The position numbers were made by a program, and so were the translations under genes. From Pseudodesulfovibrio sp. 5S69 (GTDB lineage: Bacteria > Desulfobacterota > Desulfovibrionia > Desulfovibrionales > Desulfovibrionaceae), in contig NZ_CP146609.1 of NCBI RefSeq assembly GCF_037094465.1, positions 1,489,501 through 1,553,500 of the forward strand: 64,000 nucleotides of DNA, in the 5' to 3' direction. A model generated the notes under the pieces. It was given only the letters and a program-made list of their open reading frames with translations, made no database searches and was not told where the DNA came from. Each line of letters opens with the position of its first letter. Position 1 is the first letter of the stretch. This document shows positions 1 to 64,000 of the stretch, one piece after another.

Positions 1-2391
1 CCAGGCGATGACCGCCTTCTCCGGGTTGTAGGGGTTGCCCTTGAGGTCCACCGAAGCGCGGTTGTACAGCACGCGGCGGTTGACGGGCCAGCACCAGGAG
101 AAGTTCGGGTACAGGCCGATGTTGGCCTGCGCCTCGGACTGGGCCAGCTCGCGCCGTGCGGCCAGGTTGCCCTTGGCGGTGTAGGAGTTGCAGTACAGCC
201 AGTTGCCCGAGGTGGTCGAGCCGTCGGCCTGCAGGAAGGCGAAGCTGGGAACCTGTTCGCCCTTCTTGTACATTTTACCCTTGACCTCGATATCGCGGGT
301 GAACTGGCCGTTGATCAGCTTGGCCGTTTTGTGAGCGTCGAACACGCCGTCGGTGGCGATGGCGTCCCAGGTCAGGCGGGTGATGGGCTCGGGGTAGACC
401 CCGCCCTCCTTCTTGTACAGGTCCTGAATGTTCTTCATCAACTCGTACATGAGGTCGCCGTCCGGCTTCTGGCCGTTGGGAGAGTCCGGACCCTTGTAGC
501 GCCACTGCATCCAGCGGCCGGAGTTGGTGATCGACCCTTCCTTCTCGATGGACACGGCGCAGGGCAGGAAGAACACCTCGGTCTTGATCTTGGAGGGGTC
601 CATTCCCGGTCCTTCCCAGAACCAGCCGGTCTCGTTGGGGAAGATGTTGACGTTCACCAGCCAGTCCAGCTTGGTCATGGCCTGTCTGGTCTTGTTGGAG
701 TTGGCGCCGGAGCAGGCCGGGTTCATGCCCCAGGCGAGCATGCCCTTGAACTGGCCCTTGTCCATCTTGTCGAACACGGTCAGCCAGGAGTATTCCCTGG
801 CGGACAGCGAGTCGAGCCTGGGCAGGTAGTTGTAGGCCGTCGCGGGGTCGTCGTCCTGCCACATGGACTTGATCAGCGAGGCGGAGTACTTCGGGAAGTT
901 GCCCCACCAGTTGGCCGATTTCGGATCATGGGAGATCGGGGTGTGGGCCTTGTTGTACGCTTCCAGGGTGGGCTCGGAACCCTGCGGGGTCGCGAGGTAG
1001 CCGGGCAGGATGTGGAACAGCAGGCAGTGGTCCGTGGACCCCTGGACGTTGGATTCGCCGCGCAGGGCGTTGACGCCGCCGCCGGCCACGCCGATGTTGC
1101 CCAGCAGGAGCTGGATCATGGCCATGGAGCGGATGTTCTGTACGCCGACGGAGTGCTGGGTCCAGCCCATGGCGTACATGATGGTGCCCGCCTTGTCCGC
1201 CTTGCCGGTGGCCGCGTAGGTCTCGTACAGCTTGACCAAGGCTTCCTTGGGCATGCCCGAGATGGAGGAGACCTTGTCCATATCGTAGCGCGCGTAGTGC
1301 TTCTTGAGCAACTGGTACACGCACCGGGGATCTTTCAGGGTCGGGTCCTTCTTCGGGTTGCCTTCGGCGTCCATGGCAAAGGCCCAGTTGGACTTGTCGT
1401 AGGACCGGGTGGTCTCGTTGTAGCCGGAGAACAGGCCGTCGTGGAAGGAGAACTTGTCGCCGACGATGAAGGAGGCGTTGGTGTAGTTGACCACGTACTC
1501 GTGGAAGATCAGGTCCTTGTCCAGGATGTACTTGATCATGCCGCCGAGCACGGCGATATCCGCGCCGGAGCGGATGCCCGCGTAGAAGTCGGCCTTGGCC
1601 GAGGTCCTGGTGAAACGGGGGTCGACGTGGATCAGGGTCGCGCCCTTTTCCTGCGCCTTGGTCACCCATTTGAAGGAAATGGGGTGGTTTTCGGCAGCGT
1701 TGCTGCCCATGATGAGAACACAATTGGAATTCTGGATGTCAATCCAGTGGTTGGTCATCGCACCGCGTCCGAACGACTCTGCCAGAGCCGCAACAGTTGC
1801 GCTGTGTCAGATACGTGCCTGGTGCTCGATATACACCAGGCCGAGGCTGCGGAGCATCGTCTGGTAAGCCCAGCACTCCTCGTTGTCGAGAGCGGCGGAG
1901 CCGAGGGAGGCGATGCCGTCGCAGCGGTTGACCACCTGGCCCTTGGCGTTCTTCTCGGTCCAGGTCTTGTCGCGGGTTTCCTTGATCCGCTTGGCGATGG
2001 TTTCCAGCGCCCAGGACAGGGAGACCTTCTTGAATCCCTTGGAATAGGGAGCCCGGTACAGGACGGAGTCCGGACGGCGGTCGTTGTCGCCCAACTGCCA
2101 GATGGAGGCGCCCTTGGCGCACAGGGCGCCTTCGTTGATCGGATGGTCCGGGTCGCCTTCGACGTTGACGGCCTTCATGTCCTTGAGGGACGTGTTCACG
2201 ACCAGGCCACAGCCCACTGCGCAGTAGCAGCATACGGACGTGGTCTGCTTGCTCCATTTCGGGTCCAGGGCGGCGGCGAAATTCGGCAGCGTCGCCGTCT
2301 TGGCCTTGCAGCCGAACCCGAGCCCGCCGAACGCCGTGGCCGTGGCCGCGACAGCGGAGAGCTTGAGGAAGTTTCTACGGTTGGTGTGCAT
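1..2391 (-). CDS. fdnG: Formate dehydrogenase, catalytic alpha subunit, selenocysteine-containing (3' end outside window)
   Basis: Periplasmic oxidation of formate to CO2 at a Mo/W-bis-pterin site. The N-terminus has a Tat signal (NRRNFLK, residues 4-10), followed by a [4Fe-4S] motif CCYCAVGC with a later Cys in GALCAKG. An in-frame TGA at 1807-1809 is codon 195; it sits in ARI-U-HSATVAALAESFGRG, which then runs into GAMTNHW. This is the conserved selenocysteine signature of FdnG-type enzymes, so the two ORF pieces are one gene. A strong Shine-Dalgarno (AGGAGGT) precedes ATG 2391. 797 codons are visible and the family is about 1000 residues, so the C-terminus and the beta subunit lie off the left edge. 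Maturation genes fdhE and fdhD lie just upstream. Confidence 0.96.
1779..1809 (-). promoter_or_regulatory. Sec UGA codon and candidate bacterial SECIS hairpin
   Basis: The UGA (1809-1807 on the minus strand) is followed after 10 nt by CUGUUG-CGGCUC-UGGCAG, a six-pair stem (including G-U pairs) with a six-base loop holding GGCU. This resembles the SelB-binding apical loop of E. coli fdhF/fdnG mRNAs in position and size. The Sec reading is secure from the protein context; the exact hairpin fold is inferred. Confidence 0.7.
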
Positions 2392-2415
2392 TATACCTCC
2401 TGTGTTGAATGCGGG

Positions 2416-2646
2416 TCAGCGCCCGCGGATCTCGCGGCCGAGCGCCACGAGCAGCTTGTAGCCGCCGGACTGTACGGCGGGACCGCAACCGGCCGGGATG
2501 ACGGCGGGCTCGCCGATGTGGCGATGGACCGCCGGGGTCATCTCCCGGGCCGCCTGACGGACCTCGGCCGCAGCGAATCCCAGCCCGCCGAAGGGCATGG
2601 GCGCCACGGCGGCGGCAGCCGGCAAATGTTGGTTGTTCATGCGCAT
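2416..2646 (-). CDS. Small hypothetical protein (76 aa) ahead of fdhA
   Basis: This short ORF ends 24 nt before the fdhA start, on the same strand. A GAGAGG Shine-Dalgarno lies 7 nt before ATG 2646, and the third codon positions are GC-rich as in its neighbours. The protein is Ala/Pro/Gly-rich (LPAAAAVAPMPFGGLGF near the N-terminus) and has a single Cys near residue 54. No signal peptide or known domain is recognised. It may be a real leader gene of the fdh operon, or a leader peptide whose translation matters for fdhA. Function unknown. Confidence 0.5.
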   Translation of the reverse strand: MRMNNQHLPAAAAVAPMPFGGLGFAAAEVRQAAREMTPAVHRHIGEPAVIPAGCGPAVQSGGYKLLVALGREIRGR

Positions 2647-2865
2647 GCGCGTACCTCTCCCATTACTACTGTTATCCCCCTTATGATGAATCCGGGGCAG
2701 GCGGGCAAAGGAAGGGGTCTTGCGGCCCTTTTCACACAGGGAAAAACGTGCTTTTTTTAGCAGGATGGTGCTATTGCTGGGTCTACTTTATGTCAGTTTT
2801 GGCATAAGTTGATTTCCGCCTCACGGTTTGACACCGGAAAAATCGGGCGAAAACGGGGTGCGGCG
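2647..2865 (-). promoter_or_regulatory. Upstream region of the fdhA operon
   Basis: This stretch lies between the terminator of the DDE protein and the small leader ORF, and should hold the fdhA promoter. The clearest element is the spaced palindrome at 2789-2807, listed separately. No convincing sigma-70 or sigma-54 hexamer pair was found. Confidence 0.45.
2789..2807 (-). promoter_or_regulatory. Putative operator TTATGC-N7-GACATA (copy 1)
   Basis: Read on the minus strand the site is TTATGC, CAAAACT, GACATA. Extended, it is a near-perfect palindrome (TTATGTCA, four bases, TGGCATAA on the plus strand; 7 of 8 positions symmetric). The same two half-sites at the same spacing recur at 4900-4918, upstream of fdhE. 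Shared sites at two fdh promoters suggest a common regulator, which is not identified in this window. Confidence 0.5.
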
Positions 2866-2914
2866 AACGGGGAAAAGCCTGGATCCGGATTTCCGGACCC
2901 GGCTTTTCCCCGTT
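2866..2914 (-). terminator. Hairpin terminator after the IS1595-like gene
   Basis: AACGGGGAAAAGCC (2866-2879) pairs perfectly over 14 bases with GGCTTTTCCCCGTT (2901-2914). An inner TCCGG/CCGGA stem fills the loop. It lies 17 nt after the stop at 2931. A T-tract is weak on either strand. Confidence 0.65.
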
Positions 2915-2930
2915 TTGCCGGCGCATGGAG

Positions 2931-3860
2931 CTAGTCCGTATTCGGCACCAATGCGCAGAGATAGGCGGCCAGGATTTCAGCCAGGGACTTTTCGCGGTTG
3001 TTGAAGCGGAATTCCAGCTCCTTCATGTACAGGGGGAAGCGCTGGCAGGAGATGCCCCGGAATTTCTTGATGCGCGACTGGGCGTACTCCCAGAATTCGT
3101 CGTGCACCGCGTCGATGTACGGGGGCTCGTCGTAGCGGCGGATGACCTCGTAGGGCAGGGAGTCGTTGCCGCAGAACATGAGCGCGTCGTACTCCTTGTA
3201 GCGGTCCGTGTAGACCAGGTTGCCCGAGCGGATGAGCTTGAGATGGAAGTTCATGTGGAAGTGGAACAGGGTCTCGGCCTGGAAGCCGGGCACCAGGTCG
3301 ATGAAGACCAGGTCGTCGCGGCGGAGGATGCCGTAGACCGGGATGGTGTCCATGCGCATCTCGCGCGGTCCGCCGGTCAGCCGGTTGCCCTTTAGGTAGG
3401 AGTCCAGGCCGGTGGCCGGGCTGATCAACTGCCGGGCGTCCAGGGCGTTGGCCAGGATGGCGAAGCGGATGGCGGTCAGGGCCTTGTAGACCGTGTTGTA
3501 GGACAACCCCAGCTCCTCCTTCATCTGATGGACCGAACGCTCCTCCACGAACAGGACGATGAGCCGGAGCCATTCGCCGGGGCTGAGCGCGCCGTTGTTG
3601 ATCCACCGGCCCGAGAAAGGCTGGAAGGTGTACTTGCAGGCCGCGCAGCGCAGCCGTTCGCCGGACAGGGTATAGACCTTGCGGTGGCCGCAGCGCGGGC
3701 AGAAGGGATCGCCCGTGGGCCAGGCCAGTTCCAGGAGATAGTCCCTGGCCTTGTCCTCGTCGCGGAGCAGCGCCTCGAAGGCGGCACCGTTGTCTGGCGG
3801 TGCGATGGCCGGCATGATGTGCGAATGCTTCTGCATGACGTCCCGTTGCGTTTCGGGCAT
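2931..3860 (-). CDS. IS1595/ISXO2-family DDE transposase-like protein in the fdh cluster
   Basis: This 309-residue protein has an N-terminal zinc ribbon (CPRC...CAAC, residues 54-75) and a DDE_Tnp_IS1595-type catalytic domain. Candidate acidic residues are D153 (GLDSYLKG), D219 (YTDRYKEY) and E255 (HDEFWEYA), and the family-typical EFRFNNRE follows at about 283-290. GGGAGG lies 4-5 nt before the ATG. The gene starts only 14 nt after the fdhE stop, on the same strand, which leaves no room for a right-hand inverted repeat. No terminal repeats or target duplication were seen. It could be an intact transposase or a domesticated DNA-binding protein co-transcribed with fdhE. The family call is firm; its role is open. 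Confidence 0.8.
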   Translation of the reverse strand: MPETQRDVMQKHSHIMPAIAPPDNGAAFEALLRDEDKARDYLLELAWPTGDPFCPRCGHRKVYTLSGERLRCAACKYTFQPFSGRWINNGALSPGEWLRLIVLFVEERSVHQMKEELGLSYNTVYKALTAIRFAILANALDARQLISPATGLDSYLKGNRLTGGPREMRMDTIPVYGILRRDDLVFIDLVPGFQAETLFHFHMNFHLKLIRSGNLVYTDRYKEYDALMFCGNDSLPYEVIRRYDEPPYIDAVHDEFWEYAQSRIKKFRGISCQRFPLYMKELEFRFNNREKSLAEILAAYLCALVPNTD

Positions 3861-3874
3861 GGTCCCTCCCGCTG

Positions 3875-4762
3875 TTAGAACCCCCAGGCGGACAGGGTGG
3901 CCCGCCGGTACCCCTGGTTCGCGGCCACGTAGTCCAGGGCCAGGGAATCCAGGTCGTCCAGGACCGGGAGCGCCACGCGGTCCAGTTCCCGGAAGTCGAT
4001 GGTCTTCACATAGGCCTTGCAGGTATCGCAGACGTCCACCCGGAAGCCGGGCTCCTCGTCCACGGTGAAAAAGGTCAGCTTTTTCTGGTCGTCCTCGCCG
4101 CAGACCGGGCAGGCTATGCGCTTGATCCGGTAGTGGTGGCGGCAGAACGAGCAGGTGGCGTGCCGGAATCCTTCCTTCTGCTCAAGGGAGGAGATGAGCG
4201 GCATGGACCCGCAGACCGGGCAGGTGCCCACGGGCGTGACCTTCATCTCGGGCAGCTTCTCGGCCAGCATCCCGGCCGCGGCCTCAAGGGACGGGCCCAT
4301 GGCCGCCAGGGCCAGGAAGGGCAGGGTCCGCGGGGCGTCGGGCATGCGCTCGGCCCAGGTGGAGAAGAAGGTCGTGTCGTCGTCCAGGACGTGCCGGAAC
4401 AGCTCGGCCGGGGTCAGATCGCCCTTGTCCAGGGCCTCGGCCACGATTTTCGCGCCGTCGCCCAAAGGGCCTTCGGACTTGCCGACCAGGTCGACCATTT
4501 TGCCGAGCAGTTTCTCGGCCTGGGCCGCGTCAAAGGGAAAGTTCTCGCGGTTGATCAGGGACACCCCCTGGAGCACGGCCTCGGGCGGGGTGAGCTCGCC
4601 GTCCGGCGGCAGGGTCACCTCAGCCTCGGGCAGGGCGGCCAGTTGAAGGTGCGTCACCGCATCGAGTAAGTCGATGAGTTCCGCGGAGATGTACGACTTT
4701 TTGCGAAGCTGCGCCAGCTTACGGTCGAGCCTGCTCGTCTCAAGGGCCATGTTGCGTTCCAT
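3875..4762 (-). CDS. fdhE: FdhE, formate dehydrogenase accessory protein
   Basis: A cytoplasmic factor needed for active periplasmic formate dehydrogenase. The C-terminal half carries rubredoxin-like iron-binding Cys pairs: CPVC (TPVGTCPVCGS), CSFC, CPVC (IACPVCGED) and CDTC. The alpha-helical N-terminal half is typical of the family. An in-frame GTG 31 codons upstream exists, but the ATG at 4762 has GGAG 8 nt before it and is preferred; another ATG four codons later is also possible. It is followed at 14 nt by the IS1595-like gene, so the two are probably co-transcribed. Confidence 0.93.
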   Translation of the reverse strand: MERNMALETSRLDRKLAQLRKKSYISAELIDLLDAVTHLQLAALPEAEVTLPPDGELTPPEAVLQGVSLINRENFPFDAAQAEKLLGKMVDLVGKSEGPLGDGAKIVAEALDKGDLTPAELFRHVLDDDTTFFSTWAERMPDAPRTLPFLALAAMGPSLEAAAGMLAEKLPEMKVTPVGTCPVCGSMPLISSLEQKEGFRHATCSFCRHHYRIKRIACPVCGEDDQKKLTFFTVDEEPGFRVDVCDTCKAYVKTIDFRELDRVALPVLDDLDSLALDYVAANQGYRRATLSAWGF

Positions 4763-4998
4763 GTGGTTCTCCAGAGTGTTTTCCGATCTTGAAAAACAGT
4801 ATCGGAGCGGAACGCTATCTTGCCAAAGGTCTTGCACTTCCTCAAGGTTTGACACTCATATTGATAACCAGTTGAGATACAAGTATTTTATTTGACAAAT
4901 TATGCTTAAATGGACATATAATGGATAGAATGGCTCAATAAAACGGGTTGGTTACAAAGGTGGAAAAAATCATGCTTCCACGCTCGGCGAGCCCGGAA
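4763..4998 (-). promoter_or_regulatory. AT-rich upstream region of fdhE
   Basis: This 236-nt AT-rich gap separates fdhD from fdhE, indicating a separate fdhE promoter. It contains the second copy of the TTATGC-N7-GACATA site. A -35/-10 pair could not be fixed with confidence on the minus strand. Confidence 0.45.
4900..4918 (+). promoter_or_regulatory. Putative operator TTATGC-N7-GACATA (copy 2)
   Basis: The plus strand reads TTATGC, TTAAATG, GACATA. Both hexamers and the seven-base spacing match the site at 2789-2807, which lies upstream of fdhA. The spacers differ, as expected for a protein-binding site rather than a duplication. Confidence 0.5.
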
Positions 4999-5784
4999 TC
5001 AGAAGCCGACGATGCGTCCGTTGTCGTTGTAGACCCAGAAACTGTCGTCGCGGATGTTGCCGATGAGGGTGATGCCGGTCTTGCGGGCCAGTTCCACGGA
5101 GAAGCTGGTGGCCACGGCCGTGGAAGCCAGGACCGGGACGCCGATGCGGACCACCTTGAGCAGGATTTCCGAGGCGATGCGTCCGGTGGAGACGATCATC
5201 TTGTCGTCCACGGCCACGTCGTCGAGGAAGCACTGGCCGCAGAGCATGTCGATGGCGTTGTGCCGCCCGATGTCCTCGCGGAACAGGAGCATCTCGTCGG
5301 GTGTGCACAGGGAGGAGTTGTGGCAGCCGCGCGTGGTCTTGTACAGGGTGGAGCGCTCGTGGAGCTCCCTGGCCAGGGCCAGGATCTGCTCCGGGGTGAC
5401 GCGCACGTCGCCGCCAACCTTGCGCTTGGAGATGGTCGCCACGTTGCGCCCGAAGTTGGTGCCCTTGCCGCAGCCCGAGGTGATGGACCGCTCCATGATC
5501 CGGTTCTCCCACGGGTCGTGGCAGACCTCCACCTCGGCCACCAGCCGGTCGCCCTCGTCGCGTACGGTCAGGTCCGTGATCTGGGCGGGGCTGGAGACGA
5601 AGGCGTCGGACTTGAGAAAGCCCACGGCCAGGTATTCCGGGTACTTCGCGGTGCACAGCAGGGTGACCACCTCGCGGCCGTTGAGCATGATGGTCAGCGG
5701 CACCTCCCGGATGGAGCTGATCCGCTTGCGGGTGAACCCCTGTTTGTATTCGTGGATTTCGTATTCGTATGATTCCGCGCTCAT
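4999..5784 (-). CDS. fdhD: FdhD, formate dehydrogenase sulfurtransferase
   Basis: FdhD carries sulfur from IscS to the Mo cofactor of formate dehydrogenase. Family motifs are visible: REVPLTIMLNG near the N-terminus, REDIGRHNAIDML in the middle, and STGRIASEIL followed by STAVATSFSVELA towards the C-terminus. The usual two-Cys loop (CxxC in E. coli) reads SGCGKG here, with one Cys only, so sulfur relay may use that single Cys. The start is placed at ATG 5784 (GGAGG 6 nt upstream); a 27-codon upstream extension in frame lacks a ribosome site. Confidence 0.93.
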   Translation of the reverse strand: MSAESYEYEIHEYKQGFTRKRISSIREVPLTIMLNGREVVTLLCTAKYPEYLAVGFLKSDAFVSSPAQITDLTVRDEGDRLVAEVEVCHDPWENRIMERSITSGCGKGTNFGRNVATISKRKVGGDVRVTPEQILALARELHERSTLYKTTRGCHNSSLCTPDEMLLFREDIGRHNAIDMLCGQCFLDDVAVDDKMIVSTGRIASEILLKVVRIGVPVLASTAVATSFSVELARKTGITLIGNIRDDSFWVYNDNGRIVGF

Positions 5785-6199
5785 TTCCGCCTCCGTGCCG
5801 CAGTGCGGCGTCCCTTCCTGGCCCCTTCCTACCGTTTGGCGAGGGGGCCGGGCAAGCCCGCCCATTTACCCCTGACTCTCACACCCGGCCGGGCGTTCGG
5901 AAGCGGTCACCGGCATGGACGCGGGCCCGGTGGGGGGCTTCATGCCGGAGGAAGGCTTGGGCAGCGGGATGAAACTCCAGATTTTGACCAAGCCGCTCAA
6001 GGACGTCGGCCGGACCTCTTCCTCGGCTGCCCGGACAGCCCGGACTCGCTCGCCTGCCCGCCTGTTTCAGCGTGGGAGCGCACGCCTCCTGGCGGGCTTC
6101 GGACACCCTCCTGTTTAAGCTCATCGGTCGCAACCTGGGCGGCTCCCACAAACAGTTCTCCGACCTGGCGGCGTGTCCTCCGGGCAAAGCCGGACAAGG
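5785..6199. other. Stretch with no supportable gene
   Basis: About 415 nt lie between fdhD and the RND terminator. Short open frames exist on both strands (for example 5915-6118 plus), but none has a good ribosome site, a recognised domain or convincing length. It might be gene remnants. Nothing else was identified. Confidence 0.4.
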
Positions 6200-6235
6200 A
6201 AAAGGGCGGTCCAGCTTCCGCGGGGCCGCCCTTTT
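6200..6235 (-). terminator. Terminator of the TetR-MFP-RND operon
   Basis: AAAAGGGCGG (6200-6209) pairs with CCGCCCTTTT (6226-6235). On the minus strand this is a GC stem opening with an A-run and ending in a T-run, 18 nt after the RND stop codon. Confidence 0.8.
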
Positions 6236-6253
6236 GCATCCGTTTCCCGGAGG

Positions 6254-9200
6254 TTATTCGGCGGCAACCTCCGCCTTGAGGTCGCTGCCCCGCTCGACCA
6301 CCGCGGGGTCCCAGCGGTACTCCTTGAACTTCTGGCGGAAGAAGAAGGAGTAGAGGACCGGGCAGAGCACCAGGGTCAGGACCGTGGCCACGGTCAGGCC
6401 GGACATGATCAGGTTGGCCATGGGCCGCCACATCTCGCCGCCCTGGAGCGACAGCGGGACCATGCCGATGATGGTCGTGGTGGCGGTCATGATGATCGGG
6501 CGGGCGCGCTCCATGGACGAGAGCACGATGGCGTCGGCCATGGGCAGCCCCCGGCCACGCTGTATCTCGATGCGGTCGATGAGCATGATCGCGTTGTTCA
6601 CGATGATGCCGAGCAGGGAGATCATGCCGAGCATGGGCATGAACCCGAAGGGCGAATTGGTCGCCAGCATGCCCACCGAGATGCCGATGAACATGGGCGG
6701 CAGGGTGAGCAGGATGATCAGCGGGCGGCGGATGGAGTTGAACTGGAAGATGAGCACCAGCACGAGCAGTCCCATGGCCAGCGGCATGTGGGCGTTGATG
6801 GCCTCCTGGGCCTGGGCGCTCTCCTCGAATTCGCCGCCGTACTCCACGTTGTAGCCCAGCGGCCAGTCGCTCTTGTCCATGAGCTCGCGAACGGCCGGCC
6901 GGACCTTGTTCAGGATGGACAGGGCGTAGTAACCGTCGGCCACGTCCGCCTTGATGGTCATGGTCCGTCCCTGGTCGCGGCGGCGGATGTCGGACGGCTG
7001 CCATTCCAGCTTGGTGGTGGCCACCTGGGACAGGGGCACGCTCACGCCGGTGTCGTAGGAGTAGACGTTCAGGCTGTCGACCTTGTCCAGGTGGTTGCGG
7101 AAGCCCTCGTCGTTGCGCAGCAGGATGGGGATGATGGTGTCGCCCTCTCGGTAGTCCGAGGCGGGCAGCCCGGACATGGCGGTCTGCAGCGACACGGCCA
7201 CGTCGAAGCTGGACAGCCCGGCCTCGCGGGCCTTGTCCTGGTCCACGTGGACGATCATCTTCTTGGTCCACTGGCCCCAGTCGTCCCAGACGCGGGTCAC
7301 GCCCTCCTGCTTCTCCACGATGGGCACGATCTCGTCGCGCAGGGCGTAGAGGGTCTTGATGTCCGGACCGGACAGGCGGATCTGGAGCTTGGCGCCCACC
7401 GGCGGGCCGTTCATCAGCTTGTTCAGGCTGTAGTCGGCGTCGGGGAAGCCCATGTTCAGGGCCTGCCGGGTGCGTCGGATGACCTGGTCCACGGCCTTGA
7501 TGGACGTGGTATTGACCACGAGGGTGGCCAGGTTGTCGTTTTTCTGCTCCAGGTTCAGCGGCAGGTACCAGCGCGGCCCGCCGTGGCCCACGAACACGCC
7601 CACGCCGGTCACTTCCTTGTCGGCCAAAAGGACCTTCTCCAGCCGTTCCACGCGCCGTTCGGTGGCGGTGATGTCCGTGCCGTAGGGTTGCCAGAAGTCG
7701 ATGGTGAACTGGGCCCGCTCGTTGGGCGGGAAGAACATCTTGGGCACGAACCGGAAGGCCCAGCCCGAGACCGCACAGCACAAAAGGATGGCGGCCACGA
7801 ACACGACCCGGTGGCGCAGGGACCACAGGAGCAGCCCCCGGTAGGCGCGGTACAACCGGCTCGAAAAGGTCTGGATGGTCAGCTTGGGCTTGAGCAGGTA
7901 GTAGCACATCATCGGGACCATGGACATGGACAGCCCCCAGGAGCAGGCCAGGGTCAGGGTGACCACGATGAACAGGGATTCGCAGAATTCGCCCACCGGG
8001 TGGGTGGTGGCCAGCGGGATGGGCAGGAAGGCGAAGATGGTCGTCAGCGAGGCGGCCAACAGGGGCATCCACAGCTCGCCGACCGCGCCGGTGGCGGCCT
8101 TGAGCCGGTCTTCGCCCGCGGCCAGGCGGACCAGGATGGCCTCGGACACGACCACGCCGTTGTCCACCAGGATGCCGAGCGAGATGATCAGCGAGGCGAT
8201 GGAGATGCGCTGCAGCCCCACGCCGAGGTAGGGCATGAGCGCGATGCAGCCGAGCATGGCCATGGGCACCAGGGATCCGGCGATGACGCCCGTGCGCAGG
8301 CCCGCGAAGAGCAGGATGATGACCACCACGAAGGCAAACGACTCGATCAGGTTGATCATGAAGTCGCTGATGGCCGTGTTGACGTAGTCGGGCTGGAACA
8401 CGACCAGGTTGGTGTCCAGCCCGACGAACATGTTGGCCTTGAGCTCGTCCAGCCGCTTGGCGACCTTTTGCCCCAGTTCGGTGATGTTGCCCCCGTCGGC
8501 CATGGACACGGCGAGCATCAGGCAGGGCTTGCCGTTGTACCGGGCCATGGTGGACGGCGGGTCCGTGAAGCCGCGCGTGATGTCGGCCACGTCGGCCAGC
8601 CGGACCGAGGTCTTCTTGCCCGGCGGGCGGATGGACAGGGAGTAGATGTCCTGCACGCCCTTGAACTCGCCGGTGGGCTCGATGACGATGCGTTCCGGGC
8701 CGACCATGCTCGATCCGCTGGGCTGGAGCGTGTTCTGGCGGTCTATCATCTGGGCCAGGACAAAGGGGCTGATTCCGGCCGCAGCCATGCGCGAGTTGGT
8801 GAAGTCCACGAAGATGCGTTCGTCCTGTACGCCCCAGCGCTCGACCTTGCCCACGCCCTTGATTTTGAGCAGCTCGTCGCGCATGTCGTCGGCCGCGTCC
8901 TTGAGTTCGCGGTAGGAGAACCCGTCGCCGGTCAGGGCGATGACGATGCCGTAGACGTCGCCGAACTCGTCGTTGACCTGCGGGGTGCGAGCCTCCTCGG
9001 GCAGGTCCGGGGCGGCGTCGTCCACCTTGTTGCGCAACTTCTGCCAATAGGGCTGCATGTTCTTGATGGTGTCTTCGAACTCCACCTCGATGATGGACAG
9101 ACCGGACATGGACTGCGATTTGACGGTCTTGACCCCGTCGATCTCGCGGATTCTCTCCTCAAGCTTGTCGGTGACCAGCTCCTCCACCCGCTGGGGCGAG

Positions 9201-9361
9201 GCGCCGGGAAAGACCGTGGTGATGACCCCGGTGCGGATGGTGAAGTCCGGGTCCTCGCCCTTGGGGATGGAGAAAAAGGTCATCACCCCGCTGACCGCGA
9301 TGAGCAGGAACAGGACGAGGGAAGTCCGGTTGTTGGTGATGCACCACTTGGCCAGGTTCAT
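6254..9361 (-). CDS. RND-family efflux permease (1035 aa)
   Basis: Inner-membrane proton-driven exporter of about the usual length (1035 aa), with twelve predicted membrane segments and two large periplasmic loops. The TM4 motif reads SLGILVDNGVVVSEA. The proton-relay Asp pair of AcrB/MexB-type pumps is thus Asp-Asn here, while the second RND protein in this window keeps Asp-Asp. Its start lies 2 nt after the adaptor gene stop, so the two are translationally linked. No outer-membrane channel gene accompanies it. Substrate unknown. Confidence 0.93.
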   Translation of the reverse strand: MNLAKWCITNNRTSLVLFLLIAVSGVMTFFSIPKGEDPDFTIRTGVITTVFPGASPQRVEELVTDKLEERIREIDGVKTVKSQSMSGLSIIEVEFEDTIKNMQPYWQKLRNKVDDAAPDLPEEARTPQVNDEFGDVYGIVIALTGDGFSYRELKDAADDMRDELLKIKGVGKVERWGVQDERIFVDFTNSRMAAAGISPFVLAQMIDRQNTLQPSGSSMVGPERIVIEPTGEFKGVQDIYSLSIRPPGKKTSVRLADVADITRGFTDPPSTMARYNGKPCLMLAVSMADGGNITELGQKVAKRLDELKANMFVGLDTNLVVFQPDYVNTAISDFMINLIESFAFVVVIILLFAGLRTGVIAGSLVPMAMLGCIALMPYLGVGLQRISIASLIISLGILVDNGVVVSEAILVRLAAGEDRLKAATGAVGELWMPLLAASLTTIFAFLPIPLATTHPVGEFCESLFIVVTLTLACSWGLSMSMVPMMCYYLLKPKLTIQTFSSRLYRAYRGLLLWSLRHRVVFVAAILLCCAVSGWAFRFVPKMFFPPNERAQFTIDFWQPYGTDITATERRVERLEKVLLADKEVTGVGVFVGHGGPRWYLPLNLEQKNDNLATLVVNTTSIKAVDQVIRRTRQALNMGFPDADYSLNKLMNGPPVGAKLQIRLSGPDIKTLYALRDEIVPIVEKQEGVTRVWDDWGQWTKKMIVHVDQDKAREAGLSSFDVAVSLQTAMSGLPASDYREGDTIIPILLRNDEGFRNHLDKVDSLNVYSYDTGVSVPLSQVATTKLEWQPSDIRRRDQGRTMTIKADVADGYYALSILNKVRPAVRELMDKSDWPLGYNVEYGGEFEESAQAQEAINAHMPLAMGLLVLVLIFQFNSIRRPLIILLTLPPMFIGISVGMLATNSPFGFMPMLGMISLLGIIVNNAIMLIDRIEIQRGRGLPMADAIVLSSMERARPIIMTATTTIIGMVPLSLQGGEMWRPMANLIMSGLTVATVLTLVLCPVLYSFFFRQKFKEYRWDPAVVERGSDLKAEVAAE

Positions 9362-9363
9362 GG

Positions 9364-10455
9364 TCAGCCCTCCGCCCCGTTGTTGACCAGCCGGACCTTG
9401 CGGCCTTCCTCAAGGCTGTGCACGCCCCGGATGACGATCACGTCGCCCTCGCTGATGCCGTCGAGGATCTCGAGCCCGGCCGGAGTGAGCTGGCCCACGG
9501 TGACGGAGTGGCGGGTCACGGTGGAGGTCTTGGGGTCCACCACCCAGACCGCGCGGGCACCATCGGGCTCGCCGAGGACGGCCACCGGGGGCAGGTAGAA
9601 GGCGGTCTTGGTGTGGCCCAGACCGGTGAAGCTCACGTGCCCGGACATGCCGCTGCGCAACGTCCGGTCCGTGTTGTCCAGGTAGACCTTGACCGGGTAG
9701 GTGGAGCCCGGGCCGGACTCCACGCCGATCTCCTCCACCTTGCCTTCCATGGTCCGGCCCGGCAGGGCGTCGAAGACCACGGCCACCTGGTCCCCTTCCC
9801 GTACCTGGGAGATGAGGGTGTCGGGCACGGCGATGTACATCTTCATCTGGCGGCCCGCGTTGTAGGTGGCGATGGCCTGGCCCGCGCTCACGTTCTGGTG
9901 CACGTCGGCCTCGACCTCGCCGATCCAGCCGTCGAACGGCGCGTGCAGGGTGGTGTAGCCCAGCCGTTTGCGGGCGATGTCCCACTGCTTGGCCGAGGCG
10001 CTGAGCTGGGCCTCGAAGGACTTGAAGTCCGCCTCGACCTGGTCGAGCTCGCCGCGCGAGATGACCCGGCTTTCGAACAGGCGGGAGTTGCGTTCCATGT
10101 CCGCCTTGGCGCGTACGTAGTTGGCCCGGACCTGTTCCATGTTGGCCTTGGCCTGCCGCAGCTCCAGGTCGTAGTCGGACGGGTCGAGGCGGGCGATGAC
10201 CTCGCCTTTGGCGAACTTGCGGCCGATCTGGTTGCCGGGGAACTCGATGATCTTGCCGCCCACGCGGAAGGAGAGCCTGGTGGCCAGGGCGTCCTCGGCG
10301 GTGCCCGCGAACGACCACATCTTGTTGCTGTCGGCCCGGACGGCCCTGGTCGTCTTGACCGGGCGCACGGGTTCGGGCACGGGCTCGGGCGAGCGGTCGC
10401 AGGCGGCGAGCAGGGTCAGGCAGAGCAGGGCGGCGAGAGAAAGAAAACGGTTCAT
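9364..10455 (-). CDS. RND periplasmic adaptor (membrane fusion) lipoprotein
   Basis: The 363-residue adaptor links the RND permease to an outer-membrane channel. It has a lipoprotein signal (LCLTLLAACDRS, lipobox LAAC), a barrel-sandwich/lipoyl half (LSFRVGGKIIEF and LHAPFDGWIGEV), an alpha-hairpin between them and a C-terminal MPL-like domain. Its ATG at 10455 overlaps the TetR stop by 4 nt (ATGA), and the permease follows 2 nt after its own stop. Gene order TetR-MFP-RND marks a self-regulated efflux operon. Confidence 0.93.
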   Translation of the reverse strand: MNRFLSLAALLCLTLLAACDRSPEPVPEPVRPVKTTRAVRADSNKMWSFAGTAEDALATRLSFRVGGKIIEFPGNQIGRKFAKGEVIARLDPSDYDLELRQAKANMEQVRANYVRAKADMERNSRLFESRVISRGELDQVEADFKSFEAQLSASAKQWDIARKRLGYTTLHAPFDGWIGEVEADVHQNVSAGQAIATYNAGRQMKMYIAVPDTLISQVREGDQVAVVFDALPGRTMEGKVEEIGVESGPGSTYPVKVYLDNTDRTLRSGMSGHVSFTGLGHTKTAFYLPPVAVLGEPDGARAVWVVDPKTSTVTRHSVTVGQLTPAGLEILDGISEGDVIVIRGVHSLEEGRKVRLVNNGAEG

Positions 10456-11135
10456 TGTGCGTTCTCCATGGGGAGGCCGAGCAGCCCCCGGATGCGGGTC
10501 TTGACGATGGCCTCGATGGTCTTGTGGTGCCCCTCGTAAGAGTCCCAGCCGAGTCGTTTGCAGATCAGGGCGTGGCTTTCCAGGAGCTTGATGACGACGC
10601 TGATGATCAGGTGCCCGGTGATGACCGCGTCCGTCTCGTCCCGGCAGTGGGCGGCGGTTCCCCTGACCAGGGCGGACAGGGATTCCAGGTTCGGTTTGAA
10701 GAATCCGGTTTCCATCTTGGAGAAGATCTCGGTCGGGTGGACCAGCTCGCGGGAGATGATGACCACGCCCCAGAGATAGTCGGTGCGGACCAGCAGGCCG
10801 TCGATCAGGGCGCTCATGAACCAGTCCACCACCCCCGCCCTTTCCTCCGGCGTGTCCCCGGCCTCGGCCAGGCGCGCTTTGACCGCCTCGGTGGGCGGGA
10901 AGATCTCGTCGCGGACCTTGGTGATCTCCTGGATGATGGCCCCGTACAGCCCGGCCTTGCCGCCGAAATGATAGCTCACCGTTGCCAGGTTGACCCCGGC
11001 CTCGGCCGCGAGGGTGCGCATGGACACGCCGTTGTAGCCGTTTCTGGCGAACAACTCCGCGCCCGTCTGGAGCAGCGTGGCCCGGGTTTCCTCGCCCTGG
11101 GCCCGCTTGCGGGATTTGCGTCCTGCGCTGGTCAT
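10452..11135 (-). CDS. TetR-family transcriptional repressor (CerR/DUF1956 type)
   Basis: A 227-residue dimeric repressor. The N-terminal HTH covers about residues 15-60 (TLAAEAGVNLATVSYHFGGK). The ligand-binding C-terminal half resembles the CerR/DUF1956 group. AGGGAGG precedes ATG 11135. It is the first gene of the efflux operon and is coupled by a 4-nt overlap to the adaptor. A perfect AAACG-N2-CGTTT palindrome lies over its -35 box, so autorepression is likely. Confidence 0.9.
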   Translation of the reverse strand: MTSAGRKSRKRAQGEETRATLLQTGAELFARNGYNGVSMRTLAAEAGVNLATVSYHFGGKAGLYGAIIQEITKVRDEIFPPTEAVKARLAEAGDTPEERAGVVDWFMSALIDGLLVRTDYLWGVVIISRELVHPTEIFSKMETGFFKPNLESLSALVRGTAAHCRDETDAVITGHLIISVVIKLLESHALICKRLGWDSYEGHHKTIEAIVKTRIRGLLGLPMENAQ

Positions 11136-11176
11136 GCCTGCCTCCCTGGGAAGGGTATCGATAAAGGGAAAGGTGA

Positions 11177-11216
11177 GTCATACGCCCGGTCCGGCTATTT
11201 TGTCAAACGTTCGTTT
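11177..11216 (-). promoter_or_regulatory. Promoter and TetR operator of the efflux operon
   Basis: On the minus strand TTGACA (11206-11201), an 18-nt spacer and TATGAC (11182-11177) form a sigma-70-type promoter. The palindrome AAACGTTCGTTT (11205-11216) overlaps the -35 hexamer, as expected for a TetR repressor site. Confidence 0.7.
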
Positions 11217-11270
11217 AAGATAGTGCGCATCGCCCCGCTCCGGTCCCGCGGCTGGAGGGCGGGCAATGAA

Positions 11271-11296
11271 AAAGGCCGGACGAGCGTCCGGCCTTT
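11271..11296 (-). terminator. Terminator of the pot operon
   Basis: AAAGGCCGGAC (11271-11281), loop GAGC, GTCCGGCCTTT (11286-11296): an 11-pair perfect stem with A and T flanks, 26 nt after the potD stop. Confidence 0.88.
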
Positions 11297-11322
11297 ATCG
11301 TTTTCGTCGGGGAGGTCCCCGC

Positions 11323-12357
11323 CTATTCGTTGGAACCCTTCAGCTTGACCCAGTAGTCCTCGTAGAGCTTCATGGCCTCGCCGATGTCGTCCTGGAACTC
11401 ACCGCGCGCGGCGGTGGCCGCGTCGGGGTAGACGATGGGGTTGTCGGCCACTTCGGGCTCAAGGAATTCGGCGGCCTTGGCGTTGGGGGTGGAGTAGCCC
11501 ATCTCGGTGGAGATGGTCGCGGCCACGTCCGGGCGCAACAGGTAGTTCAGGAATGCGTGGGCCTCATCCAGGTTCTTGGCCCCCTTGGGGATGCACAGAG
11601 AATCCATCCACATGGAGAAGCCCTCCTTGGGGTAGACGTACTTGATCTCCGGGTTCTCCTGGTTGGCGATGTAGGCCTCGCCGTTCCAGACCACGCCCAC
11701 GGAAACCTCGCCGGACAGCAGGGCCTGCTTGGGGGAGTCGGAGTCGAAGACCCGGACAAAGGGCATGAGCTTCTTGAGCTTTTGGTAGGCCTGCTCCAGG
11801 TGGGCCGGGTCGGTCTCGTTCAGGGAGTAGCCCAGGCTTTTCAAGGCGATGGCGAAGACATCGCGCGGGTCGTTGGGCAGGAGCAGGCGGCCTTTCATCT
11901 CCGGCTTCCAGAGGTCGGCGTAGGAGCTCACGGCGCTTTCGCCGAGAAGGCCGGTGTTCACGGCGATGGCCGTGGAGCCCCACATGTACGGCACGGAAAA
12001 GGTGTTGTCCGGGTCAAAGGGCTGGTCCGTGAATTTGTCCGACAGGTTGGCGAAGTTGGTCAGCTTGGATTTGTCGAGCGGCAGGAGCATGTCCTGGCGG
12101 CGCATGAGGCCGACATAGTCGGACGAGGGCACGATCAGGTCGTAGCCGTCGCCGGCCAGCTTGATCTTGGCGTACATGGCTTCGTTGCTGTCGTAGTTGG
12201 AGACGTGGACTTTGATGCCGGTCTCTTTGGTGAAGTTCTCGATCACCTCGTCCGGGATGTATTCGGACCAGATGTACAGGTAGAGTTCTCCGCTGCCGGC
12301 AAGGGCCGGGACCGCGAAGGCGAGGGTCAGGACGATTGCGAGCAGTAGCTTTTTCAT
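11323..12357 (-). CDS. potD: Spermidine/putrescine-binding periplasmic protein
   Basis: A 344-residue solute-binding protein (SBP_bac_1/PotD family) with a cleavable signal peptide (KKLLLAIVLTLAFAVPALA). The mature start ELYLYIWSEYIPDEVI is typical of PotD, as are YDLIVPSSDYV and MWGSTAIAVN. Its ATG overlaps the potC stop by 4 nt. As the last gene of potABCD it delivers polyamine to the PotBC channel. The exact polyamine cannot be told from sequence alone. Confidence 0.94.
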   Translation of the reverse strand: MKKLLLAIVLTLAFAVPALAGSGELYLYIWSEYIPDEVIENFTKETGIKVHVSNYDSNEAMYAKIKLAGDGYDLIVPSSDYVGLMRRQDMLLPLDKSKLTNFANLSDKFTDQPFDPDNTFSVPYMWGSTAIAVNTGLLGESAVSSYADLWKPEMKGRLLLPNDPRDVFAIALKSLGYSLNETDPAHLEQAYQKLKKLMPFVRVFDSDSPKQALLSGEVSVGVVWNGEAYIANQENPEIKYVYPKEGFSMWMDSLCIPKGAKNLDEAHAFLNYLLRPDVAATISTEMGYSTPNAKAAEFLEPEVADNPIVYPDAATAARGEFQDDIGEAMKLYEDYWVKLKGSNE

Positions 12358-13121
12358 GACTTCTCCTTAAGCAGCCGCCGGGACAGGAGGACGGCGGCCA
12401 CGGTTATAATGATCATCAGTACGCTCAGTGCGTTGACGTCCGGCTTTATGCCGAGACGGACCATGGAATATATCCGCAGGGGCAGGACCTCGTAGGTCGG
12501 CCCCGTGGTGAAAAAGGAGACGATGACGTCGTCCAGCGACAGGGTGAAGCTCAACAGCCAGCCCGCGATGAGGCCGGGCGCGGCCATGGGCAGGACGATG
12601 CGCCGGAAGACCTGGTACTCGGCGGCCCCCAGGTCGCGGGCGGCCTCGACCACCGTGGGGTCGAACCCCTTGAACCGGGCATAGACCGTGGCCGTGACGA
12701 ACGGCACGCACAGGGTCACGTGGCCCATGAGCAGGGTCCAGAAGCCGAGCGACAGCCCCACGCCGAGGAACAGGACCAGCAGGGAGATGCCGATGACGAT
12801 GTCCGGGGACATCATCATGACGAAGATGGACGCGAAGACCGCGCGGCGGCCCCTGAAGCGGTACTGGTGGAGCATGAACGCGGCCAGGGTGCCGATGACG
12901 CAGGAGACCGTGGCCGAGACCACGGCGATGGTCATGGAGCGGAAGGCCGCGTCCACCAGGGTGTTGTTTTTGAGTAGCTGCCCGTACCAGTGCAGGGTGA
13001 ACCCCTTCCAGGCCAGGGAGTACTTGGAGGCGTTGAAGGAATAGACCGCGATGACCACCAGCGGTAGGTAGAGGAAGGCGAAGACCAGGGCCGCGTAGAC
13101 CCGCTTGACCCAGATGTTCAT
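12354..13121 (-). CDS. potC: Spermidine/putrescine ABC transporter permease
   Basis: A 255-residue inner-membrane permease with six predicted helices. The coupling (EAA) loop is EAARDLGAAEYQVFRRIVLP. The start at ATG 13121 overlaps the potB stop by 4 nt (ATGA), and the gene ends overlapping potD. Overlaps throughout the cluster imply one polycistronic, coupled operon. Confidence 0.94.
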   Translation of the reverse strand: MNIWVKRVYAALVFAFLYLPLVVIAVYSFNASKYSLAWKGFTLHWYGQLLKNNTLVDAAFRSMTIAVVSATVSCVIGTLAAFMLHQYRFRGRRAVFASIFVMMMSPDIVIGISLLVLFLGVGLSLGFWTLLMGHVTLCVPFVTATVYARFKGFDPTVVEAARDLGAAEYQVFRRIVLPMAAPGLIAGWLLSFTLSLDDVIVSFFTTGPTYEVLPLRIYSMVRLGIKPDVNALSVLMIIITVAAVLLSRRLLKEKS

Positions 13122-13969
13122 ATGCGCACCTTCCTTCCGGCCCGGCGCACGCTTTTGTAGTACAGGGCGAGCATCAGCCCCATGATCACGGTCATGGCGA
13201 TGGACGCCGCGGCCCCGAGCGGGATGTTGCGGGCCGCCAGGAACTGGTCGCGGATGTAGTTGCCGAGCAGCATGGTCCGCGCCCCGCCCAGGATATCCGG
13301 GATGTAGAACATGCCCAGCGCGGGCAGGAAGACGAGCATACAGCCCGAGACGATGCCGGGCATGGTCAGCGGCACGGTGATCTTGCGGAAGGTCGAGAAG
13401 CGGCTCGCCCCGAGGTCGCGGGAGGCCTCCAGGAGCTTCAGGTCCAGCTTCTCGATGGCCGCGTACAGCGGCAGGATCATGAACGGCAACAGGGTGTAGA
13501 CCAGGCCGATGAAGACCGCCGCGGGCGTGTACATGAGCTTGAGCGGCGCGTCGATGACCCCGAGGAAGAGCAGGAACGTGTTGACCACGCCGTCGGCCTT
13601 GAGCACGGCCACCAGGGCGTAGGTGCGGATCAGCGTGTTGGTCCAGAACGGGATCATGACCAGCAGGAGCAGGGTTCTGGTGTAGCGCCTGTCGGCCCGG
13701 GCCACGATGTAGGCAAAGGGGTAGCCGATGAGCAGGCACAGCAGCGTGGCCGTGGCGGCCATGATCATGGACTCGGCCAGCATGGACCCCAGGGCGGGCT
13801 GGAGCAGTTCGCGGTAGCTCGCAAGGGAGAGAGCCGGTTCGATCAGGCTGTCCGGGTCCCGCTTGAGGAAGCTGACAGCCAGGAGCATGAGGGTGGGCAC
13901 GGCCCCGAACAGGACCATCCAGCCGAGCACGCCGGTGACGACCAGCCGCTTGAACAGGCTATCCTTCAT
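13118..13969 (-). CDS. potB: Spermidine/putrescine ABC transporter permease
   Basis: A 283-residue partner permease. The N-terminal helix VLGWMVLFGAVPTLMLLAVS and the EAA loop LLEASRDLGASRFSTFRKI are typical of PotB. It overlaps potA by 11 nt and potC by 4 nt. It forms the membrane channel with PotC and is energised by PotA. Confidence 0.94.
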   Translation of the reverse strand: MKDSLFKRLVVTGVLGWMVLFGAVPTLMLLAVSFLKRDPDSLIEPALSLASYRELLQPALGSMLAESMIMAATATLLCLLIGYPFAYIVARADRRYTRTLLLLVMIPFWTNTLIRTYALVAVLKADGVVNTFLLFLGVIDAPLKLMYTPAAVFIGLVYTLLPFMILPLYAAIEKLDLKLLEASRDLGASRFSTFRKITVPLTMPGIVSGCMLVFLPALGMFYIPDILGGARTMLLGNYIRDQFLAARNIPLGAAASIAMTVIMGLMLALYYKSVRRAGRKVRI

Positions 13970-15077
13970 GGGGCAGGACCACCTCCCAACCCTCGAACCA
14001 GCCCACGGCCACCCGGTCGCCTGCGTGGAAGTAAAGGGTCTCGCTGTCCTCGTCGAAGAACTCGGTGACCAGGATGCGCTTGCCGTCGTCCAGGGTGATG
14101 TCCACGTCGTAGGTGGCTCCCCGGTAGCAGGTGCCGTCCACCGTGCCCTTGAGCAGCGCCTTGGCGAACTTGTCGGCCAGGTCCGGGGATTCCTCCAGGT
14201 CCTTCATGACCTCCACGCGGAAGTCCTCGGGCCGCAGGAGGACGTGCACCCGATCGCCGTCGGCGAACTCGCGCCTGGCCTTGACCAGCACGGCCGCGCC
14301 TTCCACCTCGGCGGTGTAGCTCTCGCCCCGCCTCCCGGTGATGGTCCCGTCCAGGGCGTTGATCTCGCCCACGAAGCGGGCCACGTACAGGTTGGCCGGT
14401 TCCTCGTAGATTTCGCGCGGGGTGCCCACCTGTTCGATGCGTCCGTCGTTCATGACCACCACACGGTCGGACATGGAGAAGGCCTCCTCCTGGTCGTGGG
14501 TGACCAGGACGAAGGTGATGTCCAGGGTGCGCTGCAACGCCTTGAGTTCCTTTTGCATCTGTTTGCGCAACCGGTAGTCCAGGGCGGACAGGGGCTCGTC
14601 CAGGAGCAGGACGCGCGGCTTGTTGACGATGGCCCTGGCAATGGCCACGCGCTGCTGCTGGCCGCCGGACAGTTCCTTGGGCATGCGTCGGCCCATGGGT
14701 TCCAGACGGACCAGCCGCAACGCCTCGTACACCGTGCGCCGGACGTCGGCCTCGCCCATCCCGGCGATGCGCAGGCCGAAGGCCACGTTGTCGAAGACGT
14801 TCATGTGCGGGAACAGGGCGTAGCTCTGGAACACGGTGTTCACGGCCCTGGACTCCGGGGGCACGCCCTTGACCGGGCGCCCGTCCAGCGCCACCACCCC
14901 GCAGTCGCTCTCCTCGAATCCGCCGAGGATGCGCAGGATGGTGGTTTTGCCGCACCCCGAGGGGCCGAGCAGAGTGATGAACTCCCCGTCCTCGATGGAC
15001 AGGGAGATGTTTTCGACGGCGATCTCCCCGTCAAAGGACTTGGAGACGCCGTCCAGGGTGACGACAGGCTGGGTCAT
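13959..15077 (-). CDS. potA: Spermidine/putrescine ABC transporter ATPase
   Basis: A 372-residue ATPase with Walker A GPSGCGKTT (about residue 38), signature LSGGQQQR and Walker B VLLLDEPLSALD, followed by the His switch LVTHDQEEA. The C-terminal TOBE-type regulatory domain (about residues 270-372) is the usual PotA extension. ATG 15077 has AAAGGA upstream. It is the first pot gene and lies 38 nt after the acyltransferase stop, so read-through from the upstream cluster is possible. Confidence 0.95.
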   Translation of the reverse strand: MTQPVVTLDGVSKSFDGEIAVENISLSIEDGEFITLLGPSGCGKTTILRILGGFEESDCGVVALDGRPVKGVPPESRAVNTVFQSYALFPHMNVFDNVAFGLRIAGMGEADVRRTVYEALRLVRLEPMGRRMPKELSGGQQQRVAIARAIVNKPRVLLLDEPLSALDYRLRKQMQKELKALQRTLDITFVLVTHDQEEAFSMSDRVVVMNDGRIEQVGTPREIYEEPANLYVARFVGEINALDGTITGRRGESYTAEVEGAAVLVKARREFADGDRVHVLLRPEDFRVEVMKDLEESPDLADKFAKALLKGTVDGTCYRGATYDVDITLDDGKRILVTEFFDEDSETLYFHAGDRVAVGWFEGWEVVLPHEG

Positions 15078-15115
15078 GTTTTTCCTTTAAGGATTCGGCA
15101 TCGTGGCGGACGCGG

Positions 15116-16192
15116 TCACGGCAGGCTCACGGGCTGCAGGACAACCCCGTCCTCCGGGACGGGAAGCGCACGGCGGCGACGCAATTTCGTTTTCAGGGAC
15201 TCGATGCCCGGGTTGAACAGGAAATGAACCACCACGGAAGCCGTCAGCGCGGCGGCCAGGATCTGTCCCCCTTCGGGGTCTTCCGCATAGGTCTCGAACA
15301 GGGCGATGGCGATGTAGTGGAGCAGATAGAACGGGTAGCTGATCTTGCCCGCGAACCTGTCGAACCGTAACCGTTTGAAGCCGCGGAAGACAAGGGGCAT
15401 CGAAAGCAGGGCGGCCGTGGGCAGGAAAAAGGGCAAAAGCGCCTCGGGTACGCCGTCGGCCACCAGGGCCAGCCCGGCCAGGGCCAGGAAGAGGCCGTAG
15501 TCGTACCAGCGCGGAGCATCGGGCAGCCGCCGGTGGACCCGGTAGGCCAGGATGCCGCCCGCGAAGAGCCAGAACTCCAGGGGGAAGAAGCGCTTGAAAA
15601 AGATCACGTCGGACACGGGGGAGGCCATGACCGCGACCTTGAGGGCCAGGCTCGCGGCCATGAGCCCGACCAGGGTCCGGGAGCGCAGCCGGACCAGGAA
15701 CGGGGCCAGGGCATAGAAGGTCACCTCCAGCGACAGGGACCAGGCCTGGATGAGCGGAGCGTCGGCCCACAGGGCGTCGTGATTGTGGGCAACAAAGTGC
15801 AGGCCGCCCCCCGGTGTGCGGGCCAGGGAGAAAAGCAGCTCCTGGCCGATGGTCGTGGCCGAGGTCCAGGCCATGACCAGGAAGGCGGCGGGGTCGGCCA
15901 CGATGGCCCGCAGGGTCTCCCGGTTGGTCAGGGAGTGGACGTCCAGGCTGGTCAACAGCCCCAGGCTGATCACCAGGGCCAGGACGTACATGGGGTACAG
16001 GGTCAGGAAGCGGCCCCAGTAAAAGGAACTCGCGTCACGGTAGGACCGGTCCAGGATCAGGGCCATGTAGAAGCCCGAGATGGCGAAAAAGGTCAGCACC
16101 GCCTCGTGGCCGTTGACCAGGAGCGCTCCTTCGAAGGTGGGGAAGTGCGAATTGAAGACCGCGAAGGCGAGCAGCAGGCGGATGAGGCCCAT
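15116..16192 (-). CDS. Acyltransferase-3 family membrane protein (OafA/YrhL-like)
   Basis: A multi-pass inner-membrane O-acyltransferase that typically acetylates cell-surface sugars. Features include an N-terminal helix (LIRLLLAFAVFNSHFPTF), the AISGFYMALI segment, QAWSLSLEVTFYALAPF and a late SYPFYLLHY motif with the conserved His. Start is set at ATG 16192 (GGGAGGT 6 nt upstream) rather than 25 codons earlier. The substrate is not evident, and it does not sit in a polysaccharide cluster. Confidence 0.87.
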   Translation of the reverse strand: MGLIRLLLAFAVFNSHFPTFEGALLVNGHEAVLTFFAISGFYMALILDRSYRDASSFYWGRFLTLYPMYVLALVISLGLLTSLDVHSLTNRETLRAIVADPAAFLVMAWTSATTIGQELLFSLARTPGGGLHFVAHNHDALWADAPLIQAWSLSLEVTFYALAPFLVRLRSRTLVGLMAASLALKVAVMASPVSDVIFFKRFFPLEFWLFAGGILAYRVHRRLPDAPRWYDYGLFLALAGLALVADGVPEALLPFFLPTAALLSMPLVFRGFKRLRFDRFAGKISYPFYLLHYIAIALFETYAEDPEGGQILAAALTASVVVHFLFNPGIESLKTKLRRRRALPVPEDGVVLQPVSLP

Positions 16193-16281
16193 ACCGTTAC
16201 CTCCCTCTCCGGGAAAGCGGACCGCGGAGGTCCGGCCTGGGGGTGCGTGCGGCATGCGCCGCAACAATCCGCCTCAATCTG

Positions 16282-16926
16282 TCAGCCGTTGACCCCGAAC
16301 GGGGCGGGCTTGAGGGTGTCGGGCGGGATCGCGGACAGGACGGCCGGGGCTCGCCGGGCCAGTGCGGTCACCGAAACATAGGGCTCCTCGCCGCAGAGGT
16401 AGGCGCGCAGCCGGTGCTTGGTCTCGGCGCCCATGAAGGCCATGAGCGGCTGGGGCACGTCGGCCAAGCGGGTCAGCGCGTCCAGGATCAGTCCGTCCCA
16501 GGCCGCGTGGAACCGTTCCAGGTCGTCGGGGCGCAGGTGCTTGCGGCAGCGGGTGCAGCCGCAGTTCAGGGGGATGTCCCGGCCCAGGTCGAACAGGCCG
16601 TACTCCTCGCAGATCTCCTGGCCCTTCCATATGTCGCGCACCGCGATCTCGAACCCGTAGGCCGTGGCCATGACGTTGCAGTCGCAGCGGTGGTTGACGT
16701 AGCGCGCGTTGTCGCGGCTGACGATGTGCACGCCGGTCTCGTCGGCGTAGGCGGTCTTGCCGGGGGCGCCGGCCGCGTCGATGCGGTTGGCGGAGCGGGC
16801 CGCGTAGGCCGCCTCCAGCCGGTCGCGGACGTAGACGATGGTGCCGCGCGGGATATCCTCGGCGGCGAACACGCCGTACCCGATGGTCGGGTCGACGAAG
16901 CGGACTTCGGTCTTGGGATGCATCAT
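16282..16926 (-). CDS. SET-domain protein (putative lysine methyltransferase)
   Basis: A 214-residue protein. The SET fold motifs are GYGVFAAEDIPRGTIVYV (residues 16-33), RYVNHRCDCNVMA (the RxxNHxC motif that contacts AdoMet and lysine) and ICEEYGL. A post-SET-like cysteine cluster NCGCTRCRKH follows near residue 125. These support a methyltransferase on a protein lysine. SET proteins occur sporadically in bacteria and often have unknown targets. A C-terminal helical tail of about 80 residues has no recognised domain. Substrate unknown. Confidence 0.88.
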   Translation of the reverse strand: MMHPKTEVRFVDPTIGYGVFAAEDIPRGTIVYVRDRLEAAYAARSANRIDAAGAPGKTAYADETGVHIVSRDNARYVNHRCDCNVMATAYGFEIAVRDIWKGQEICEEYGLFDLGRDIPLNCGCTRCRKHLRPDDLERFHAAWDGLILDALTRLADVPQPLMAFMGAETKHRLRAYLCGEEPYVSVTALARRAPAVLSAIPPDTLKPAPFGVNG

Positions 16927-16937
16927 GGGAATTCACC

Positions 16938-16956
16938 GCTTCCGCCGGGCGGAAGC
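16938..16956. other. Hairpin between the acidic protein and the SET gene
   Basis: GCTTCCGC, CGG, GCGGAAGC: an eight-pair perfect stem directly upstream of the SET gene start. It could be a weak terminator or a translation-control hairpin; no T-run follows. Confidence 0.4.
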
Positions 16957-16982
16957 TCGTTCAGGCGTCGGCGGGGGCGGGC

Positions 16983-17255
16983 CTACCAGTCCTCGTCGGT
17001 GTCGTAGTCGATCTCGTCTTCCAGGGTGTAGTTGCGCACCTTGATGCGCAGCTCGTCCTCGTCCTCGACAACCACGCCCTCGGCCGTGACCCACCTGTCG
17101 ATGTATTCGATCAGGCTCTCGCCGTTCTCGTCGGGCTCGACGATGAATTCCTCCTCGCCGTCCACGAGCAGGACCACGCCGGAAACGGTTTCATTGTCCC
17201 AGTCCAGGGGGAGTATCTGTCCGAACAGGGAATCTTCGTACACGTCGGTAGCCAT
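16983..17255 (-). CDS. Small acidic hypothetical protein (90 aa)
   Basis: A very acidic protein (over a quarter Asp/Glu, ending DEIDYDTDEDW) without signal peptide or membrane segment. Regular beta-rich stretches (VVLLVDGEEEFIVEP) suggest a small folded domain. GGAG precedes ATG 17255, and the gene follows the GNAT stop by 12 nt. No family is recognised; function unknown. Confidence 0.78.
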   Translation of the reverse strand: MATDVYEDSLFGQILPLDWDNETVSGVVLLVDGEEEFIVEPDENGESLIEYIDRWVTAEGVVVEDEDELRIKVRNYTLEDEIDYDTDEDW

Positions 17256-17267
17256 CTTCTCCCGCTC

Positions 17268-17831
17268 CTATTGATAGGTGTTGTCGGCGTCTTCTTCGTC
17301 GATGTTGAGGCGGTAGACAAGTCCGCCGTCCATGGGGATGAACTGCTTGCAGAACCGGCGTTGCACCGAGAAACCGTTGGCCTCGTAGAACAGCCGGGCG
17401 TTCTCGAAGGCGCGCCCCTCGCCGGTCTCCAGGAAGATCGAGCGGCCCAGGTCCCCGACCGCGCGCCTGGTCATCTCGGCCACCAGGGCCGAGCCGATGC
17501 CCAGCCTGCGGAACTCGGGATCCACGGTGATGCCGTAGAGCTCGAACTCGCCGGGCCAGTACATGATCGGGCCGTAGCAGAGGAACCCGATGATCCGCTC
17601 GCCCTGCGCGTCGCAGACCTTGGCCAGGAGGAAGGTCTGGGCCTCCTCGCCGTTGCCGTAGGCGCAGTCCCAGGCCATGTCCTCGGCGGACAGCATGGCG
17701 TCGGCCGAAAACAGTCCGCTCGACGCGGCCATGTTCAGGATGGTTTCCACATCCTCGGGCGTGATGCCCGAGGAGATGCGGACCTCCCGCATGTCCTCGC
17801 GGGCTCCGTCTTCTCTGGTAGTAGTGTCCAT
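17268..17831 (-). CDS. GNAT-family N-acetyltransferase
   Basis: A 187-residue cytoplasmic acetyl-CoA-dependent acetyltransferase. The GNAT core runs from about residue 50 to 165, with ELYGITVDPEFRRLGIGSAL holding the acetyl-CoA pyrophosphate loop (R-R-x-G-I-G) and ARLFYEANGF the late motif. ATG 17831 was chosen because the sequence upstream in frame is antisense-like noise. It lies 12 nt upstream of the acidic protein gene. The acceptor substrate is unknown. Confidence 0.9.
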   Translation of the reverse strand: MDTTTREDGAREDMREVRISSGITPEDVETILNMAASSGLFSADAMLSAEDMAWDCAYGNGEEAQTFLLAKVCDAQGERIIGFLCYGPIMYWPGEFELYGITVDPEFRRLGIGSALVAEMTRRAVGDLGRSIFLETGEGRAFENARLFYEANGFSVQRRFCKQFIPMDGGLVYRLNIDEEDADNTYQ

Positions 17832-17857
17832 GGTGATCTCGAAGCCGTGACGGCTCG

Positions 17858-18196
17858 TCAGGCGAGGCGGTGTTCCCGCTCGTCGCGTTTCAGGTTCATA
17901 GAAGTATAGTTCATCGACGAGGTGTCGCCGATGACCTCGATGGTCTCGACATTGATGCTGTTGATGCCCAGGGAGTTCGTCGTGGTGCCGGTGACCTCGC
18001 AGGTCTTGCCTTCCAGCGCGGCGGGGTCCTGCTGCACGCCGAGGAGCAGGTACTCCGTGTCGCCGTCCTTGAGCACCAGACCGAAGTCGGTGTTGACCAC
18101 CAGACCCCATATGGTCACGGTGTCCTCCGCGGCGGACAGGGCGGGGATGAGGCAGATGACTGCGGCCAGCAGCAGGGGAATCAGTTGTTTTTGCAT
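17858..18196 (-). CDS. Small exported protein, possibly OB-fold
   Basis: A 112-residue protein with a clear signal peptide (LIPLLLAAVICLIPALSAAED). The mature part (TVTIWGLVVNTDFGLVLKDG, LEGKTCEVTGTTT) has the strand pattern of small periplasmic OB-fold proteins. It follows the next small gene by 3 nt, and both proteins share the V-G-xV-then-strand layout, so they may work as a pair, one outside and one inside the membrane. Function not known. Confidence 0.78.
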   Translation of the reverse strand: MQKQLIPLLLAAVICLIPALSAAEDTVTIWGLVVNTDFGLVLKDGDTEYLLLGVQQDPAALEGKTCEVTGTTTNSLGINSINVETIEVIGDTSSMNYTSMNLKRDEREHRLA

Positions 18197-18199
18197 GGG

Positions 18200-18472
18200 C
18201 TATCCTGGGATGTTGTTTTCCACGGGGGTGAAGCTCTCCACGACCATGGACTCCACGCCGCGCTCCTTGCGGACGACGCCGGTGAAGACCGCCTCGGCCC
18301 TGGACAGGGACAGGAGGTTCGGGAGGCTCTTGAAATTCTCCACGAGAATTTCCCGCTCGTCCTTGCAGGCGATCAGCACCTCGGTCACGCGGAATTGCTC
18401 GTCCCATTGCCGGGGGACGACCATTCCCTTGACGGTGACCGTATCGTTTCGGTGTTGCTTCTCTTGCTGCAC
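18200..18472 (-). CDS. Small hypothetical protein (90 aa), GTG start
   Basis: This starts at GTG 18472 with only a weak GAAGAG-like ribosome site. Beta-rich segments (TVTVKGMVVPRQWDEQFRV, VFTGVVRKERG) again suggest an OB-like fold. No signal peptide. It is first in a run of minus-strand genes reaching potD. No family recognised. Confidence 0.6.
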   Translation of the reverse strand: MQQEKQHRNDTVTVKGMVVPRQWDEQFRVTEVLIACKDEREILVENFKSLPNLLSLSRAEAVFTGVVRKERGVESMVVESFTPVENNIPG

Positions 18473-18708
18473 GGCTCTTCTCTACCAGGTGGTTTTGAAG
18501 AGGCAGGGAAAGCATGGAGCATGCCAAATCCATAACTATTTGAAATTGCTTGTAGAGTTTGTTTTGCGGCGGGCCAGATGCCGGAACTTTTTGTTCCTGT
18601 TTTTCGCGACGCCGGGCCGGAAACGCCGTGAAAACGCGTTTGGGGAGGTGTTGGTGATCGATTGATTCGCTGAAAAACATCATCTTTTTAGTATATTGCG
18701 ATTAAATA

Positions 18709-18723
18709 AGAACTAAAAGTTCT
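18709..18723 (-). terminator. Hairpin after the sigma-54 regulator
   Basis: AGAACT, AAA, AGTTCT forms a small perfect stem 20 nt after the stop at 18743. On the minus strand it is followed by TATTTAAT. The rest of 18473-18708 shows no gene; it should carry the promoter of the 18472 gene, but no clear hexamers were seen. Confidence 0.5.
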
Positions 18724-18742
18724 GATGGTGGATAAAACGGAA

Positions 18743-20143
<1,401 letters not shown>

Positions 20144-20224
20144 GACGGCTGATCTCTCCAGCCCCCGTTGTACTTCGATGCCGCCTTTGAGACAATATCA
20201 AAAGATGCCAAGGAAGACCGGGGG

Positions 20225-20270
20225 AAGGGGAGAGGGAAACCCTTTGAGAAAAGGGGTTCCCTCTCCCCTT
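20225..20270. terminator. Long perfect hairpin
   Basis: AAGGGGAGAGGGAA (20225-20238) pairs with TTCCCTCTCCCCTT (20257-20270), 14 pairs, with further CCC/GGG pairing inside. It is purine-rich on one arm. It may back up the operon terminator or protect the regulator gene from read-through. Confidence 0.55.
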
Positions 20271-20344
20271 GCCTCGGGCCCCCATCCCCTCTCCCTTCCT
20301 AAACTTTTCCTATCCGCTTCGCGGGGCGGGGCGCACAAGAAAGT

Positions 20345-20368
20345 CCCTGGCTCATTCCTGAGTCAGGG
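20345..20368. terminator. Hairpin CCCTGGCTCA / TGAGTCAGGG
   Basis: Ten-base arms with one G-T pair and a TTCC loop, flanked by AAGT on the left and CTCTTCATTCTT on the right. The form is like a factor-independent terminator. Confidence 0.45.
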
Positions 20369-20455
20369 CTCTTCATTCTTCTGGAGCGATTCGGGTGCGC
20401 AGCACCCGACAGCGGCTCTCTCTCTTCCGCCGCCAATTCGTCCTCGGGATAGGCT

Positions 20456-20536
20456 TTGATTCCCCCCGTCCTGGGGCTCACCCCTTCGGGGCGTTGCGGA
20501 AGGACCGCAACGTCCAAATCCGCTGTCCTGCGGATT
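20456..20536 (-). repeat. Dispersed structured intergenic repeat, copy A
   Basis: Read on the minus strand, this 81-nt unit matches 57961-58037 over a 26-base identical left part (starting AATCCGCAGGACAGCGGATT) and an about 30-base identical right part (CCCCGAAGGGG ... CCCCAGGACGGGG). The part between differs, but both copies form a hairpin there: CGTTGCGG-TCCTT-CCGCAACG in this copy. Conserved ends with a stem that changes sequence but keeps pairing indicate a selected structure. Confidence 0.8.
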
Positions 20537-20556
20537 TGTCGAGAGTGGGTCAGCTG

Positions 20557-20634
20557 TGCATTTTCTTCCGGTGGGCTTTCGCCGCAGCGTAGTGGGCCTA
20601 CGTGAGGACGAAAGCCCGCCGGAAAAAATATGCA
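20557..20634 (-). terminator. Terminator of the glycogen operon
   Basis: TTCCGGTGGGCTTTCG (20566-20581) pairs with CGAAAGCCCGCCGGAA (20609-20624), 15 Watson-Crick pairs and one G-T. An inner CGTAG/CTACG stem and outer TGCA/TGCA ends extend it. It lies about 30 nt after the phosphorylase stop. Confidence 0.75.
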
Positions 20635-20665
20635 GATGGCCCGCTATCGGAAGCCGCCCCCCACC

Positions 20666-23600
20666 CTAGCTCCACCTGATCAATCTGGGATCGCATTTGT
20701 TGGCGATGCCTGCGTGGGTCGGGAGGACACGGACGCCGTAGCGCACCGGGCCGGACTCGGCCGGGCTGTAGGTGGCCCGGTAGAGCAGGGTGGAGCCTTC
20801 GGTGTGCTTGAGCTGCATGGGGATGCAGTCCACCACGGTCTCATCGTCCGGGGTGGCGGCCACGAACTCGACCACGATCTCCTCGGTCAGGAGCTGGCCC
20901 CGGTCCACCTTGGCGGTCACGGTCAGCCGGTTGCCCAGCCGGAACACGTCGCCGCTGATGCCCTCCACCTGGACCTCCTTGATGTTCACCGTGGCGAACC
21001 GGCCGGGGATGCGCGTGCGCCATTCGCCCAGGCCCAGCGCCAGTTCGTTGTTGTTCCTGGCGCGCAGCTTGGCCAGCTCTATGGCGGGCAGGTACATGTC
21101 GGCGATGTAGTCGCGGACCATGCGGTGGGTGCCGTACTGCCGGAAGGCGGTCTGCATGGACGCCTTCATGCGGTTCAGCCAGGCGTGGGGCACGCCGTCG
21201 CCGCCCCGGTCGTAGAATTCGGGGACCACCTCGGATTCCAGGGTGGCGTAGAGGTTGTCCGCGTCCACGATGTCCTGGTTGACCTGGCTCTGGTAGACCA
21301 AACCGCTGCCGACGGCCCAGCCGTTGTGCCCGTCGAAGGCCTCGTCCCACCAGCCGTCCAGGATGGAGCAGTTGGGCACGCCGTTGACCGCGGCCTTCAT
21401 GCCGCTGGTGCCGCTGGCCTCCATCAGGCGGGTCGGGTTGTTCAGCCAGACGTCCGCGCCGGACACGAGCAGGCGGGCCAGGCGGATGTCGTAGCTCTCC
21501 AGGAAGATGACCCGGCCCAGGAAGTCGTCCTGCTTGGCCAGGCGGCAGATGAGGTTGATGTAGCTCGCGCCCATGGTGTCGGCCGGGTGGGCCTTGCCCG
21601 CGAAGATGATGTTCACCGGTTGCTCGGCGCTGGTCAGGATCTCCTTGATCCGTTGCAGGTTGTGGAAGAGCAGGGTGGGCCGCTTGTAGGCCGTGCACCG
21701 TCTGGCGAAGCACAGAGTCAGGTGATCCGGATTGAGCTCGTTCAGGAAGGCGTGCAGCCGGTTCGGCGGTTCGCCCTCGCGGGTCCACTGGGTGGAGATG
21801 GACCGGCGCACTTCGTCATACAGCCGGTGCTTGAGGGCCACGTGGGTGTCCCACAGCCGCCGGTCGTCCAGGCCGCTCAGGGCCTCCCAGTCGTTCTGTT
21901 CGAGGAGGGCGCGGTGCACGGACAGGCTGCACGACTCCTCGATGTCGTGGCGGACGCGCTCGTCCAGCCAGGAGGTGATGTGCACGCCATTGGTCACGTG
22001 GCCCACCGGGACCTCGCTCAGGATGAAGCCGCGCCACAGGTCCTGCCACATGCGCCGGGACACGTCGCCGTGTAGGCGGCTGACGCCGTTGCGTTTGCAG
22101 GAGAGCTGCAGGGCCAGGACGGTCATGTTCAGGTGGTCGGCCTCCTCGGCGTAGATGTGGCCGAGGTTCCACAGCCCGTCCCAGGGCACGCCCATTTCGT
22201 CGGCGTAGCCCCGGAAATAGTTCTCCACCAGCGACTTTTCGAACCGCTCGTTGCCTGCGGGCACCGGGGTGTGCATGGTGAACACGGTGTTGCCCCGGAC
22301 GACCTCCTTGGCCGTGGCGAAGTCCATGCCGTCGATGAGCATGAGGTGGCGGATGCGCTCGAAGAGCAGGAAGGCGGAGTGGCCCTCGTTGAGGTGGTAG
22401 ACCGACGGGGTCACGTCCAGGGCGGTGAGCAGGCGGACGCCGCCCACGCCGAGGATGATCTCCTGCTCGATGCGCCCCTTGGAGGTCGGGTCGTAGAGCT
22501 TGGAGGTGATGTCGCGGTCCGAGCGGGAGTTTTCGACCACGTCCGTGTCGAGCAGGTAGAGCCGGGCCCGACCCACGTGGACCTCCCATATCTGGGCGTA
22601 CACGGTGCGGCCCGGCAGGTTCACGGTGATCATGACCTTTTCGGCGTCGTCCTTCTGCAGCGGGGTGATGGGCATGGTCGCGAAATCGTTCTGGTGGTAC
22701 TCGACCACCTGGTCGCCGTTGCCATTGATCCGCTGGTGGAAGAAGCCGTTCTTGTACAGCAGGGAGATGCCGATGAACGGCAGGTTCAGGTCGCTGGCCG
22801 ACTTGATGTGGTCGCCGGAGAGCAGGCCCAGGCCGCCGGAGTAGACCGGGATGGACTCGTGCAGGCCGAACTCCATGGAGAAGTAGGCCACCGGGTTCTT
22901 CCAGGTGATGCCCTTGACGTTGGCCCGGGCGCTCTCGGCCATGTAGGCGTCGAACCGCTCCAGGACCGAACCCAGGCGGCCGATGAATTCCGGGTCCCCG
23001 GCCAGTTCGCCCAGGCGGTCGCGGCGCATGGTGTCCAGAAACAGGACCGGATTGTGGCCGCTCTCGTGCCACTTGTCCGCGTCCATCCACTCGAAGAGTT
23101 CCTGAGAGTCGCGGTGCCAGACCCACCAGAGATTTTCGGCCATCTCGCGCAGCCGGGCCAGGGGCGCGGGCAGCTCGGTGACCACGGTGAAGGACCGCAG
23201 CCGGGGCTGAGTGGTGTTCACGCCCGAGAAGCTGATCTCCGCGCCGGGGGCGGCGGCCATGCGCTGCACGCCCGCGATGCGCTCGGTGCGGATGTCGGCC
23301 GCGTACTCGTAGGCCTCCAGGTAGCGGGGGTAGAAGTGGACCCAGGTGGCCTCCTCGGCGATCTTCCGGGCCTTGAGGCTGCGCGAGGCGCGTTCCTCGG
23401 GCGTCCAGCGGGTGAAGTCGGACAGGAAGCGGGTCAGGTTTTCGCGCGCGGTCTCGTAGTCGTCTTCCAGCCGGTTGAGGACGTGCACGCCCGGGTGTCC
23501 CTGGGGGTGCTTCTCCATGATCCACTGGCCGAACCCGGCCCGGTCCGAGGTGACGGTGGGCACGGCGAAGGCCGCGCTCTCCATGGGGGTGTAGCCCCAC

Positions 23601-24907
23601 GGCTCGTAGAAGGACGGGAAGGCGGTCAGGTCCATGCCTGCCAGGGCGTCGTAGTATTCCAGGTTGAGCACCCCGTCGTTGCCGTCCAGGTAGACCGGGA
23701 TGAAGATGACGCAACAGCGGTTCCCGGGCCCGTTGTCCAGCTTGCGCTCGCGGCACTTTATGACCACGGGGTCGTGGTCCGCATCGCCCAGGTGGTGGGT
23801 GCTGATTCCCGCGTATTTCTCGATGTCGTAGCGCTCCTGCTTCAGGCGGCGCCTCGCCTCGTCGCTGAACCCGGCGTAGCCGCAGGAGACGAGCAGAAAG
23901 GCGACCACGGTAGCGTCGTCGTTCTCCTTGGCCAGTTCACCGTCCAGGTCGCCCAGGCCGTCCAGGAGCAGGTCGATGCCCTTGTTGTGGAATTCGTACC
24001 GCCCGCTGGTGGCCACCAGCAGGGTCTTGGCCGGGTCCAGGTCGCGTTCCAGAAACCGGGAGGCCAGGTCCAGGAGGCGTTCCCGCGAACTCTTGCGGGT
24101 CTCGGCCACGGCCTTGGGCTCGGCGAACCCCTCCAGGTTGAAGCCGTTGACCGTGACCACGGCCGGGTTGGTGCCGAGCAGGTTGGAGGCCTCGCGCCGG
24201 GTGATGTTGGAGACCGTGGTGAAGCAGTCCGCCTCGCGGGCCGAGACCGACTCCATGGAGTGCTTGGCCGTGACCCCGAAGGCCTTGGCCTCCTGGGACG
24301 GCTCGATCTCCTCCAGCCGCCTGTAGATGTCCACGCCCGATCCGGACATGGCCCGGCCGAGCATGGTCGCGTGGGTGGTCAGGACCGTGGACACCGAGGG
24401 CGCGTGCTTTTTCAGGTAGAGCACACCCGCGCCGGACATCCACTCGTGGAAGTGGGCGTAGACGTCCTCGCCGTCGCCCACGTCTTCGCTGATCTCCTTG
24501 ATGGCCATGGCCGCGGCCGTGGAGAACAGGACCGGTTCGATGTAGTCCCAGCCGCCCGCCATGGAGTCCACGCCGTAGTCGTTCCACAACTGGAACAGGA
24601 GCTTGTCGTGGTCCGGGAAGGCGTTGCGGAAGCCGATGAGCAGGACCAGGGGCTTGCCGGGGATGTCCCAGTGGCCGGTGGCGGTCTCCACGCCCCAGGC
24701 CTTGAGCCGCTCCAGGGCCGCGCGGACCTTCTTGGGCGGATCGGCCTGGATGAAGCCGGGGTTGCGGTCGAGCAGCGGGCCCACCGTGACGTAACGGTTG
24801 TCGAAGGCCGCCTTGGCCTGCGGCGCCTTGCTGCTGATGACGGTGAAGATGCCGCCGACTTTGTTGCACACTTCCCAGGAAACTTCGAACAGCCAACTTG
24901 TCTCCAT
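20666..24907 (-). CDS. Glycogen synthase-glucan phosphorylase fusion protein (1413 aa)
   Basis: Two glycogen enzymes in one chain. Residues 1 to about 550 are a GT3/eukaryotic-type glycogen synthase (start SWLFEVSWEVCNKVGGIFTV). Residues about 565-1413 are a short-type alpha-glucan phosphorylase (GT35) starting AENLWWVWH. Its pyridoxal-phosphate motif is EASGTSGMKAAVNG, with the cofactor Lys near residue 1171. The synthase builds alpha-1,4-glucan from NDP-glucose and the phosphorylase releases glucose-1-phosphate. It is last in the operon, 11 nt after the GH57 gene. No frameshift or stop lies at the junction, so the fusion is genuine in this sequence. Confidence 0.94.
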   Translation of the reverse strand: METSWLFEVSWEVCNKVGGIFTVISSKAPQAKAAFDNRYVTVGPLLDRNPGFIQADPPKKVRAALERLKAWGVETATGHWDIPGKPLVLLIGFRNAFPDHDKLLFQLWNDYGVDSMAGGWDYIEPVLFSTAAAMAIKEISEDVGDGEDVYAHFHEWMSGAGVLYLKKHAPSVSTVLTTHATMLGRAMSGSGVDIYRRLEEIEPSQEAKAFGVTAKHSMESVSAREADCFTTVSNITRREASNLLGTNPAVVTVNGFNLEGFAEPKAVAETRKSSRERLLDLASRFLERDLDPAKTLLVATSGRYEFHNKGIDLLLDGLGDLDGELAKENDDATVVAFLLVSCGYAGFSDEARRRLKQERYDIEKYAGISTHHLGDADHDPVVIKCRERKLDNGPGNRCCVIFIPVYLDGNDGVLNLEYYDALAGMDLTAFPSFYEPWGYTPMESAAFAVPTVTSDRAGFGQWIMEKHPQGHPGVHVLNRLEDDYETARENLTRFLSDFTRWTPEERASRSLKARKIAEEATWVHFYPRYLEAYEYAADIRTERIAGVQRMAAAPGAEISFSGVNTTQPRLRSFTVVTELPAPLARLREMAENLWWVWHRDSQELFEWMDADKWHESGHNPVLFLDTMRRDRLGELAGDPEFIGRLGSVLERFDAYMAESARANVKGITWKNPVAYFSMEFGLHESIPVYSGGLGLLSGDHIKSASDLNLPFIGISLLYKNGFFHQRINGNGDQVVEYHQNDFATMPITPLQKDDAEKVMITVNLPGRTVYAQIWEVHVGRARLYLLDTDVVENSRSDRDITSKLYDPTSKGRIEQEIILGVGGVRLLTALDVTPSVYHLNEGHSAFLLFERIRHLMLIDGMDFATAKEVVRGNTVFTMHTPVPAGNERFEKSLVENYFRGYADEMGVPWDGLWNLGHIYAEEADHLNMTVLALQLSCKRNGVSRLHGDVSRRMWQDLWRGFILSEVPVGHVTNGVHITSWLDERVRHDIEESCSLSVHRALLEQNDWEALSGLDDRRLWDTHVALKHRLYDEVRRSISTQWTREGEPPNRLHAFLNELNPDHLTLCFARRCTAYKRPTLLFHNLQRIKEILTSAEQPVNIIFAGKAHPADTMGASYINLICRLAKQDDFLGRVIFLESYDIRLARLLVSGADVWLNNPTRLMEASGTSGMKAAVNGVPNCSILDGWWDEAFDGHNGWAVGSGLVYQSQVNQDIVDADNLYATLESEVVPEFYDRGGDGVPHAWLNRMKASMQTAFRQYGTHRMVRDYIADMYLPAIELAKLRARNNNELALGLGEWRTRIPGRFATVNIKEVQVEGISGDVFRLGNRLTVTAKVDRGQLLTEEIVVEFVAATPDDETVVDCIPMQLKHTEGSTLLYRATYSPAESGPVRYGVRVLPTHAGIANKCDPRLIRWS

Positions 24908-24918
24908 GGCGCTTTCTC

Positions 24919-26121
24919 CTACCCCTGCCGCCTGTCCGCCCCGTCCAGCCGGAGGGCGAGGTCGTTGAGCACGTTCATGTACGTGATGAACGCTTGGTGC
25001 GGGGTTTCATACGGGTTGAAGTACTTGTGCACGTCGCCGTCGGAAAACCACTTGGTGCACATGTAATAAAAATGGTCGCTGGTCAAAAGCTCGCGCCAGG
25101 TGGCGATGATGTCCTCGTCCCCGGAATCCAGGACCCTGTCCTCCAGGGCGTAGGCCAGCTCGGCGGCCTGATCCTGCATGGGGTTGCCCAGCCAGGCGGT
25201 CACGTCGCGCTCCAGGTCGGCCCAGGAGGTGAAGTAGGGGACGTCGAGCTGGGCCATGGGGTCCAGGTGCGCTGCGGCCTCGCCGGGCGTCTCGAAGGCG
25301 AAGTCGCCTCTGGACAAAACCGCCTCGGGCAGCTTCCGGAAGAATTCGAAGATGCCGGTGTCGGCCCACTGGTGCTCGCCGATGGTCTCATAGTCCATGA
25401 ACAGGTTGATGATCTCGCCGCTGCCGGCCACCTTGTGGACCCAGTCCGCGTACTTCTCGACGGTCACGGGCCACTCGCTCCACCCCCGGTCCGAAAAGCG
25501 GAAGGCCACGTCGTCGGACAGCCGGTAGTTCTTGAGCAGGGCCTTGAGCTTGGAGCAGCCCGCGGGCTGGTACACGAAGTTGGGCGAGCGCCAGCCGAGC
25601 ACCTGGTCCGCGCCTTCGGCCAGGATGGCCTTGTAGCCCATCTTCTCGATTTCGAGGGCCAGGTCGTTGTTGTAGATCAGCTCGGTGTTGCGGAAGGTCA
25701 CGGGCTTGGCCCCGAAGAACTCCTGGAGGATGCGGCTGTGCATCTTCACCTGGCGGCGGAATTCCTCCCTGGAAAAGAGGAAGGCCAGGGAGTGGTAGTG
25801 GGTCTCGCCGATGAACTCCACGCACCCGGTGTCGGCCAGGGCGCGGAAGGAGTCCAGGACCTCGGGGCAGAACTCCTGGAACTGCTCCATGGCCACGCCG
25901 GTGATGGCGTAGGAAATGCGGAATTTGCCCTTATGCAACTCGATGAGGTCGAGCATCATGCGGTTGGCGGGCAGGTAGCACTTGTCGGCCACCTTGCGCA
26001 TGATGTCGCGGTTGGCGGCTTCGTCGCGGTAGTGGTGGCTGCGGCCCATCTGGAAGAAGGAGTAGTTCTTGTCCAGGCGCATGGGCTGGTGGACCTGGAA
26101 GTAGAAGCAGACGGATATCAT
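24919..26121 (-). CDS. GH57-family glycoside hydrolase/glucanotransferase
   Basis: A 400-residue cytoplasmic enzyme acting on alpha-glucans. The GH57 conserved regions are visible: HQPMR near residue 10, TFRNTEL with the likely nucleophile Glu, and FMDYETIGEHQW with the likely acid Asp. The family includes alpha-amylases, 4-alpha-glucanotransferases and branching enzymes, and its place in the glycogen operon fits any of these. ATG 26121 overlaps the preceding GT4 stop by 4 nt. Confidence 0.92.
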   Translation of the reverse strand: MISVCFYFQVHQPMRLDKNYSFFQMGRSHHYRDEAANRDIMRKVADKCYLPANRMMLDLIELHKGKFRISYAITGVAMEQFQEFCPEVLDSFRALADTGCVEFIGETHYHSLAFLFSREEFRRQVKMHSRILQEFFGAKPVTFRNTELIYNNDLALEIEKMGYKAILAEGADQVLGWRSPNFVYQPAGCSKLKALLKNYRLSDDVAFRFSDRGWSEWPVTVEKYADWVHKVAGSGEIINLFMDYETIGEHQWADTGIFEFFRKLPEAVLSRGDFAFETPGEAAAHLDPMAQLDVPYFTSWADLERDVTAWLGNPMQDQAAELAYALEDRVLDSGDEDIIATWRELLTSDHFYYMCTKWFSDGDVHKYFNPYETPHQAFITYMNVLNDLALRLDGADRRQG

Positions 26122-27404
26122 GAGCGCCCTCCGGTGAGTTGCCGGTATACGTCGAGAACCTTTTCGGCGGCCCGGTCCCATTGGATTTTCTTGAGGGTTT
26201 CCCGGCCTTGTGCGACCAGGGTCTTGGCCCGTTTCTCGTTGGTCAGGATGTCCCCGATCTCCTCGGCCAGGCGGTCCACGTCCCAGAAATCCACCTTGAC
26301 CGCGTCCTCCAGGACCTCGGCCACGCCGGACTGCTTGGAGACGATGCACGGCACGTCGAAGACCATGGCCTCCAGCGGGGTGATGCCGAACGGCTCGGAC
26401 ACGCTGGGCATGACGTAGAGGTCGCTCATGGCGTAGATGCGCTCCACGTCGGTGCCGCGCACGAAGCCGGTGAAGTGGAAGCGGTCGCCCATCCTCAACT
26501 CGGCCATGCGCTCGACCATGCGCGGAAACATGTCGCCGGAACCGGCCATGGCGAAGCGCACATCGTGGTGCTTTTCCAGCACCTTGGCCGCAGCCTCCAC
26601 GAAATAGTCCGGGCCCTTCTGGAAGGTGATCCGGCCCAGGAAGAGGACCAGCTTCTCCTTGAACGGCTTTTTCACGCGCAGGTGGCCCAGGCGCCGGTCC
26701 TTTTCCACGGCGTTGTGGACTACGGTGATCTTGGCCGGGTCGATGGAGTAGCGGTTGACGATGGTCTCCTTGGTGAAGTGGCTGACCGCGATGATCCGGT
26801 CGGCGGCCTCGAACCCGGCCCGCTCGATGTCGTAGACCCGCTGGTTGACGTGCTCGCCAGAGCGGTCGAACTCCAGGGCGTGGGCGTGGACCACCAGCGG
26901 CTTGCCCGAGACCCGTTTGGCCTCGATGCCCGCCGGGGTGGTCAGCCAGTCGTGGGAGTGGATGACGTCGAATTTTTCGGTCAGGCCCAGGTGCGCGCCG
27001 ATGAGGCTGTAGCGCACGATCTCGGCCATGAGATTTTCACCGTAGCCGCCCGCGAAGTCGTTCTTGAGCTCGCCGAAGATGTCCTCGGCCGTGACCAGTT
27101 CGTTTTGTTCCAGCAGGGAGCGGTATTCGGTTTCCGTCAGATAGGGGCGCAGGGGGGAGAGCACCTCGAGCACGGACAGCCGCTCCTGGAGTTTTCGGAT
27201 TTCGGACACGCCGACCTTGGTGCGCAGCCGGTTGGCCCCGAGCAGGGTCAGGTGATGCGCCTCCTCGTCGGAGTCGAGCTTGGGGAGGACGAACAGGATA
27301 TCGGTGCCGAGGTGGGCCAGGCCCTTGGTCAGGCCCAGGCAGGCCGTGCCCAGGCCGCCCGAGATGTATGGCGGGAATTCCCAGCCGAACATGAGTACGC
27401 GCAT
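26118..27404 (-). CDS. GT4-family glycosyltransferase (glycogen synthase-like)
   Basis: A 428-residue GT-B glycosyltransferase. The N-terminus MRVLMFGWEFPPYISGGLG is the acceptor-side loop; the donor-side E-x7-E motif is EPFGITPLEAM near residue 350. It likely transfers glucose to an alpha-glucan or makes maltose-type primers, given its neighbours. The ATG lies 2 nt after the debranching enzyme stop, and the gene overlaps the GH57 gene by 4 nt. Confidence 0.92.
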   Translation of the reverse strand: MRVLMFGWEFPPYISGGLGTACLGLTKGLAHLGTDILFVLPKLDSDEEAHHLTLLGANRLRTKVGVSEIRKLQERLSVLEVLSPLRPYLTETEYRSLLEQNELVTAEDIFGELKNDFAGGYGENLMAEIVRYSLIGAHLGLTEKFDVIHSHDWLTTPAGIEAKRVSGKPLVVHAHALEFDRSGEHVNQRVYDIERAGFEAADRIIAVSHFTKETIVNRYSIDPAKITVVHNAVEKDRRLGHLRVKKPFKEKLVLFLGRITFQKGPDYFVEAAAKVLEKHHDVRFAMAGSGDMFPRMVERMAELRMGDRFHFTGFVRGTDVERIYAMSDLYVMPSVSEPFGITPLEAMVFDVPCIVSKQSGVAEVLEDAVKVDFWDVDRLAEEIGDILTNEKRAKTLVAQGRETLKKIQWDRAAEKVLDVYRQLTGGRS

Positions 27405-27406
27405 GG

Positions 27407-29365
27407 TTATTTCTCCTTGAGGAGCTTGTTCAGGCGGACGGCTTCGGCCATGGACCACGCCTGGGCAACGGCGCCCTTGGGCTCGTGCGGCGGGTTGCCC
27501 GTGTACAGTTCCGGCACCGCGTTGATGCAGAAGTCCTCGGGAAATTCGCGCAGGATCGGCTTGAAGTACTTGCGCAGGAACGCCTTGGCTCCGGTGCGGT
27601 CCTCGGCCTGGCGCAGCAGGGCCTGGCCGAAGTGTCCGGCCAGCCAGGGCCAGACCATGCCCTGGTGGTAGGCGGAGTCTCGGGCGTCGGCGTCGCCCTT
27701 GTAGTAGGGCGAATAGGCCGGGTCCCGGGGCGAGAGCGTGCGCAGTCCGTACGGGGTCAGCAGGTGGGCCTGGACCACGCCGATGACCGCCCGCATGTGG
27801 TGGAAATCGAGCATGGTGTGCGGCAGGGACAGGGCGAAGATCTGGTTGGGCCGGATGCTCCGGTCCTGGCCGTGTTCGTTGACCACGTCGCTTAAGCAGT
27901 TGTCGCGGTCGTTCCAGAACCGGGCCGTGAAGTGGGCGTGGAGTCGTTCCGCGGCTTCCCGCGCCCGCCCGGCCAGGACGTCATCCTCGCTTTCGGCCAG
28001 CTCCAGGAAGAAGCGCAGGGCGTTGTACCACAGGGCGTTGATCTCCACGGCCGCTCCGTGGCGCGGGGTGACCGGGCGGCCGTAGGCCTGGGCGTCCATC
28101 CAGGTCAACTGGGTGTATTCGTTGCCCGCGAAGAGCAGGCCGTCCTGGTCGAGCCCGCACAGGGGCACGCGTCCGTCCAGGTGCGCGGCCACGATGTCGC
28201 GCAGGGCCGGATAGACCTTGTCCATGACGAATTTCCTGCTGCCCCTGGCCTTGAGGTATTCCTGCACGGCCCAGAAGAACCACAGGGAGGCGTCCACCGA
28301 GTTGTAGGCCAGGTGGTCGGAGTTCTGGTCCAGGTAGTTGGGCAGGAGCCCGTCGCGGGTCAGCCCGGCGTAGGCGGCCAGGACCTCCTCGCCAAACTCC
28401 CGGCGTCCGGCGTGGAAGGTCAGGCCGGGCAAGGAGATCATGGTGTCGCGGCCCCACTCGCCGAACCAGTGGTAGCCGGCGATGACCGAGGCCAGCCCGG
28501 AGGCGTTGCGGATCAGGAACTGGCCGGAGAAATACTTGAGCCACTGCACGGACTTGCTGCGCTCCTTGCAGACCGCGAACTCGGCCTCGCGCCGGGCTAC
28601 CTCCTTCTTGCGCTGGCGCTCCAGGTTGCCCAGCGGCTCCACGGACGCGGCGAAGATCACGGGTTTGCCCTTTTCCAGGCGGGTCTCGAACATGCCGGGG
28701 CAGAAGAGATCCTCCTGGTAGTCGAAACCGCGCGCCCGCTCCATGATGTACTCGATGTTGTAGACCCACTTGGGGCCGGGGAAGAACTCCGAGGCCCGGT
28801 TGGTGCCCATGTACAGGGGCGGCATGCCCTCGTAGGGCTGGATCTTGCGGCCGTTCTTCTCGGGGTAGGACTTGGGCCGCAGGAACATGTTCTCGCGGGT
28901 CAACCCGTGGATGTCCCGGTAGGCCAGGAGCGGGCGCAGGCGCAGGGCGGGCTTGACCTTGCCTTCGAGCAGCTCGAAGCAGACCAGCACGGTGTTTTTG
29001 CCGTGGACCATGAGAAAGGACTTGCGGATGAGCGCATCGCCGATGCGGTAGGTCGTGGACGGGTAGAGATCCTGGTCGAACGAGTTCACGAACTGGTGCC
29101 CGGTGGGGTGGTACACGCCCGGATACTTGTTGGACGAGAGCAGGAACTCGCGGTCGTTGGCCAAAAGCGAGGTCTCCAGCTTGGAGAGCAGGACGAACCG
29201 TCCCCTGGGTTCCTTGAGGGCCGCGACCAGCAGACCGTGGTATTTCCGGGTGTGGCAGTTGATGATGGTGCTTGACGCATAGCCGCCGAGACCGTTGACG
29301 TCGATCCATTCCTTCCGGGTCGCCGTTTCGGTGTTGACGCAGTCGTCTCTGGAAATGTGCAGCAT
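27407..29365 (-). CDS. Amylo-alpha-1,6-glucosidase (glycogen debranching enzyme)
   Basis: About 652 residues. The N-terminal domain has the archaeal/bacterial GDE start (EWIDVNGLGGYASSTI), and the C-terminal (alpha/alpha)6 GH133 domain has WFGEWGRDTMISLPGL and later HQGMVWPWLAG. It hydrolyses alpha-1,6 branch points so that the phosphorylase can continue. A GTG three codons upstream is possible, but ATG 29365 has AGGTGG 5 nt before it. First gene of the glycogen operon. Confidence 0.93.
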   Translation of the reverse strand: MLHISRDDCVNTETATRKEWIDVNGLGGYASSTIINCHTRKYHGLLVAALKEPRGRFVLLSKLETSLLANDREFLLSSNKYPGVYHPTGHQFVNSFDQDLYPSTTYRIGDALIRKSFLMVHGKNTVLVCFELLEGKVKPALRLRPLLAYRDIHGLTRENMFLRPKSYPEKNGRKIQPYEGMPPLYMGTNRASEFFPGPKWVYNIEYIMERARGFDYQEDLFCPGMFETRLEKGKPVIFAASVEPLGNLERQRKKEVARREAEFAVCKERSKSVQWLKYFSGQFLIRNASGLASVIAGYHWFGEWGRDTMISLPGLTFHAGRREFGEEVLAAYAGLTRDGLLPNYLDQNSDHLAYNSVDASLWFFWAVQEYLKARGSRKFVMDKVYPALRDIVAAHLDGRVPLCGLDQDGLLFAGNEYTQLTWMDAQAYGRPVTPRHGAAVEINALWYNALRFFLELAESEDDVLAGRAREAAERLHAHFTARFWNDRDNCLSDVVNEHGQDRSIRPNQIFALSLPHTMLDFHHMRAVIGVVQAHLLTPYGLRTLSPRDPAYSPYYKGDADARDSAYHQGMVWPWLAGHFGQALLRQAEDRTGAKAFLRKYFKPILREFPEDFCINAVPELYTGNPPHEPKGAVAQAWSMAEAVRLNKLLKEK

Positions 29366-29578
29366 GATGGCCACCTGTGAAAAAGAGTGTTGCGAAGATG
29401 GGAGCTGCCCCGGGAAGGGGTATTTCCGATTTTCTAAGTTGATAGCAAACGTCCGCTACTTGCAAGGGAAAAATTGCGGCGGAAGAGAATATTCACCCAA
29501 ATTGTACGGAAATGAACGAACTCGCGGGATGAATCGTCCCGAAGGCGTCCGCGAAGGAGGGAAGCGCCTCGGGTACGG

Positions 29579-32500
29579 CTACATGACAGTCCGCCGGATG
29601 GCGCTCTCCAGGTCGCTCTTGTCCAGAGGCTTGGCGATGTAGTCGGTCATGCCCTTGTCCAGGAAATTCTCGCGGTCGCCCTTCATGGCGTAGGCGGTCA
29701 TGGCGATGATCGGAATGGAGCGATTGTCCGGCCCGCCCTCGCCTTCGCGGATGGCCTGCGTGGCCTGCACCCCGTCCATGACCGGCATCTGGATGTCCAT
29801 GAAGACCAGGTCGAAGTGCTCGCTGCGCAGGGCGGTCAGGGCCATCTTGCCGTTGTCCACGGTCCGGACCCGGTGGCCCATGCGCTGGAGCAGGCCGGAC
29901 ACGGCCAGGCTGTTGACCTTGTCGTCCTCGGCCAGGAGGATGTCCAGGGCCGGGGCCGGGGCCTCTGAAATGCGCACCACGGTGTCGGCCGGGCCTTTCT
30001 CGGCCGTGCGCATGGGCACGCACAGGCAGAACGTCGTGCCCAGGTCGGGCGTGCTGTCCACGGCCATGGACCCGCCGAGCAGGCCGACCATGCGCTTGGA
30101 GATGGCCAACCCCAGCCCGGCCCCCTGGTAGTGGCGGGTGAAGCCGCCGCTGACTTGGGTGAAGTGCTCGAAGATGGCCCCCATCTTGTCGTCGGGGATG
30201 CCGATGCCGGTGTCCGTGACCGTAAAGAGCACGTGGACCACTTCCGGCCGCCGTCTGGGCAGCGTCGAGACCGCCACGGCCACCCCGCCGACCTCGGTGT
30301 ACTTGATGGCGTTGCCGATGAGATTGACGAGGACCTGTTGGATGCGGGTGTCGTCCCCGTGGAGCCTCTCCGGCAGGTCGCCTGGCACGTCGAAGTCCAG
30401 GGTCAGCCCCTTGGATCGGGCGGCCACGGTGAACATCTGTTCCAGCCCGTCCAGGATGTCCCGGAGGTTCAGGGGATTTTCGCGGATTTCCAGCTTGCCC
30501 GCCTCGATGCGCGACAGGTCGAGGATGTCCGTGAGCAGCCGGGTCAGTCGCTTGCTCGCCTCGATGCCATAGGCCGCGTACTCGGCCTGCTCCTCGGTCA
30601 GGTCCCCGGAGCGCAGAAGCTGGAGCATGCCCATGATGCCGTTGAGCGGGGTGCGGATCTCATGGCTCATGTTGGCCAGGAATTCGGATTTCACCCGGCT
30701 GGCGGATTCGGCCAGTTCCTTGGCCTCGACCAGGGCCCTGGCCGTGTTCACCCGTTCCGTGATGTCCGAGAAGATGCAGGCGAACTGGCCGGGCGCGGGC
30801 CGGAAGGCGCTGACGTTGAAGTACTTGTCCTGCGAGGCCGCGTAGTGTTCGAAGTTGACGGGTTCGCCGGTCAGGGCCACCCTGCCGTAAGTTTCTATCC
30901 AATACGGTTCGATGCCGGGAAAGGCTTCGAGCACGGTCCGGCCGACGATGTCGGCGACCGCCACGCCGGTCAGTCGCTCGAAGGCCGGGTTGGCCCGCAG
31001 GAAGCGGTAGTCCACGGGCTTGCCCGTCTCGTCGCAGATGATCTCATGGGAGGCGAATCCGTCGAGCATCTTGCGGAACAGGAGCTGGTACTCCTTTTCC
31101 AGGGTGTGCTGACGGGTGATGTCGCGGCCCAGGCAAAAGACCGTCTGAATGGCACCGGTCTCGTCCCGTTCCGGGAAGAGCCGCCAGTCGAACCGGCAGG
31201 ACCGGCCTCCCCACTGTACGTCGAACTCGGTCCCAAGGGGCTCGCCGCTCTCGAAGACCTGGCGGATGCGGTCCTTCCACAAGGCGCAGAGCGCTTCGGA
31301 CAGGCCGAGTTCCCGGTGGGTCTTGCCGATGATTTCCTCGGCCGGGGTGCCCGAGACGTCCACAATGTTCTCGGAGACAAAGAGGTGCCGTCCGTCCCGG
31401 TCGAACCGCATGACGATGTCCGGCATGTTGTTGACCAGGGTGCGGTACAGGTGCTCGCTCTCGTGCAGGGCCTCCTCGATGCGTTTCATCTCGCTGATGT
31501 CCATGGCCGCGGCCAGGACCACCGGGGAGCCGTCCATGTTCCGGAACGGGACGTTGTGGACGAGCAGGGCCGTGCCGTCGGGCCCCTGGGTCTCCCAGGT
31601 CAGGGCCTCGCCCGAGTCGAGGACCTGCTGGACCCGGCACGGGACGCACGGGTCGGGCTTGCCGTACAGGACCACGTGGCAGGGCCGCCCGGTGTCCTTG
31701 TCGTGGCCGCAGCGGAATTGCTCGTTGGCGAAGGTGATCTCGTGCTCCCGAGTCTGCAGATAGACGGACACAGGCAGGTGGTCCAGCAGGGAGTGCATCC
31801 ACTCCCGGCTTCTGGCCACCAGGGCCTCGGCCCGCTTGCGCTGCTCGACCTCCTCGCGCAAGTGGGCGGTCTTCCGGTTGACCTGGATCTTGAGGAAAAT
31901 GAGACCGCCCAGGGCCATGAGCAGGGCCACGGGCAGGACGAAGACCAGGGACTGGCGGGCCAACTGCATGAAGGTGGGCTCGGGACTGGGCAGGATGGGG
32001 CCGAACCACTTGATGTACAACCGGTCGTAGGTGCCGTCGGCGAAGGCGATGGCCAACCCCTCGTTCAGGCGGGCCAGGAGGGCGTGGTCGCCTTCGGGCA
32101 CGGCCAGGCAGAATTTCTGGACGAACCCGGTTATGGACCGTCCCTCGGGCCGCAGGCTCGGGTCCAGAGGGTCGGTGCGCACGTCCTTGATGTTGGTCAG
32201 GCCGAGCTTCTTGATGATTTGCCAGCCGACCACCTGCTGAACCAGTACAGCGTCATACCGCCCCGCGGAGAGCTGTCGCATGGCCTCGTCGTAGCTCCGG
32301 GTCAGGACCAGCTTGCCGGCCAGATGGTTGCGCTCGGCGTATTCCTGGGCCGTGTCCCCGCGCATGACCAGGACCGTCTTGTCCTTGAGGTCCGCCTCGC
32401 TCCGGATGTCCGTGTTGCCTTTGCGCACGAAGATGGAGCCGTGCATCTGGAGATAGGGAATGGAGAAGTCGAAATAGGCGTCGCGCTCCTTGGAATAGGA

Positions 32501-32794
32501 GACCAGGGGCAGGACGTCGAGCTCGCGGTCGGCCAGCGCCTGCTTGATTTGGGCCCAGGGAGCGGTCTTGAAGTGGATTCCGAGCCCGGCCTTTTCGGCT
32601 ACGGCCCGGAGCAGTTCCACGGAGAAGCCGTCGGCGGTGCCGTCGGGCAGGGCCAGGGCAAAGGGCGGATAGTCGAGTTCGCTCGCCGACTTGAGGACCG
32701 GCCGGACGGTGTCCCGCGCCTGGGCCGGGGGGGCCGCCAAGCCGCCCAGCGCCGCTAGGAGAACGGTGAGCAGAATGGAGCGAAAGAGGGCCAT
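29579..32794 (-). CDS. Hybrid sensor histidine kinase with fused periplasmic solute-binding sensor
   Basis: About 1071 residues: signal peptide ([20 protein letters not shown]), an SBP_bac_3-type periplasmic domain (about 30-260, e.g. [20 protein letters not shown]), one membrane helix ([18 protein letters not shown]), about three PAS domains, HisKA ([20 protein letters not shown], His near residue 710), HATPase ([17 protein letters not shown]) and a C-terminal receiver ([12 protein letters not shown]). It presumably senses an extracellular small solute such as an amino acid and ends in its own receiver, so a downstream phosphotransfer partner is needed. ATG 32794 starts the signal peptide. 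No partner gene adjoins. Confidence 0.93.
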
Positions 32795-32842
32795 ATGGTA
32801 TCCGCCGATGCCGTTAGTGGAAAGAACCTTTCGATTATCCCT

Positions 32843-32870
32843 ATAATAGAGCATCTATCGCTCGGGTCAA
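32843..32870 (-). promoter_or_regulatory. Promoter of the hybrid kinase gene
   Basis: On the minus strand: TTGACC, a 16-nt spacer and TATTAT (5 of 6 to TATAAT), about 50 nt before ATG 32794. It is a good sigma-70-type pair in an otherwise GC-rich gap. Confidence 0.55.
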
Positions 32871-32958
32871 ATGATAATTCTGTGCGGGATGACAGCTCCG
32901 GAAATGGCGACGGCGGCCGGAGCGGGAGAGGCGGGGAATGGCGCGGCGGGGATGTCGC

Positions 32959-35900
32959 CTATTCCGGGGCGGCCTGCCGCCGGGTCCGGCCGAAAAGCCG
33001 GTTCAGCCACTGCTGGGCCGCATCGAGGTACATGAAGTAGACCGGGGTGAAGTACAGGGTCAGGAGCTGGGAGACCAGCAGGCCGCCTACCACGGCCAGG
33101 CCCAGGGGACGCCGGGCCTCGGCTCCCGCGCCCAGGCCGAGCGCGATGGGCAGGGTGCCCATGAGCGCGGCCATGGTGGTCATCATGATCGGCCGGAAGC
33201 GGATGAGCGCGCCCTCACGGATGGCCGCGGCCGCGCCCCGGCCGTGTTCGCGCTGGGCCTCCACCGCGAAGTCGATCATCATGATCGCGTTCTTCTTGAC
33301 GATGCCGATGAGCATGATGATGCCCACGAACCCGTATATGTTCAGATCCTGCCCGAAGAGCATGAGGGTCAGCAGCGCGCCCACGCCCGCGGACGGCAGG
33401 CCGGACAGGATCGTCAGCGGGTGGACGAAGGACTCATACAGCACGCCGAGGACCAGGTAGATGACCAGGATGGCCATGACCAGCAGGACCCACAGCCCGC
33501 GCATGGAATCCTGGAAGGCCTGGGCCTCGCCCTGGAAGCTGGTGGATACGGATGCGGGCACGACCTCGGCCGCCAGCTTGGAGACCGCGTCCACGGCCGA
33601 GCCGAGCGACTCGCCGGGCTCCAGGTTGAAGGAGATGGTCGCGGACGGCAGTTGGCCCGAGTGGTTGACGGACAGCGGCCCCACGCCCAGGCCCCACTTG
33701 GCCAGGGTCTCCAGGCGCACGAGCTTGCCGTTCTGGGAGCGCACCGAGAGCATGGCCAGGGCGTCCGGGTTGGACTGGTACTGCGGGGCCAGCTCCATGA
33801 TCACGTCGTAGGTGTCGGTGGGCGCGTAGATGGAGGAAATCTTGCGGTTGCCGAAGGAGGTCGAGAGGGCGTCCTCGATCTGGTAGGCGGAGATGCCCAG
33901 CGCCGAGGCCTTGTCGCGGTCGATGTCGATGTTCAGTTCCGGGTTGTCGAACTCCATGTCCGAGGAGACATCCTGGATGCCGGGCAGGTCCTGCATGCGC
34001 TTTTCCATGTTCGCGGCGGCCTGGAAGAGCAGCTCGGTGCCGGGGCTCTGGAGGGTATACTGGTACTGCCCCTTGGAGCTGCGCCCGCCGATGCGGATGG
34101 CCGGGGGGTTGGACACGTAGGCCCGGATGCCCGGCACCTGCGAGAGCTTGGCCCGCAGTCGCTGCTGGATCACGTCTATGCTGCCGCGCTCGCGGCGCGG
34201 CTTGAGGTCGACCATCAGCCGCCCGGAGTTGCCGCCCCGGTTGGGGCCGCCCCCGCCGACCACGGACATGTAGTTTTCCACGGCCGGGTCCGTGGCCAGG
34301 ATGTGCATGAGCGCCTGCTGGCGTTGCTTCATGATGTCGAAGGCCACGCCCTGTTCGGCCTCGGTGCGGACCATCAGCCGCCCGGCGTCCTCGGTGGGCA
34401 GGAACCCCTTGGGGATGGCCCGGAACAGGACCACGGTCAGAGCCAGAACCAGGATCGAGGCGAGCATGGTCAGCCGGTGGTGTCTGAGCGTCCAGTCCAG
34501 GGTGTGGGCGTAGACGTCCCGCAGCCCGTTGAAGCCCCGCTCGAACAGGTTGAAGAGCCTGCCGTGGCGCTGCTCGCCTTCCTGCGGCTTGATGATCAGG
34601 CTGCACAGCATGGGGGTCAGGGTCAGGGAGACCAGCCCGGAGATGAGGATGGAGGCGCAGATGGTCACCGCGAACTCGTGGAACAGACGGCCGACGATGC
34701 CGCCCATGAAGAGCACGGGGAGGAACACGGCGGCCAGCGAGATGGTCATGGACACGATGGTGAAGGCGATCTCCCTCGAACCGTCCATGACCGCCTCCAT
34801 GGTCGACTTGCCCATCTCCCCGTGGCGGACGATGTTTTCGAGCATGACGATGGCGTCGTCCACCACGAAGCCCACGGACAGGGTCAGGGCCATGAGCGAG
34901 ATGTTGTTCAGGGAAAACCCGTACAGGTACATGACCGCGAAGGTGCCGATGACGGACATGGGCAGGGCCAGGCTCGGGATGATCGTGGCCGACAGCCTGC
35001 GCAGGAAGAGAAAGATGACCGTGATGACCAGGGCCACGGTGAGCAGCAGGGTGAACTGCACGTCCTCGATGGACTCCTTGATGGACTCGGAGCGGTCGTA
35101 GAGCACGTTGAGGTCGACCGCGGCGGGCAGTTGGGCCTGCATGGACGGCAGCAGGGCGCGCACGGCCTTGACCACGTCCACGGTGTTGGTGCCGGGCTGG
35201 CGCTGGATGGCCAGAACCATGCCGGGCTGGCCGTTGTACCAGTTGCGGCGACGGGTCTCGGACACGGAGTCGAATACGTCGGCCACGTCGGACAGGCGCA
35301 CGGGCGCGCCCTTGCGCCAGGCCACCACCAGTGGCTTGTAGTCCTCGGCGTTCATCAGCTTGCCGTTGGACCGGACGATGTACTCGCGCACCGGTCCGGC
35401 CACGGTGCCGACCGGCAGGTTGACGTTGCCCTTGCGCACGGCCTCGGCCACCTCGTCCACGCCCAGCTCCATGACCGAGAGTTTCTCGGGCGAGAGCTGG
35501 ATGCGCACCGCGTACTTCTGGGAGCCGTAGACCATGACCTGGGCCACGCCGTTGACCATGGAGATGCGCTGGGCCATGAAGTTCTCGGCGTATTCGTTGA
35601 CGTCGGACAGCCGCATGGTCGGCGAGGAGAGCGAAAGATAGAGGATCGGCGAGTCCGCCGGGTTGACCTTGCGGAAGCTCGGCGTGGAGGTCATGTCGTC
35701 GGGCAGCCGCCGCAGCGCCGTGGTGATGGCCGACTGCACGTCCAGCGCCGCGTCGTCGATGTTCCGCTCCAGGTCGAACTGGAGGGTGATGCGCGTGCTG
35801 CCCAGGCTGGAGATGGAGGTCATGGAGTCCAGGCCCGCGATGGTCGAGAACTGCTTCTCCAGCGGGGTGGCCACGGACGAGGCCATGGTCTCGGGGTTGG

Positions 35901-36060
35901 CCCCGGAGAGCTGGGCCGAGACCTCGATGGTCGGGAAGTCCACGCTGGGCAGGTCGGACACCGGCAGGCGCAGGTAGGCCATGATGCCGAAGACCAGAAT
36001 GGCGATCATGACCAGGGTGGTCATGATCGGGCGGCGGACGAAGATGGCGGACGGGTTCAT
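32959..36060 (-). CDS. RND-family multidrug efflux permease (MdtB/MdtC-like)
   Basis: A 1033-residue inner-membrane pump. The N-terminus SAIFVRRPIMTTLVMIAILV is typical of the MdtBC/AcrB group. TM4 carries GFVVDDAIVMLENIV with the proton-relay Asp pair intact, unlike the RND protein at 6254. It shares one base with the adaptor stop (TAATG). No outer-membrane factor lies nearby. Confidence 0.94.
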   Translation of the reverse strand: MNPSAIFVRRPIMTTLVMIAILVFGIMAYLRLPVSDLPSVDFPTIEVSAQLSGANPETMASSVATPLEKQFSTIAGLDSMTSISSLGSTRITLQFDLERNIDDAALDVQSAITTALRRLPDDMTSTPSFRKVNPADSPILYLSLSSPTMRLSDVNEYAENFMAQRISMVNGVAQVMVYGSQKYAVRIQLSPEKLSVMELGVDEVAEAVRKGNVNLPVGTVAGPVREYIVRSNGKLMNAEDYKPLVVAWRKGAPVRLSDVADVFDSVSETRRRNWYNGQPGMVLAIQRQPGTNTVDVVKAVRALLPSMQAQLPAAVDLNVLYDRSESIKESIEDVQFTLLLTVALVITVIFLFLRRLSATIIPSLALPMSVIGTFAVMYLYGFSLNNISLMALTLSVGFVVDDAIVMLENIVRHGEMGKSTMEAVMDGSREIAFTIVSMTISLAAVFLPVLFMGGIVGRLFHEFAVTICASILISGLVSLTLTPMLCSLIIKPQEGEQRHGRLFNLFERGFNGLRDVYAHTLDWTLRHHRLTMLASILVLALTVVLFRAIPKGFLPTEDAGRLMVRTEAEQGVAFDIMKQRQQALMHILATDPAVENYMSVVGGGGPNRGGNSGRLMVDLKPRRERGSIDVIQQRLRAKLSQVPGIRAYVSNPPAIRIGGRSSKGQYQYTLQSPGTELLFQAAANMEKRMQDLPGIQDVSSDMEFDNPELNIDIDRDKASALGISAYQIEDALSTSFGNRKISSIYAPTDTYDVIMELAPQYQSNPDALAMLSVRSQNGKLVRLETLAKWGLGVGPLSVNHSGQLPSATISFNLEPGESLGSAVDAVSKLAAEVVPASVSTSFQGEAQAFQDSMRGLWVLLVMAILVIYLVLGVLYESFVHPLTILSGLPSAGVGALLTLMLFGQDLNIYGFVGIIMLIGIVKKNAIMMIDFAVEAQREHGRGAAAAIREGALIRFRPIMMTTMAALMGTLPIALGLGAGAEARRPLGLAVVGGLLVSQLLTLYFTPVYFMYLDAAQQWLNRLFGRTRRQAAPE

Positions 36061-37271
36061 TATTGCCCGCCCTCGGCCGGCGGCTTTTCACCGCCCTTGG
36101 CCTGCCCGTTCTTGACGGCCACCCTGGCGCCGGGGCTCAGGCCCACCTGGCCGTCCAGGACCACCAGCTCACCGGGTTCGATGCCGGAGTCCACGACCGT
36201 GCGCCTGCCCACGATGTGGGAGGTGGCCACCTGCCTGGCCTCCACGGTGCCGGACGCCGGGTCGTTTTCGGCCGTTTTGACCACGTACACGTACGGCCCC
36301 TCCATGCCCTGGAGCACGGCCCCGGTGGGCAGGAGCAGGGCGCCCTTTATGGTCCGCAGGGTCAGCTCCACCCGGGCGAACTGGCCGGGCCAGAAGCGGG
36401 TGTCCTCGTTGGGATAGGAAGCCAGCAGCCGGATGGTGCCCGTGGTCGTGTCCACGGCGTTGTCCACGGCGGCCAGGTCCGCCGCGACCGGCGTGGAGCT
36501 CGTGCCGGACGGGGTGATGGACACGCGTATGGGGCCCTGTCTGCGGCGTTCCATGATCTCGCCCAGGTAGCGCTCGGGCAGGGTGAAGGAGACGTTGATC
36601 GGCCTGATCTGGTTGATGACGCAGAGCGTGCGGTCGTCGTTGGCCTTGATGACGTTGCCCACGTTGACCTGGACGATGCCGACGCGCCCGGAAATGGGCG
36701 CGCGGATGGCGGCGTAGTCCCGGTCGAGGCGGGCCTGTTCCAGGGCGGCCTCGTTCAGCCGGATGGTGTTCTCCAGCGACGTGGCCTCGGCATAGGTGTT
36801 GTCGTACTGCTCCTGGGCGACCACGTTCAGGTCGCGCAGCTTGGAGTAGCGGCGCAGGTCCTCCTTGGCCTTGTTCAGGTGGGCGCGGTCGCGGTCAAGG
36901 CGGGCCTGGGCTTCTTTTACGGCCAGGTCGAAGCGCCGCGGGTCCACCTGGAAGAGCAGGTCGCCCGCCTTCACGTCCTGGCCGTTTTGGACCAGCTGCC
37001 TCTCGATGATCCCGCCCACCCTGGACTTGATCTCCACCGAGGCCAGCGGGGTGACGTTGCCCACGGCCGACAGGGTCACGGGCACGTCCTCGCGCACGGC
37101 GGCCACGGCCGTGACCGGGACCACCCGTTCGCGCCGGGCCTTCTTGTCGTTGCCCCCGCAGGCCGCGAGCAGGCAGACGAGGACCAGGCAGAGCAGCCCG
37201 GCGGACACACGGCCGAGGACCTTGCTCCGGGGCCGGTTTCCGTTGCGTTTCGAGAAATGCGAGCGAGGCAC
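36060..37271 (-). CDS. RND periplasmic adaptor lipoprotein (MdtA-like)
   Basis: A 403-residue adaptor. A long basic N-terminus leads into the hydrophobic segment VSAGLLCLVLVCLLAACGGN, with lipobox LAAC. Paired lipoyl motifs (VEIKSRVGGIIERQLV and IRAPISGRVGIVQV) flank an alpha-hairpin. It starts at GTG 37271 with GGAGGG close by. It forms an operon with the RND permease; no regulator gene precedes it, unlike the first pump. Confidence 0.92.
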   Translation of the reverse strand: MPRSHFSKRNGNRPRSKVLGRVSAGLLCLVLVCLLAACGGNDKKARRERVVPVTAVAAVREDVPVTLSAVGNVTPLASVEIKSRVGGIIERQLVQNGQDVKAGDLLFQVDPRRFDLAVKEAQARLDRDRAHLNKAKEDLRRYSKLRDLNVVAQEQYDNTYAEATSLENTIRLNEAALEQARLDRDYAAIRAPISGRVGIVQVNVGNVIKANDDRTLCVINQIRPINVSFTLPERYLGEIMERRRQGPIRVSITPSGTSSTPVAADLAAVDNAVDTTTGTIRLLASYPNEDTRFWPGQFARVELTLRTIKGALLLPTGAVLQGMEGPYVYVVKTAENDPASGTVEARQVATSHIVGRRTVVDSGIEPGELVVLDGQVGLSPGARVAVKNGQAKGGEKPPAEGGQ

Positions 37272-37663
37272 GTGCCCTCCATGTATGGAGCCCCGCGACA
37301 GGCGGGCGCCGGATGTCCGTCAAGCCGCCGGTACCCGGCGGACGGTTGTTCGGTTCACACTGACCGCGTTTATAATTGCAAAGATTCGCAAACACAATGG
37401 GTCTTCGCCCAGGAATGCGGGCCCGGACGGCCGGGCCGTGTCACCGCGCGGGGAATCGCCGTATGAATACGGCGGGTTGATGCGCCCGCGGCGTCCCGCT
37501 CCGGGCGCACCCTTTTTTTCGACGGCGCCCTCGGGACCGGCCTGGCCGCGTGCGGGAAAGGTTTTGCAAATAGTTGATCACGATCAATGTGACGATCGGA
37601 AAATTCTCCTACAGTATATGCGTGAATATCCAATAATGGATTGGAATGTAAGGAGGTATAGCA
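37272..37663 (+). promoter_or_regulatory. 392-nt divergent region between the MdtA-like gene and the ferredoxin operon
   Basis: No gene. The right half carries a perfect FNR-type box (37574-37587) and a weak -10-like TACAGT near 37609. GGAGG (37651-37655) serves the ferredoxin start. The left half should hold the pump promoter on the minus strand, but no clear site was found. Confidence 0.5.
37574..37587 (+). promoter_or_regulatory. FNR/CRP-family box TTGATCACGATCAA
   Basis: A perfect match to the FNR consensus TTGAT-N4-ATCAA. With a -10-like TACAGT at 37609-37614, the box centre would sit near -41, the usual activating position. It lies 76 nt before the first codon of the ferredoxin/NrfD/cytochrome operon and suggests anaerobic or redox control. 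Confidence 0.65.
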
Positions 37664-38587
37664 ATGACAATTTCCCGCAGAGGATTTTTGGGGGCAGTGG
37701 GGATCGCGGGGGCGGCCTCGACCATGCCCGGCACTGCGCAGGCCTGGCAATCCAAGGCGCCGCCCGACCCCTACGGCTGCCTGGTGGACCTGACCCGGTG
37801 CGTGGGGTGCCGCAAGTGCGAGCAGGCGTGCAAGGAGGTCAACGACCTGCCCGAACCCGCCGTGAAGTTCGACGACCTGACCGTGCTGGACGCCAAGCGG
37901 CGGCCGGACCAGAACACCTTCACGGTCATCAACCGCTATTATACGGGCCGCATCGACGAGCGCGACAAGTTGGTGCCGACCTTCGTCAAGGTACAGTGTA
38001 TGCACTGCCAGGACCCGGCCTGCGTGTCGGCTTGCATCACCGGGGCCTTGACCAAGAAGGACAACGGTGCCGTGCACTACGACGTGAACAAGTGTATCGG
38101 CTGCCGCTACTGCATGGCCGCCTGCCCCTTCGAGATCCCGGCCTACGAGTACGACCGGCCCATCCTGCCCAGGGTGCGCAAGTGCACGTTCTGCTTCGAG
38201 CGCATCTCCAAGGAAGGCGGCAAGCCCGGCTGCGCGTCCATCTGTCCGGTGGAGGCCATCACCTTCGGGCGGCGCAGCGAGCTGCTCACGCTGGCTCGCG
38301 GACGCATCGAAGGCGATCCCGGCAAGTACATCGACCATATCTACGGCGAACGGGAAGTGGGCGGCACGAGCTGGCTGTACATCTCCAACGTGGAGTTCGG
38401 GAAGGTCGGCTTCCAGAAGCTGCCGACCCGGCCCATGCCGCAGACCACGGAGACCATCCAGAGCTCGCTGTTCAGCTACCTGTGGTCGCCGCTGGCCCTG
38501 TTCGGGGTCCTGGGGGCGGTCATGGGCGCGACCTCCCGCAAGCACGACGCCGACACGCACGACAAGGAGGACGGCCATGACGCATAA
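37664..38587 (+). CDS. Tat-exported 4x[4Fe-4S] ferredoxin subunit (HybA-like)
   Basis: A 307-residue periplasmic electron-transfer subunit. It has a Tat signal ([11 protein letters not shown]) and four cysteine clusters: [37 protein letters not shown] and the split CTFC...CASICPV. A C-terminal helix ([15 protein letters not shown]) anchors it to the membrane, as in HybA. It probably passes electrons between the NrfD/HybB-type quinone protein and the multihaem cytochrome encoded next. It overlaps the next gene by 11 nt. Confidence 0.93.
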
Positions 38588-39740
38588 GCCGCAACCCATC
38601 GACCGGCCCTTCTGGACCCCGGGCGTGCTGGTCATGCTGGCCCTGATGATCGGGGCGGCCCTGACTCTCATCGTCCGCTACACCTACGGGCTGGCCGCCG
38701 TGACCAACCTGAACAACCACTACCCCTGGGGCATCTGGATCGGACTGGACGTGGCCTCGGGCGTGGCCCTGGCTGCGGGCGGGTTCACCACCGCCTTCCT
38801 GGCGCACATCCTGGGGCGCCACTATTACGAGGCCGTGACCCGGCCCGCGCTGCTGACCGCCGCGCTCGGCTACACCTTCGTGGCCCTGGCCGTGTTCTTC
38901 GACATCGGGCGGTCCTGGGCCATCTGGAAGCCGGTCGTCTACCAGAACCACACCTCGGCCCTGTTCGAGGTGGCCATGTGCGTCATGGCCTACGTGACCG
39001 TGCTGTGGATCGAGTTCATCCCGGTCCTGGCCGAGCGGCTGGGCGGCAAGATCAGGCTGCTGGCCTTCCTGGACCGCATCCTGGACAAGACCATGTGGGT
39101 CTTCATCATCCTCGGGGTGGTGCTGTCCTGCATGCACCAGTCCAGCCTGGGCACCCTGATGGTCATCGCCCCGACCAAGACGTCGCCCCTGTGGGCCACG
39201 CCGCTGCAACCGCTGCTCTTCCTGACCTCGGCCTTTGCCGTGGGCTATCCCATGGTCATCGTGGAGACGACCATCGCCACCTCCTCGCTCAGGCTGGAGT
39301 CGGAGATGAACGTACTCACGCCGCTGTCCCGGATCACCATCCTGCTGCTCGGCGTGTACCTGGCCATCAAGGTCGGGGACTTGGTCTCGCGGGGCGCGTA
39401 CGCCACCCTGCTGGACGGTTCGGCCCAGAGCAACGCCTTCCTGGTGGAGGTCGGGCTCGGGGTGATCCTGCCGTGGGTCATGCTGCTCTTCCCGGCGGTG
39501 CGCCGCTCGCGAAGGTGGCTGTTCACCGCGGCCCTGCTCATCGTCTCGGGTGTCATGCTCAACCGGTTCAACGTGTTCGTGGTCTCGTTCAAGGCCCCGT
39601 ACGCGAACCATCCGTATTATCCGGCCATCGGCGAGATACTCGTCACCGCCGGGGCCGTGGCCACGATCTTCTTCCTCTATAGGCTGATCGTGACCTGGTT
39701 TCCGGTGTTGTCCGCCCAACGACAGGAGGTGTCCCGATGA
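38577..39740 (+). CDS. NrfD/HybB-type quinone-reactive membrane protein
   Basis: A 387-residue integral membrane protein with about ten helices. Family-like segments are [20 protein letters not shown] near residue 45 and [17 protein letters not shown] near 180. It exchanges electrons with menaquinone at the membrane. It overlaps the ferredoxin gene by 11 nt and the cytochrome gene by 4 nt, so stoichiometric assembly of a three-part complex is expected. Confidence 0.93.
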
Positions 39741-41905
39741 AGACCAAGTCGAGGAAGCTACTCGGATGGTCGGCGCTGGCCGTCACGGCCGTGGTCCTGT
39801 GGACCATGGTTCCGGCCTGGACCGCCACACCTCCGGCCGGCAAGGCCGAGCCCGTGGTCAAGTCCCGCAAGGACCTGACCCCCAAGCCCGAGGGCTGGTC
39901 GCCGGTGGACGAGGTCAAGGCGGAGCAGATGGCCCGCAAGCCGCATCCCTACGTGGAGAAGGTACTCATGGAGGACCTGCCCCTGCGTCAGCAGCGGCTG
40001 CGCAAGCTGGGCATCGGCCCCAAGGACATGAAGCAGAGCTACATCCTGCTCGACAGCGAACTGGTCGACACCTACGAGCGCAAGTACGAGCCCGTGCGCT
40101 TCATGCACGCCAAGCACGCGGCCGCGCTCGGCGGCGACTGCGCCTCCTGCCACCACTACCGTCCCGAGGACCCTGCGGCCCCGGAGATCATGGCCTGCCG
40201 CTCCTGCCATCAGGAATCCTTCTCCGAGAAGGACCCCAAGCGCATCGGGCTCAAGGCCGCCTACCACATGCAGTGCATGAACTGCCATGAGAAGATGAAG
40301 AAGGGGCCGGTCAGTTGCGAGGGCTGCCACGCCAAGCGCCCGGTGGACCACAGGGAGCTGGTCAAGCTCCCGGAGAACCCCACCCCGCAGCAGGTCACCA
40401 GGGAATGCCTGCGCTGCCACGAGCAGGCGGGCGAGGACATGCTGACCACGGCCCACTGGCTGTGGCGCGGCCCGTCGCCGTATACGGTCGAACATCGCAA
40501 GAGCGTCATGTCCGGCAAGGGCACGACCACCTTGAACAACTTCTGCCTGTCGGTCATCAGCAACGAGAAGCGCTGCACCTCCTGCCACGCCGGGTACGGC
40601 TGGAAGGACAAGACCTTCGACTTCTCCAAGCAGGAGAATATGGACTGCCTGGTCTGCCACGACACCACGGGCAGCTACAAGAAGGCCCCGCCCGCGGCGG
40701 GCATGCCCGACCCCAAGGTGGACATGGTCTACGTGGCCAGGAACGTCGGCCCGACCAGCCGCAAGACCTGCGGCGTCTGCCACTTCAGCGGCGGCGGGGG
40801 CGATGCGGTCAAGCACGCGGACATGTCGGCCCAGCTGTATTGGCCGGACCGCAACTGCGACGTGCACATGGGCGGCTACGACTTCCAGTGCGTGGAGTGC
40901 CACAAGACCCGGAACCACAAGATCTCGGGCCGGTCCACCTCCGTGCCCGTGGCCGAGGGGTTCCGCGCCTGCGAGGACTGCCATACGTCCAAGCCCCACT
41001 ACGGCGACAGTCTGCTCGACCATCACCTGAACAAGCACAGCGAGACCGTGGCCTGCAACACCTGCCATTCGCCCATCTACTCCAAGTGCGCGGCGACCAA
41101 GACCTGGTGGGACTGGTCCACGGCGGGCGACAAGCAGCGCAAGGTGCACAAGGACAAGTACGGCAAGCCGGACTACTCCTGGATGAAGGGCGACTTCCGC
41201 TGGAAGGAGGCGGCCAAGCCCACTTACGAATGGTACAACGGGTTCATGGAGCGCCGCCTGTTGGGCGACTTGATCGAACCGTCGGCCAAGGGGTTCCGCC
41301 CCGGCGAGCACCTGACGCCCGAGCAGAAGGCGGCCATGGTGGTCACGGACATCACCCGCCCGGTGGGCTCCCTGGACGATCCGCACTCCAAGATCACGCC
41401 GTTCAAGATCATGGCGGGCATCCAGCCCGCGGACGCGAAGAACCGCTACCTGCTGGTGCCGCACCTCTTCCCGTACGACAAGGAGGACGCGTCCGCCTTC
41501 TGGAAGGGCACCGACTGGCAGGCCGCGTTCAAGGAGGGCATGGCCAAGGCGGGCCTGCCCTACAGCGGCGAGTACATGTGGGTCGCCACCAACATGTACT
41601 GGCGCATCGAGCACGAGGTCATGCCCAAGGAGCACGCCCTGTCCTGTGCACAGTGCCACGACAGCCTCAGGGGTGAGCGGACCTGCGACCGCTGCCACCA
41701 GGATTCGCGCGGCGCGAAGTTCCGCGAGCTGACGGAAAAGGGCGCGGACTTCGAACTGCTCCGGATGATGGGCCGCGACGTGGGCGAGCTGATCGGTAAG
41801 TCCGACTACATCGACTTCAAAAAGCTCGGCTACAAGGGCGACCCGATCCTCTACGGCGGGCGCTTCACCAAGCTGCCGCTCGGCCGGGGGCCGGACGGCA
41901 AGTAA
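39737..41905 (+). CDS. 13-haem c-type cytochrome: c3-like domain fused to octahaem tetrathionate-reductase-type domain
   Basis: A 722-residue exported protein with 13 CXXCH motifs. An uncleaved or Sec-type leader (LLGWSALAVTAVVLWTMVPA) is followed by a tetrahaem class III-like part, residues about 120-205 (CASCHH, CRSCH, CMNCH, CEGCH). Nine further motifs lie in a region resembling the OTR family (CLRCHEQ...TTAHWLWRG, CTSCHAGYGWKD, CLVCHDTTG, CGVCHFSGGGGDAVKH, CVECH, CEDCH, CNTCH, CAQCH, CDRCH). It is the likely terminal enzyme of this operon, receiving quinol electrons through the c3-like part. The substrate (tetrathionate, nitrite, hydroxylamine or other) is not settled by sequence. Confidence 0.92.
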   Translation: MKTKSRKLLGWSALAVTAVVLWTMVPAWTATPPAGKAEPVVKSRKDLTPKPEGWSPVDEVKAEQMARKPHPYVEKVLMEDLPLRQQRLRKLGIGPKDMKQSYILLDSELVDTYERKYEPVRFMHAKHAAALGGDCASCHHYRPEDPAAPEIMACRSCHQESFSEKDPKRIGLKAAYHMQCMNCHEKMKKGPVSCEGCHAKRPVDHRELVKLPENPTPQQVTRECLRCHEQAGEDMLTTAHWLWRGPSPYTVEHRKSVMSGKGTTTLNNFCLSVISNEKRCTSCHAGYGWKDKTFDFSKQENMDCLVCHDTTGSYKKAPPAAGMPDPKVDMVYVARNVGPTSRKTCGVCHFSGGGGDAVKHADMSAQLYWPDRNCDVHMGGYDFQCVECHKTRNHKISGRSTSVPVAEGFRACEDCHTSKPHYGDSLLDHHLNKHSETVACNTCHSPIYSKCAATKTWWDWSTAGDKQRKVHKDKYGKPDYSWMKGDFRWKEAAKPTYEWYNGFMERRLLGDLIEPSAKGFRPGEHLTPEQKAAMVVTDITRPVGSLDDPHSKITPFKIMAGIQPADAKNRYLLVPHLFPYDKEDASAFWKGTDWQAAFKEGMAKAGLPYSGEYMWVATNMYWRIEHEVMPKEHALSCAQCHDSLRGERTCDRCHQDSRGAKFRELTEKGADFELLRMMGRDVGELIGKSDYIDFKKLGYKGDPILYGGRFTKLPLGRGPDGK

Positions 41906-41929
41906 CGGGCCCGTGCCCGCAAACGGCAA

Positions 41930-41960
41930 GGCCCGGAGTCGGAAGACTCCGGGCCTTTTT
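41930..41960 (+). terminator. Terminator of the ferredoxin/NrfD/cytochrome operon
   Basis: GGCCCGGAGTC, loop GGAA, GACTCCGGGCC, then TTTTT. A textbook intrinsic terminator 25 nt after the stop. Confidence 0.95.
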
Positions 41961-42261
41961 GCGTCCGGCCCGCGCATGCCGGGGAAGCGTTCCCTGTCCG
42001 TTTTTGCTTCGTTGCATGAAGGAGCGTTGCAACGGGGCAGGAAACCAATGCGTATGTCGTTCCTGCGGATCGGCTATTCTATTGGTTATGCAATGTACTG
42101 TATGCCACTGCTCTGTATTGCATAAGGTTATTATGGTGATTGTTTATTCTGATATTATAATATACGACGTGGAAGCGGTATGTTTTTACGCATTGGTTTG
42201 AATTGTTCATAACCATAATAGTCGAATAGATATGTCCATTTCGCATTGTAAGGAGCACGCT
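41961..42261 (+). promoter_or_regulatory. AT-rich upstream region of the chemoreceptor gene
   Basis: No gene. A nine-base inverted repeat TTATGCAAT (42086-42094) / ATTGCATAA (42117-42125) with a 22-nt spacer sits about 140-180 nt before the start. A TATAAT (42156-42161) is present without a good -35. AAGGAG at 42250-42255 sets the GTG start of the next gene. Confidence 0.45.
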
Positions 42262-43929
42262 GTGAAGACGTTCGAAAAAATCTCTGTGAAACTCTCAGCC
42301 TCATTCGCCTGCATCATTTTACTTGCCGTTGTGCTCGGAGTCATCTCGGTCATGAGCTTGGGTTCAATAAACGAGGACTCGACAATAATGGTGGAGAACT
42401 GGATCCCCTCCATAATCGACGTCAATAGGATCAATACCGCGACCTCGGATTTCCGGATCGCGGAACTGCAGCATACCCTGGCCCTCGATGCTGCGGGCAT
42501 GAGGTCATTCGAAAAAATCATGGAACAGGAAAAGGCGAAGATCAAGGAAGCGTCGGAGGAGTATGCATCGCTCATCTCCAGTGAGAAAGAGCGGGCGCTG
42601 TTCAACGACTTCCGGACGGCCTGGTCGGAATACATGGCTGTGCACGAGAAATTTCTCGTCCTTTCCAGGGCCAACAAGAACGACGAGGCCCAGGCGCTCC
42701 TGCGCGGCAGGTCGGAAAAGGAGTTTGCCGAGGCCAGTGCCGACCTGGAAAAGCTCATTGCCGAGAACTTCAAGGGCGCCCGGGCGCAGAGCGCGCTGGG
42801 CGACGCCAATTTCAGGAGTGCCGAGGCCTGGATCATCTCGATCCTGGCGGGTGTGGTCGTGGTCAGCGTTCTGCTGAGCCTGCTCATCATTCGCAGCCTG
42901 CTCCGCCAACTGGGCGAGGAGCCCTCGCTGATCGCCTCCATCGCGCACCGCATCTCCGAAGGGGACCTGACCCTGAACCTTGCCCGGAGCAAGCCCGCCG
43001 TGGGCGCGTTCGCCGCCATGCAGCAGATGGTCGGGAAGCTCCAGGAGGTGGTTGCCAACGTCCGCGAGGCCGCTGACAACGTGGCCGCCGGCAGCGTCGA
43101 GATCAGTTCCACGGCCGAGGAGATGAGCCAGGGGGCCACGGAACAGGCCGCGGCCGCCGAGGAGGTCTCGGCGAGCATGACCCAGATGGTCGGCAGCATA
43201 GAGCAGAATACCCAGAGCGCCCGGCAGACGGAACGGATTGCCGCCCAGAGCGCGTCGGCCGCCACCGAGGGCGGCGAGGCCGTGTCCCAGACCGTGGCGG
43301 CCATGAAGGACATCGCCGAGCGGATCAACATCATCGAGGAGATCGCCCGGCAGACCAACCTCCTGGCTCTGAACGCGGCCATCGAGGCGGCCCGGGCCGG
43401 AGAGCACGGCAAGGGGTTCGCGGTGGTGGCCGCCGAGGTGCGCAAGCTGGCCGAGCGCAGCGGCACGGCCGCGGCCGAGATCAGCGCATTGTCCTCTTCC
43501 AGCGTGGCCGTGGCCGAGCGCGCCGGGACCATGCTGGCCGGTCTGGTGCCGGACATCAACAAGACCTCGGGGCTGGTGCGGGACATCGCCGTGGCCAGCG
43601 ACGAGCAGAACAGCGGAGCCGCCCAGATCAGCGTGGCCGTCACCCAGCTCGACACGGTCATCCAGCAGAGCGCGTCCTCCACCGAGGAGATGGCCGCCTC
43701 CAGCGAAGAACTGGCCGCCCAGGCCCAGGAGTTGCAAGCCACCATGGCCTTTTTCAAGGTCACGGAGGCCGGTCCCGCGCGTCCGGCCCGCGTCGTGCCC
43801 AAGGCGGCCGTCCGGCGTCCCGCGCGGCCCCACGGCCCGGCTCCGAAGGCGTCCCGTCCGCAGGCGAGGCCCGAGCCCGTGGAACTGGATATGTCCGATG
43901 ACTCGGGCCGGGAGTTCGAACGGTTTTAG
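42262..43929 (+). CDS. Methyl-accepting chemotaxis protein
   Basis: About 555 residues starting at GTG 42262, where AAGGAG lies 6 nt upstream (an ATG ten codons earlier has no such site). Helix 1 ([18 protein letters not shown]), a four-helix-bundle-type periplasmic sensor (about 30-195), helix 2 ([20 protein letters not shown]), HAMP-like region, and the signalling hairpin [20 protein letters not shown] at about 357-400. The tail is Pro/Ala/Arg-rich and ends GREFERF, similar to the aromatic-x-x-aromatic tethers that recruit CheR/CheB. The ligand is unknown. Confidence 0.94.
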
Positions 43930-43952
43930 CGGGGCGCACACTCCGTGCAGGC

Positions 43953-43986
43953 AGCCGCCCCCGGTCCGAGAGGACCGGGGGCGGCT
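43953..43986. terminator. Bidirectional terminator between convergent genes
   Basis: AGCCGCCCCCGGTCC (43953-43967), loop GAGA, and GGACCGGGGGCGGCT (43972-43986): 15 perfect pairs between the chemoreceptor and the convergent exported-protein gene. Confidence 0.85.
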
Positions 43987-44035
43987 TGCATTGTGTCCTT
44001 CCGGGGGGCGGAATGGGCCGGGAGCGCCGGTCCGC

Positions 44036-44455
44036 CTATGGCGTGATCTCAATGTCCAGGGTCGCCTCGATGAGCGGCTTGGCGCTGACCCCGCCGCAAC
44101 TGCCCTTGCTGATCTGGTTGAGCAGGATGAGCACGCGGTAGGTCCCGGGCTCGGCAAAGGTCATGACCGTCTCGGGATAGCCGGGCCTGACCTTGGGCTT
44201 GGCGCCCTCGGGCCGGACCGGGAACTCCACGTTGACGGCCGTGTAGGCCCCGGCCGGGAGCGCGTATCCCTTGAGGTCGAAGACCGCTTTCACGGGCTGA
44301 CCGGCCTTGAACGGCCCGGCCAGGTGGACCTCGCCGCCGGGCACGGCCGACCGGGTCTGGTCCGCGAGGGCGGGAGCGGACAGAAGCGCGGCCCAGACGA
44401 TGATCAAGGCGGCGCAGGCCGCGGTCAGGGAGGGGAGGGAGTGTCGATTTCTCAT
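44036..44455 (-). CDS. Small exported protein (139 aa), unknown function
   Basis: Signal peptide LTAACAALIIVWAALLSAPALA. The mature domain is beta-rich (GEVHLAGPFKAGQPVKAVFD, YRVLILLNQISKG), probably an immunoglobulin-like or carbohydrate-binding-like sandwich, with one Cys. ATG 44455 begins the signal peptide; the ribosome site is weak. It is divergent from the PAS-LuxR regulator by 72 nt, which suggests shared control. No known family was recognised. Confidence 0.75.
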   Translation of the reverse strand: MRNRHSLPSLTAACAALIIVWAALLSAPALADQTRSAVPGGEVHLAGPFKAGQPVKAVFDLKGYALPAGAYTAVNVEFPVRPEGAKPKVRPGYPETVMTFAEPGTYRVLILLNQISKGSCGGVSAKPLIEATLDIEITP

Positions 44456-44492
44456 GGCTTGATCATACGCCCGGTCCGGTATATTGCAAGGC

Positions 44493-44510
44493 ATGGGTAT
44501 CCATTGGGTA
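44493..44510 (+). promoter_or_regulatory. Heptamer pair ATGGGTA-N4-TTGGGTA
   Basis: Two direct heptamers 11 nt apart centre to centre (one helical turn) lie in the divergent region upstream of the LuxR-type gene. On the minus strand they read TACCCAA and TACCCAT; the latter fits the NarL-type heptamer TACYYMT. A related inverted pair lies upstream of the TorD operon. Confidence 0.5.
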
Positions 44511-44527
44511 TATACGCGGGAGGCGCG

Positions 44528-45862
44528 ATGAAGAACCGGTCCGGCGAACAGCGGCACCATTGGGACATGCTCCTGGCCATGGAGCGGGAGGAGGACTACT
44601 TCCTCGAACGCTGGTCCGTGCGCATGGAGCAGGCGGGCTACCTGGAACACACCACGGCCAAGCGCGCCGACTGCCTCCAGGCGCTCGGCGACTTCCTCGC
44701 GCCCATGCGCATGCATCGGGACATGGGGCTGCCCAACCCGGATTTCCCTTGGTTGATCCGCGACGAAGGGGAGTGGGGCCGTCCGCAGATAGAGTCCGCC
44801 CGGCGGCACCGCATGCGCGGGATCACCGCCGACATGTATCTCGGCTGTTTCATAACCTTCATCCACAGCCTGGTGGACGTGATCGAAAGGATGGAGGGGT
44901 CGTTCGAGAGCAAGGTCCAGGCGCGCCGCCACGTCAGGCTCTACGGCGACGCCCTGGAGGTCCTGTTCGTGCGCGACTGGACGCGCATCCTGCCGGACCT
45001 GGCCGCCCAGCGGCTTGATGAGGCCAACCGGCTGCTGACCTTGGAGAAGTGCCGCTACGAGAACATCCTGGACGCCTCGTCCGATCTGATCCTTGTGGTC
45101 GGCGGCGACGGCCGGGTGATCCAGGCCAACCGGGCGGTTCTGGCCGTGCTGGACCGGGCGGACGTCATCGGCGCGTCGGTCTGGGACGTCCTGTCCGTGG
45201 AAGGGCAGTCCCTGGAGGACCTGCTCAAGTACTATCCGGTGGGCATGTCCTGCGAGTTGAGCCCCTTTGACGAGGCCGTGGTCTACCGCATGCAGATCAA
45301 CTCCATCGGCAGCGTATCCATGGCCAGCGACGAATACATGATCATGCTGACCAACATCACGGCCCAGGCCGTGCAGCGCGAGACGCTGGAGCGGGTGGTC
45401 TCCGAGCGCACCGAGGCCCTGCGCCGCGAAAAAGAGCAGCTGGAGGAGATGAACATCACCCTGCGCAACGTGCTGCAATCCATCGACCGCGAGCGGGAGC
45501 AGCTCCTGGGCGAGGTCTCGGCCAAGGTCAACAACCTGGTCCTGCCCGCCCTGGAGCGGATCGAGAACGAGGACGACGCGGCCATCCGCCGGGGCTACCT
45601 GACCGTGGCCAAGGATCAGTTGGCGCGGCTGGCGCCCGGCAGCGGGGGCTCGGACCCGCTATTGCTCAAGCTGACCCACATGGAGACCCGCGTGGCCCAG
45701 TTCATCCAGGCCGGGCACCCCTCCAAGGAGATCGCCGAGTCCCTGAACATCTCGGTGGAGACGGTCCAGACCCACCGCAAGAACATCCGCCGCAAGCTCG
45801 GCCTGCACGGCAAGAGCGTCAGCCTGTACGCCCACCTCAAGACCCTGGGACTGACCGCCTGA
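44528..45862 (+). CDS. PAS-LuxR family transcriptional regulator (444 aa)
   Basis: An all-helical N-terminal sensor-like domain (about 1-165; no family named) is followed by a PAS domain (about 180-285, ILDASSDLILVVGGDGRVIQ), a coiled coil (EALRREKEQLEEMNITL) and a C-terminal LuxR-type HTH (SKEIAESLNISVETVQTHRK). GGGAGG precedes ATG 44528. There is no membrane segment, so it senses a cytoplasmic signal, possibly redox or a cofactor bound to PAS. It probably controls the TorD/molybdoenzyme operon that follows by 124 nt. Confidence 0.88.
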   Translation: MKNRSGEQRHHWDMLLAMEREEDYFLERWSVRMEQAGYLEHTTAKRADCLQALGDFLAPMRMHRDMGLPNPDFPWLIRDEGEWGRPQIESARRHRMRGITADMYLGCFITFIHSLVDVIERMEGSFESKVQARRHVRLYGDALEVLFVRDWTRILPDLAAQRLDEANRLLTLEKCRYENILDASSDLILVVGGDGRVIQANRAVLAVLDRADVIGASVWDVLSVEGQSLEDLLKYYPVGMSCELSPFDEAVVYRMQINSIGSVSMASDEYMIMLTNITAQAVQRETLERVVSERTEALRREKEQLEEMNITLRNVLQSIDREREQLLGEVSAKVNNLVLPALERIENEDDAAIRRGYLTVAKDQLARLAPGSGGSDPLLLKLTHMETRVAQFIQAGHPSKEIAESLNISVETVQTHRKNIRRKLGLHGKSVSLYAHLKTLGLTA

Positions 45863-45873
45863 TCCGAGTATTA

Positions 45874-45897
45874 AATGGGTAGACTGACCTACCCATT
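45874..45897. promoter_or_regulatory. Inverted repeat AATGGGTAG-N6-CTACCCATT
   Basis: A perfect nine-base inverted repeat containing ATGGGTA and TACCCAT heptamers, just after the LuxR-type gene and about 90-110 nt before torD. It is either a hairpin terminator for the regulator or, more likely given the matching heptamers at 44493-44510, the operator of the molybdoenzyme operon. Confidence 0.55.
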
Positions 45898-45986
45898 CTA
45901 TCCCCACTTTCCCGTCTGTCGCCCTCCGGCGAGATTATCATAGTGCTTAAGCATGAAATTGGTATGTTGTTCACTGGAGGGAAATC

Positions 45987-46553
45987 ATGGCGGACCACGC
46001 ACACACCCGTGACGGGGCCCGGGCCCTTCGGGATTTCTTCGCGTCCCGCGACGCGGCGGACCTGAAGCGCGCCTCGGCCGCCGTTTCCGATCACTTTCAT
46101 TTGACCCTCGGCCGGGACATCGACTGGACCGGCGCGGAGTACGACTTCAACCGGCTCTTTGTCGGGCCCATGGCCGTTCCGGCCCCGCCGTTCGCCTCGG
46201 CCTACCAGACCGAACCGGCGCTCATGGGCGAGCCGACCCTGGCCGTGCGCGATGCCTACCGCGCTCTGGGGCTGATGGTCCCGGACCAGGGGCAGACCCC
46301 GGACGACCACCTGGCCTTCGAACTGGACCTGGCGGCGGCAATGCCGGACCCGGAAGAAGGAGCGGGCGGCGACGCCGTCACGGCCGAGGTCCGGGAGTGG
46401 CTCCTGGGTGAGCACCTGCCCGGCTGGGTCCCGGCCTTTGTCGAGGCCGTGAAGGCGCAGCCGGATGTGAGCGCGCCGGTGCGGATGGCCGTGGACGCGC
46501 TCGAAAACTGGCTTGAAGCCACCCGGCCCGCGGCAGGGGCCGGACAGGCATAG
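45987..46553 (+). CDS. TorD/DmsD-family molybdoenzyme chaperone
   Basis: A 188-residue all-helical cytoplasmic chaperone. The family motif region is YDFNRLFVGPMAVPAPPFAS (E/Y-x3-F-x4-PxPPxxS), typical of TorD-like proteins that bind Tat leaders of molybdoenzymes and guard cofactor insertion. GGAGG precedes ATG 45987. It is the first gene of the operon with the DmsA-like catalytic subunit 33 nt downstream. Confidence 0.92.
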   Translation: MADHAHTRDGARALRDFFASRDAADLKRASAAVSDHFHLTLGRDIDWTGAEYDFNRLFVGPMAVPAPPFASAYQTEPALMGEPTLAVRDAYRALGLMVPDQGQTPDDHLAFELDLAAAMPDPEEGAGGDAVTAEVREWLLGEHLPGWVPAFVEAVKAQPDVSAPVRMAVDALENWLEATRPAAGAGQA

Positions 46554-46586
46554 GCAAACTTTCAACGTGATCTGGAGGAGGATCAT

Positions 46587-48833
46587 ATGACAGCGAAAAA
46601 ATGTACGTTCAGCAGACGGCGCTTTCTGCAAGGGGCCGCCGCCGCGGGCGCGGCGGCCATGTTGCCGTGCTCCTTGCTGGTGCCGGGCAAGGCCGAGGCG
46701 GCCGTGTTCAGCGAAGGCGACTACCAGACCTTCCGCAACGCCTGCCCCCGCAATTGCTACGACACCTGCAGCATCAAGACCTACGTCCGGGACGGGGTCG
46801 TCCGGTTCATCGAGGGCGCGCCCGAGTCCACCTTCACGGACGGCGGCCTGTGCGTGAAAGGGTACGCCTATACCCGGCGGCCCTACAGCCCGGACCGGGT
46901 CAAGTACCCCATGGTCCAGGACGGCCGCCGGTCCGGCAAGTGGCGGCGTGTTTCCTGGGACGAGGCCCTGGACATGATCGCCAAGAAGATGCTCAAGCTC
47001 AAGGAGGAGGACGGCAGCCTGCTCGGCCTGGGCATGACCAAGTATTCCGGAAACTTCGGCATCACCAACTACGGCGTGGAAGGGATGATGTCCTCGCTGG
47101 GCTACACCACCCGCTTCGTCGGCACCCCGTGTTGGCCCGCGGGCATCGACGCCCAGAACTACGACATGGGCAACATGTGGTGCAACGACCCCGAGGACAT
47201 GGTCAAGGCCAAGTACGTCATCGTCTGGGGCGCGAACCCGGCCTGGTGCTCGGTCCACTCCATGAAATACATCATGGAAGCCAAGCGGCGCGGGGCCAAG
47301 GTCGTGGTCGTGGACCCGGTCTTCACCCAGACCGCGGCCAAGGGCGACGTCTACTGGCAGCCCAAGACCGCCTCGGACGGGGCGCTCGCCCTGGGCATGG
47401 CCCGGCACATCCTGGACAAGGGGCTGGTGGACGAGGACTTTGTCCGCAATTACGGCCTCGGGTTCGACGAATTCGCCGACTACCTGCGCAACAACGTGAC
47501 GGTCGAGTGGGCCGCCGAGCAGTCCGGCATCCCGGTAAAGGACATCATGGAAGTGGCCGAGGAGTTCGCCACCGCCGACCCGGCGACCATCTGGATAGGC
47601 TACGGTATGCAGCGCCACACCAACGGCGGGGCGTCCGTGCGCTCCATCGACGCGCTGGTGGCCATGACCGGCAACGTGGGCAAGGAAGGAGGCGGCGCGC
47701 GCTACGGCCATCTCCAGACCTGGGGCTTCAACTACCACGCCCTGATCCAGAAGCAGCCCGAGGGGTCCAAGGGATTCGTGGGCGGCGCGGCCAAGGGCGA
47801 GTTCGACTTCACCAGCGGCTCGGGCGCGAGCTACACCGACCGCACGGTGAACATCAACAAGACCGCCCAGGCCATCCTGGACACCACGGACCCGGACATC
47901 CGCATGCTCTGGGTCTCCTGCAAGAACCCGTTCGCCCAGGACTTCGACCGGCCCAAGCTGGAAAAGGCCTTCGACAAGCTGGAGATGGTCGTCACCGTTG
48001 ACCAGTTCTTCAACGAGACCGTGGCCAACTCCGACATCGTCCTGCCGGTGACCACCCTGTTCGAGGAGTGGACGGTCAACGTTTCGTATTGGCATTACTG
48101 GCTGTCGGTCAACGAGCAGGCCATCAAGCCCATGTTCGAGACCAAGTCGAACATCGAAATAGCGGCGGCCCTGTCCAAAAAGATGAACGAACTGGCCCCC
48201 GGCTCCTGCACCTTTCCCCAGGAAATCGATACCAAGGAATGGATGGAGAAGGAATTCAACCAGTCCATCTACGACATGTTCGCCATAAACGACTGGACCG
48301 ACCTGCGCAACGGCCCGGCCAAGGCCCGGCTGAAGTCCTCTGCGGCGTGGAGCGATCACAAATTCGCCACCCCGTCGGGCAAGTACGAGTTCAAGTCCGA
48401 GCTGTGCGCGCAGAACGGCCACAAGGCGCTGCCCGAGTTCAAGGCCGGCCGCGAACGCTACGACAAGTTCCGCCTGCTCACCCCGCACACCAAGTTCGGG
48501 CTCCACTCCCAGTTCGTGAACCTGGACTGGATGCACGAGTACGACAAGGAGCCGTACATCTACATGCACCCCAAGGCCGCGGCCGAGAAGGGCATCGGCG
48601 ACCTGGACATGGTCCGGGTCTTCAACAAGGTGGGCGAGCAGAAGGCCCGGGTCAAGCTGACCGACAACGTGGCCGAGGACTGCCTGCTCATGTACGAGGC
48701 GTGGTTCGGACGGGGCAACGCCTACAACGTCCAGAACCTGGTGGACGACGAATCCGCCGACATGGGCGCGTTCAAGGCCGGGGCTCCGGGCGTGGCCATC
48801 CACGACCAGTTCGCCAACGTCGAGCGGGCCTAG
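46587..48833 (+). CDS. Molybdopterin oxidoreductase catalytic subunit (DMSO reductase superfamily, DmsA/PsrA-like)
   Basis: A 748-residue periplasmic Mo/W enzyme: Tat signal (FSRRRFLQGAAAA), an N-terminal [4Fe-4S] motif (CPRNCYDTCSI...GLCVKG), and bis-MGD contact segments such as YVIVWGANPAWC and GATVR-like DAKRRGAKVVVVDP. The Mo ligand candidate is Cys182 in FVGTPCWPAG. It is paired with a DmsB-like ferredoxin and a DmsC-like anchor, hence a quinone-linked reductase. A Cys ligand leans towards polysulfide/thiosulfate- or related-type enzymes rather than Ser-ligated DMSO reductase. Substrate open. Confidence 0.9.
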   Translation: MTAKKCTFSRRRFLQGAAAAGAAAMLPCSLLVPGKAEAAVFSEGDYQTFRNACPRNCYDTCSIKTYVRDGVVRFIEGAPESTFTDGGLCVKGYAYTRRPYSPDRVKYPMVQDGRRSGKWRRVSWDEALDMIAKKMLKLKEEDGSLLGLGMTKYSGNFGITNYGVEGMMSSLGYTTRFVGTPCWPAGIDAQNYDMGNMWCNDPEDMVKAKYVIVWGANPAWCSVHSMKYIMEAKRRGAKVVVVDPVFTQTAAKGDVYWQPKTASDGALALGMARHILDKGLVDEDFVRNYGLGFDEFADYLRNNVTVEWAAEQSGIPVKDIMEVAEEFATADPATIWIGYGMQRHTNGGASVRSIDALVAMTGNVGKEGGGARYGHLQTWGFNYHALIQKQPEGSKGFVGGAAKGEFDFTSGSGASYTDRTVNINKTAQAILDTTDPDIRMLWVSCKNPFAQDFDRPKLEKAFDKLEMVVTVDQFFNETVANSDIVLPVTTLFEEWTVNVSYWHYWLSVNEQAIKPMFETKSNIEIAAALSKKMNELAPGSCTFPQEIDTKEWMEKEFNQSIYDMFAINDWTDLRNGPAKARLKSSAAWSDHKFATPSGKYEFKSELCAQNGHKALPEFKAGRERYDKFRLLTPHTKFGLHSQFVNLDWMHEYDKEPYIYMHPKAAAEKGIGDLDMVRVFNKVGEQKARVKLTDNVAEDCLLMYEAWFGRGNAYNVQNLVDDESADMGAFKAGAPGVAIHDQFANVERA

Positions 48834-48840
48834 GAGGACA

Positions 48841-49404
48841 ATGATGAAAAAGCAATACGCGTTTCTGGTCGATACCGAGCGGTGCATAGGCTGCTTCACC
48901 TGCGCCATGGCCTGCCGCAACTACTATCATCAGGTGGAGGGCGTGGTCTGGCGCCAGGTCTACCCGTTGAGCGAGGAGATCTATCCCCATCGCGAGCGGG
49001 CCTTCCTGTCGCTTGCCTGCAACCACTGCGAAAACCCGGCCTGCCTGAACGTCTGCCCGGTGGAGGCGTACACCAAGCGGGAGGAGGACGGCGTGGTCGT
49101 CCACCATCAGGAGAAGTGCATCGGCTGCGGCAACTGTATCCGCTCCTGCCCCTACGGCGCGCCCAAGTACAACCCGGTGGAGAAGCGGGCCGAGAAGTGC
49201 AGCCTGTGTCATGAACGGCTGGATGCGGGGCTCAACCCCGCCTGCGTGCAGGCCTGTCCCACGGACGCCCTGCAGCTCATCGACCTGGCCGAGTTCGAGC
49301 GGACCAACGAGGTCCAGTACCCGGCGGGCTATCCCCGGATGGAGGAGCTCAATCCGTCCACCCGGTTCGTCCTGCCCAAAACCCCGAAGATGGTCAGGAG
49401 GTAG
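48841..49404 (+). CDS. 4x[4Fe-4S] ferredoxin subunit (DmsB/PsrB-like)
   Basis: A 187-residue electron-transfer subunit with four Cys clusters: CIGCFTCAMAC, CNHCENPACLNVCPV, CIGCGNCIRSCPYGAPKY and CSLC...CVQACPT. It has no signal of its own, so it is probably exported with the Tat-bearing catalytic subunit. Two ATGs stand in tandem; GGAGG lies 3 nt from the first and 6 nt from the second (48844), which is the likelier start. It carries electrons between the membrane anchor and the Mo subunit. Confidence 0.94.
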   Translation: MMKKQYAFLVDTERCIGCFTCAMACRNYYHQVEGVVWRQVYPLSEEIYPHRERAFLSLACNHCENPACLNVCPVEAYTKREEDGVVVHHQEKCIGCGNCIRSCPYGAPKYNPVEKRAEKCSLCHERLDAGLNPACVQACPTDALQLIDLAEFERTNEVQYPAGYPRMEELNPSTRFVLPKTPKMVRR

Positions 49405-49406
49405 GC

Positions 49407-50207
49407 ATGCAGTCCATGGAACTCCCGCTTGTTGTATTCACCGTATTCTCCCAGGCGGCCATCGGCGTGACCGTGATGCGCGCGGTGCGCACCACGGCCG
49501 ACGGGGCCGGCGCCGAAGACCACGGCGCCCGCCGCGAATGGGGGCTCATCGCCGGGCTCATGGTGTTCGGCATGCTCGGCTCCCTGTTCCACCTGGGGCA
49601 CCCCCTGTCCGCGCCCACGGCGCTCAACCACCTGGGCACGGCCTGGCTTAGCCGCGAGGTCCTGTTCGCCGGGATGTTCACCGGCGTGACCGTGCTGGCC
49701 GTGCTCGTAGCCGGGATCACGGGCAAGCCCGCTCTGGCCTGGCTCGGCACCCTGCTCGGTCTGGGCGTCATCGTGTCCGCGGGCATGACCTATGCGCCCC
49801 CGGCCCTGCCCGCCCTGGACAACGGACTGCCGTTCGCCTTCTTCCTGACCTCGGCCGTGATCCTCGGTGCGGGGTTCGGCAGTTGGTTCGCGGGCGGCGG
49901 CCGCGCGCCGCTCATGGCCCGCATCTTCACCACGGCTCTGGTGGTCGGCCTGGTCCTGAACCTGGCCGCCCCGTGGATATGGCTGTCCGGCGGCACGGTC
50001 ATGCGCATGACCGGCCAAGCCTGGCTCGGTTCGGCCTTCTACTGGGCGCACGTGCTCGTCCTGCTCGGCTGTCTGGGCGTGGTCTGGAAGACCAGGACCA
50101 TCCCGGCCTGGCTGCCCGTGCTCGCCCTGATGGGCGAGCTGGCCGGACGCGCCGGATTCTTCGCCGACACGATCCACACCGCCGCCAACATGGGCGGCCT
50201 GTACTAG
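49407..50207 (+). CDS. DmsC-like membrane anchor subunit
   Basis: A 266-residue protein with about eight helices and DmsC-family features: N-terminal ELPLVVFTVFSQAAIGVTVM and GMLGSLFHLGHPLSAPTALN. It binds menaquinol and feeds the DmsB-like ferredoxin. It starts 2 nt after the ferredoxin stop and closes the torD-dmsABC operon. Confidence 0.92.
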   Translation: MQSMELPLVVFTVFSQAAIGVTVMRAVRTTADGAGAEDHGARREWGLIAGLMVFGMLGSLFHLGHPLSAPTALNHLGTAWLSREVLFAGMFTGVTVLAVLVAGITGKPALAWLGTLLGLGVIVSAGMTYAPPALPALDNGLPFAFFLTSAVILGAGFGSWFAGGGRAPLMARIFTTALVVGLVLNLAAPWIWLSGGTVMRMTGQAWLGSAFYWAHVLVLLGCLGVVWKTRTIPAWLPVLALMGELAGRAGFFADTIHTAANMGGLY

Positions 50208-50220
50208 CCACCTCCATACC

Positions 50221-50244
50221 GGGCGGGACCCTCCCGTCCCGCCC
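50221..50244 (+). terminator. Hairpin after the dmsC-like gene
   Basis: GGGCGGGAC, loop CCTCCC, GTCCCGCCC: nine perfect pairs, 14 nt after the stop. Confidence 0.65.
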
Positions 50245-50285
50245 GCCCCCCGTCCGGGCGAAGCCTCCTATTCCCCGGCATAAGA

Positions 50286-50317
50286 AAGCCCCGCAGCGAG
50301 ACATCGCCGCGGGGCTT
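50286..50317 (-). terminator. Terminator of acoR (bidirectional)
   Basis: AAGCCCCGC (50286-50294) pairs with GCGGGGCTT (50309-50317), flanked by GAA and TTCG. It lies between convergent genes, 26 nt after the acoR stop. Confidence 0.75.
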
Positions 50318-50342
50318 CGAATTGCTTGGTCGGAGGAGGAAA

Positions 50343-52409
50343 TCAGGCCTGGATGTTGTAACGGTCCATCTTGGCGTACAGGGTGTTGCGCCCGATGCCG
50401 AGCGCCTTGGCCGTCTTGCTGATGTTGCCCTCATGGAAGTCCAGGGCTTCGCGGATGGCGTTGGCCTCGCGCTGCTTGAGCAGGAACCCCTTGTCGCGGG
50501 AGTGGCTCGCCGCGCCCACGATTTGGCCGCTGGTCCGCTCCAGGAGATAGTGGGGCAGGTGCTCCGGCAGGAGCAGGTCACCGGACAGGTTGTTGGCCGC
50601 GTATTCCAGGCAGTTGATCAGCTCGCGGACGTTGCCGGGCCATTCGTGGGCCTTGAGCAGGTCCCTGGTCTCCGCGTCGATCTCCGGGCAGTCGATGCCG
50701 AACGAGGTGCACAGCCGCTTGAGGTGGTATTCGGCCAGCAGGGAGACGTCGTTGCCGCGCTCCCGAAGCGGCGGGATGGCGATGGTCACCACGTTCAGGC
50801 GGTAGTAGAGGTCCTCGCGGAAGCGCCCCTGGTCCACCAGCTCGCGCAGGTTCTTGTTGGTGGCCGCCAGGATCTTCACGTCCACGGGCAGGGGGCTGGT
50901 GCCGCCCACCGGGACCACGGCCCGCTCCTCCAGCGCCCGGAGCAGGTTGACCTGCTGGGACATGGGCATCTCGGAGATCTCGTCCAGGAAGAGGACACCC
51001 TTGTCCGCCTTCTGGAATTTGCCCACCCGGCCGCGCTTGACCGCGCCGGTGAAGGCCCCCTCGCGGTAGCCGAACAACTCGCTCTGGACCAGTTCCTCGG
51101 AGAACGCGCCGCAGTTCACGGCCACGAACGGGGATTTGGCCCTGGGACCGGCCTGGTGGATGCCGCGGGCGAAGAGTTCCTTGCCGGTGCCGGACTCGCC
51201 GGTCAGCAGGATGGTGGACGGGGTCCGGGCGGCGTTGGCCGCCTGGCGGATGACCTTGCGCATGGCCTGGCTCGCGTGCAGCACGTGCTCGAATCCCTTG
51301 ACCTCTTCCTGTTCGGGCTGTTTGCGGGCCGAGGGCCGCGAGCCTGCCGCGAACCGGCGGGAGCGCTGGGTCTCGCTGACCGTGACGATGGTGTCGAGCC
51401 ACGCGCCGCTGGCGCTGAAGGTCGGCATGACCCGGATGTACAGGTTCGGGTTGATCAGGCACTTGACGATGACCGGCTCGCACAGGGAGGCGTTCTTGGC
51501 CTGGGCCAGGTAGGGGCCCATGTCGAAGAGTTCCTCGGCCTTGCGCCCGCGCAGCGCCCCGCCGGATTTGCTGAGCAGCATCTCGGCGGTATTGTTGGCG
51601 CTGGTGATCCGGCCCGACTTGTTCAGGAACAGCACGCCGGTCATGACCGAGTTGAACATGGAGGAGAACAGGGAGGCCATCTGGCCTTCCAGCTCGGAAC
51701 AATAGAGGCGGCTCAGGTTTTGCTCCAGGGCGCGCGCGGCGTGCAGGACCACGTCCATGGCCCCCGAGTGATCGGAATAGGTGGGCCCGGAGATGTCGAA
51801 GCAGCCCCAGACATTGCCGCGCGGGTCCAGGATGGGCGCCGCGGTGCAGTTCCAGCTATGGTGGGACTCGCAGTAGTGTTCCGAGGCGAAGACCTGCATG
51901 GGGCGGCCCGTGGCCAGGGCAGTGCCGATGGCGTTGGTGCCCACGCAGGATTCCGCCCAGTTGGCGCCCGGGCCGAAGTTCAGACGATCCGCCTCGTGCA
52001 GGACGTCCAGGTCGCCGCAGGTGCGGGCCACGCGGGCGTCGGCGTTGGCGATGGAGATCAGCAGGCCCTTGCCCTTGATGACCTCGTAGGCCGTTGATTC
52101 GATCTCGCCGCAGATCTTTTCCAGGGTTGTGGTAAACTGTTCCAACTGGTTCATGGGCAGGAAATCCCAGCAACTGCGTGGGGCCGGGTCCACGGCCATG
52201 TCCTTGCAACGCTGCCAGGAGGCAAGCAGGGCCGGGTCCACGTTTTTGGTCTTCAGCCGCTTACCCTCGACGAATTGCTTCCAGCTCGAATAGTTGACTT
52301 TGACGTCCCGCTGTTCGCGGACGCGCGATATGGGGAGCGCCGCGTGCCCATCAGGCTGCGGATCCCGTCGTATTTCAAATCCATTTCCATCTCTGAGGAG
52401 CAAGTGCAT
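50343..52409 (-). CDS. acoR: AcoR-type sigma-54 activator of acetoin catabolism
   Basis: A 688-residue enhancer-binding protein: N-terminal GAF-type sensor (about 70-230), PAS-like segment (about 240-345), AAA+ domain with Walker A GESGTGKE, GAFTGA loop and Walker B GVLFLDEISE, and a Fis-type HTH at the C-terminus (ISKTAKALGIGRNTLYAKM). GGAGG precedes ATG 52409. It is divergent from the dehydrogenase operon, whose promoter is a perfect sigma-54 type, with upstream palindromes for it to bind. Expected inducer: acetoin or a related 2-oxo compound. Confidence 0.93.
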   Translation of the reverse strand: MHLLLRDGNGFEIRRDPQPDGHAALPISRVREQRDVKVNYSSWKQFVEGKRLKTKNVDPALLASWQRCKDMAVDPAPRSCWDFLPMNQLEQFTTTLEKICGEIESTAYEVIKGKGLLISIANADARVARTCGDLDVLHEADRLNFGPGANWAESCVGTNAIGTALATGRPMQVFASEHYCESHHSWNCTAAPILDPRGNVWGCFDISGPTYSDHSGAMDVVLHAARALEQNLSRLYCSELEGQMASLFSSMFNSVMTGVLFLNKSGRITSANNTAEMLLSKSGGALRGRKAEELFDMGPYLAQAKNASLCEPVIVKCLINPNLYIRVMPTFSASGAWLDTIVTVSETQRSRRFAAGSRPSARKQPEQEEVKGFEHVLHASQAMRKVIRQAANAARTPSTILLTGESGTGKELFARGIHQAGPRAKSPFVAVNCGAFSEELVQSELFGYREGAFTGAVKRGRVGKFQKADKGVLFLDEISEMPMSQQVNLLRALEERAVVPVGGTSPLPVDVKILAATNKNLRELVDQGRFREDLYYRLNVVTIAIPPLRERGNDVSLLAEYHLKRLCTSFGIDCPEIDAETRDLLKAHEWPGNVRELINCLEYAANNLSGDLLLPEHLPHYLLERTSGQIVGAASHSRDKGFLLKQREANAIREALDFHEGNISKTAKALGIGRNTLYAKMDRYNIQA

Positions 52410-52487
52410 GCCTTACCTCCGTACTGACACCAGAAATCATTTTATGACCGCATGGTTTTTGTCCTCCAAGGGTAGAAAACTGTCAAG

Positions 52488-52504
52488 TGTTCCATTTTCG
52501 AACG
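52488..52504. promoter_or_regulatory. Putative AcoR upstream activating site 1
   Basis: TGTTCC-N5-CGAACG matches the layout of the site at 52591-52607. A lone half-site CGAACA follows at 52517-52522. The distance to the -24 element is about 170 nt. Confidence 0.55.
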
Positions 52505-52590
52505 CGTCACAGGTAACGAACACTCGAATAATTATTTGATATCAGTGTGATGGGGAGTGTCGGGCAGTTTGCAGGAGAATGGTTGCCAGT

Positions 52591-52607
52591 TGTTCGTGCA
52601 CCGAACA
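52591..52607. promoter_or_regulatory. Putative AcoR upstream activating site 2
   Basis: TGTTCG-TGCAC-CGAACA, a perfect six-base inverted repeat 63 nt upstream of the -24 element. Its position fits an enhancer-binding site. Confidence 0.65.
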
Positions 52608-52669
52608 CTTGGCCCGTATATATAGTATAATGTCGAGTTATCTTATTGAAATAACATGACTATAACGCT

Positions 52670-52685
52670 TGGCACCCCCGTTGCA
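52670..52685 (+). promoter_or_regulatory. Sigma-54 promoter of the aco operon
   Basis: TGGCAC-CCCCG-TTGCA matches the consensus (TGGCAC-N5-TTGCA) at every position. GG and GC dinucleotides are 12 nt apart as required. Transcription should start near 52697. Confidence 0.9.
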
Positions 52686-52729
52686 ATCCCCTCCTGAACG
52701 TACGCAAAAAAAACCAGGAGGACTTGGTT

Positions 52730-54073
52730 ATGGCTCATGATGTGATTATGCCCAAGTGGGGCCTGACCATGAAGGAAGGTAAGGTCGCACGCTGGCTCAA
52801 GGGCGAAGGGGATCCGGTCGAAGCCGGCGAACCCTTGTTCGAAGTCGAGACCGACAAGATCACCAACTCGGTCGAGGCGCCCGCCAGCGGCGTCCTGGCC
52901 AAAATCATCGTCCCCGAGGGGGACATGGCTCCGATTCAGGCCGTTCTGGCCATCATTGCCGCACCGGGCGAGGCCGTCGAGACGTCGGCTTCCGCAGGCG
53001 CGGCCCAACCCGCGGCCGAACCCGCCGCCGAGGGAGCCCCTGCCGCCGCCCAGGCTCCGGCCGCCGCTCCCGCCGGGGACGGCAAGTTCGTCCCGGCCAT
53101 GCCTGCCGCGCGCAAGCTGGCCAAGGAACTGGGCGTGGACCTGTCCACGGTGACCGGCACCGGCAAGGACGGCAAGATCACCGCCAAGGACGTCCAGGCC
53201 GCGGCCGACTCCGCCTTTGCCGGGATCAACGCCAGCCCCAAGGCCATCGAGTTCGCCCGCAAGCAGGGCGTGGACCTCAGCCAGGTCACGGGCACGGGCG
53301 AAGACGGCAAGATCACCAAGGCGGACATCCTGCGGGCCATGAATCCGTCCGCGGCCCAGCCCGCCGCCGGGCCCCAGGCCGCCAAGGACACCATCGTGCC
53401 CATGGACGGCGTGCGTAAGCTCATCGCGGACAATATGCAGGCCAGCTTGCAGAATGCCGCTCAGTTGACGGTGTTCGTGGAACTGGACGTGACGGAGATG
53501 GTCAATCTGCGCAAGCAGCTGCTTGAGCGCAACAAGCGCGACAAGGAGTACCGCCTGTCTTACAACGACATCATCTCCTACGCCGTGTGCCGCGCCCTCA
53601 AGCGGCATCCGATCATGAACTCCACCCTGCAGGACGACGGCATCCATCTGCACCCGCACGTCAACCTCGGCATCGCCGTGTCCATCGACAACGGGCTTAT
53701 CGTGCCCAACGTCAAGGAAGCCGACACCTACGGCCTGGAAGAACTCAGGACCCAGGTGCGGGACGTGGCCGGACGGGCGCGCAAAGGCGGCCTGAACATG
53801 GACGAGATCTCCGGCGGCACCTTCACCATCAGCAATGTGAGCATGCTCGGCATGGACGGCTTCACGCCGATCATCAATCCGCCGGAAACCGGCATCCTGG
53901 GCGTCGGCCGGGTCATCGAGAAGCCTGCCGTGCACAACGGCGAGATCGCCGTCCGTCAGATGATGACCCTGTCCCTGACCTTCAACCACATGACCACGGA
54001 CGGTGCTCCGGCCATGGCCTTCCTGCGCGAGTTGGGAGACATGCTGGAGAATCCCGGCATGATGATCGTCTAG
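52730..54073 (+). CDS. acoC: 2-oxoacid/acetoin dehydrogenase E2 (dihydrolipoyl acetyltransferase) with two E3-binding domains
   Basis: 447 residues. Lipoyl domain 1-80 with the lipoyl Lys43 (ETDKITNS), an Ala/Pro linker, two tandem peripheral subunit-binding domains (about 120-157 PAARKLAKELGVDLS; about 167-204 SPKAIEFARKQGVDLS), a second linker and a catalytic acyltransferase domain ending in FNHMTTDGAPA (His near 420). Most E2 chains carry a single such domain. ATG 52730 has AGGAGG 8 nt upstream; an in-frame TTG two codons earlier is too close. First gene after the sigma-54 promoter. No E3 gene is in this window. Confidence 0.93.
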   Translation: MAHDVIMPKWGLTMKEGKVARWLKGEGDPVEAGEPLFEVETDKITNSVEAPASGVLAKIIVPEGDMAPIQAVLAIIAAPGEAVETSASAGAAQPAAEPAAEGAPAAAQAPAAAPAGDGKFVPAMPAARKLAKELGVDLSTVTGTGKDGKITAKDVQAAADSAFAGINASPKAIEFARKQGVDLSQVTGTGEDGKITKADILRAMNPSAAQPAAGPQAAKDTIVPMDGVRKLIADNMQASLQNAAQLTVFVELDVTEMVNLRKQLLERNKRDKEYRLSYNDIISYAVCRALKRHPIMNSTLQDDGIHLHPHVNLGIAVSIDNGLIVPNVKEADTYGLEELRTQVRDVAGRARKGGLNMDEISGGTFTISNVSMLGMDGFTPIINPPETGILGVGRVIEKPAVHNGEIAVRQMMTLSLTFNHMTTDGAPAMAFLRELGDMLENPGMMIV

Positions 54074-54082
54074 GGGGCACCC

Positions 54083-54508
54083 ATGGCACTGAAACGGTTT
54101 GCTATAGAACTCGGCTACGCCGCAGACCTGCACGGAGAGGACATGACCAAGGCCGCCGTGCGGGCGGTCCGCGACGCCGTGTCCCGCATATGCCTGTGCG
54201 GCATCGTGGAGATTTGCGGCCGTGATCAATTCCAGGGGGTGCACGTCCATGCGGACGTGGCCGTCCCGAACCCGGAAGGCGTGGACCGCGATGCGGTGCT
54301 CGCCTGCATTCCCATCGGGGAGAAGACGCTGACCCTGACCTCCGGCGGCATGAGCGTGCCGGGGATCGAGGTCCCCTGCTTCGCTCCGGGCGTGAGCAAC
54401 ATCGTCGTGGCCTGCGCCGCCCTGACCGTCTCCATCGAGACGGACCTGGGCGAAGGGTCGGGCGGATCGGACAAACAGGCCTGCGGATGCGCCGCCAAGG
54501 CCAAATAA
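54083..54508 (+). CDS. Lin0512 family protein
   Basis: A 141-residue cytoplasmic protein. It starts MALKRFAIELGYAADLHGED and has Gly/Val strands with conserved Asp (VHVHADVAVPNP), as in the Lin0512 family of unknown function. The C-terminus has a Cys pair (ACGCAAKAK). It lies 9 nt after E2 and 18 nt before E1 alpha, inside the operon, so it probably serves the dehydrogenase complex or its substrate. Function not known. Confidence 0.85.
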   Translation: MALKRFAIELGYAADLHGEDMTKAAVRAVRDAVSRICLCGIVEICGRDQFQGVHVHADVAVPNPEGVDRDAVLACIPIGEKTLTLTSGGMSVPGIEVPCFAPGVSNIVVACAALTVSIETDLGEGSGGSDKQACGCAAKAK

Positions 54509-54526
54509 CCTACAGGAGAGAAAGCA

Positions 54527-55486
54527 ATGGCTCTCAGCAAGAAGACATTGATTCACATGTATGAAACCATGAACAAGATCCGCTTGTTCGAGCAGAAACT
54601 GCAGGAGTTCTTCGCCGCGGGCGAGATTCCGGGCTTCGTACACCTCTACCTCGGTGAGGAAGCCGTAGCCACCGGCGCCTGCTCGGTGCTGACCGACGCC
54701 GACACCATCACCTCTACCCACCGCGGCCACGGCCACCTGCTGGCCAAGGGCGGCGACCTGAAGCTGATGATGGCCGAGATCTTCGGCCGTTCCACCGGCT
54801 ACTGCAAGGGCAAGGGCGGCTCCATGCACATCGCGGACTTCGACCTCGGCATCCTCGGCGCCAACGGCATCGTGGGCGGCGGCGGTCCCCTGGCCGTGGG
54901 CGCGGCCCTGGCCACGAAGTACAAGAAGGCCAAGGACGTAACCGTCTGCTTCTTCGGCGACGGCGCCTCCAACCAGGGCACCACCCAGGAGGCCCTGAAC
55001 GCGGCCTCCGCCTGGAAGCTGCCCCTGGTCTTCGTCAACGAGAACAACGGCTACGGCATCTCCTGCCCGCAGTGCAAGTCCATGGCCGTGGTCGACATCG
55101 CCGACCGCGCCGCCGCCTATGACATGCCCGGCGTGGTGGTCGACGGCAACGACGTGCTGGCCGTGTACGAGGCCGTCACCGAGGCCGTCAAGCGCGCCCG
55201 CAAGGGCGAGGGCCCCTCGCTCATCGAATGCAAGACCTACCGCTGGCGCGGCCACTTCGAGGGCGACGCCTGCACCTATCGCTGCGTTGAGGAGCTGGAA
55301 GAGTGGATGGCCAAGGATCCGATCCCCCGCTTCGAGGCCAAGCTGCTTGAAAGCAAGACCTTGACCCAGGCGGAAGTGGACAAGATCAAGGCAAGCATTG
55401 CCAAGGACGTGGACGAGGCCGTGGCGTTCGCCAAGGAAAGCCCGATGCCTTCGACCAGCGCGCTCATGGACGACGTATACGCCTAA
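54527..55486 (+). CDS. acoA: Acetoin/pyruvate dehydrogenase E1 alpha subunit
   Basis: A 319-residue thiamine-diphosphate enzyme subunit. The ThDP motif GDG-x-N is in FFGDGASNQGTTQE (about residue 145). The DE-x-RHG-like segment TSTHRGHGHLLAKGGD lies near 65. AGGAGAG precedes ATG. It works as an alpha2-beta2 tetramer with the next gene product and passes the acyl group to E2. Acetoin is assigned from operon context; pyruvate or a branched substrate cannot be excluded. Confidence 0.93.
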   Translation: MALSKKTLIHMYETMNKIRLFEQKLQEFFAAGEIPGFVHLYLGEEAVATGACSVLTDADTITSTHRGHGHLLAKGGDLKLMMAEIFGRSTGYCKGKGGSMHIADFDLGILGANGIVGGGGPLAVGAALATKYKKAKDVTVCFFGDGASNQGTTQEALNAASAWKLPLVFVNENNGYGISCPQCKSMAVVDIADRAAAYDMPGVVVDGNDVLAVYEAVTEAVKRARKGEGPSLIECKTYRWRGHFEGDACTYRCVEELEEWMAKDPIPRFEAKLLESKTLTQAEVDKIKASIAKDVDEAVAFAKESPMPSTSALMDDVYA

Positions 55487-55534
55487 GCGGCGGTTCACCT
55501 TTCACGAATCCATATAAATCCAACGGAGAGTACA

Positions 55535-56506
55535 ATGTCCGAAAAAACATATCTTCAGGCGCTCAATGAAGCATTGAAGCTCGAAATGGAGCGGGATGAG
55601 AACGTCTTCATTCTCGGCGAGGACGTGGGGCAGTTCGGTGGTTGTTTCGGCGTGACCCAGGGGCTGTTCGATCAGTTCGGCGAGTCGCGGGTCATGGACA
55701 CCCCCATCACCGAGAGCACCATCGTCGGCGCTGCCGCCGGCGCCGCCGCCGCCGGGCTGCGGCCCGTGGCCGAACTCATGTTCGTGGACTTCATCGGCGT
55801 GGCCATGGACCAGTTGTTCAACCAGGCCGCCAAGATGCGCTTCATGTTCGGCGGCAAGGCCACCGTGCCCATGACCCTGCGCATGCCTCAGGGCGCGGGC
55901 ATCGGCGCCGCCGCCCAGCACTCCCAGTCCCTGGAGTCCTGGTTCATGAACATCCCCGGCCTCAAGGTGGTCATCCCTTCCACCCCCTATGACGCCAAGG
56001 GATTGCTGATCAGCGCCATCCGCGACGAGAACCCGGTGGTCTTCCTGGAGCACAAGCTGCTCTACGGCGTGTCCGGCGAGGTCCCGGACGAGAGCTACAC
56101 CATCGAGATCGGCAAGGGCGAGGTCAAGCGCGAGGGCACGGACGTGACCATCGTGGCCACCTCCCAGATGGTCTACGCCGCCCTGGAAGCGGCCGAACGC
56201 CTCAAGGCCGACGGCATCGACGCCGAGGTCGTGGACCCGCGCTGCCTCCAGCCGCTGGACAAGGACATCATCCTGGATTCCGTCAAGAAGACCCACGCCC
56301 TGGTCGTGGCCCACGAGGCCGTGCAGTTCGCCGGTCCCGGCGCCGAGATCGCGGCCATGGTCGCCGAAGAGGCGCTTGATTACCTGGATGCGCCCGTGAG
56401 GCGGGTCGGCGCGCCGTTCTGCCCGGTGCCGTTCTCCCCGCCGCTGGAGCAGTTCTACATCCCCAACGCGGACAACATCGTCGAAGCCGTCAAGAGTCTT
56501 CGCTAA
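55535..56506 (+). CDS. acoB: Acetoin/pyruvate dehydrogenase E1 beta subunit
   Basis: A 323-residue partner of E1 alpha: transketolase pyrimidine-binding domain (EDVGQFGGCFGVTQGL near residue 29, TPITESTIVGAAAGAA near 60) and a C-terminal transketolase domain (VVDPRCLQPLDKDIIL near 235). It lies 48 nt after E1 alpha and precedes AcoX. Together they decarboxylate or cleave the 2-oxo/acetoin substrate on ThDP. Confidence 0.94.
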   Translation: MSEKTYLQALNEALKLEMERDENVFILGEDVGQFGGCFGVTQGLFDQFGESRVMDTPITESTIVGAAAGAAAAGLRPVAELMFVDFIGVAMDQLFNQAAKMRFMFGGKATVPMTLRMPQGAGIGAAAQHSQSLESWFMNIPGLKVVIPSTPYDAKGLLISAIRDENPVVFLEHKLLYGVSGEVPDESYTIEIGKGEVKREGTDVTIVATSQMVYAALEAAERLKADGIDAEVVDPRCLQPLDKDIILDSVKKTHALVVAHEAVQFAGPGAEIAAMVAEEALDYLDAPVRRVGAPFCPVPFSPPLEQFYIPNADNIVEAVKSLR

Positions 56507-56517
56507 TCCCACACCCT

Positions 56518-56549
56518 GGCGGGAGGGCGGCTTAGGCCGTCCTCCCGCC
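56518..56549. terminator. Intra-operon hairpin between acoB and acoX
   Basis: GGCGGGAGG and CCTCCCGCC enclose further G-T, C-G, G-C pairs with a TTAG loop, about 14 pairs. It lacks a T-run, so it may attenuate or stabilise mRNA rather than terminate fully. Confidence 0.5.
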
Positions 56550-56570
56550 GCATTTCATGAGGGCGCCCCA

Positions 56571-57560
56571 TTGAGCATCGCAGCCATACTGGCCAATCCC
56601 GCCTCCGGAAAGGACATCCGCCGCCTGGTGGCCCACGGGTCCGTTTTCGACAACCAGGAAAAAGTGCGCATGGTCCGACGGCTCATTCTCGGCCTGGAGA
56701 AGGCCGGCGTGACCAAAATCCTGTACATGCCGGACGGCTACGCCATCGTGCCCAGGGCGCTGAACGCCATTTCCCCTTCCATCCCCGTGGAGCCGGTGGA
56801 AATGCCCATCCGCAACAACCAGACCGACACCACCACAGCGGCGGGCATCATGGAGACCCTCGGCGCACAGTGCCTCGTCATCCTCGGCGGCGACGGCACC
56901 AGCCGGGCGGCCTGCAAAGGTTCGACAGCCGTACCTCTTCTACCGCTCTCCACGGGGACCAACAACGTCTTCCCGATCATGGGGGAGGCCACCGTGGCCG
57001 GGCTGGCCGCAGGGCTCGTGGCCAGCGGCCGCCTGCCCCGGGAAGCCTGCTGCTACCGGTCCTGCATGTTCGACATCCTGATCGACAACAAGGTCGTGGA
57101 TATGGCATTGGTGGACGCGGCCGTGTACGACGACGTCTTTCTCGGCTCCAAGGCCGTGTGGCACATGGAGAAGGTCCCCCAACTGTTCATGACCCGGTGC
57201 AGCGCCAGCGCCATCGGGCTGTCGGCCATCGGCGGGCAGTTGCGCTCCATCCGCCCGGAGGAGCCGCTCGGCCTGGCCATCAGGCTGGGCGAGGGCGCGC
57301 CCGTGGTCGTCTCGGCGGCCATCGCGCCGGGCATGTTCGCCGACGTGCCCATCTGCGGCATCTCGGAGATGTGCCCAGGAGAAATTTTCAACATCGAGAC
57401 GAGCCCCGGTCTCATCGCCCTGGACGGCGAACGCGAGGTGGAGATCCCGACCGGGTCCCACGCCTCCATCCGCCTGAACATCGACGGGCCTATGGTCATC
57501 GACGTGGACAAGACCATGGCGCTGGCCAGGACCGAGGGGTTGTTTCGCCAACCGTCTTAA
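56571..57560 (+). CDS. acoX: AcoX-type NAD kinase-like protein, TTG start
   Basis: A 329-residue protein related to ATP-NAD kinases: an N-terminal ILANPASGKD strand and the GGDG nucleotide motif in CLVILGGDGTSRAA (about residue 103), followed by LPLSTGTNNVFP. AcoX genes accompany acetoin dehydrogenase operons, and the exact role is not proven. The start is TTG 56571 with GAGGG 8 nt upstream; the only nearby ATG (56557) opens a five-codon frame. Ribosome access may depend on the hairpin before it. Confidence 0.88.
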   Translation: MSIAAILANPASGKDIRRLVAHGSVFDNQEKVRMVRRLILGLEKAGVTKILYMPDGYAIVPRALNAISPSIPVEPVEMPIRNNQTDTTTAAGIMETLGAQCLVILGGDGTSRAACKGSTAVPLLPLSTGTNNVFPIMGEATVAGLAAGLVASGRLPREACCYRSCMFDILIDNKVVDMALVDAAVYDDVFLGSKAVWHMEKVPQLFMTRCSASAIGLSAIGGQLRSIRPEEPLGLAIRLGEGAPVVVSAAIAPGMFADVPICGISEMCPGEIFNIETSPGLIALDGEREVEIPTGSHASIRLNIDGPMVIDVDKTMALARTEGLFRQPS

Positions 57561-57575
57561 AAGAGAGGAACAGTC

Positions 57576-57884
57576 ATGAGCGACGTACTGAAGGCCGCGT
57601 TCATCTTCGTGGCACCGAACGCCGATCCGGCGCGCAACCGCAACTGGGTCAAGACCGAGGCTGTGGAACTGCTGGCCGTGGCCGTGAAGGACTATGATCA
57701 GGCCGAGGCCCTGGCCAAGGATCTGGTTGAAAAGGACGGCATCAAGGCTATCGAGTTGTGCGGCGGGTTCGGCGCGGCCGGAACGGCGCGTATCGCCGCG
57801 GCCGTGGACGTCCCGGTGGGCGTGGTCCGTTTCGACGTCCACCCTGGCCTGGGCAACGTCAGCGGCGATACCCTGTTCGGCTAG
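57576..57884 (+). CDS. DUF6506 family protein
   Basis: A 102-residue cytoplasmic protein with alternating strands and helices (AAFIFVAPNADPARNR, IKAIELCGGFGAAGTARI, VGVVRFDVHPGLG). It resembles the DUF6506 family of unknown function. AGAGG precedes ATG 57576, 15 nt after the acoX stop. It is the last gene of the operon; its constant company with acetoin genes suggests an accessory role. Assignment is from recall, not a search. Confidence 0.75.
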   Translation: MSDVLKAAFIFVAPNADPARNRNWVKTEAVELLAVAVKDYDQAEALAKDLVEKDGIKAIELCGGFGAAGTARIAAAVDVPVGVVRFDVHPGLGNVSGDTLFG

Positions 57885-57931
57885 CCGAAAAAAAAGGGGA
57901 GCCCTCCGCGCCGAAGGCGCAAACAGGGGAT

Positions 57932-57951
57932 GGAAGGGTGCAAACCCTTCC
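57932..57951 (+). terminator. Hairpin after the aco operon
   Basis: GGAAGGGT, GCAA tetraloop, ACCCTTCC, 47 nt after the last stop. A smaller GCGCC/GGCGC stem precedes it. Confidence 0.55.
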
Positions 57952-57960
57952 CCGCCGACC

Positions 57961-58037
57961 AATCCGCAGGACAGCGGATTTGGACGCCGGTCTTTACGGC
58001 GCCCCGAAGGGGTGAGCCCCAGGACGGGGCGAATCAA
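57961..58037 (+). repeat. Dispersed structured intergenic repeat, copy B
   Basis: A 77-nt unit matching the minus strand of 20456-20536 (see copy A). The central hairpin here is CGCCG-GTCTTTA-CGGCG, different in sequence from copy A but paired. Copies lie about 37 kb apart in opposite orientation, both downstream of operons. Confidence 0.8.
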
Positions 58038-58106
58038 GGCGAAATCACCCGGCAATCGCCGCGAAGCGGCCTTCTGATTTGATTTCTCCCCGGCTGAGGA
58101 TCTAGC

Positions 58107-58496
58107 CTAGCTCCCGGCGAGCACGTGCTGCTTGGTCACGAAGCAGGTGAACGTGCCGCTGAAGACCACGTCCTCTCCGCAGGAGACCTCCACCTTGACC
58201 AGGTGCTTGCGCTCCTGCGGGGTCTCATCCTGCGCCCTGGCCACAAGCACGTCGCCCACGCGGGACGGCTTGAGGAAGCGGGTCTCGGCCGCGCCCAGGA
58301 CCACGTTGGGGTGGTTCACGGAGAGCATGGCCGCATAGTCGGCCAGCCCGAAGATGAAGCCGCCGTGCACCAGGCCGCTGGCGTCGGCGGCCATATTGGC
58401 CGTGCACGCCAGGCGCACGGTGCTGGTTCCTTCCGCTACCTCGACCGGTTCTCCGCACAGGGTCCGGTCGATGCTTTCATGGGTCTTGATTTCCAT
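58107..58496 (-). CDS. PaaI-like hotdog-fold thioesterase
   Basis: 129 residues. Hotdog fold with the motif DASGLVHGGFIFGLADYAAM, where LVHGG is the PaaI-type signature; it hydrolyses acyl-CoA thioesters. ATG 58496 with GAGG 6 nt upstream is preferred over an in-frame ATG 33 codons earlier. It lies 111 nt after the CMD gene on the same strand. The substrate is unknown. Confidence 0.9.
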   Translation of the reverse strand: MEIKTHESIDRTLCGEPVEVAEGTSTVRLACTANMAADASGLVHGGFIFGLADYAAMLSVNHPNVVLGAAETRFLKPSRVGDVLVARAQDETPQERKHLVKVEVSCGEDVVFSGTFTCFVTKQHVLAGS

Positions 58497-58607
58497 ACAT
58501 GCCTCAAGGGGTGAGCGAGCCGTTCGTCCGCCGTTGGGCCGACGGCGGTACATCGGGACCCGGGGAGTACGCGTTGACCCCGGGTCCCGACACAATGCGC
58601 CGGCCGG

Positions 58608-58934
58608 TTAATCGAAGAGGTCTTCCAGTTCCTCGAAGACGTAATGCATCTGCATGATCTTCGGCGAGCCGCCCATGGCGGTGGCCAGCAGGGCAGCCTG
58701 CATGATTTCTTCCTTGGAGGCGCCGAGGCTGGCCGCGGACTGGATATGCAGGGAGATGCACATGTCGCACTGGGACATCAGCGAACAGGCGACGTGGATC
58801 AGTTCCTGCGTCTTGTGGTCGATGGGACCAACCTGGCTGATTTCCTTGGTGAAGGCAAGGTAATTGGGGAAGACGTTGCCAGCGCGCTGGGTCATCTTGG
58901 CCAAGGTCATTGAAGCTTTTTCAGCTGCATCCAT
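58608..58934 (-). CDS. Carboxymuconolactone decarboxylase/AhpD-like protein
   Basis: A 108-residue all-helical protein with the CMD core and the redox motif CDMCISLHIQSA (CxxC followed by His), typical of AhpD-like peroxidase partners. AGGAGAAA precedes ATG 58934. Such proteins can draw electrons from lipoylated E2 chains, which fits the nearby E2 and lipoate ligase genes; this link is inference. Confidence 0.88.
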   Translation of the reverse strand: MDAAEKASMTLAKMTQRAGNVFPNYLAFTKEISQVGPIDHKTQELIHVACSLMSQCDMCISLHIQSAASLGASKEEIMQAALLATAMGGSPKIMQMHYVFEELEDLFD

Positions 58935-59065
58935 GAGAGTTTCTCCTGGGTTTTAAAGTTGAGATGCAGGGATACAGCAAGGAGCATGCCCTAGTGGTCT
59001 TTACCATGAAAATCAGGCAATTAATCTTGAAATTGGATTGGGGAGATGGGGAAATGGGGTCGGAG

Positions 59066-59118
59066 CCTGTCCCGGAGGTGAACATTGATCGGATTTCGAA
59101 CAAGTCTTCCGGGACAGG
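59066..59118 (-). terminator. Terminator of the lipoate ligase gene
   Basis: CCTGTCCCGGA (59066-59076) and TCCGGGACAGG (59108-59118) form an 11-pair stem with a 31-nt loop, just after the lplA stop. Confidence 0.6.
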
Positions 59119-59126
59119 TGGAGGTG

Positions 59127-60104
59127 TCAGAACAGGCAGTCCAGGAGCACGGGCAGGGTGACGCCGTGCAGGTATTCGTCCAGGGGAACGCCGGCCAGCC
59201 TGCGTTCGATCTCGCCGCGCTCGTGGCGGCAGCCGGTCAGCCGTTCCTCCAGGGCGTCCACGTCGCGCACGCCGAAGTAGTCGCCGAACAGCCTTGCCGT
59301 GAGGATGCGGCCCTTCTTGACGTACAGGTTCACGTCCAGGAGGCCGCCCTCGGTGCGGGTGCGTTTGGAGAAATTGTAGGCCGGGGAGGAGCCGAAGTTC
59401 CAGTCCCAGGTGCGGTAGCGCTTTTCGGCCATCCCCTCGATGGTTTCGCTCTCCGCATCGGTCAGGGCCATGTCGTCGGGGGAGGCCCCGCCGGACACGA
59501 AGTCCATGAGTGCCTTGATGAAGTCCGTGACTTCCATGGGGGCGGGCAGGTGGCTCGAAATGTTGGTCACCCGCGAGCGCACGCTCTTGACCGCCTTGTC
59601 GCGGTACTTTTCCGGGTCCACGCGCAGGGCTCCGGACAGGTCGGTCATGTCCGAGGCGAAGAGCAGGGTGCCGTGGTGCAGGATGCGGCCCGCGTGGAAG
59701 TGCTGGGCGTTGCCCGAGAACTTCTTGCCCTCGATGAGCAGGTCGTTGCGTCCGCTGAAGACGCACTCCACGCCCATGGAGCGCAGGGCCTGCTGGATGG
59801 GCACGGTGAACCGCTCGAAGTCCAGTCCTTCCGAGGGGGTGCCGTTGTTGATGAAGGTGAAGTTGATGTTCCCGAGGTCGTGGAACACGGCCCCGCCGCC
59901 GCTCAGCCTGCGGACCACCGGGATGCCGCGCTCCCGGGTGAAGGCCTCGTCGATCTCGGCCAGGGTGTTCTGATTCCGCCCGACGATGACCGCGGGGCGG
60001 TTGCGCCAGAGCATGAATATCTCGTCATCGGCCCCTGTCAGCAGCCATTCCTCGGCGGCCAGGTTGAACGCCGGGTCCGTGGATGGATTGTAGATGTATC
60101 GCAT
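59127..60104 (-). CDS. lplA: Lipoate-protein ligase A
   Basis: A 325-residue enzyme that activates lipoate with ATP and attaches it to lipoyl domains such as E2 Lys43 encoded at 52730. Catalytic-core motifs RRLSGGGAVFHDLGNINFTF (about residue 65) and GRNDLLIEGKKFSGNAQ (about 120) are present, and the C-terminal accessory domain is present (WNFGSSPAYNF). AAGGAG precedes ATG 60104. Being next to the acetoin operon, it probably serves that complex and the glycine cleavage system. Confidence 0.94.
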   Translation of the reverse strand: MRYIYNPSTDPAFNLAAEEWLLTGADDEIFMLWRNRPAVIVGRNQNTLAEIDEAFTRERGIPVVRRLSGGGAVFHDLGNINFTFINNGTPSEGLDFERFTVPIQQALRSMGVECVFSGRNDLLIEGKKFSGNAQHFHAGRILHHGTLLFASDMTDLSGALRVDPEKYRDKAVKSVRSRVTNISSHLPAPMEVTDFIKALMDFVSGGASPDDMALTDAESETIEGMAEKRYRTWDWNFGSSPAYNFSKRTRTEGGLLDVNLYVKKGRILTARLFGDYFGVRDVDALEERLTGCRHERGEIERRLAGVPLDEYLHGVTLPVLLDCLF

Positions 60105-60263
60105 GGGTGCTCCTTTCCGCGAGTGATGCAAAAGCCGGGCCTCGGGGCCAAGTGCCGCCTATACCCGCCGCCGGGCCGTCCGGCAAGGGGGTGCCGCGCG
60201 GGTGGCCTTGGCCCGGCGAAGCGGGTATGACCTTTGCACCGTGTGCGGGAAAGGAGGGATCAC

Positions 60264-61058
60264 GTGAGCGATTGTATCGATATCGACCTGGTGGCCAATG
60301 CGGGCGTCCTGGTCCGGGGCGGGGGCCTGGGGCTGCTCGTGGACGGCATGCACGACCAGGACGGGCACCCGTTCAGCCGGGTCGGGGCGGACGACATGGC
60401 CCGCATGGGCCGAGGCGAGGGCCTCTTCGCGCGGCTCGACTACCTGCTCTTCACCCACGAGCACCCGGACCACTTCACCCCGGACCTGGTCATCGAGCAC
60501 CTGGAGCGCAGGCCGGTCAAGGGGGTGTTCCTGCCCGCCCCGGCCAAGGACCCGGAGGGCCGCGACCGGCTCGTCCGCGCCCTCGAGGAGCGGGGTGTTC
60601 CGCACTGGACCATGGGGCCCGAGCCGGGGCATACGCGCACGGTTTCGCCCGAGCCCGGCCTGGCGGTCACGGCCATCGGCACGCGCCACATGGGCAAGCA
60701 GTTCCGGGACGTGCGCAACGACTGCCTGCTCGTCTCGCTTGCGGGCATGCACCTGCTCTTCACCGGCGACGCGGACCATGTCCCGGAATATTACGAGGAA
60801 GCCCTGCGGGGCGTGGATCTGGACGCCGTCTTCGTCAACCCGATCTTCTACCACAACCCCACCGGCCAGGCGATCATCGACGACGTCTTCCGTCCGCTGG
60901 AGGTGGTCATCTACCACATGCCCGCTCCGGGCAAGGACCCCTTCCACCTGGCCTTCACGGTCAAGCGCGCACTGGAGCGCTACGCCCGCCCGGACATGCC
61001 CGTCCACGTGCTCGACGCGGCCGCCCCCCACGTGAACATCTGCCCGGCCGTGCTCTAG
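60264..61058 (+). CDS. Metallo-beta-lactamase-fold hydrolase
   Basis: A 264-residue protein starting at GTG 60264 (AGGAGG 6 nt upstream). The metal-binding motif THEHPDHFTPD (HxHxDH) is near residue 65, and a later GDADH and IYHM supply further ligands. The fold covers UlaG-like and Zn-dependent hydrolases; the substrate is not evident. It is divergent from lplA. Confidence 0.88.
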   Translation: MSDCIDIDLVANAGVLVRGGGLGLLVDGMHDQDGHPFSRVGADDMARMGRGEGLFARLDYLLFTHEHPDHFTPDLVIEHLERRPVKGVFLPAPAKDPEGRDRLVRALEERGVPHWTMGPEPGHTRTVSPEPGLAVTAIGTRHMGKQFRDVRNDCLLVSLAGMHLLFTGDADHVPEYYEEALRGVDLDAVFVNPIFYHNPTGQAIIDDVFRPLEVVIYHMPAPGKDPFHLAFTVKRALERYARPDMPVHVLDAAAPHVNICPAVL

Positions 61059-61140
61059 GGCCGGGCAATGCGCCGGGCCGCATTGCGGTCGCGGGCGAAT
61101 GCGGCTACTGATGGTGGGAGCGCCCCCGCGCTGCAAGGCC

Positions 61141-62988
61141 ATGACAATGAGCACACCCACCCCGCCCCGCCCCCCGGACACCCGGCTGTCCGAGCGCCTC
61201 AAGAAGAGGCTCTTTCTCTACGCCTCCGGGGCGCTCTTGGTGCTCACGCTGGGCGTGGGGTTGTCCGTGGTGGCGACCCTGTTCGACCAACTGAAGCAGG
61301 CCGAGGAGGCCGGGCTCGCGCACATCGCCGAGACGCGCGGCCTGGCCGTGGGCGAGTGGTACCGCCGGGCGCTCGACCTCGCCCGCCAGGTGACCAGCCG
61401 GACCCGTATCCGCGAGGAGCTGGCCGCTTACAACGCCGGGGAACGTTCGCTGGAAGACCTGGCCGCGTTCACCCGACCCAAGCTCGCGGACGCCATGAAC
61501 CTGTCCGACGAAGTGATCGGCCTGACCCGCCTGGACGCTACGGGCCGCCCGGTGACCTCGGTGGGCACGCCGGTCCCGGCCGCGCCGGCAAAGGGTCTCG
61601 CCGGGCCGACCGACGCGGTGCGCTTTTCGTCCCCGGCGGTCGTGGACCGCGTCCCCTGCCTGGTCATCGCCGCGCCCATCCTGTCCCGGTCCGGGAAGCG
61701 GGTGGGCACCGACCTGGTGGTCATGGACATCTCCCGGCTGCTTGAGATCATCGAGCAGGGCCGGAACATCCGGGGCGCGGGCACCGTGGGGCTGGGATAC
61801 GCCACCGAGCAGGGCGTGGCCCTGTTCCCGGACGGTCCGAACGGCCCGCCCGTGCCAACCCCCAGCCAGATCAAGGCGTTGCGCCGGGCCCTGCATGGGG
61901 GGACCGGCATCCTCCCGTCCGGCGACGAGGTCACTGCCTACACCCCGGTCAGCGGCTCGGGTTGGGGGTTGTCCGTGTCCGTCAACGAGCGGGAGTTGTA
62001 CAACCCCCTGCGGCTGCGGCTCATCCAACTGGCCCTGTATTCCCTGCTCATCTACGCGGTCTGCCTCATCGGGCTGTGGCGTCTGCTGCGCCCCCTGACC
62101 GGGCGGCTGCTGCTGCACGCCTCGGAGCTGGAGTCCGAGGTGGACGCCAAGACCGCCACCCTGCAATCCGAGCTGGACGCCCGGCTCAAGGCCGAGCACG
62201 CCCTGCACCGGGCCCACCAGGAGCTGGAGGACCGTGTACGCGAGCGCACCCGCGAGCTGGCCCAGGCCAACGAGGAATTGCGCGAGATCCACACCCGGCT
62301 GGAAGGTGAGCACGAGCAGCGCAAGGTCCTGTCCCGCGACCTGATCAATCTTCTGGAGGAGGACCGCAGGGAGGTGGCCCGCGAGCTGCACGACCACACC
62401 GGGCAGTTGCTGACCACCCTGCGCCTGGACCTCCAGGCCGCCCTGGAATCCCTGGCCTCTGCCGACGGATGCTGCAAGAGCCAGCTCGAAAGCGCGGCGG
62501 ACAAGATCACGCTGGTCCAGCGGGACATCAAGTCCATCTCCAAGGGGCTGCGGCCCGACACCCTGGAATACCTCGGCCTGGCCCAGGCCATCGAGGCCCT
62601 GCTCGACGAGTATCGGGCGGCCACCAGCCTGGACATCCATTTCTTCCACAAAGGCGTGCCCAGGCGCTTTGACAGCCAAAAGGAACTGGCCCTATACAGG
62701 ATCACCCAGGAGGCCTTGACCAACACGGTCAAGTACGCCGGGGCGAGCCGGGTGCACATCAGCCTGATCAATCGCGACGGGCGGCTGGGACTGACCATCG
62801 AGGACGACGGCCGGGGCTTCGATCAGGCCGCCGTGGCCGAGGCCGCGAGCGCGTCGAGCAGCCTGGGCCTGACCCTGATGAAGGAGCGCATGGTCCAGCT
62901 CGAAGGAACCTTTCACATCGAATCCGAGCCGGGCCGGGGCACCCAGGTCCTGGCCGAGCTGTCCATCGGGGAGGAACACGATGCCTAA
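61141..62988 (+). CDS. NarX-like sensor histidine kinase
   Basis: About 615 residues with two membrane helices (LFLYASGALLVLTLGVGLSV; LIQLALYSLLIYAVCLIGLW) flanking a Cache-like periplasmic sensor, a long coiled coil, then HisKA_3 (EVARELHDHTGQLLTTLRLD, phospho-His in ELHDH) and HATPase (LTIEDDGRGFD). It overlaps the response regulator gene by 8 nt. Several in-frame starts exist; ATG 61141 or 61147 is favoured by a nearby AAGG. The signal is unknown. Confidence 0.9.
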   Translation: MTMSTPTPPRPPDTRLSERLKKRLFLYASGALLVLTLGVGLSVVATLFDQLKQAEEAGLAHIAETRGLAVGEWYRRALDLARQVTSRTRIREELAAYNAGERSLEDLAAFTRPKLADAMNLSDEVIGLTRLDATGRPVTSVGTPVPAAPAKGLAGPTDAVRFSSPAVVDRVPCLVIAAPILSRSGKRVGTDLVVMDISRLLEIIEQGRNIRGAGTVGLGYATEQGVALFPDGPNGPPVPTPSQIKALRRALHGGTGILPSGDEVTAYTPVSGSGWGLSVSVNERELYNPLRLRLIQLALYSLLIYAVCLIGLWRLLRPLTGRLLLHASELESEVDAKTATLQSELDARLKAEHALHRAHQELEDRVRERTRELAQANEELREIHTRLEGEHEQRKVLSRDLINLLEEDRREVARELHDHTGQLLTTLRLDLQAALESLASADGCCKSQLESAADKITLVQRDIKSISKGLRPDTLEYLGLAQAIEALLDEYRAATSLDIHFFHKGVPRRFDSQKELALYRITQEALTNTVKYAGASRVHISLINRDGRLGLTIEDDGRGFDQAAVAEAASASSSLGLTLMKERMVQLEGTFHIESEPGRGTQVLAELSIGEEHDA

Positions 62989-63628
62989 GACAACCCTGCT
63001 TATCGTCGACGACCATCAGGTGGTCATCGCGGGCATCCGCAGCCTGCTCGCCCCGAAGACGGACATCGAGATCGTGGGGGAGGCCGCCAACGGGGCCGAG
63101 GCGGTCCGGCTGTCCGGCGAGCTTAAGCCCGACATCGTCATCATGGACATCTCCATGCCGGAGATGGACGGGGTGGAGGCCACCGGGCGCATCCGCGAGG
63201 TCTCGCCCGAAACGAAGATCATCATCTACACCATGCACTCGGACCAGCGGTTCATCCTGGAGCTGTTCAAGGCGGGCATCTCGGGCCACGTGCTCAAGGA
63301 GGGCCCGCCCGCGGACCTGTGCGCAGCGGTGGAGGCGGTCATGGCCGGGAAGACCTGCTTCACGACCATCGACCCGGCCGCGCTCCTGCGTCAGCTCTCC
63401 CCGGAGCGGCCGGACAAGGAGGCCCTGTTCGAGCACCTGAGCCCGCGCGAGCTGGAGGTCTTTAAGCTCCTGGCCGACGGCCTGTCGATCAAGGAGGCGG
63501 CGGCCCAATTGCATATCAGCCCCAAGACCGTGGAGACCCACAAATACAACCTCATGGAAAAGCTTGAGGTCGGGACCATCCCGGACCTGACCAAGCTGGC
63601 CATCCGGCACGGGCTCATCTCCGTCTGA
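62981..63628 (+). CDS. NarL/FixJ-family response regulator
   Basis: 215 residues. Receiver (about 1-120; Asp in IVIMDISMPEMDG; Lys in HVLKEG) and a LuxR-type HTH (LSPRELEVFKLLADGLSIKE, SPKTVETHKYNL). The gene overlaps the NarX-like kinase gene. The likely target is the iron-sulfur/respiratory operon starting at 63858; the palindrome at 63650-63662 is a candidate site. Confidence 0.93.
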   Translation: MPKTTLLIVDDHQVVIAGIRSLLAPKTDIEIVGEAANGAEAVRLSGELKPDIVIMDISMPEMDGVEATGRIREVSPETKIIIYTMHSDQRFILELFKAGISGHVLKEGPPADLCAAVEAVMAGKTCFTTIDPAALLRQLSPERPDKEALFEHLSPRELEVFKLLADGLSIKEAAAQLHISPKTVETHKYNLMEKLEVGTIPDLTKLAIRHGLISV

Positions 63629-63649
63629 CGCGCCGTTGCCGCCTTTTTT

Positions 63650-63662
63650 GGGGAAATTCCCC
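63650..63662. promoter_or_regulatory. Palindrome GGGGAAATTCCCC
   Basis: A 13-base perfect palindrome 21 nt after the response regulator stop and about 200 nt before the next start. It may be an operator for that regulator. No other strong promoter element was fixed in the 229-nt gap 63629-63857. Confidence 0.4.
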
Positions 63663-63857
63663 ACCCCGCCCACGGGGTCGCTCCCGGCCTCGTTCAGGGG
63701 GCGACTCCCAACCTGCTGTTTTCGTGAAATAATCAACTGATCCGTTCTCCGTCGGCTCGCGAAAAAGGAACCGTCAAATCAGAAGGTTCCCGATTGTCGC
63801 GGTCACGATTTCGTCGCATTCTCCGGGTAAACGCGCGCCAGCGCATTCGGAGGTGTT

Positions 63858-64000
63858 ATGGACAGAAGGAAATTTCTCAAGCTCGCCTGTGCCGGGGTGC
63901 CCGCCCTGGGCGCGCTCTCGGCCACAACGGTCCGCGCCGGGGGCGGCCATCCCCGGTACGCCATGGTCATCGACCTGCGGCGGTGCGTGGGCTGCCACTC
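63858..64000 (+). CDS. Tat-exported ferredoxin-type protein (truncated by window end)
   Basis: The 47 visible residues start MDRRKFLKLACAG, a Tat signal (RRKFLK), then read YAMVIDLRRCVGCH, the first half of a [4Fe-4S] CxxC cluster, very like the start of the ferredoxin at 37664. CGGAGG precedes ATG 63858. It probably opens another quinone-linked periplasmic redox operon (NrfC/TtrB/DsrO-type), perhaps regulated by the adjacent two-component pair. Confidence 0.85.
   Translation, partial: MDRRKFLKLACAGVPALGALSATTVRAGGGHPRYAMVIDLRRCVGCH

Follow-up and report, generated by a model that had tools for sequence, protein, structure and literature searches.

The operon and its surroundings

The window, that is the whole 64,000-nt stretch of the Pseudodesulfovibrio sp. 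5S69 genome analysed here (NZ_CP146609.1, nt 1,489,501 – 1,553,500), carries on its forward strand an operon of three genes, which encode a ferredoxin, an NrfD-type membrane protein and a multihaem cytochrome. The features of the locus, numbered from the first nucleotide of the window, are as follows.

37491..37508, + strand: terminator-like hairpin upstream of the operon (pattern only)
37664..38587, + strand: HybA/HmcB-like ferredoxin, 307 aa (PRK10882, PF13247, HmcB model)
38577..39740, + strand: HybB-like NrfD integral membrane protein, 387 aa (PF03916, 77 bits)
39737..41905, + strand: 13-haem cytochrome, 722 aa (from the N-terminus: signal or anchor, c3 domain, OTR domain, one further haem)
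39758..39814, + strand: N-terminal hydrophobic segment, residues 8–26 (hydropathy; AF2 helix 6–23)
40079..40330, + strand: class III c3 domain, haems 1–4, residues 115–198 (PF02085; fold)
40349..41671, + strand: OTR domain, haems 5–12, residues 205–645 (TIGR04315; 1sp3 by sequence and fold)
40544..40546, + strand: Cys270, codon TGC (this codon is TGA in 57 of the 169 distinct loci compared)
40811..40813, + strand: Lys359 (aligned with K153 of 1sp3)
41024..41026, + strand: His430, candidate distal ligand of the 13th haem (conserved in fused proteins)
41684..41698, + strand: 13th haem motif CDRCH, residues 650–654, outside the OTR core (conserved in fused proteins)
41939..41996, + strand: terminator-like hairpins downstream of the operon (pattern only)

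The gene directly upstream of the operon does not encode a regulator. No -24/-12 promoter pattern (at most one mismatch) was found in nt 37272 – 37664; across the whole window this pattern matched 88 times, relative to 70.3 expected (sd 7.5).

The ferredoxin and NrfD subunits

As initially annotated, overlapping genes for a HybA-like ferredoxin and a HybB/NrfD protein precede the cytochrome gene, an assignment that the analysis supports. The ferredoxin carries a Tat-type motif (SRRGFLG) and, by hydropathy, a C-terminal TM-like segment (residues 269–287). It lies marginally above the cut-off of the NCBIfam HybA model PRK10882 (264.1 bits, cut-off 263) and scores higher with the HmcB model (347.7 bits), but below the cut-off of the latter (420), while with the NrfC model it reaches 100 bits (cut-off 378). 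The NrfD protein scores 330.4 bits with the HybB model PRK10881, below its cut-off of 450, and had no match among PDB sequences at E 0.01. Replacement of four residues in E. coli HybB lowered H2 oxidation (Lubek 2019, as cited in PMC8076601), and the equivalents of all four (R89, Y99, E148 and H184) are conserved in the NrfD protein.

The operon shares with the HybAB genes of E. coli hydrogenase-2 their gene order and an 11-nt overlap, and the products are 40% (HybA) and 35% (HybB) identical, but it lacks hydrogenase subunits and the catalytic partner is a cytochrome. The Hmc and Nhc complexes of Desulfovibrio also combine a multihaem cytochrome containing c3 units with an HmcB-type ferredoxin and an NrfD-type subunit. 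Their cytochromes, however, are electron carriers made of c3 units, without an OTR catalytic domain. Membership of Hmc was rejected, as the scores with all three models fell below the cut-offs (HmcA 65.2 of 400 bits, HmcB 347.7 of 420, HmcC 265 of 550). In MccACD sulfite reductase and NrfABCD, an NrfD-type quinol module likewise feeds a multihaem terminal reductase, but the catalytic cytochromes are different (PMC8076601).

The 13-haem cytochrome

The initial annotation described the cytochrome as a c3-OTR fusion with 13 CXXCH motifs, and this is borne out by the motif count, PF02085, TIGR04315 and the fold: four motifs lie in the class III (c3) domain, eight in the OTR domain, and one is an extra C-terminal motif. 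Chance was rejected as the source of these motifs. Residues 8–26 are either a signal peptide or a membrane anchor, and the sequences of natural NrfD-cytochrome fusions (see below) have a hydrophobic segment at the matching point. The N-terminal part displays the four haems, the bis-His ligand set and the fold of a class III cytochrome c3, and is nearest to the c3 units of HmcA, nine-haem cytochrome and TmcA. Homologue statistics are based on 120 listed of at least 2627 matches, from at least 7994 candidates. Among the matches listed, 109 of 109 fused proteins carry all of H124, H127, H140 and H177, the likely distal ligands of the c3-domain haems.

The remainder of the protein is a true OTR domain: it has the OTR fold with its eight CXXCH haems and scores 485.7 bits with TIGR04315 (tetrathionate reductase family octahaem cytochrome; curated cut-off 375). 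Alignment to 1sp3 places Lys359 at the position of Lys153, which we take to be the distal ligand of the catalytic haem, and its equivalent occurs in 71/71 OTR-only and 108/109 fused proteins among the matches listed. By this alignment Lys359 is the likely ligand of haem II (CTSCH280).

The ninth motif of the OTR-like part had been left unexplained, and can now largely be accounted for as one more haem, lying outside the core of eight. Its motif, CDRCH, and His430 are each present in 109/109 fused and 0/71 OTR-only proteins among the matches listed, and this 13th haem probably serves as a bis-His relay with His430 as a ligand. Shewanella OTR (1sp3, TIGR04315) stands alone as a protein, has the tetrahaem donor STC as an interaction partner and uses haem II as its catalytic haem (PMC4484225), whereas the window protein contains a c3 domain of its own and an added 13th haem.

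Conservation of the three-gene unit

The same gene set is present in many other Desulfobacterota. An NrfD gene lies within about 130 nt upstream of, or is fused to, the cytochrome gene in 40 of 42 distinct c3-OTR loci, the other two having no more than 185 nt of DNA at this side. ('Fused', in locus counts, denotes a tblastn match above 500 bits; contig ends cut the C-terminus of L109 and the N-terminus of L114.) A ferredoxin gene also occurs in all 19 c3-OTR loci with at least 2.5 kb of upstream DNA. In five of the 40, each from a different genome, NrfD and cytochrome form a single polypeptide of 1068–1105 aa with 13 haems. The AF2 model of one such natural fusion was poor (mean pLDDT 62, pTM 0.43), and no orientation of NrfD relative to c3 is therefore claimed. 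Nine neighbourhoods were compared, using crude ORF calling, and nothing recurred beside the unit except regulators and the genes common to one close pair of loci (L014/L015). Crp/Fnr-type regulators lie close by in L009 and L010, and sigma-54 PAS activators in L012, L013 and L014.

Relatives with the OTR domain only have a different setting: a PF01292-type cytochrome b gene lies downstream in 69 of 84 such loci, versus 0 of 33 c3-OTR loci. With the query used, a ferredoxin gene was found within 2 kb upstream in 5 of the 84, all five with cytochrome b as well, so that most of the OTR-only/cytochrome b loci are not established as full Ohc operons. The Ohc complex of sulfate reducers, a name that reportedly goes back to Pereira 2011, resembles the window unit in that an iron-sulfur protein and a membrane protein accompany a periplasmic multihaem cytochrome. 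As described for Desulfovibrio (ohcBAC), its cytochrome OhcA is octahaem and its membrane subunit OhcC carries haem b (PMC4641369). OhcA may itself be an OTR-family protein, judging from the five OTR-only loci that have both ferredoxin and cytochrome b.

Given the shared OTR family, an iron-sulfur partner (OhcB in Ohc) and a sulfate-reducing host, the window unit could be an ordinary Ohc complex and nothing new, but we consider this quite improbable. The membrane subunit is of the NrfD/HybB type, the cytochrome has 13 haems including those of a fused c3 domain and the extra one, no cytochrome b gene follows it, and the c3-OTR type, which arises by one change on the OTR tree, forms a separate clade. 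The membrane subunit and the number of haems were the grounds for rejecting membership of Ohc. In our reading, the c3-OTR/NrfD unit is a quinone-linked design of a second kind, alongside the Ohc complex already known.

Cysteine and TGA at residue 270

Residue 270, ten residues before the catalytic haem II, is Cys in the window protein; the initial annotation mentioned neither this residue nor the Ohc complex. It was compared in 169 distinct loci, a set from which same-genome copies (including four more pairs) and loci whose match misses the residue were left out; of 13 rows that start at residues 309–333, L193–L196 (three TGA, one Cys) were included. All other TGA rows (22 + 30) were taken and Cys rows only in part, so that the 57 TGA loci among 169 do not represent a prevalence. 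All but one of the 169 carry Cys or TGA at residue 270 (168 loci), the exception being L147 with Thr. As 9 of 109 listed 13-haem proteins also have Leu, Thr or Ala here, a chalcogen at this position is not universal.

The TGA codons might be plain stops in decayed or truncated genes, and thus uninformative on the active site; ordinary gene callers would end the gene there, and the overall folding energy after the codon does not tell TGA genes from Cys genes. This explanation was rejected, and we regard it as very improbable, because the codon has a fixed position, is followed by a hairpin, and lies within a match that continues. All 52 TGA-flagged rows (22 + 30) and five further loci have TGA at residue 270, and every in-frame stop shown in the surveyed rows is TGA, with no TAA or TAG among them. 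A perfect stem of at least 7 bp at SECIS distance follows the codon in 56/57 TGA loci versus 0/112 others, against a background of about 1% elsewhere in the same loci. The stem of the TGA genes comes in two unrelated sequences, and in the Cys gene L095, which encodes the same peptide, synonymous codons break the stem. The minimum free energy of a 54-nt stretch starting at codon 270 gave no separation (means -13.6 for TGA, -13.9 for Cys fused and -13.0 for Cys OTR-only genes); only the local stem separates them, which counts against a purely energy-based SECIS claim.

Among the TGA genomes tested, which represent part of the 57 TGA loci, selB scored above its cut-off in 21/21 and tRNA-Sec above 75 bits in 19/21. 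Nearly all Cys-form genomes tested likewise possess the Sec machinery, which therefore does not discriminate the two forms. The features that mark a bacterial selenoprotein (UGA at a conserved Cys, a SECIS-like hairpin, Sec machinery) come together in the TGA relatives. From their sequences, the TGA relatives appear to insert selenocysteine at residue 270, and the TGA codon with its stem at SECIS distance suggests that Cys/Sec270 is probably catalytic. In a sample taken at order level, TGA is present in 12 of the 26 fused genes of full length. At least 10 changes between Cys and Sec are required on the OTR tree (172 rows including four copies, with the Thr locus L147 counted as Cys).

In the portion of the openly licensed literature covered, TIGR04315 is named as a selenoprotein family in a single table row (WP_331457571.1, motif given as '-'; PMC13188914). 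Where the presumed Sec sits in this family, its hairpin, how widely it occurs and its connection with the catalytic haem come from the present analysis.

Proposed function and direction of electron flow

The initial annotation proposed a self-contained, quinol-linked periplasmic reductase. Its operon with a HybA/HybB-type quinone module is upheld by the profiles and the conserved gene set, and we consider the whole proposal probable, as a periplasm-facing quinone oxidoreductase that passes electrons to a small acceptor. The domains, the three-gene unit, the NrfD-cytochrome fusions, the HybB residues and the Cys/TGA exchange with its hairpin form its basis. The three subunits would assemble into a complex that oxidises menaquinol at its HybB-like NrfD subunit and hands the electrons to the HybA-like iron-sulfur protein, which its motif suggests is exported by Tat. 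From there they would enter the fused c3 domain and travel through the haems of the OTR part to haem II (CTSCH280), with Lys359 its likely ligand and Cys270 nearby in sequence, where a small periplasmic acceptor would be reduced.

The opposite direction has to be considered, as PMC6491731 (Table 3) prints the related Ohc complex as TpIc3/menaquinone, and Nhc is given likewise (PMC6491731 Table 3; PMC8076601). Hydrogenases or formate dehydrogenases would then charge a periplasmic type I cytochrome c3, which would dock on the c3 domain of the complex; the latter would reduce menaquinone as Nhc and Qrc do, with the OTR part as a relay or side outlet. The nearness of the c3 part to the units of HmcA, nine-haem cytochrome and TmcA is consistent with this. 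The genome, however, already has Qrc for that job (QrcD, 740 bits), the retention of haem II, Lys359 and Cys270 and the TGA in relatives are hard to square with a pure relay, and the nine neighbourhoods offer no recurrent partner beyond those described above. Such reverse use therefore seems unlikely, and the c3-OTR unit is most likely a menaquinol-dependent periplasmic reductase.

As to the substrate of this reductase, a compound with an S–S or S–O bond (polythionate, thiosulfate or similar) is tentatively favoured, because of the Cys/Sec exchange at residue 270 and the sulfate-reducing host. With the same wiring, the unit could instead be a nitrite/hydroxylamine reductase that protects or feeds a sulfate reducer lacking NrfA, which we hold to be possible but rather doubtful. 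Shewanella OTR reduces nitrite and hydroxylamine (PMC4484225), the genome has no NrfA-type (PF02335) match, and two loci have the Crp/Fnr-type regulators mentioned above. The regulators vary by lineage, however, three loci having sigma-54 PAS types, and there is none directly upstream in the window. The exchange at residue 270 also argues against a nitrogen oxyanion, since Sec/Cys exchange at an active site is commoner with sulfur or selenium chemistry.

On balance, we favour the view that the OTR/Ohc family, including its 13-haem branch, consists of haem-chalcogenide enzymes in which Cys or Sec beside a Lys-ligated haem c would do the chemistry. The window protein would be the Cys form of a family of quinol-linked respiratory selenoenzymes that has repeatedly swapped the two residues. 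We know of no characterised haem c with an adjacent Sec, and such an arrangement would, if true, be an unusual active site. The unit would represent a second, fused way to wire an OTR-type reductase to the quinone pool, one in which the odd ninth motif is accounted for. With Sec/TGA at a single codon near the catalytic haem, the substrate and mechanism of OTR, long open, are now directly testable.

Gene organization and host genome

The cytochrome gene closes a three-gene unit, after a ferredoxin gene and an NrfD gene; successive genes overlap by 11 and 4 nt, and terminator-like patterns bracket the unit (pattern only). The unit and its neighbours in the window are as follows.

32959–37271 (-): RND-type efflux pump and periplasmic adaptor (assigned from translations), oriented divergently to the ferredoxin gene
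37664–38587 (+): HybA-like ferredoxin, carrying a Tat-type motif and, at its C-terminus, a TM-like segment
38577–39740 (+): HybB-like NrfD protein
39737–41905 (+): cytochrome, 722 aa; profile matches to PF02085 (residues 115–198) and, over its cut-off, TIGR04315 (residues 214–643)
42232–43929: methyl-accepting chemotaxis protein (4HB_MCP_1, MCPsignal), immediately 3' of the cytochrome gene
45987–50207: TorD/DmsD-like chaperone and Tat molybdopterin enzyme (profile matches), then a 4Fe-4S protein and a DmsC-like membrane protein (both from sequence only)
50343–52409: sigma-54-type activator, on the strand opposite to the molybdopterin-enzyme genes (likewise)

The 13 CXXCH motifs claimed by the initial annotation are real, as 2000 same-composition shuffles of the frame gave a mean of 0.05 and a maximum of 2. 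Thirteen motifs also occur in 110 of the 120 homologues listed (of 2627), and the closest named protein among the matches listed, at 92% identity, belongs to a Pseudodesulfovibrio MAG. The host genome (one contig, 4.16 Mb) has a single OTR (octahaem tetrathionate reductase) gene, a QrcD match of 740 bits and a dsrA match of 623 bits, the last of which points to a sulfate reducer.

Conservation of the NrfD-c3-OTR unit

Besides marked copies, 45 loci with a fused c3-OTR gene (tblastn > 500 bits) were found, reducing to 42 distinct loci. Setting aside L111 and L114, which have no more than 185 nt of upstream sequence, the remaining 40 all encode NrfD on the same strand, at most about 130 nt before the cytochrome gene or joined to it in one frame, and a ferredoxin gene precedes NrfD in all 19 with at least 2.5 kb upstream. 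The three-gene set thus recurs in many other Desulfobacterota. In five genomes (L164–L168) a single chain of 1068–1105 aa runs from NrfD through a hydrophobic segment and c3 to OTR; it carries 13 haem motifs, and in four of the five one motif is CX3CH. Protein P0031 resembles this fusion. The nearby regulators are not the same throughout: L012, L013 and L014 have sigma-54 PAS activators, L009 and L010 regulators of the Crp/Fnr type.

No adjacent ferredoxin-NrfD pair occurs among the 71 loci examined whose OTR gene lacks c3 (OTR-only); both give weak matches downstream in L031, and in L023 and L026 a ferredoxin is weakly matched several kb off. The 768-aa frame of L031, with 15 CXXCH motifs, is another type of OTR fusion. 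A PF01292-type cytochrome b lies downstream in 69 of the 84 OTR-only loci (of 127 distinct) with 1.5 kb of downstream sequence, and is absent in 15, vs 0 of 33 fused loci; in five of the 84 there is, in addition, a ferredoxin no more than 2 kb upstream. In OTR-only locus L124 (1785–4112), OTR with a hydrophobic C-terminal segment is followed by such a cytochrome b, a layout like that of the Desulfovibrio Ohc complex, reported to comprise OhcA, OhcB and the haem b protein OhcC (PMC4641369). In Thermosulfurimonas dismutans, Mardanov and colleagues described genes for OTR and a cytochrome b subunit side by side, and they proposed a link to the membrane (PMC4911364).

On an OTR-domain tree (172 rows, residue 270 masked, quick search, SH-aLRT only) the fused type needs one change. 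Together with the locus survey, this shows that c3 domain, additional haem and NrfD module travel together and have a single origin in the sample.

A probable thirteenth haem and a cysteine pair

Motif 13 (residue 650), beyond the TIGR04315 match, is the ninth motif of the OTR-like part, which the initial annotation left unexplained. C650, C653, H654 and H430 are invariant in the 109 listed fused proteins and all absent from 71 OTR-only proteins, from which we infer that it binds an added, thirteenth bis-His haem with His430 as ligand. Cys374 and Cys451 are both present in 105 of the 109 and both absent in the other four, a co-occurrence that suggests a disulfide.

Residue 270 and probable selenocysteine

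Residue 270, Cys in the window, lies ten positions before haem II, the reported catalytic haem of OTR (PMC4484225). Genome searches flagged a single in-frame TGA in 22 + 30 homologue rows, all 52 at residue 270, and five further loci share it (the TGA loci are L092, L093, L096–L100, L109–L113, L017, L047, L118–L127, L152–L156, L163, L169–L194 and L196). At codon 270 the 169 distinct loci divide into 57 with TGA, 111 with a Cys codon and one with a Thr codon, which is not a prevalence, TGA rows having been taken in full and Cys rows in part. Both types contribute (fused, n=42: 13 TGA, 28 Cys, 1 Thr; OTR-only, n=127: 44 TGA, 83 Cys), and the TGA/non-TGA state changes at least ten times on the tree.

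TGA genes carry a SECIS-like hairpin: a perfect stem of 7 bp or more, starting 14–24 nt past the start of codon 270, is present in 56 of 57 of them vs 0 of 112 others (Fisher p 2e-44, not to be taken literally because related genes are counted as independent); the stem of the one remaining TGA gene, L181, is broken by a single G-U pair. The background rate for such stems elsewhere in the same loci is 19 of 2163 segments for TGA genes and 26 of 4248 for the others. Two unrelated sequences form the stem, GCAACGA-GGC-TCGTTGC with a one-base variant (29 genes) and CTGGTGCA-GG-TGCACCAG with variants (27 genes). The Cys gene L095 encodes an identical peptide with synonymous codons that disrupt the stem. 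Overall folding energy gave no separation of TGA from Cys genes.

Among 52 genomes tested, selB was over cut-off in 50, including all 21 TGA genomes in the set and the window's own, and tRNA-Sec (> 75 bits) was found in 50, the two that lack it being incomplete TGA genomes (G018, G038). Since the Sec machinery is general in the order, it does not on its own discriminate TGA from Cys genomes.

Nine of the 109 listed fused proteins (P0105, P0109, P0111, P0112, P0114–P0116, P0118 and P0119) have Leu (seven), Thr or Ala at 270, which counts against a universal role of the residue. They keep all haem-ligand positions checked, K359 is present in eight, and they are possibly a third functional class.

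One review table has TIGR04315 among its selenoproteins, with a single accession and without a motif (PMC13188914). In searches of an open-licence library we found no description of a Sec position in the OTR family or of the NrfD-c3-OTR unit.

Proposed quinone link, substrate and electron path

The window NrfD and E. coli HybB share 35% identity. HybB R89, Y99, E148 and H184, replacement of which is reported to lower hydrogen oxidation (PMC8076601), are kept as R89, Y99, E146 and H187. Also kept are D58, D109, S129, E133, Y84, Y141, E155, S186, S187, E291, K198 and R329; S105, T63, Y77, H85, S95, S190, R265, E268 and H200 are changed.

For Ohc, the assignment in print is reverse flow, from TpIc3 to menaquinone, and this could apply here too. 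As to substrate, TsdA, another haem enzyme of thiosulfate/tetrathionate, is reported to act via a cysteine S-thiosulfonate on a haem ligand (PMC4423706), which shows that a combination of haem and chalcogen chemistry suits S-S substrates. Nitrite or hydroxylamine is also a candidate, in favour of which a search for NrfA (PF02335) across the host genome gave no match.

The best reading is that electrons would pass from menaquinol through NrfD, the ferredoxin and c3 to haem II of the OTR domain, where Cys270 and Lys359 would sit. Since Shewanella OTR is reported to interact with the separate tetrahaem cytochrome STC (PMC4484225), a built-in tetrahaem donor is plausible, and the c3 domain may be an analogue of STC, no homology being claimed.
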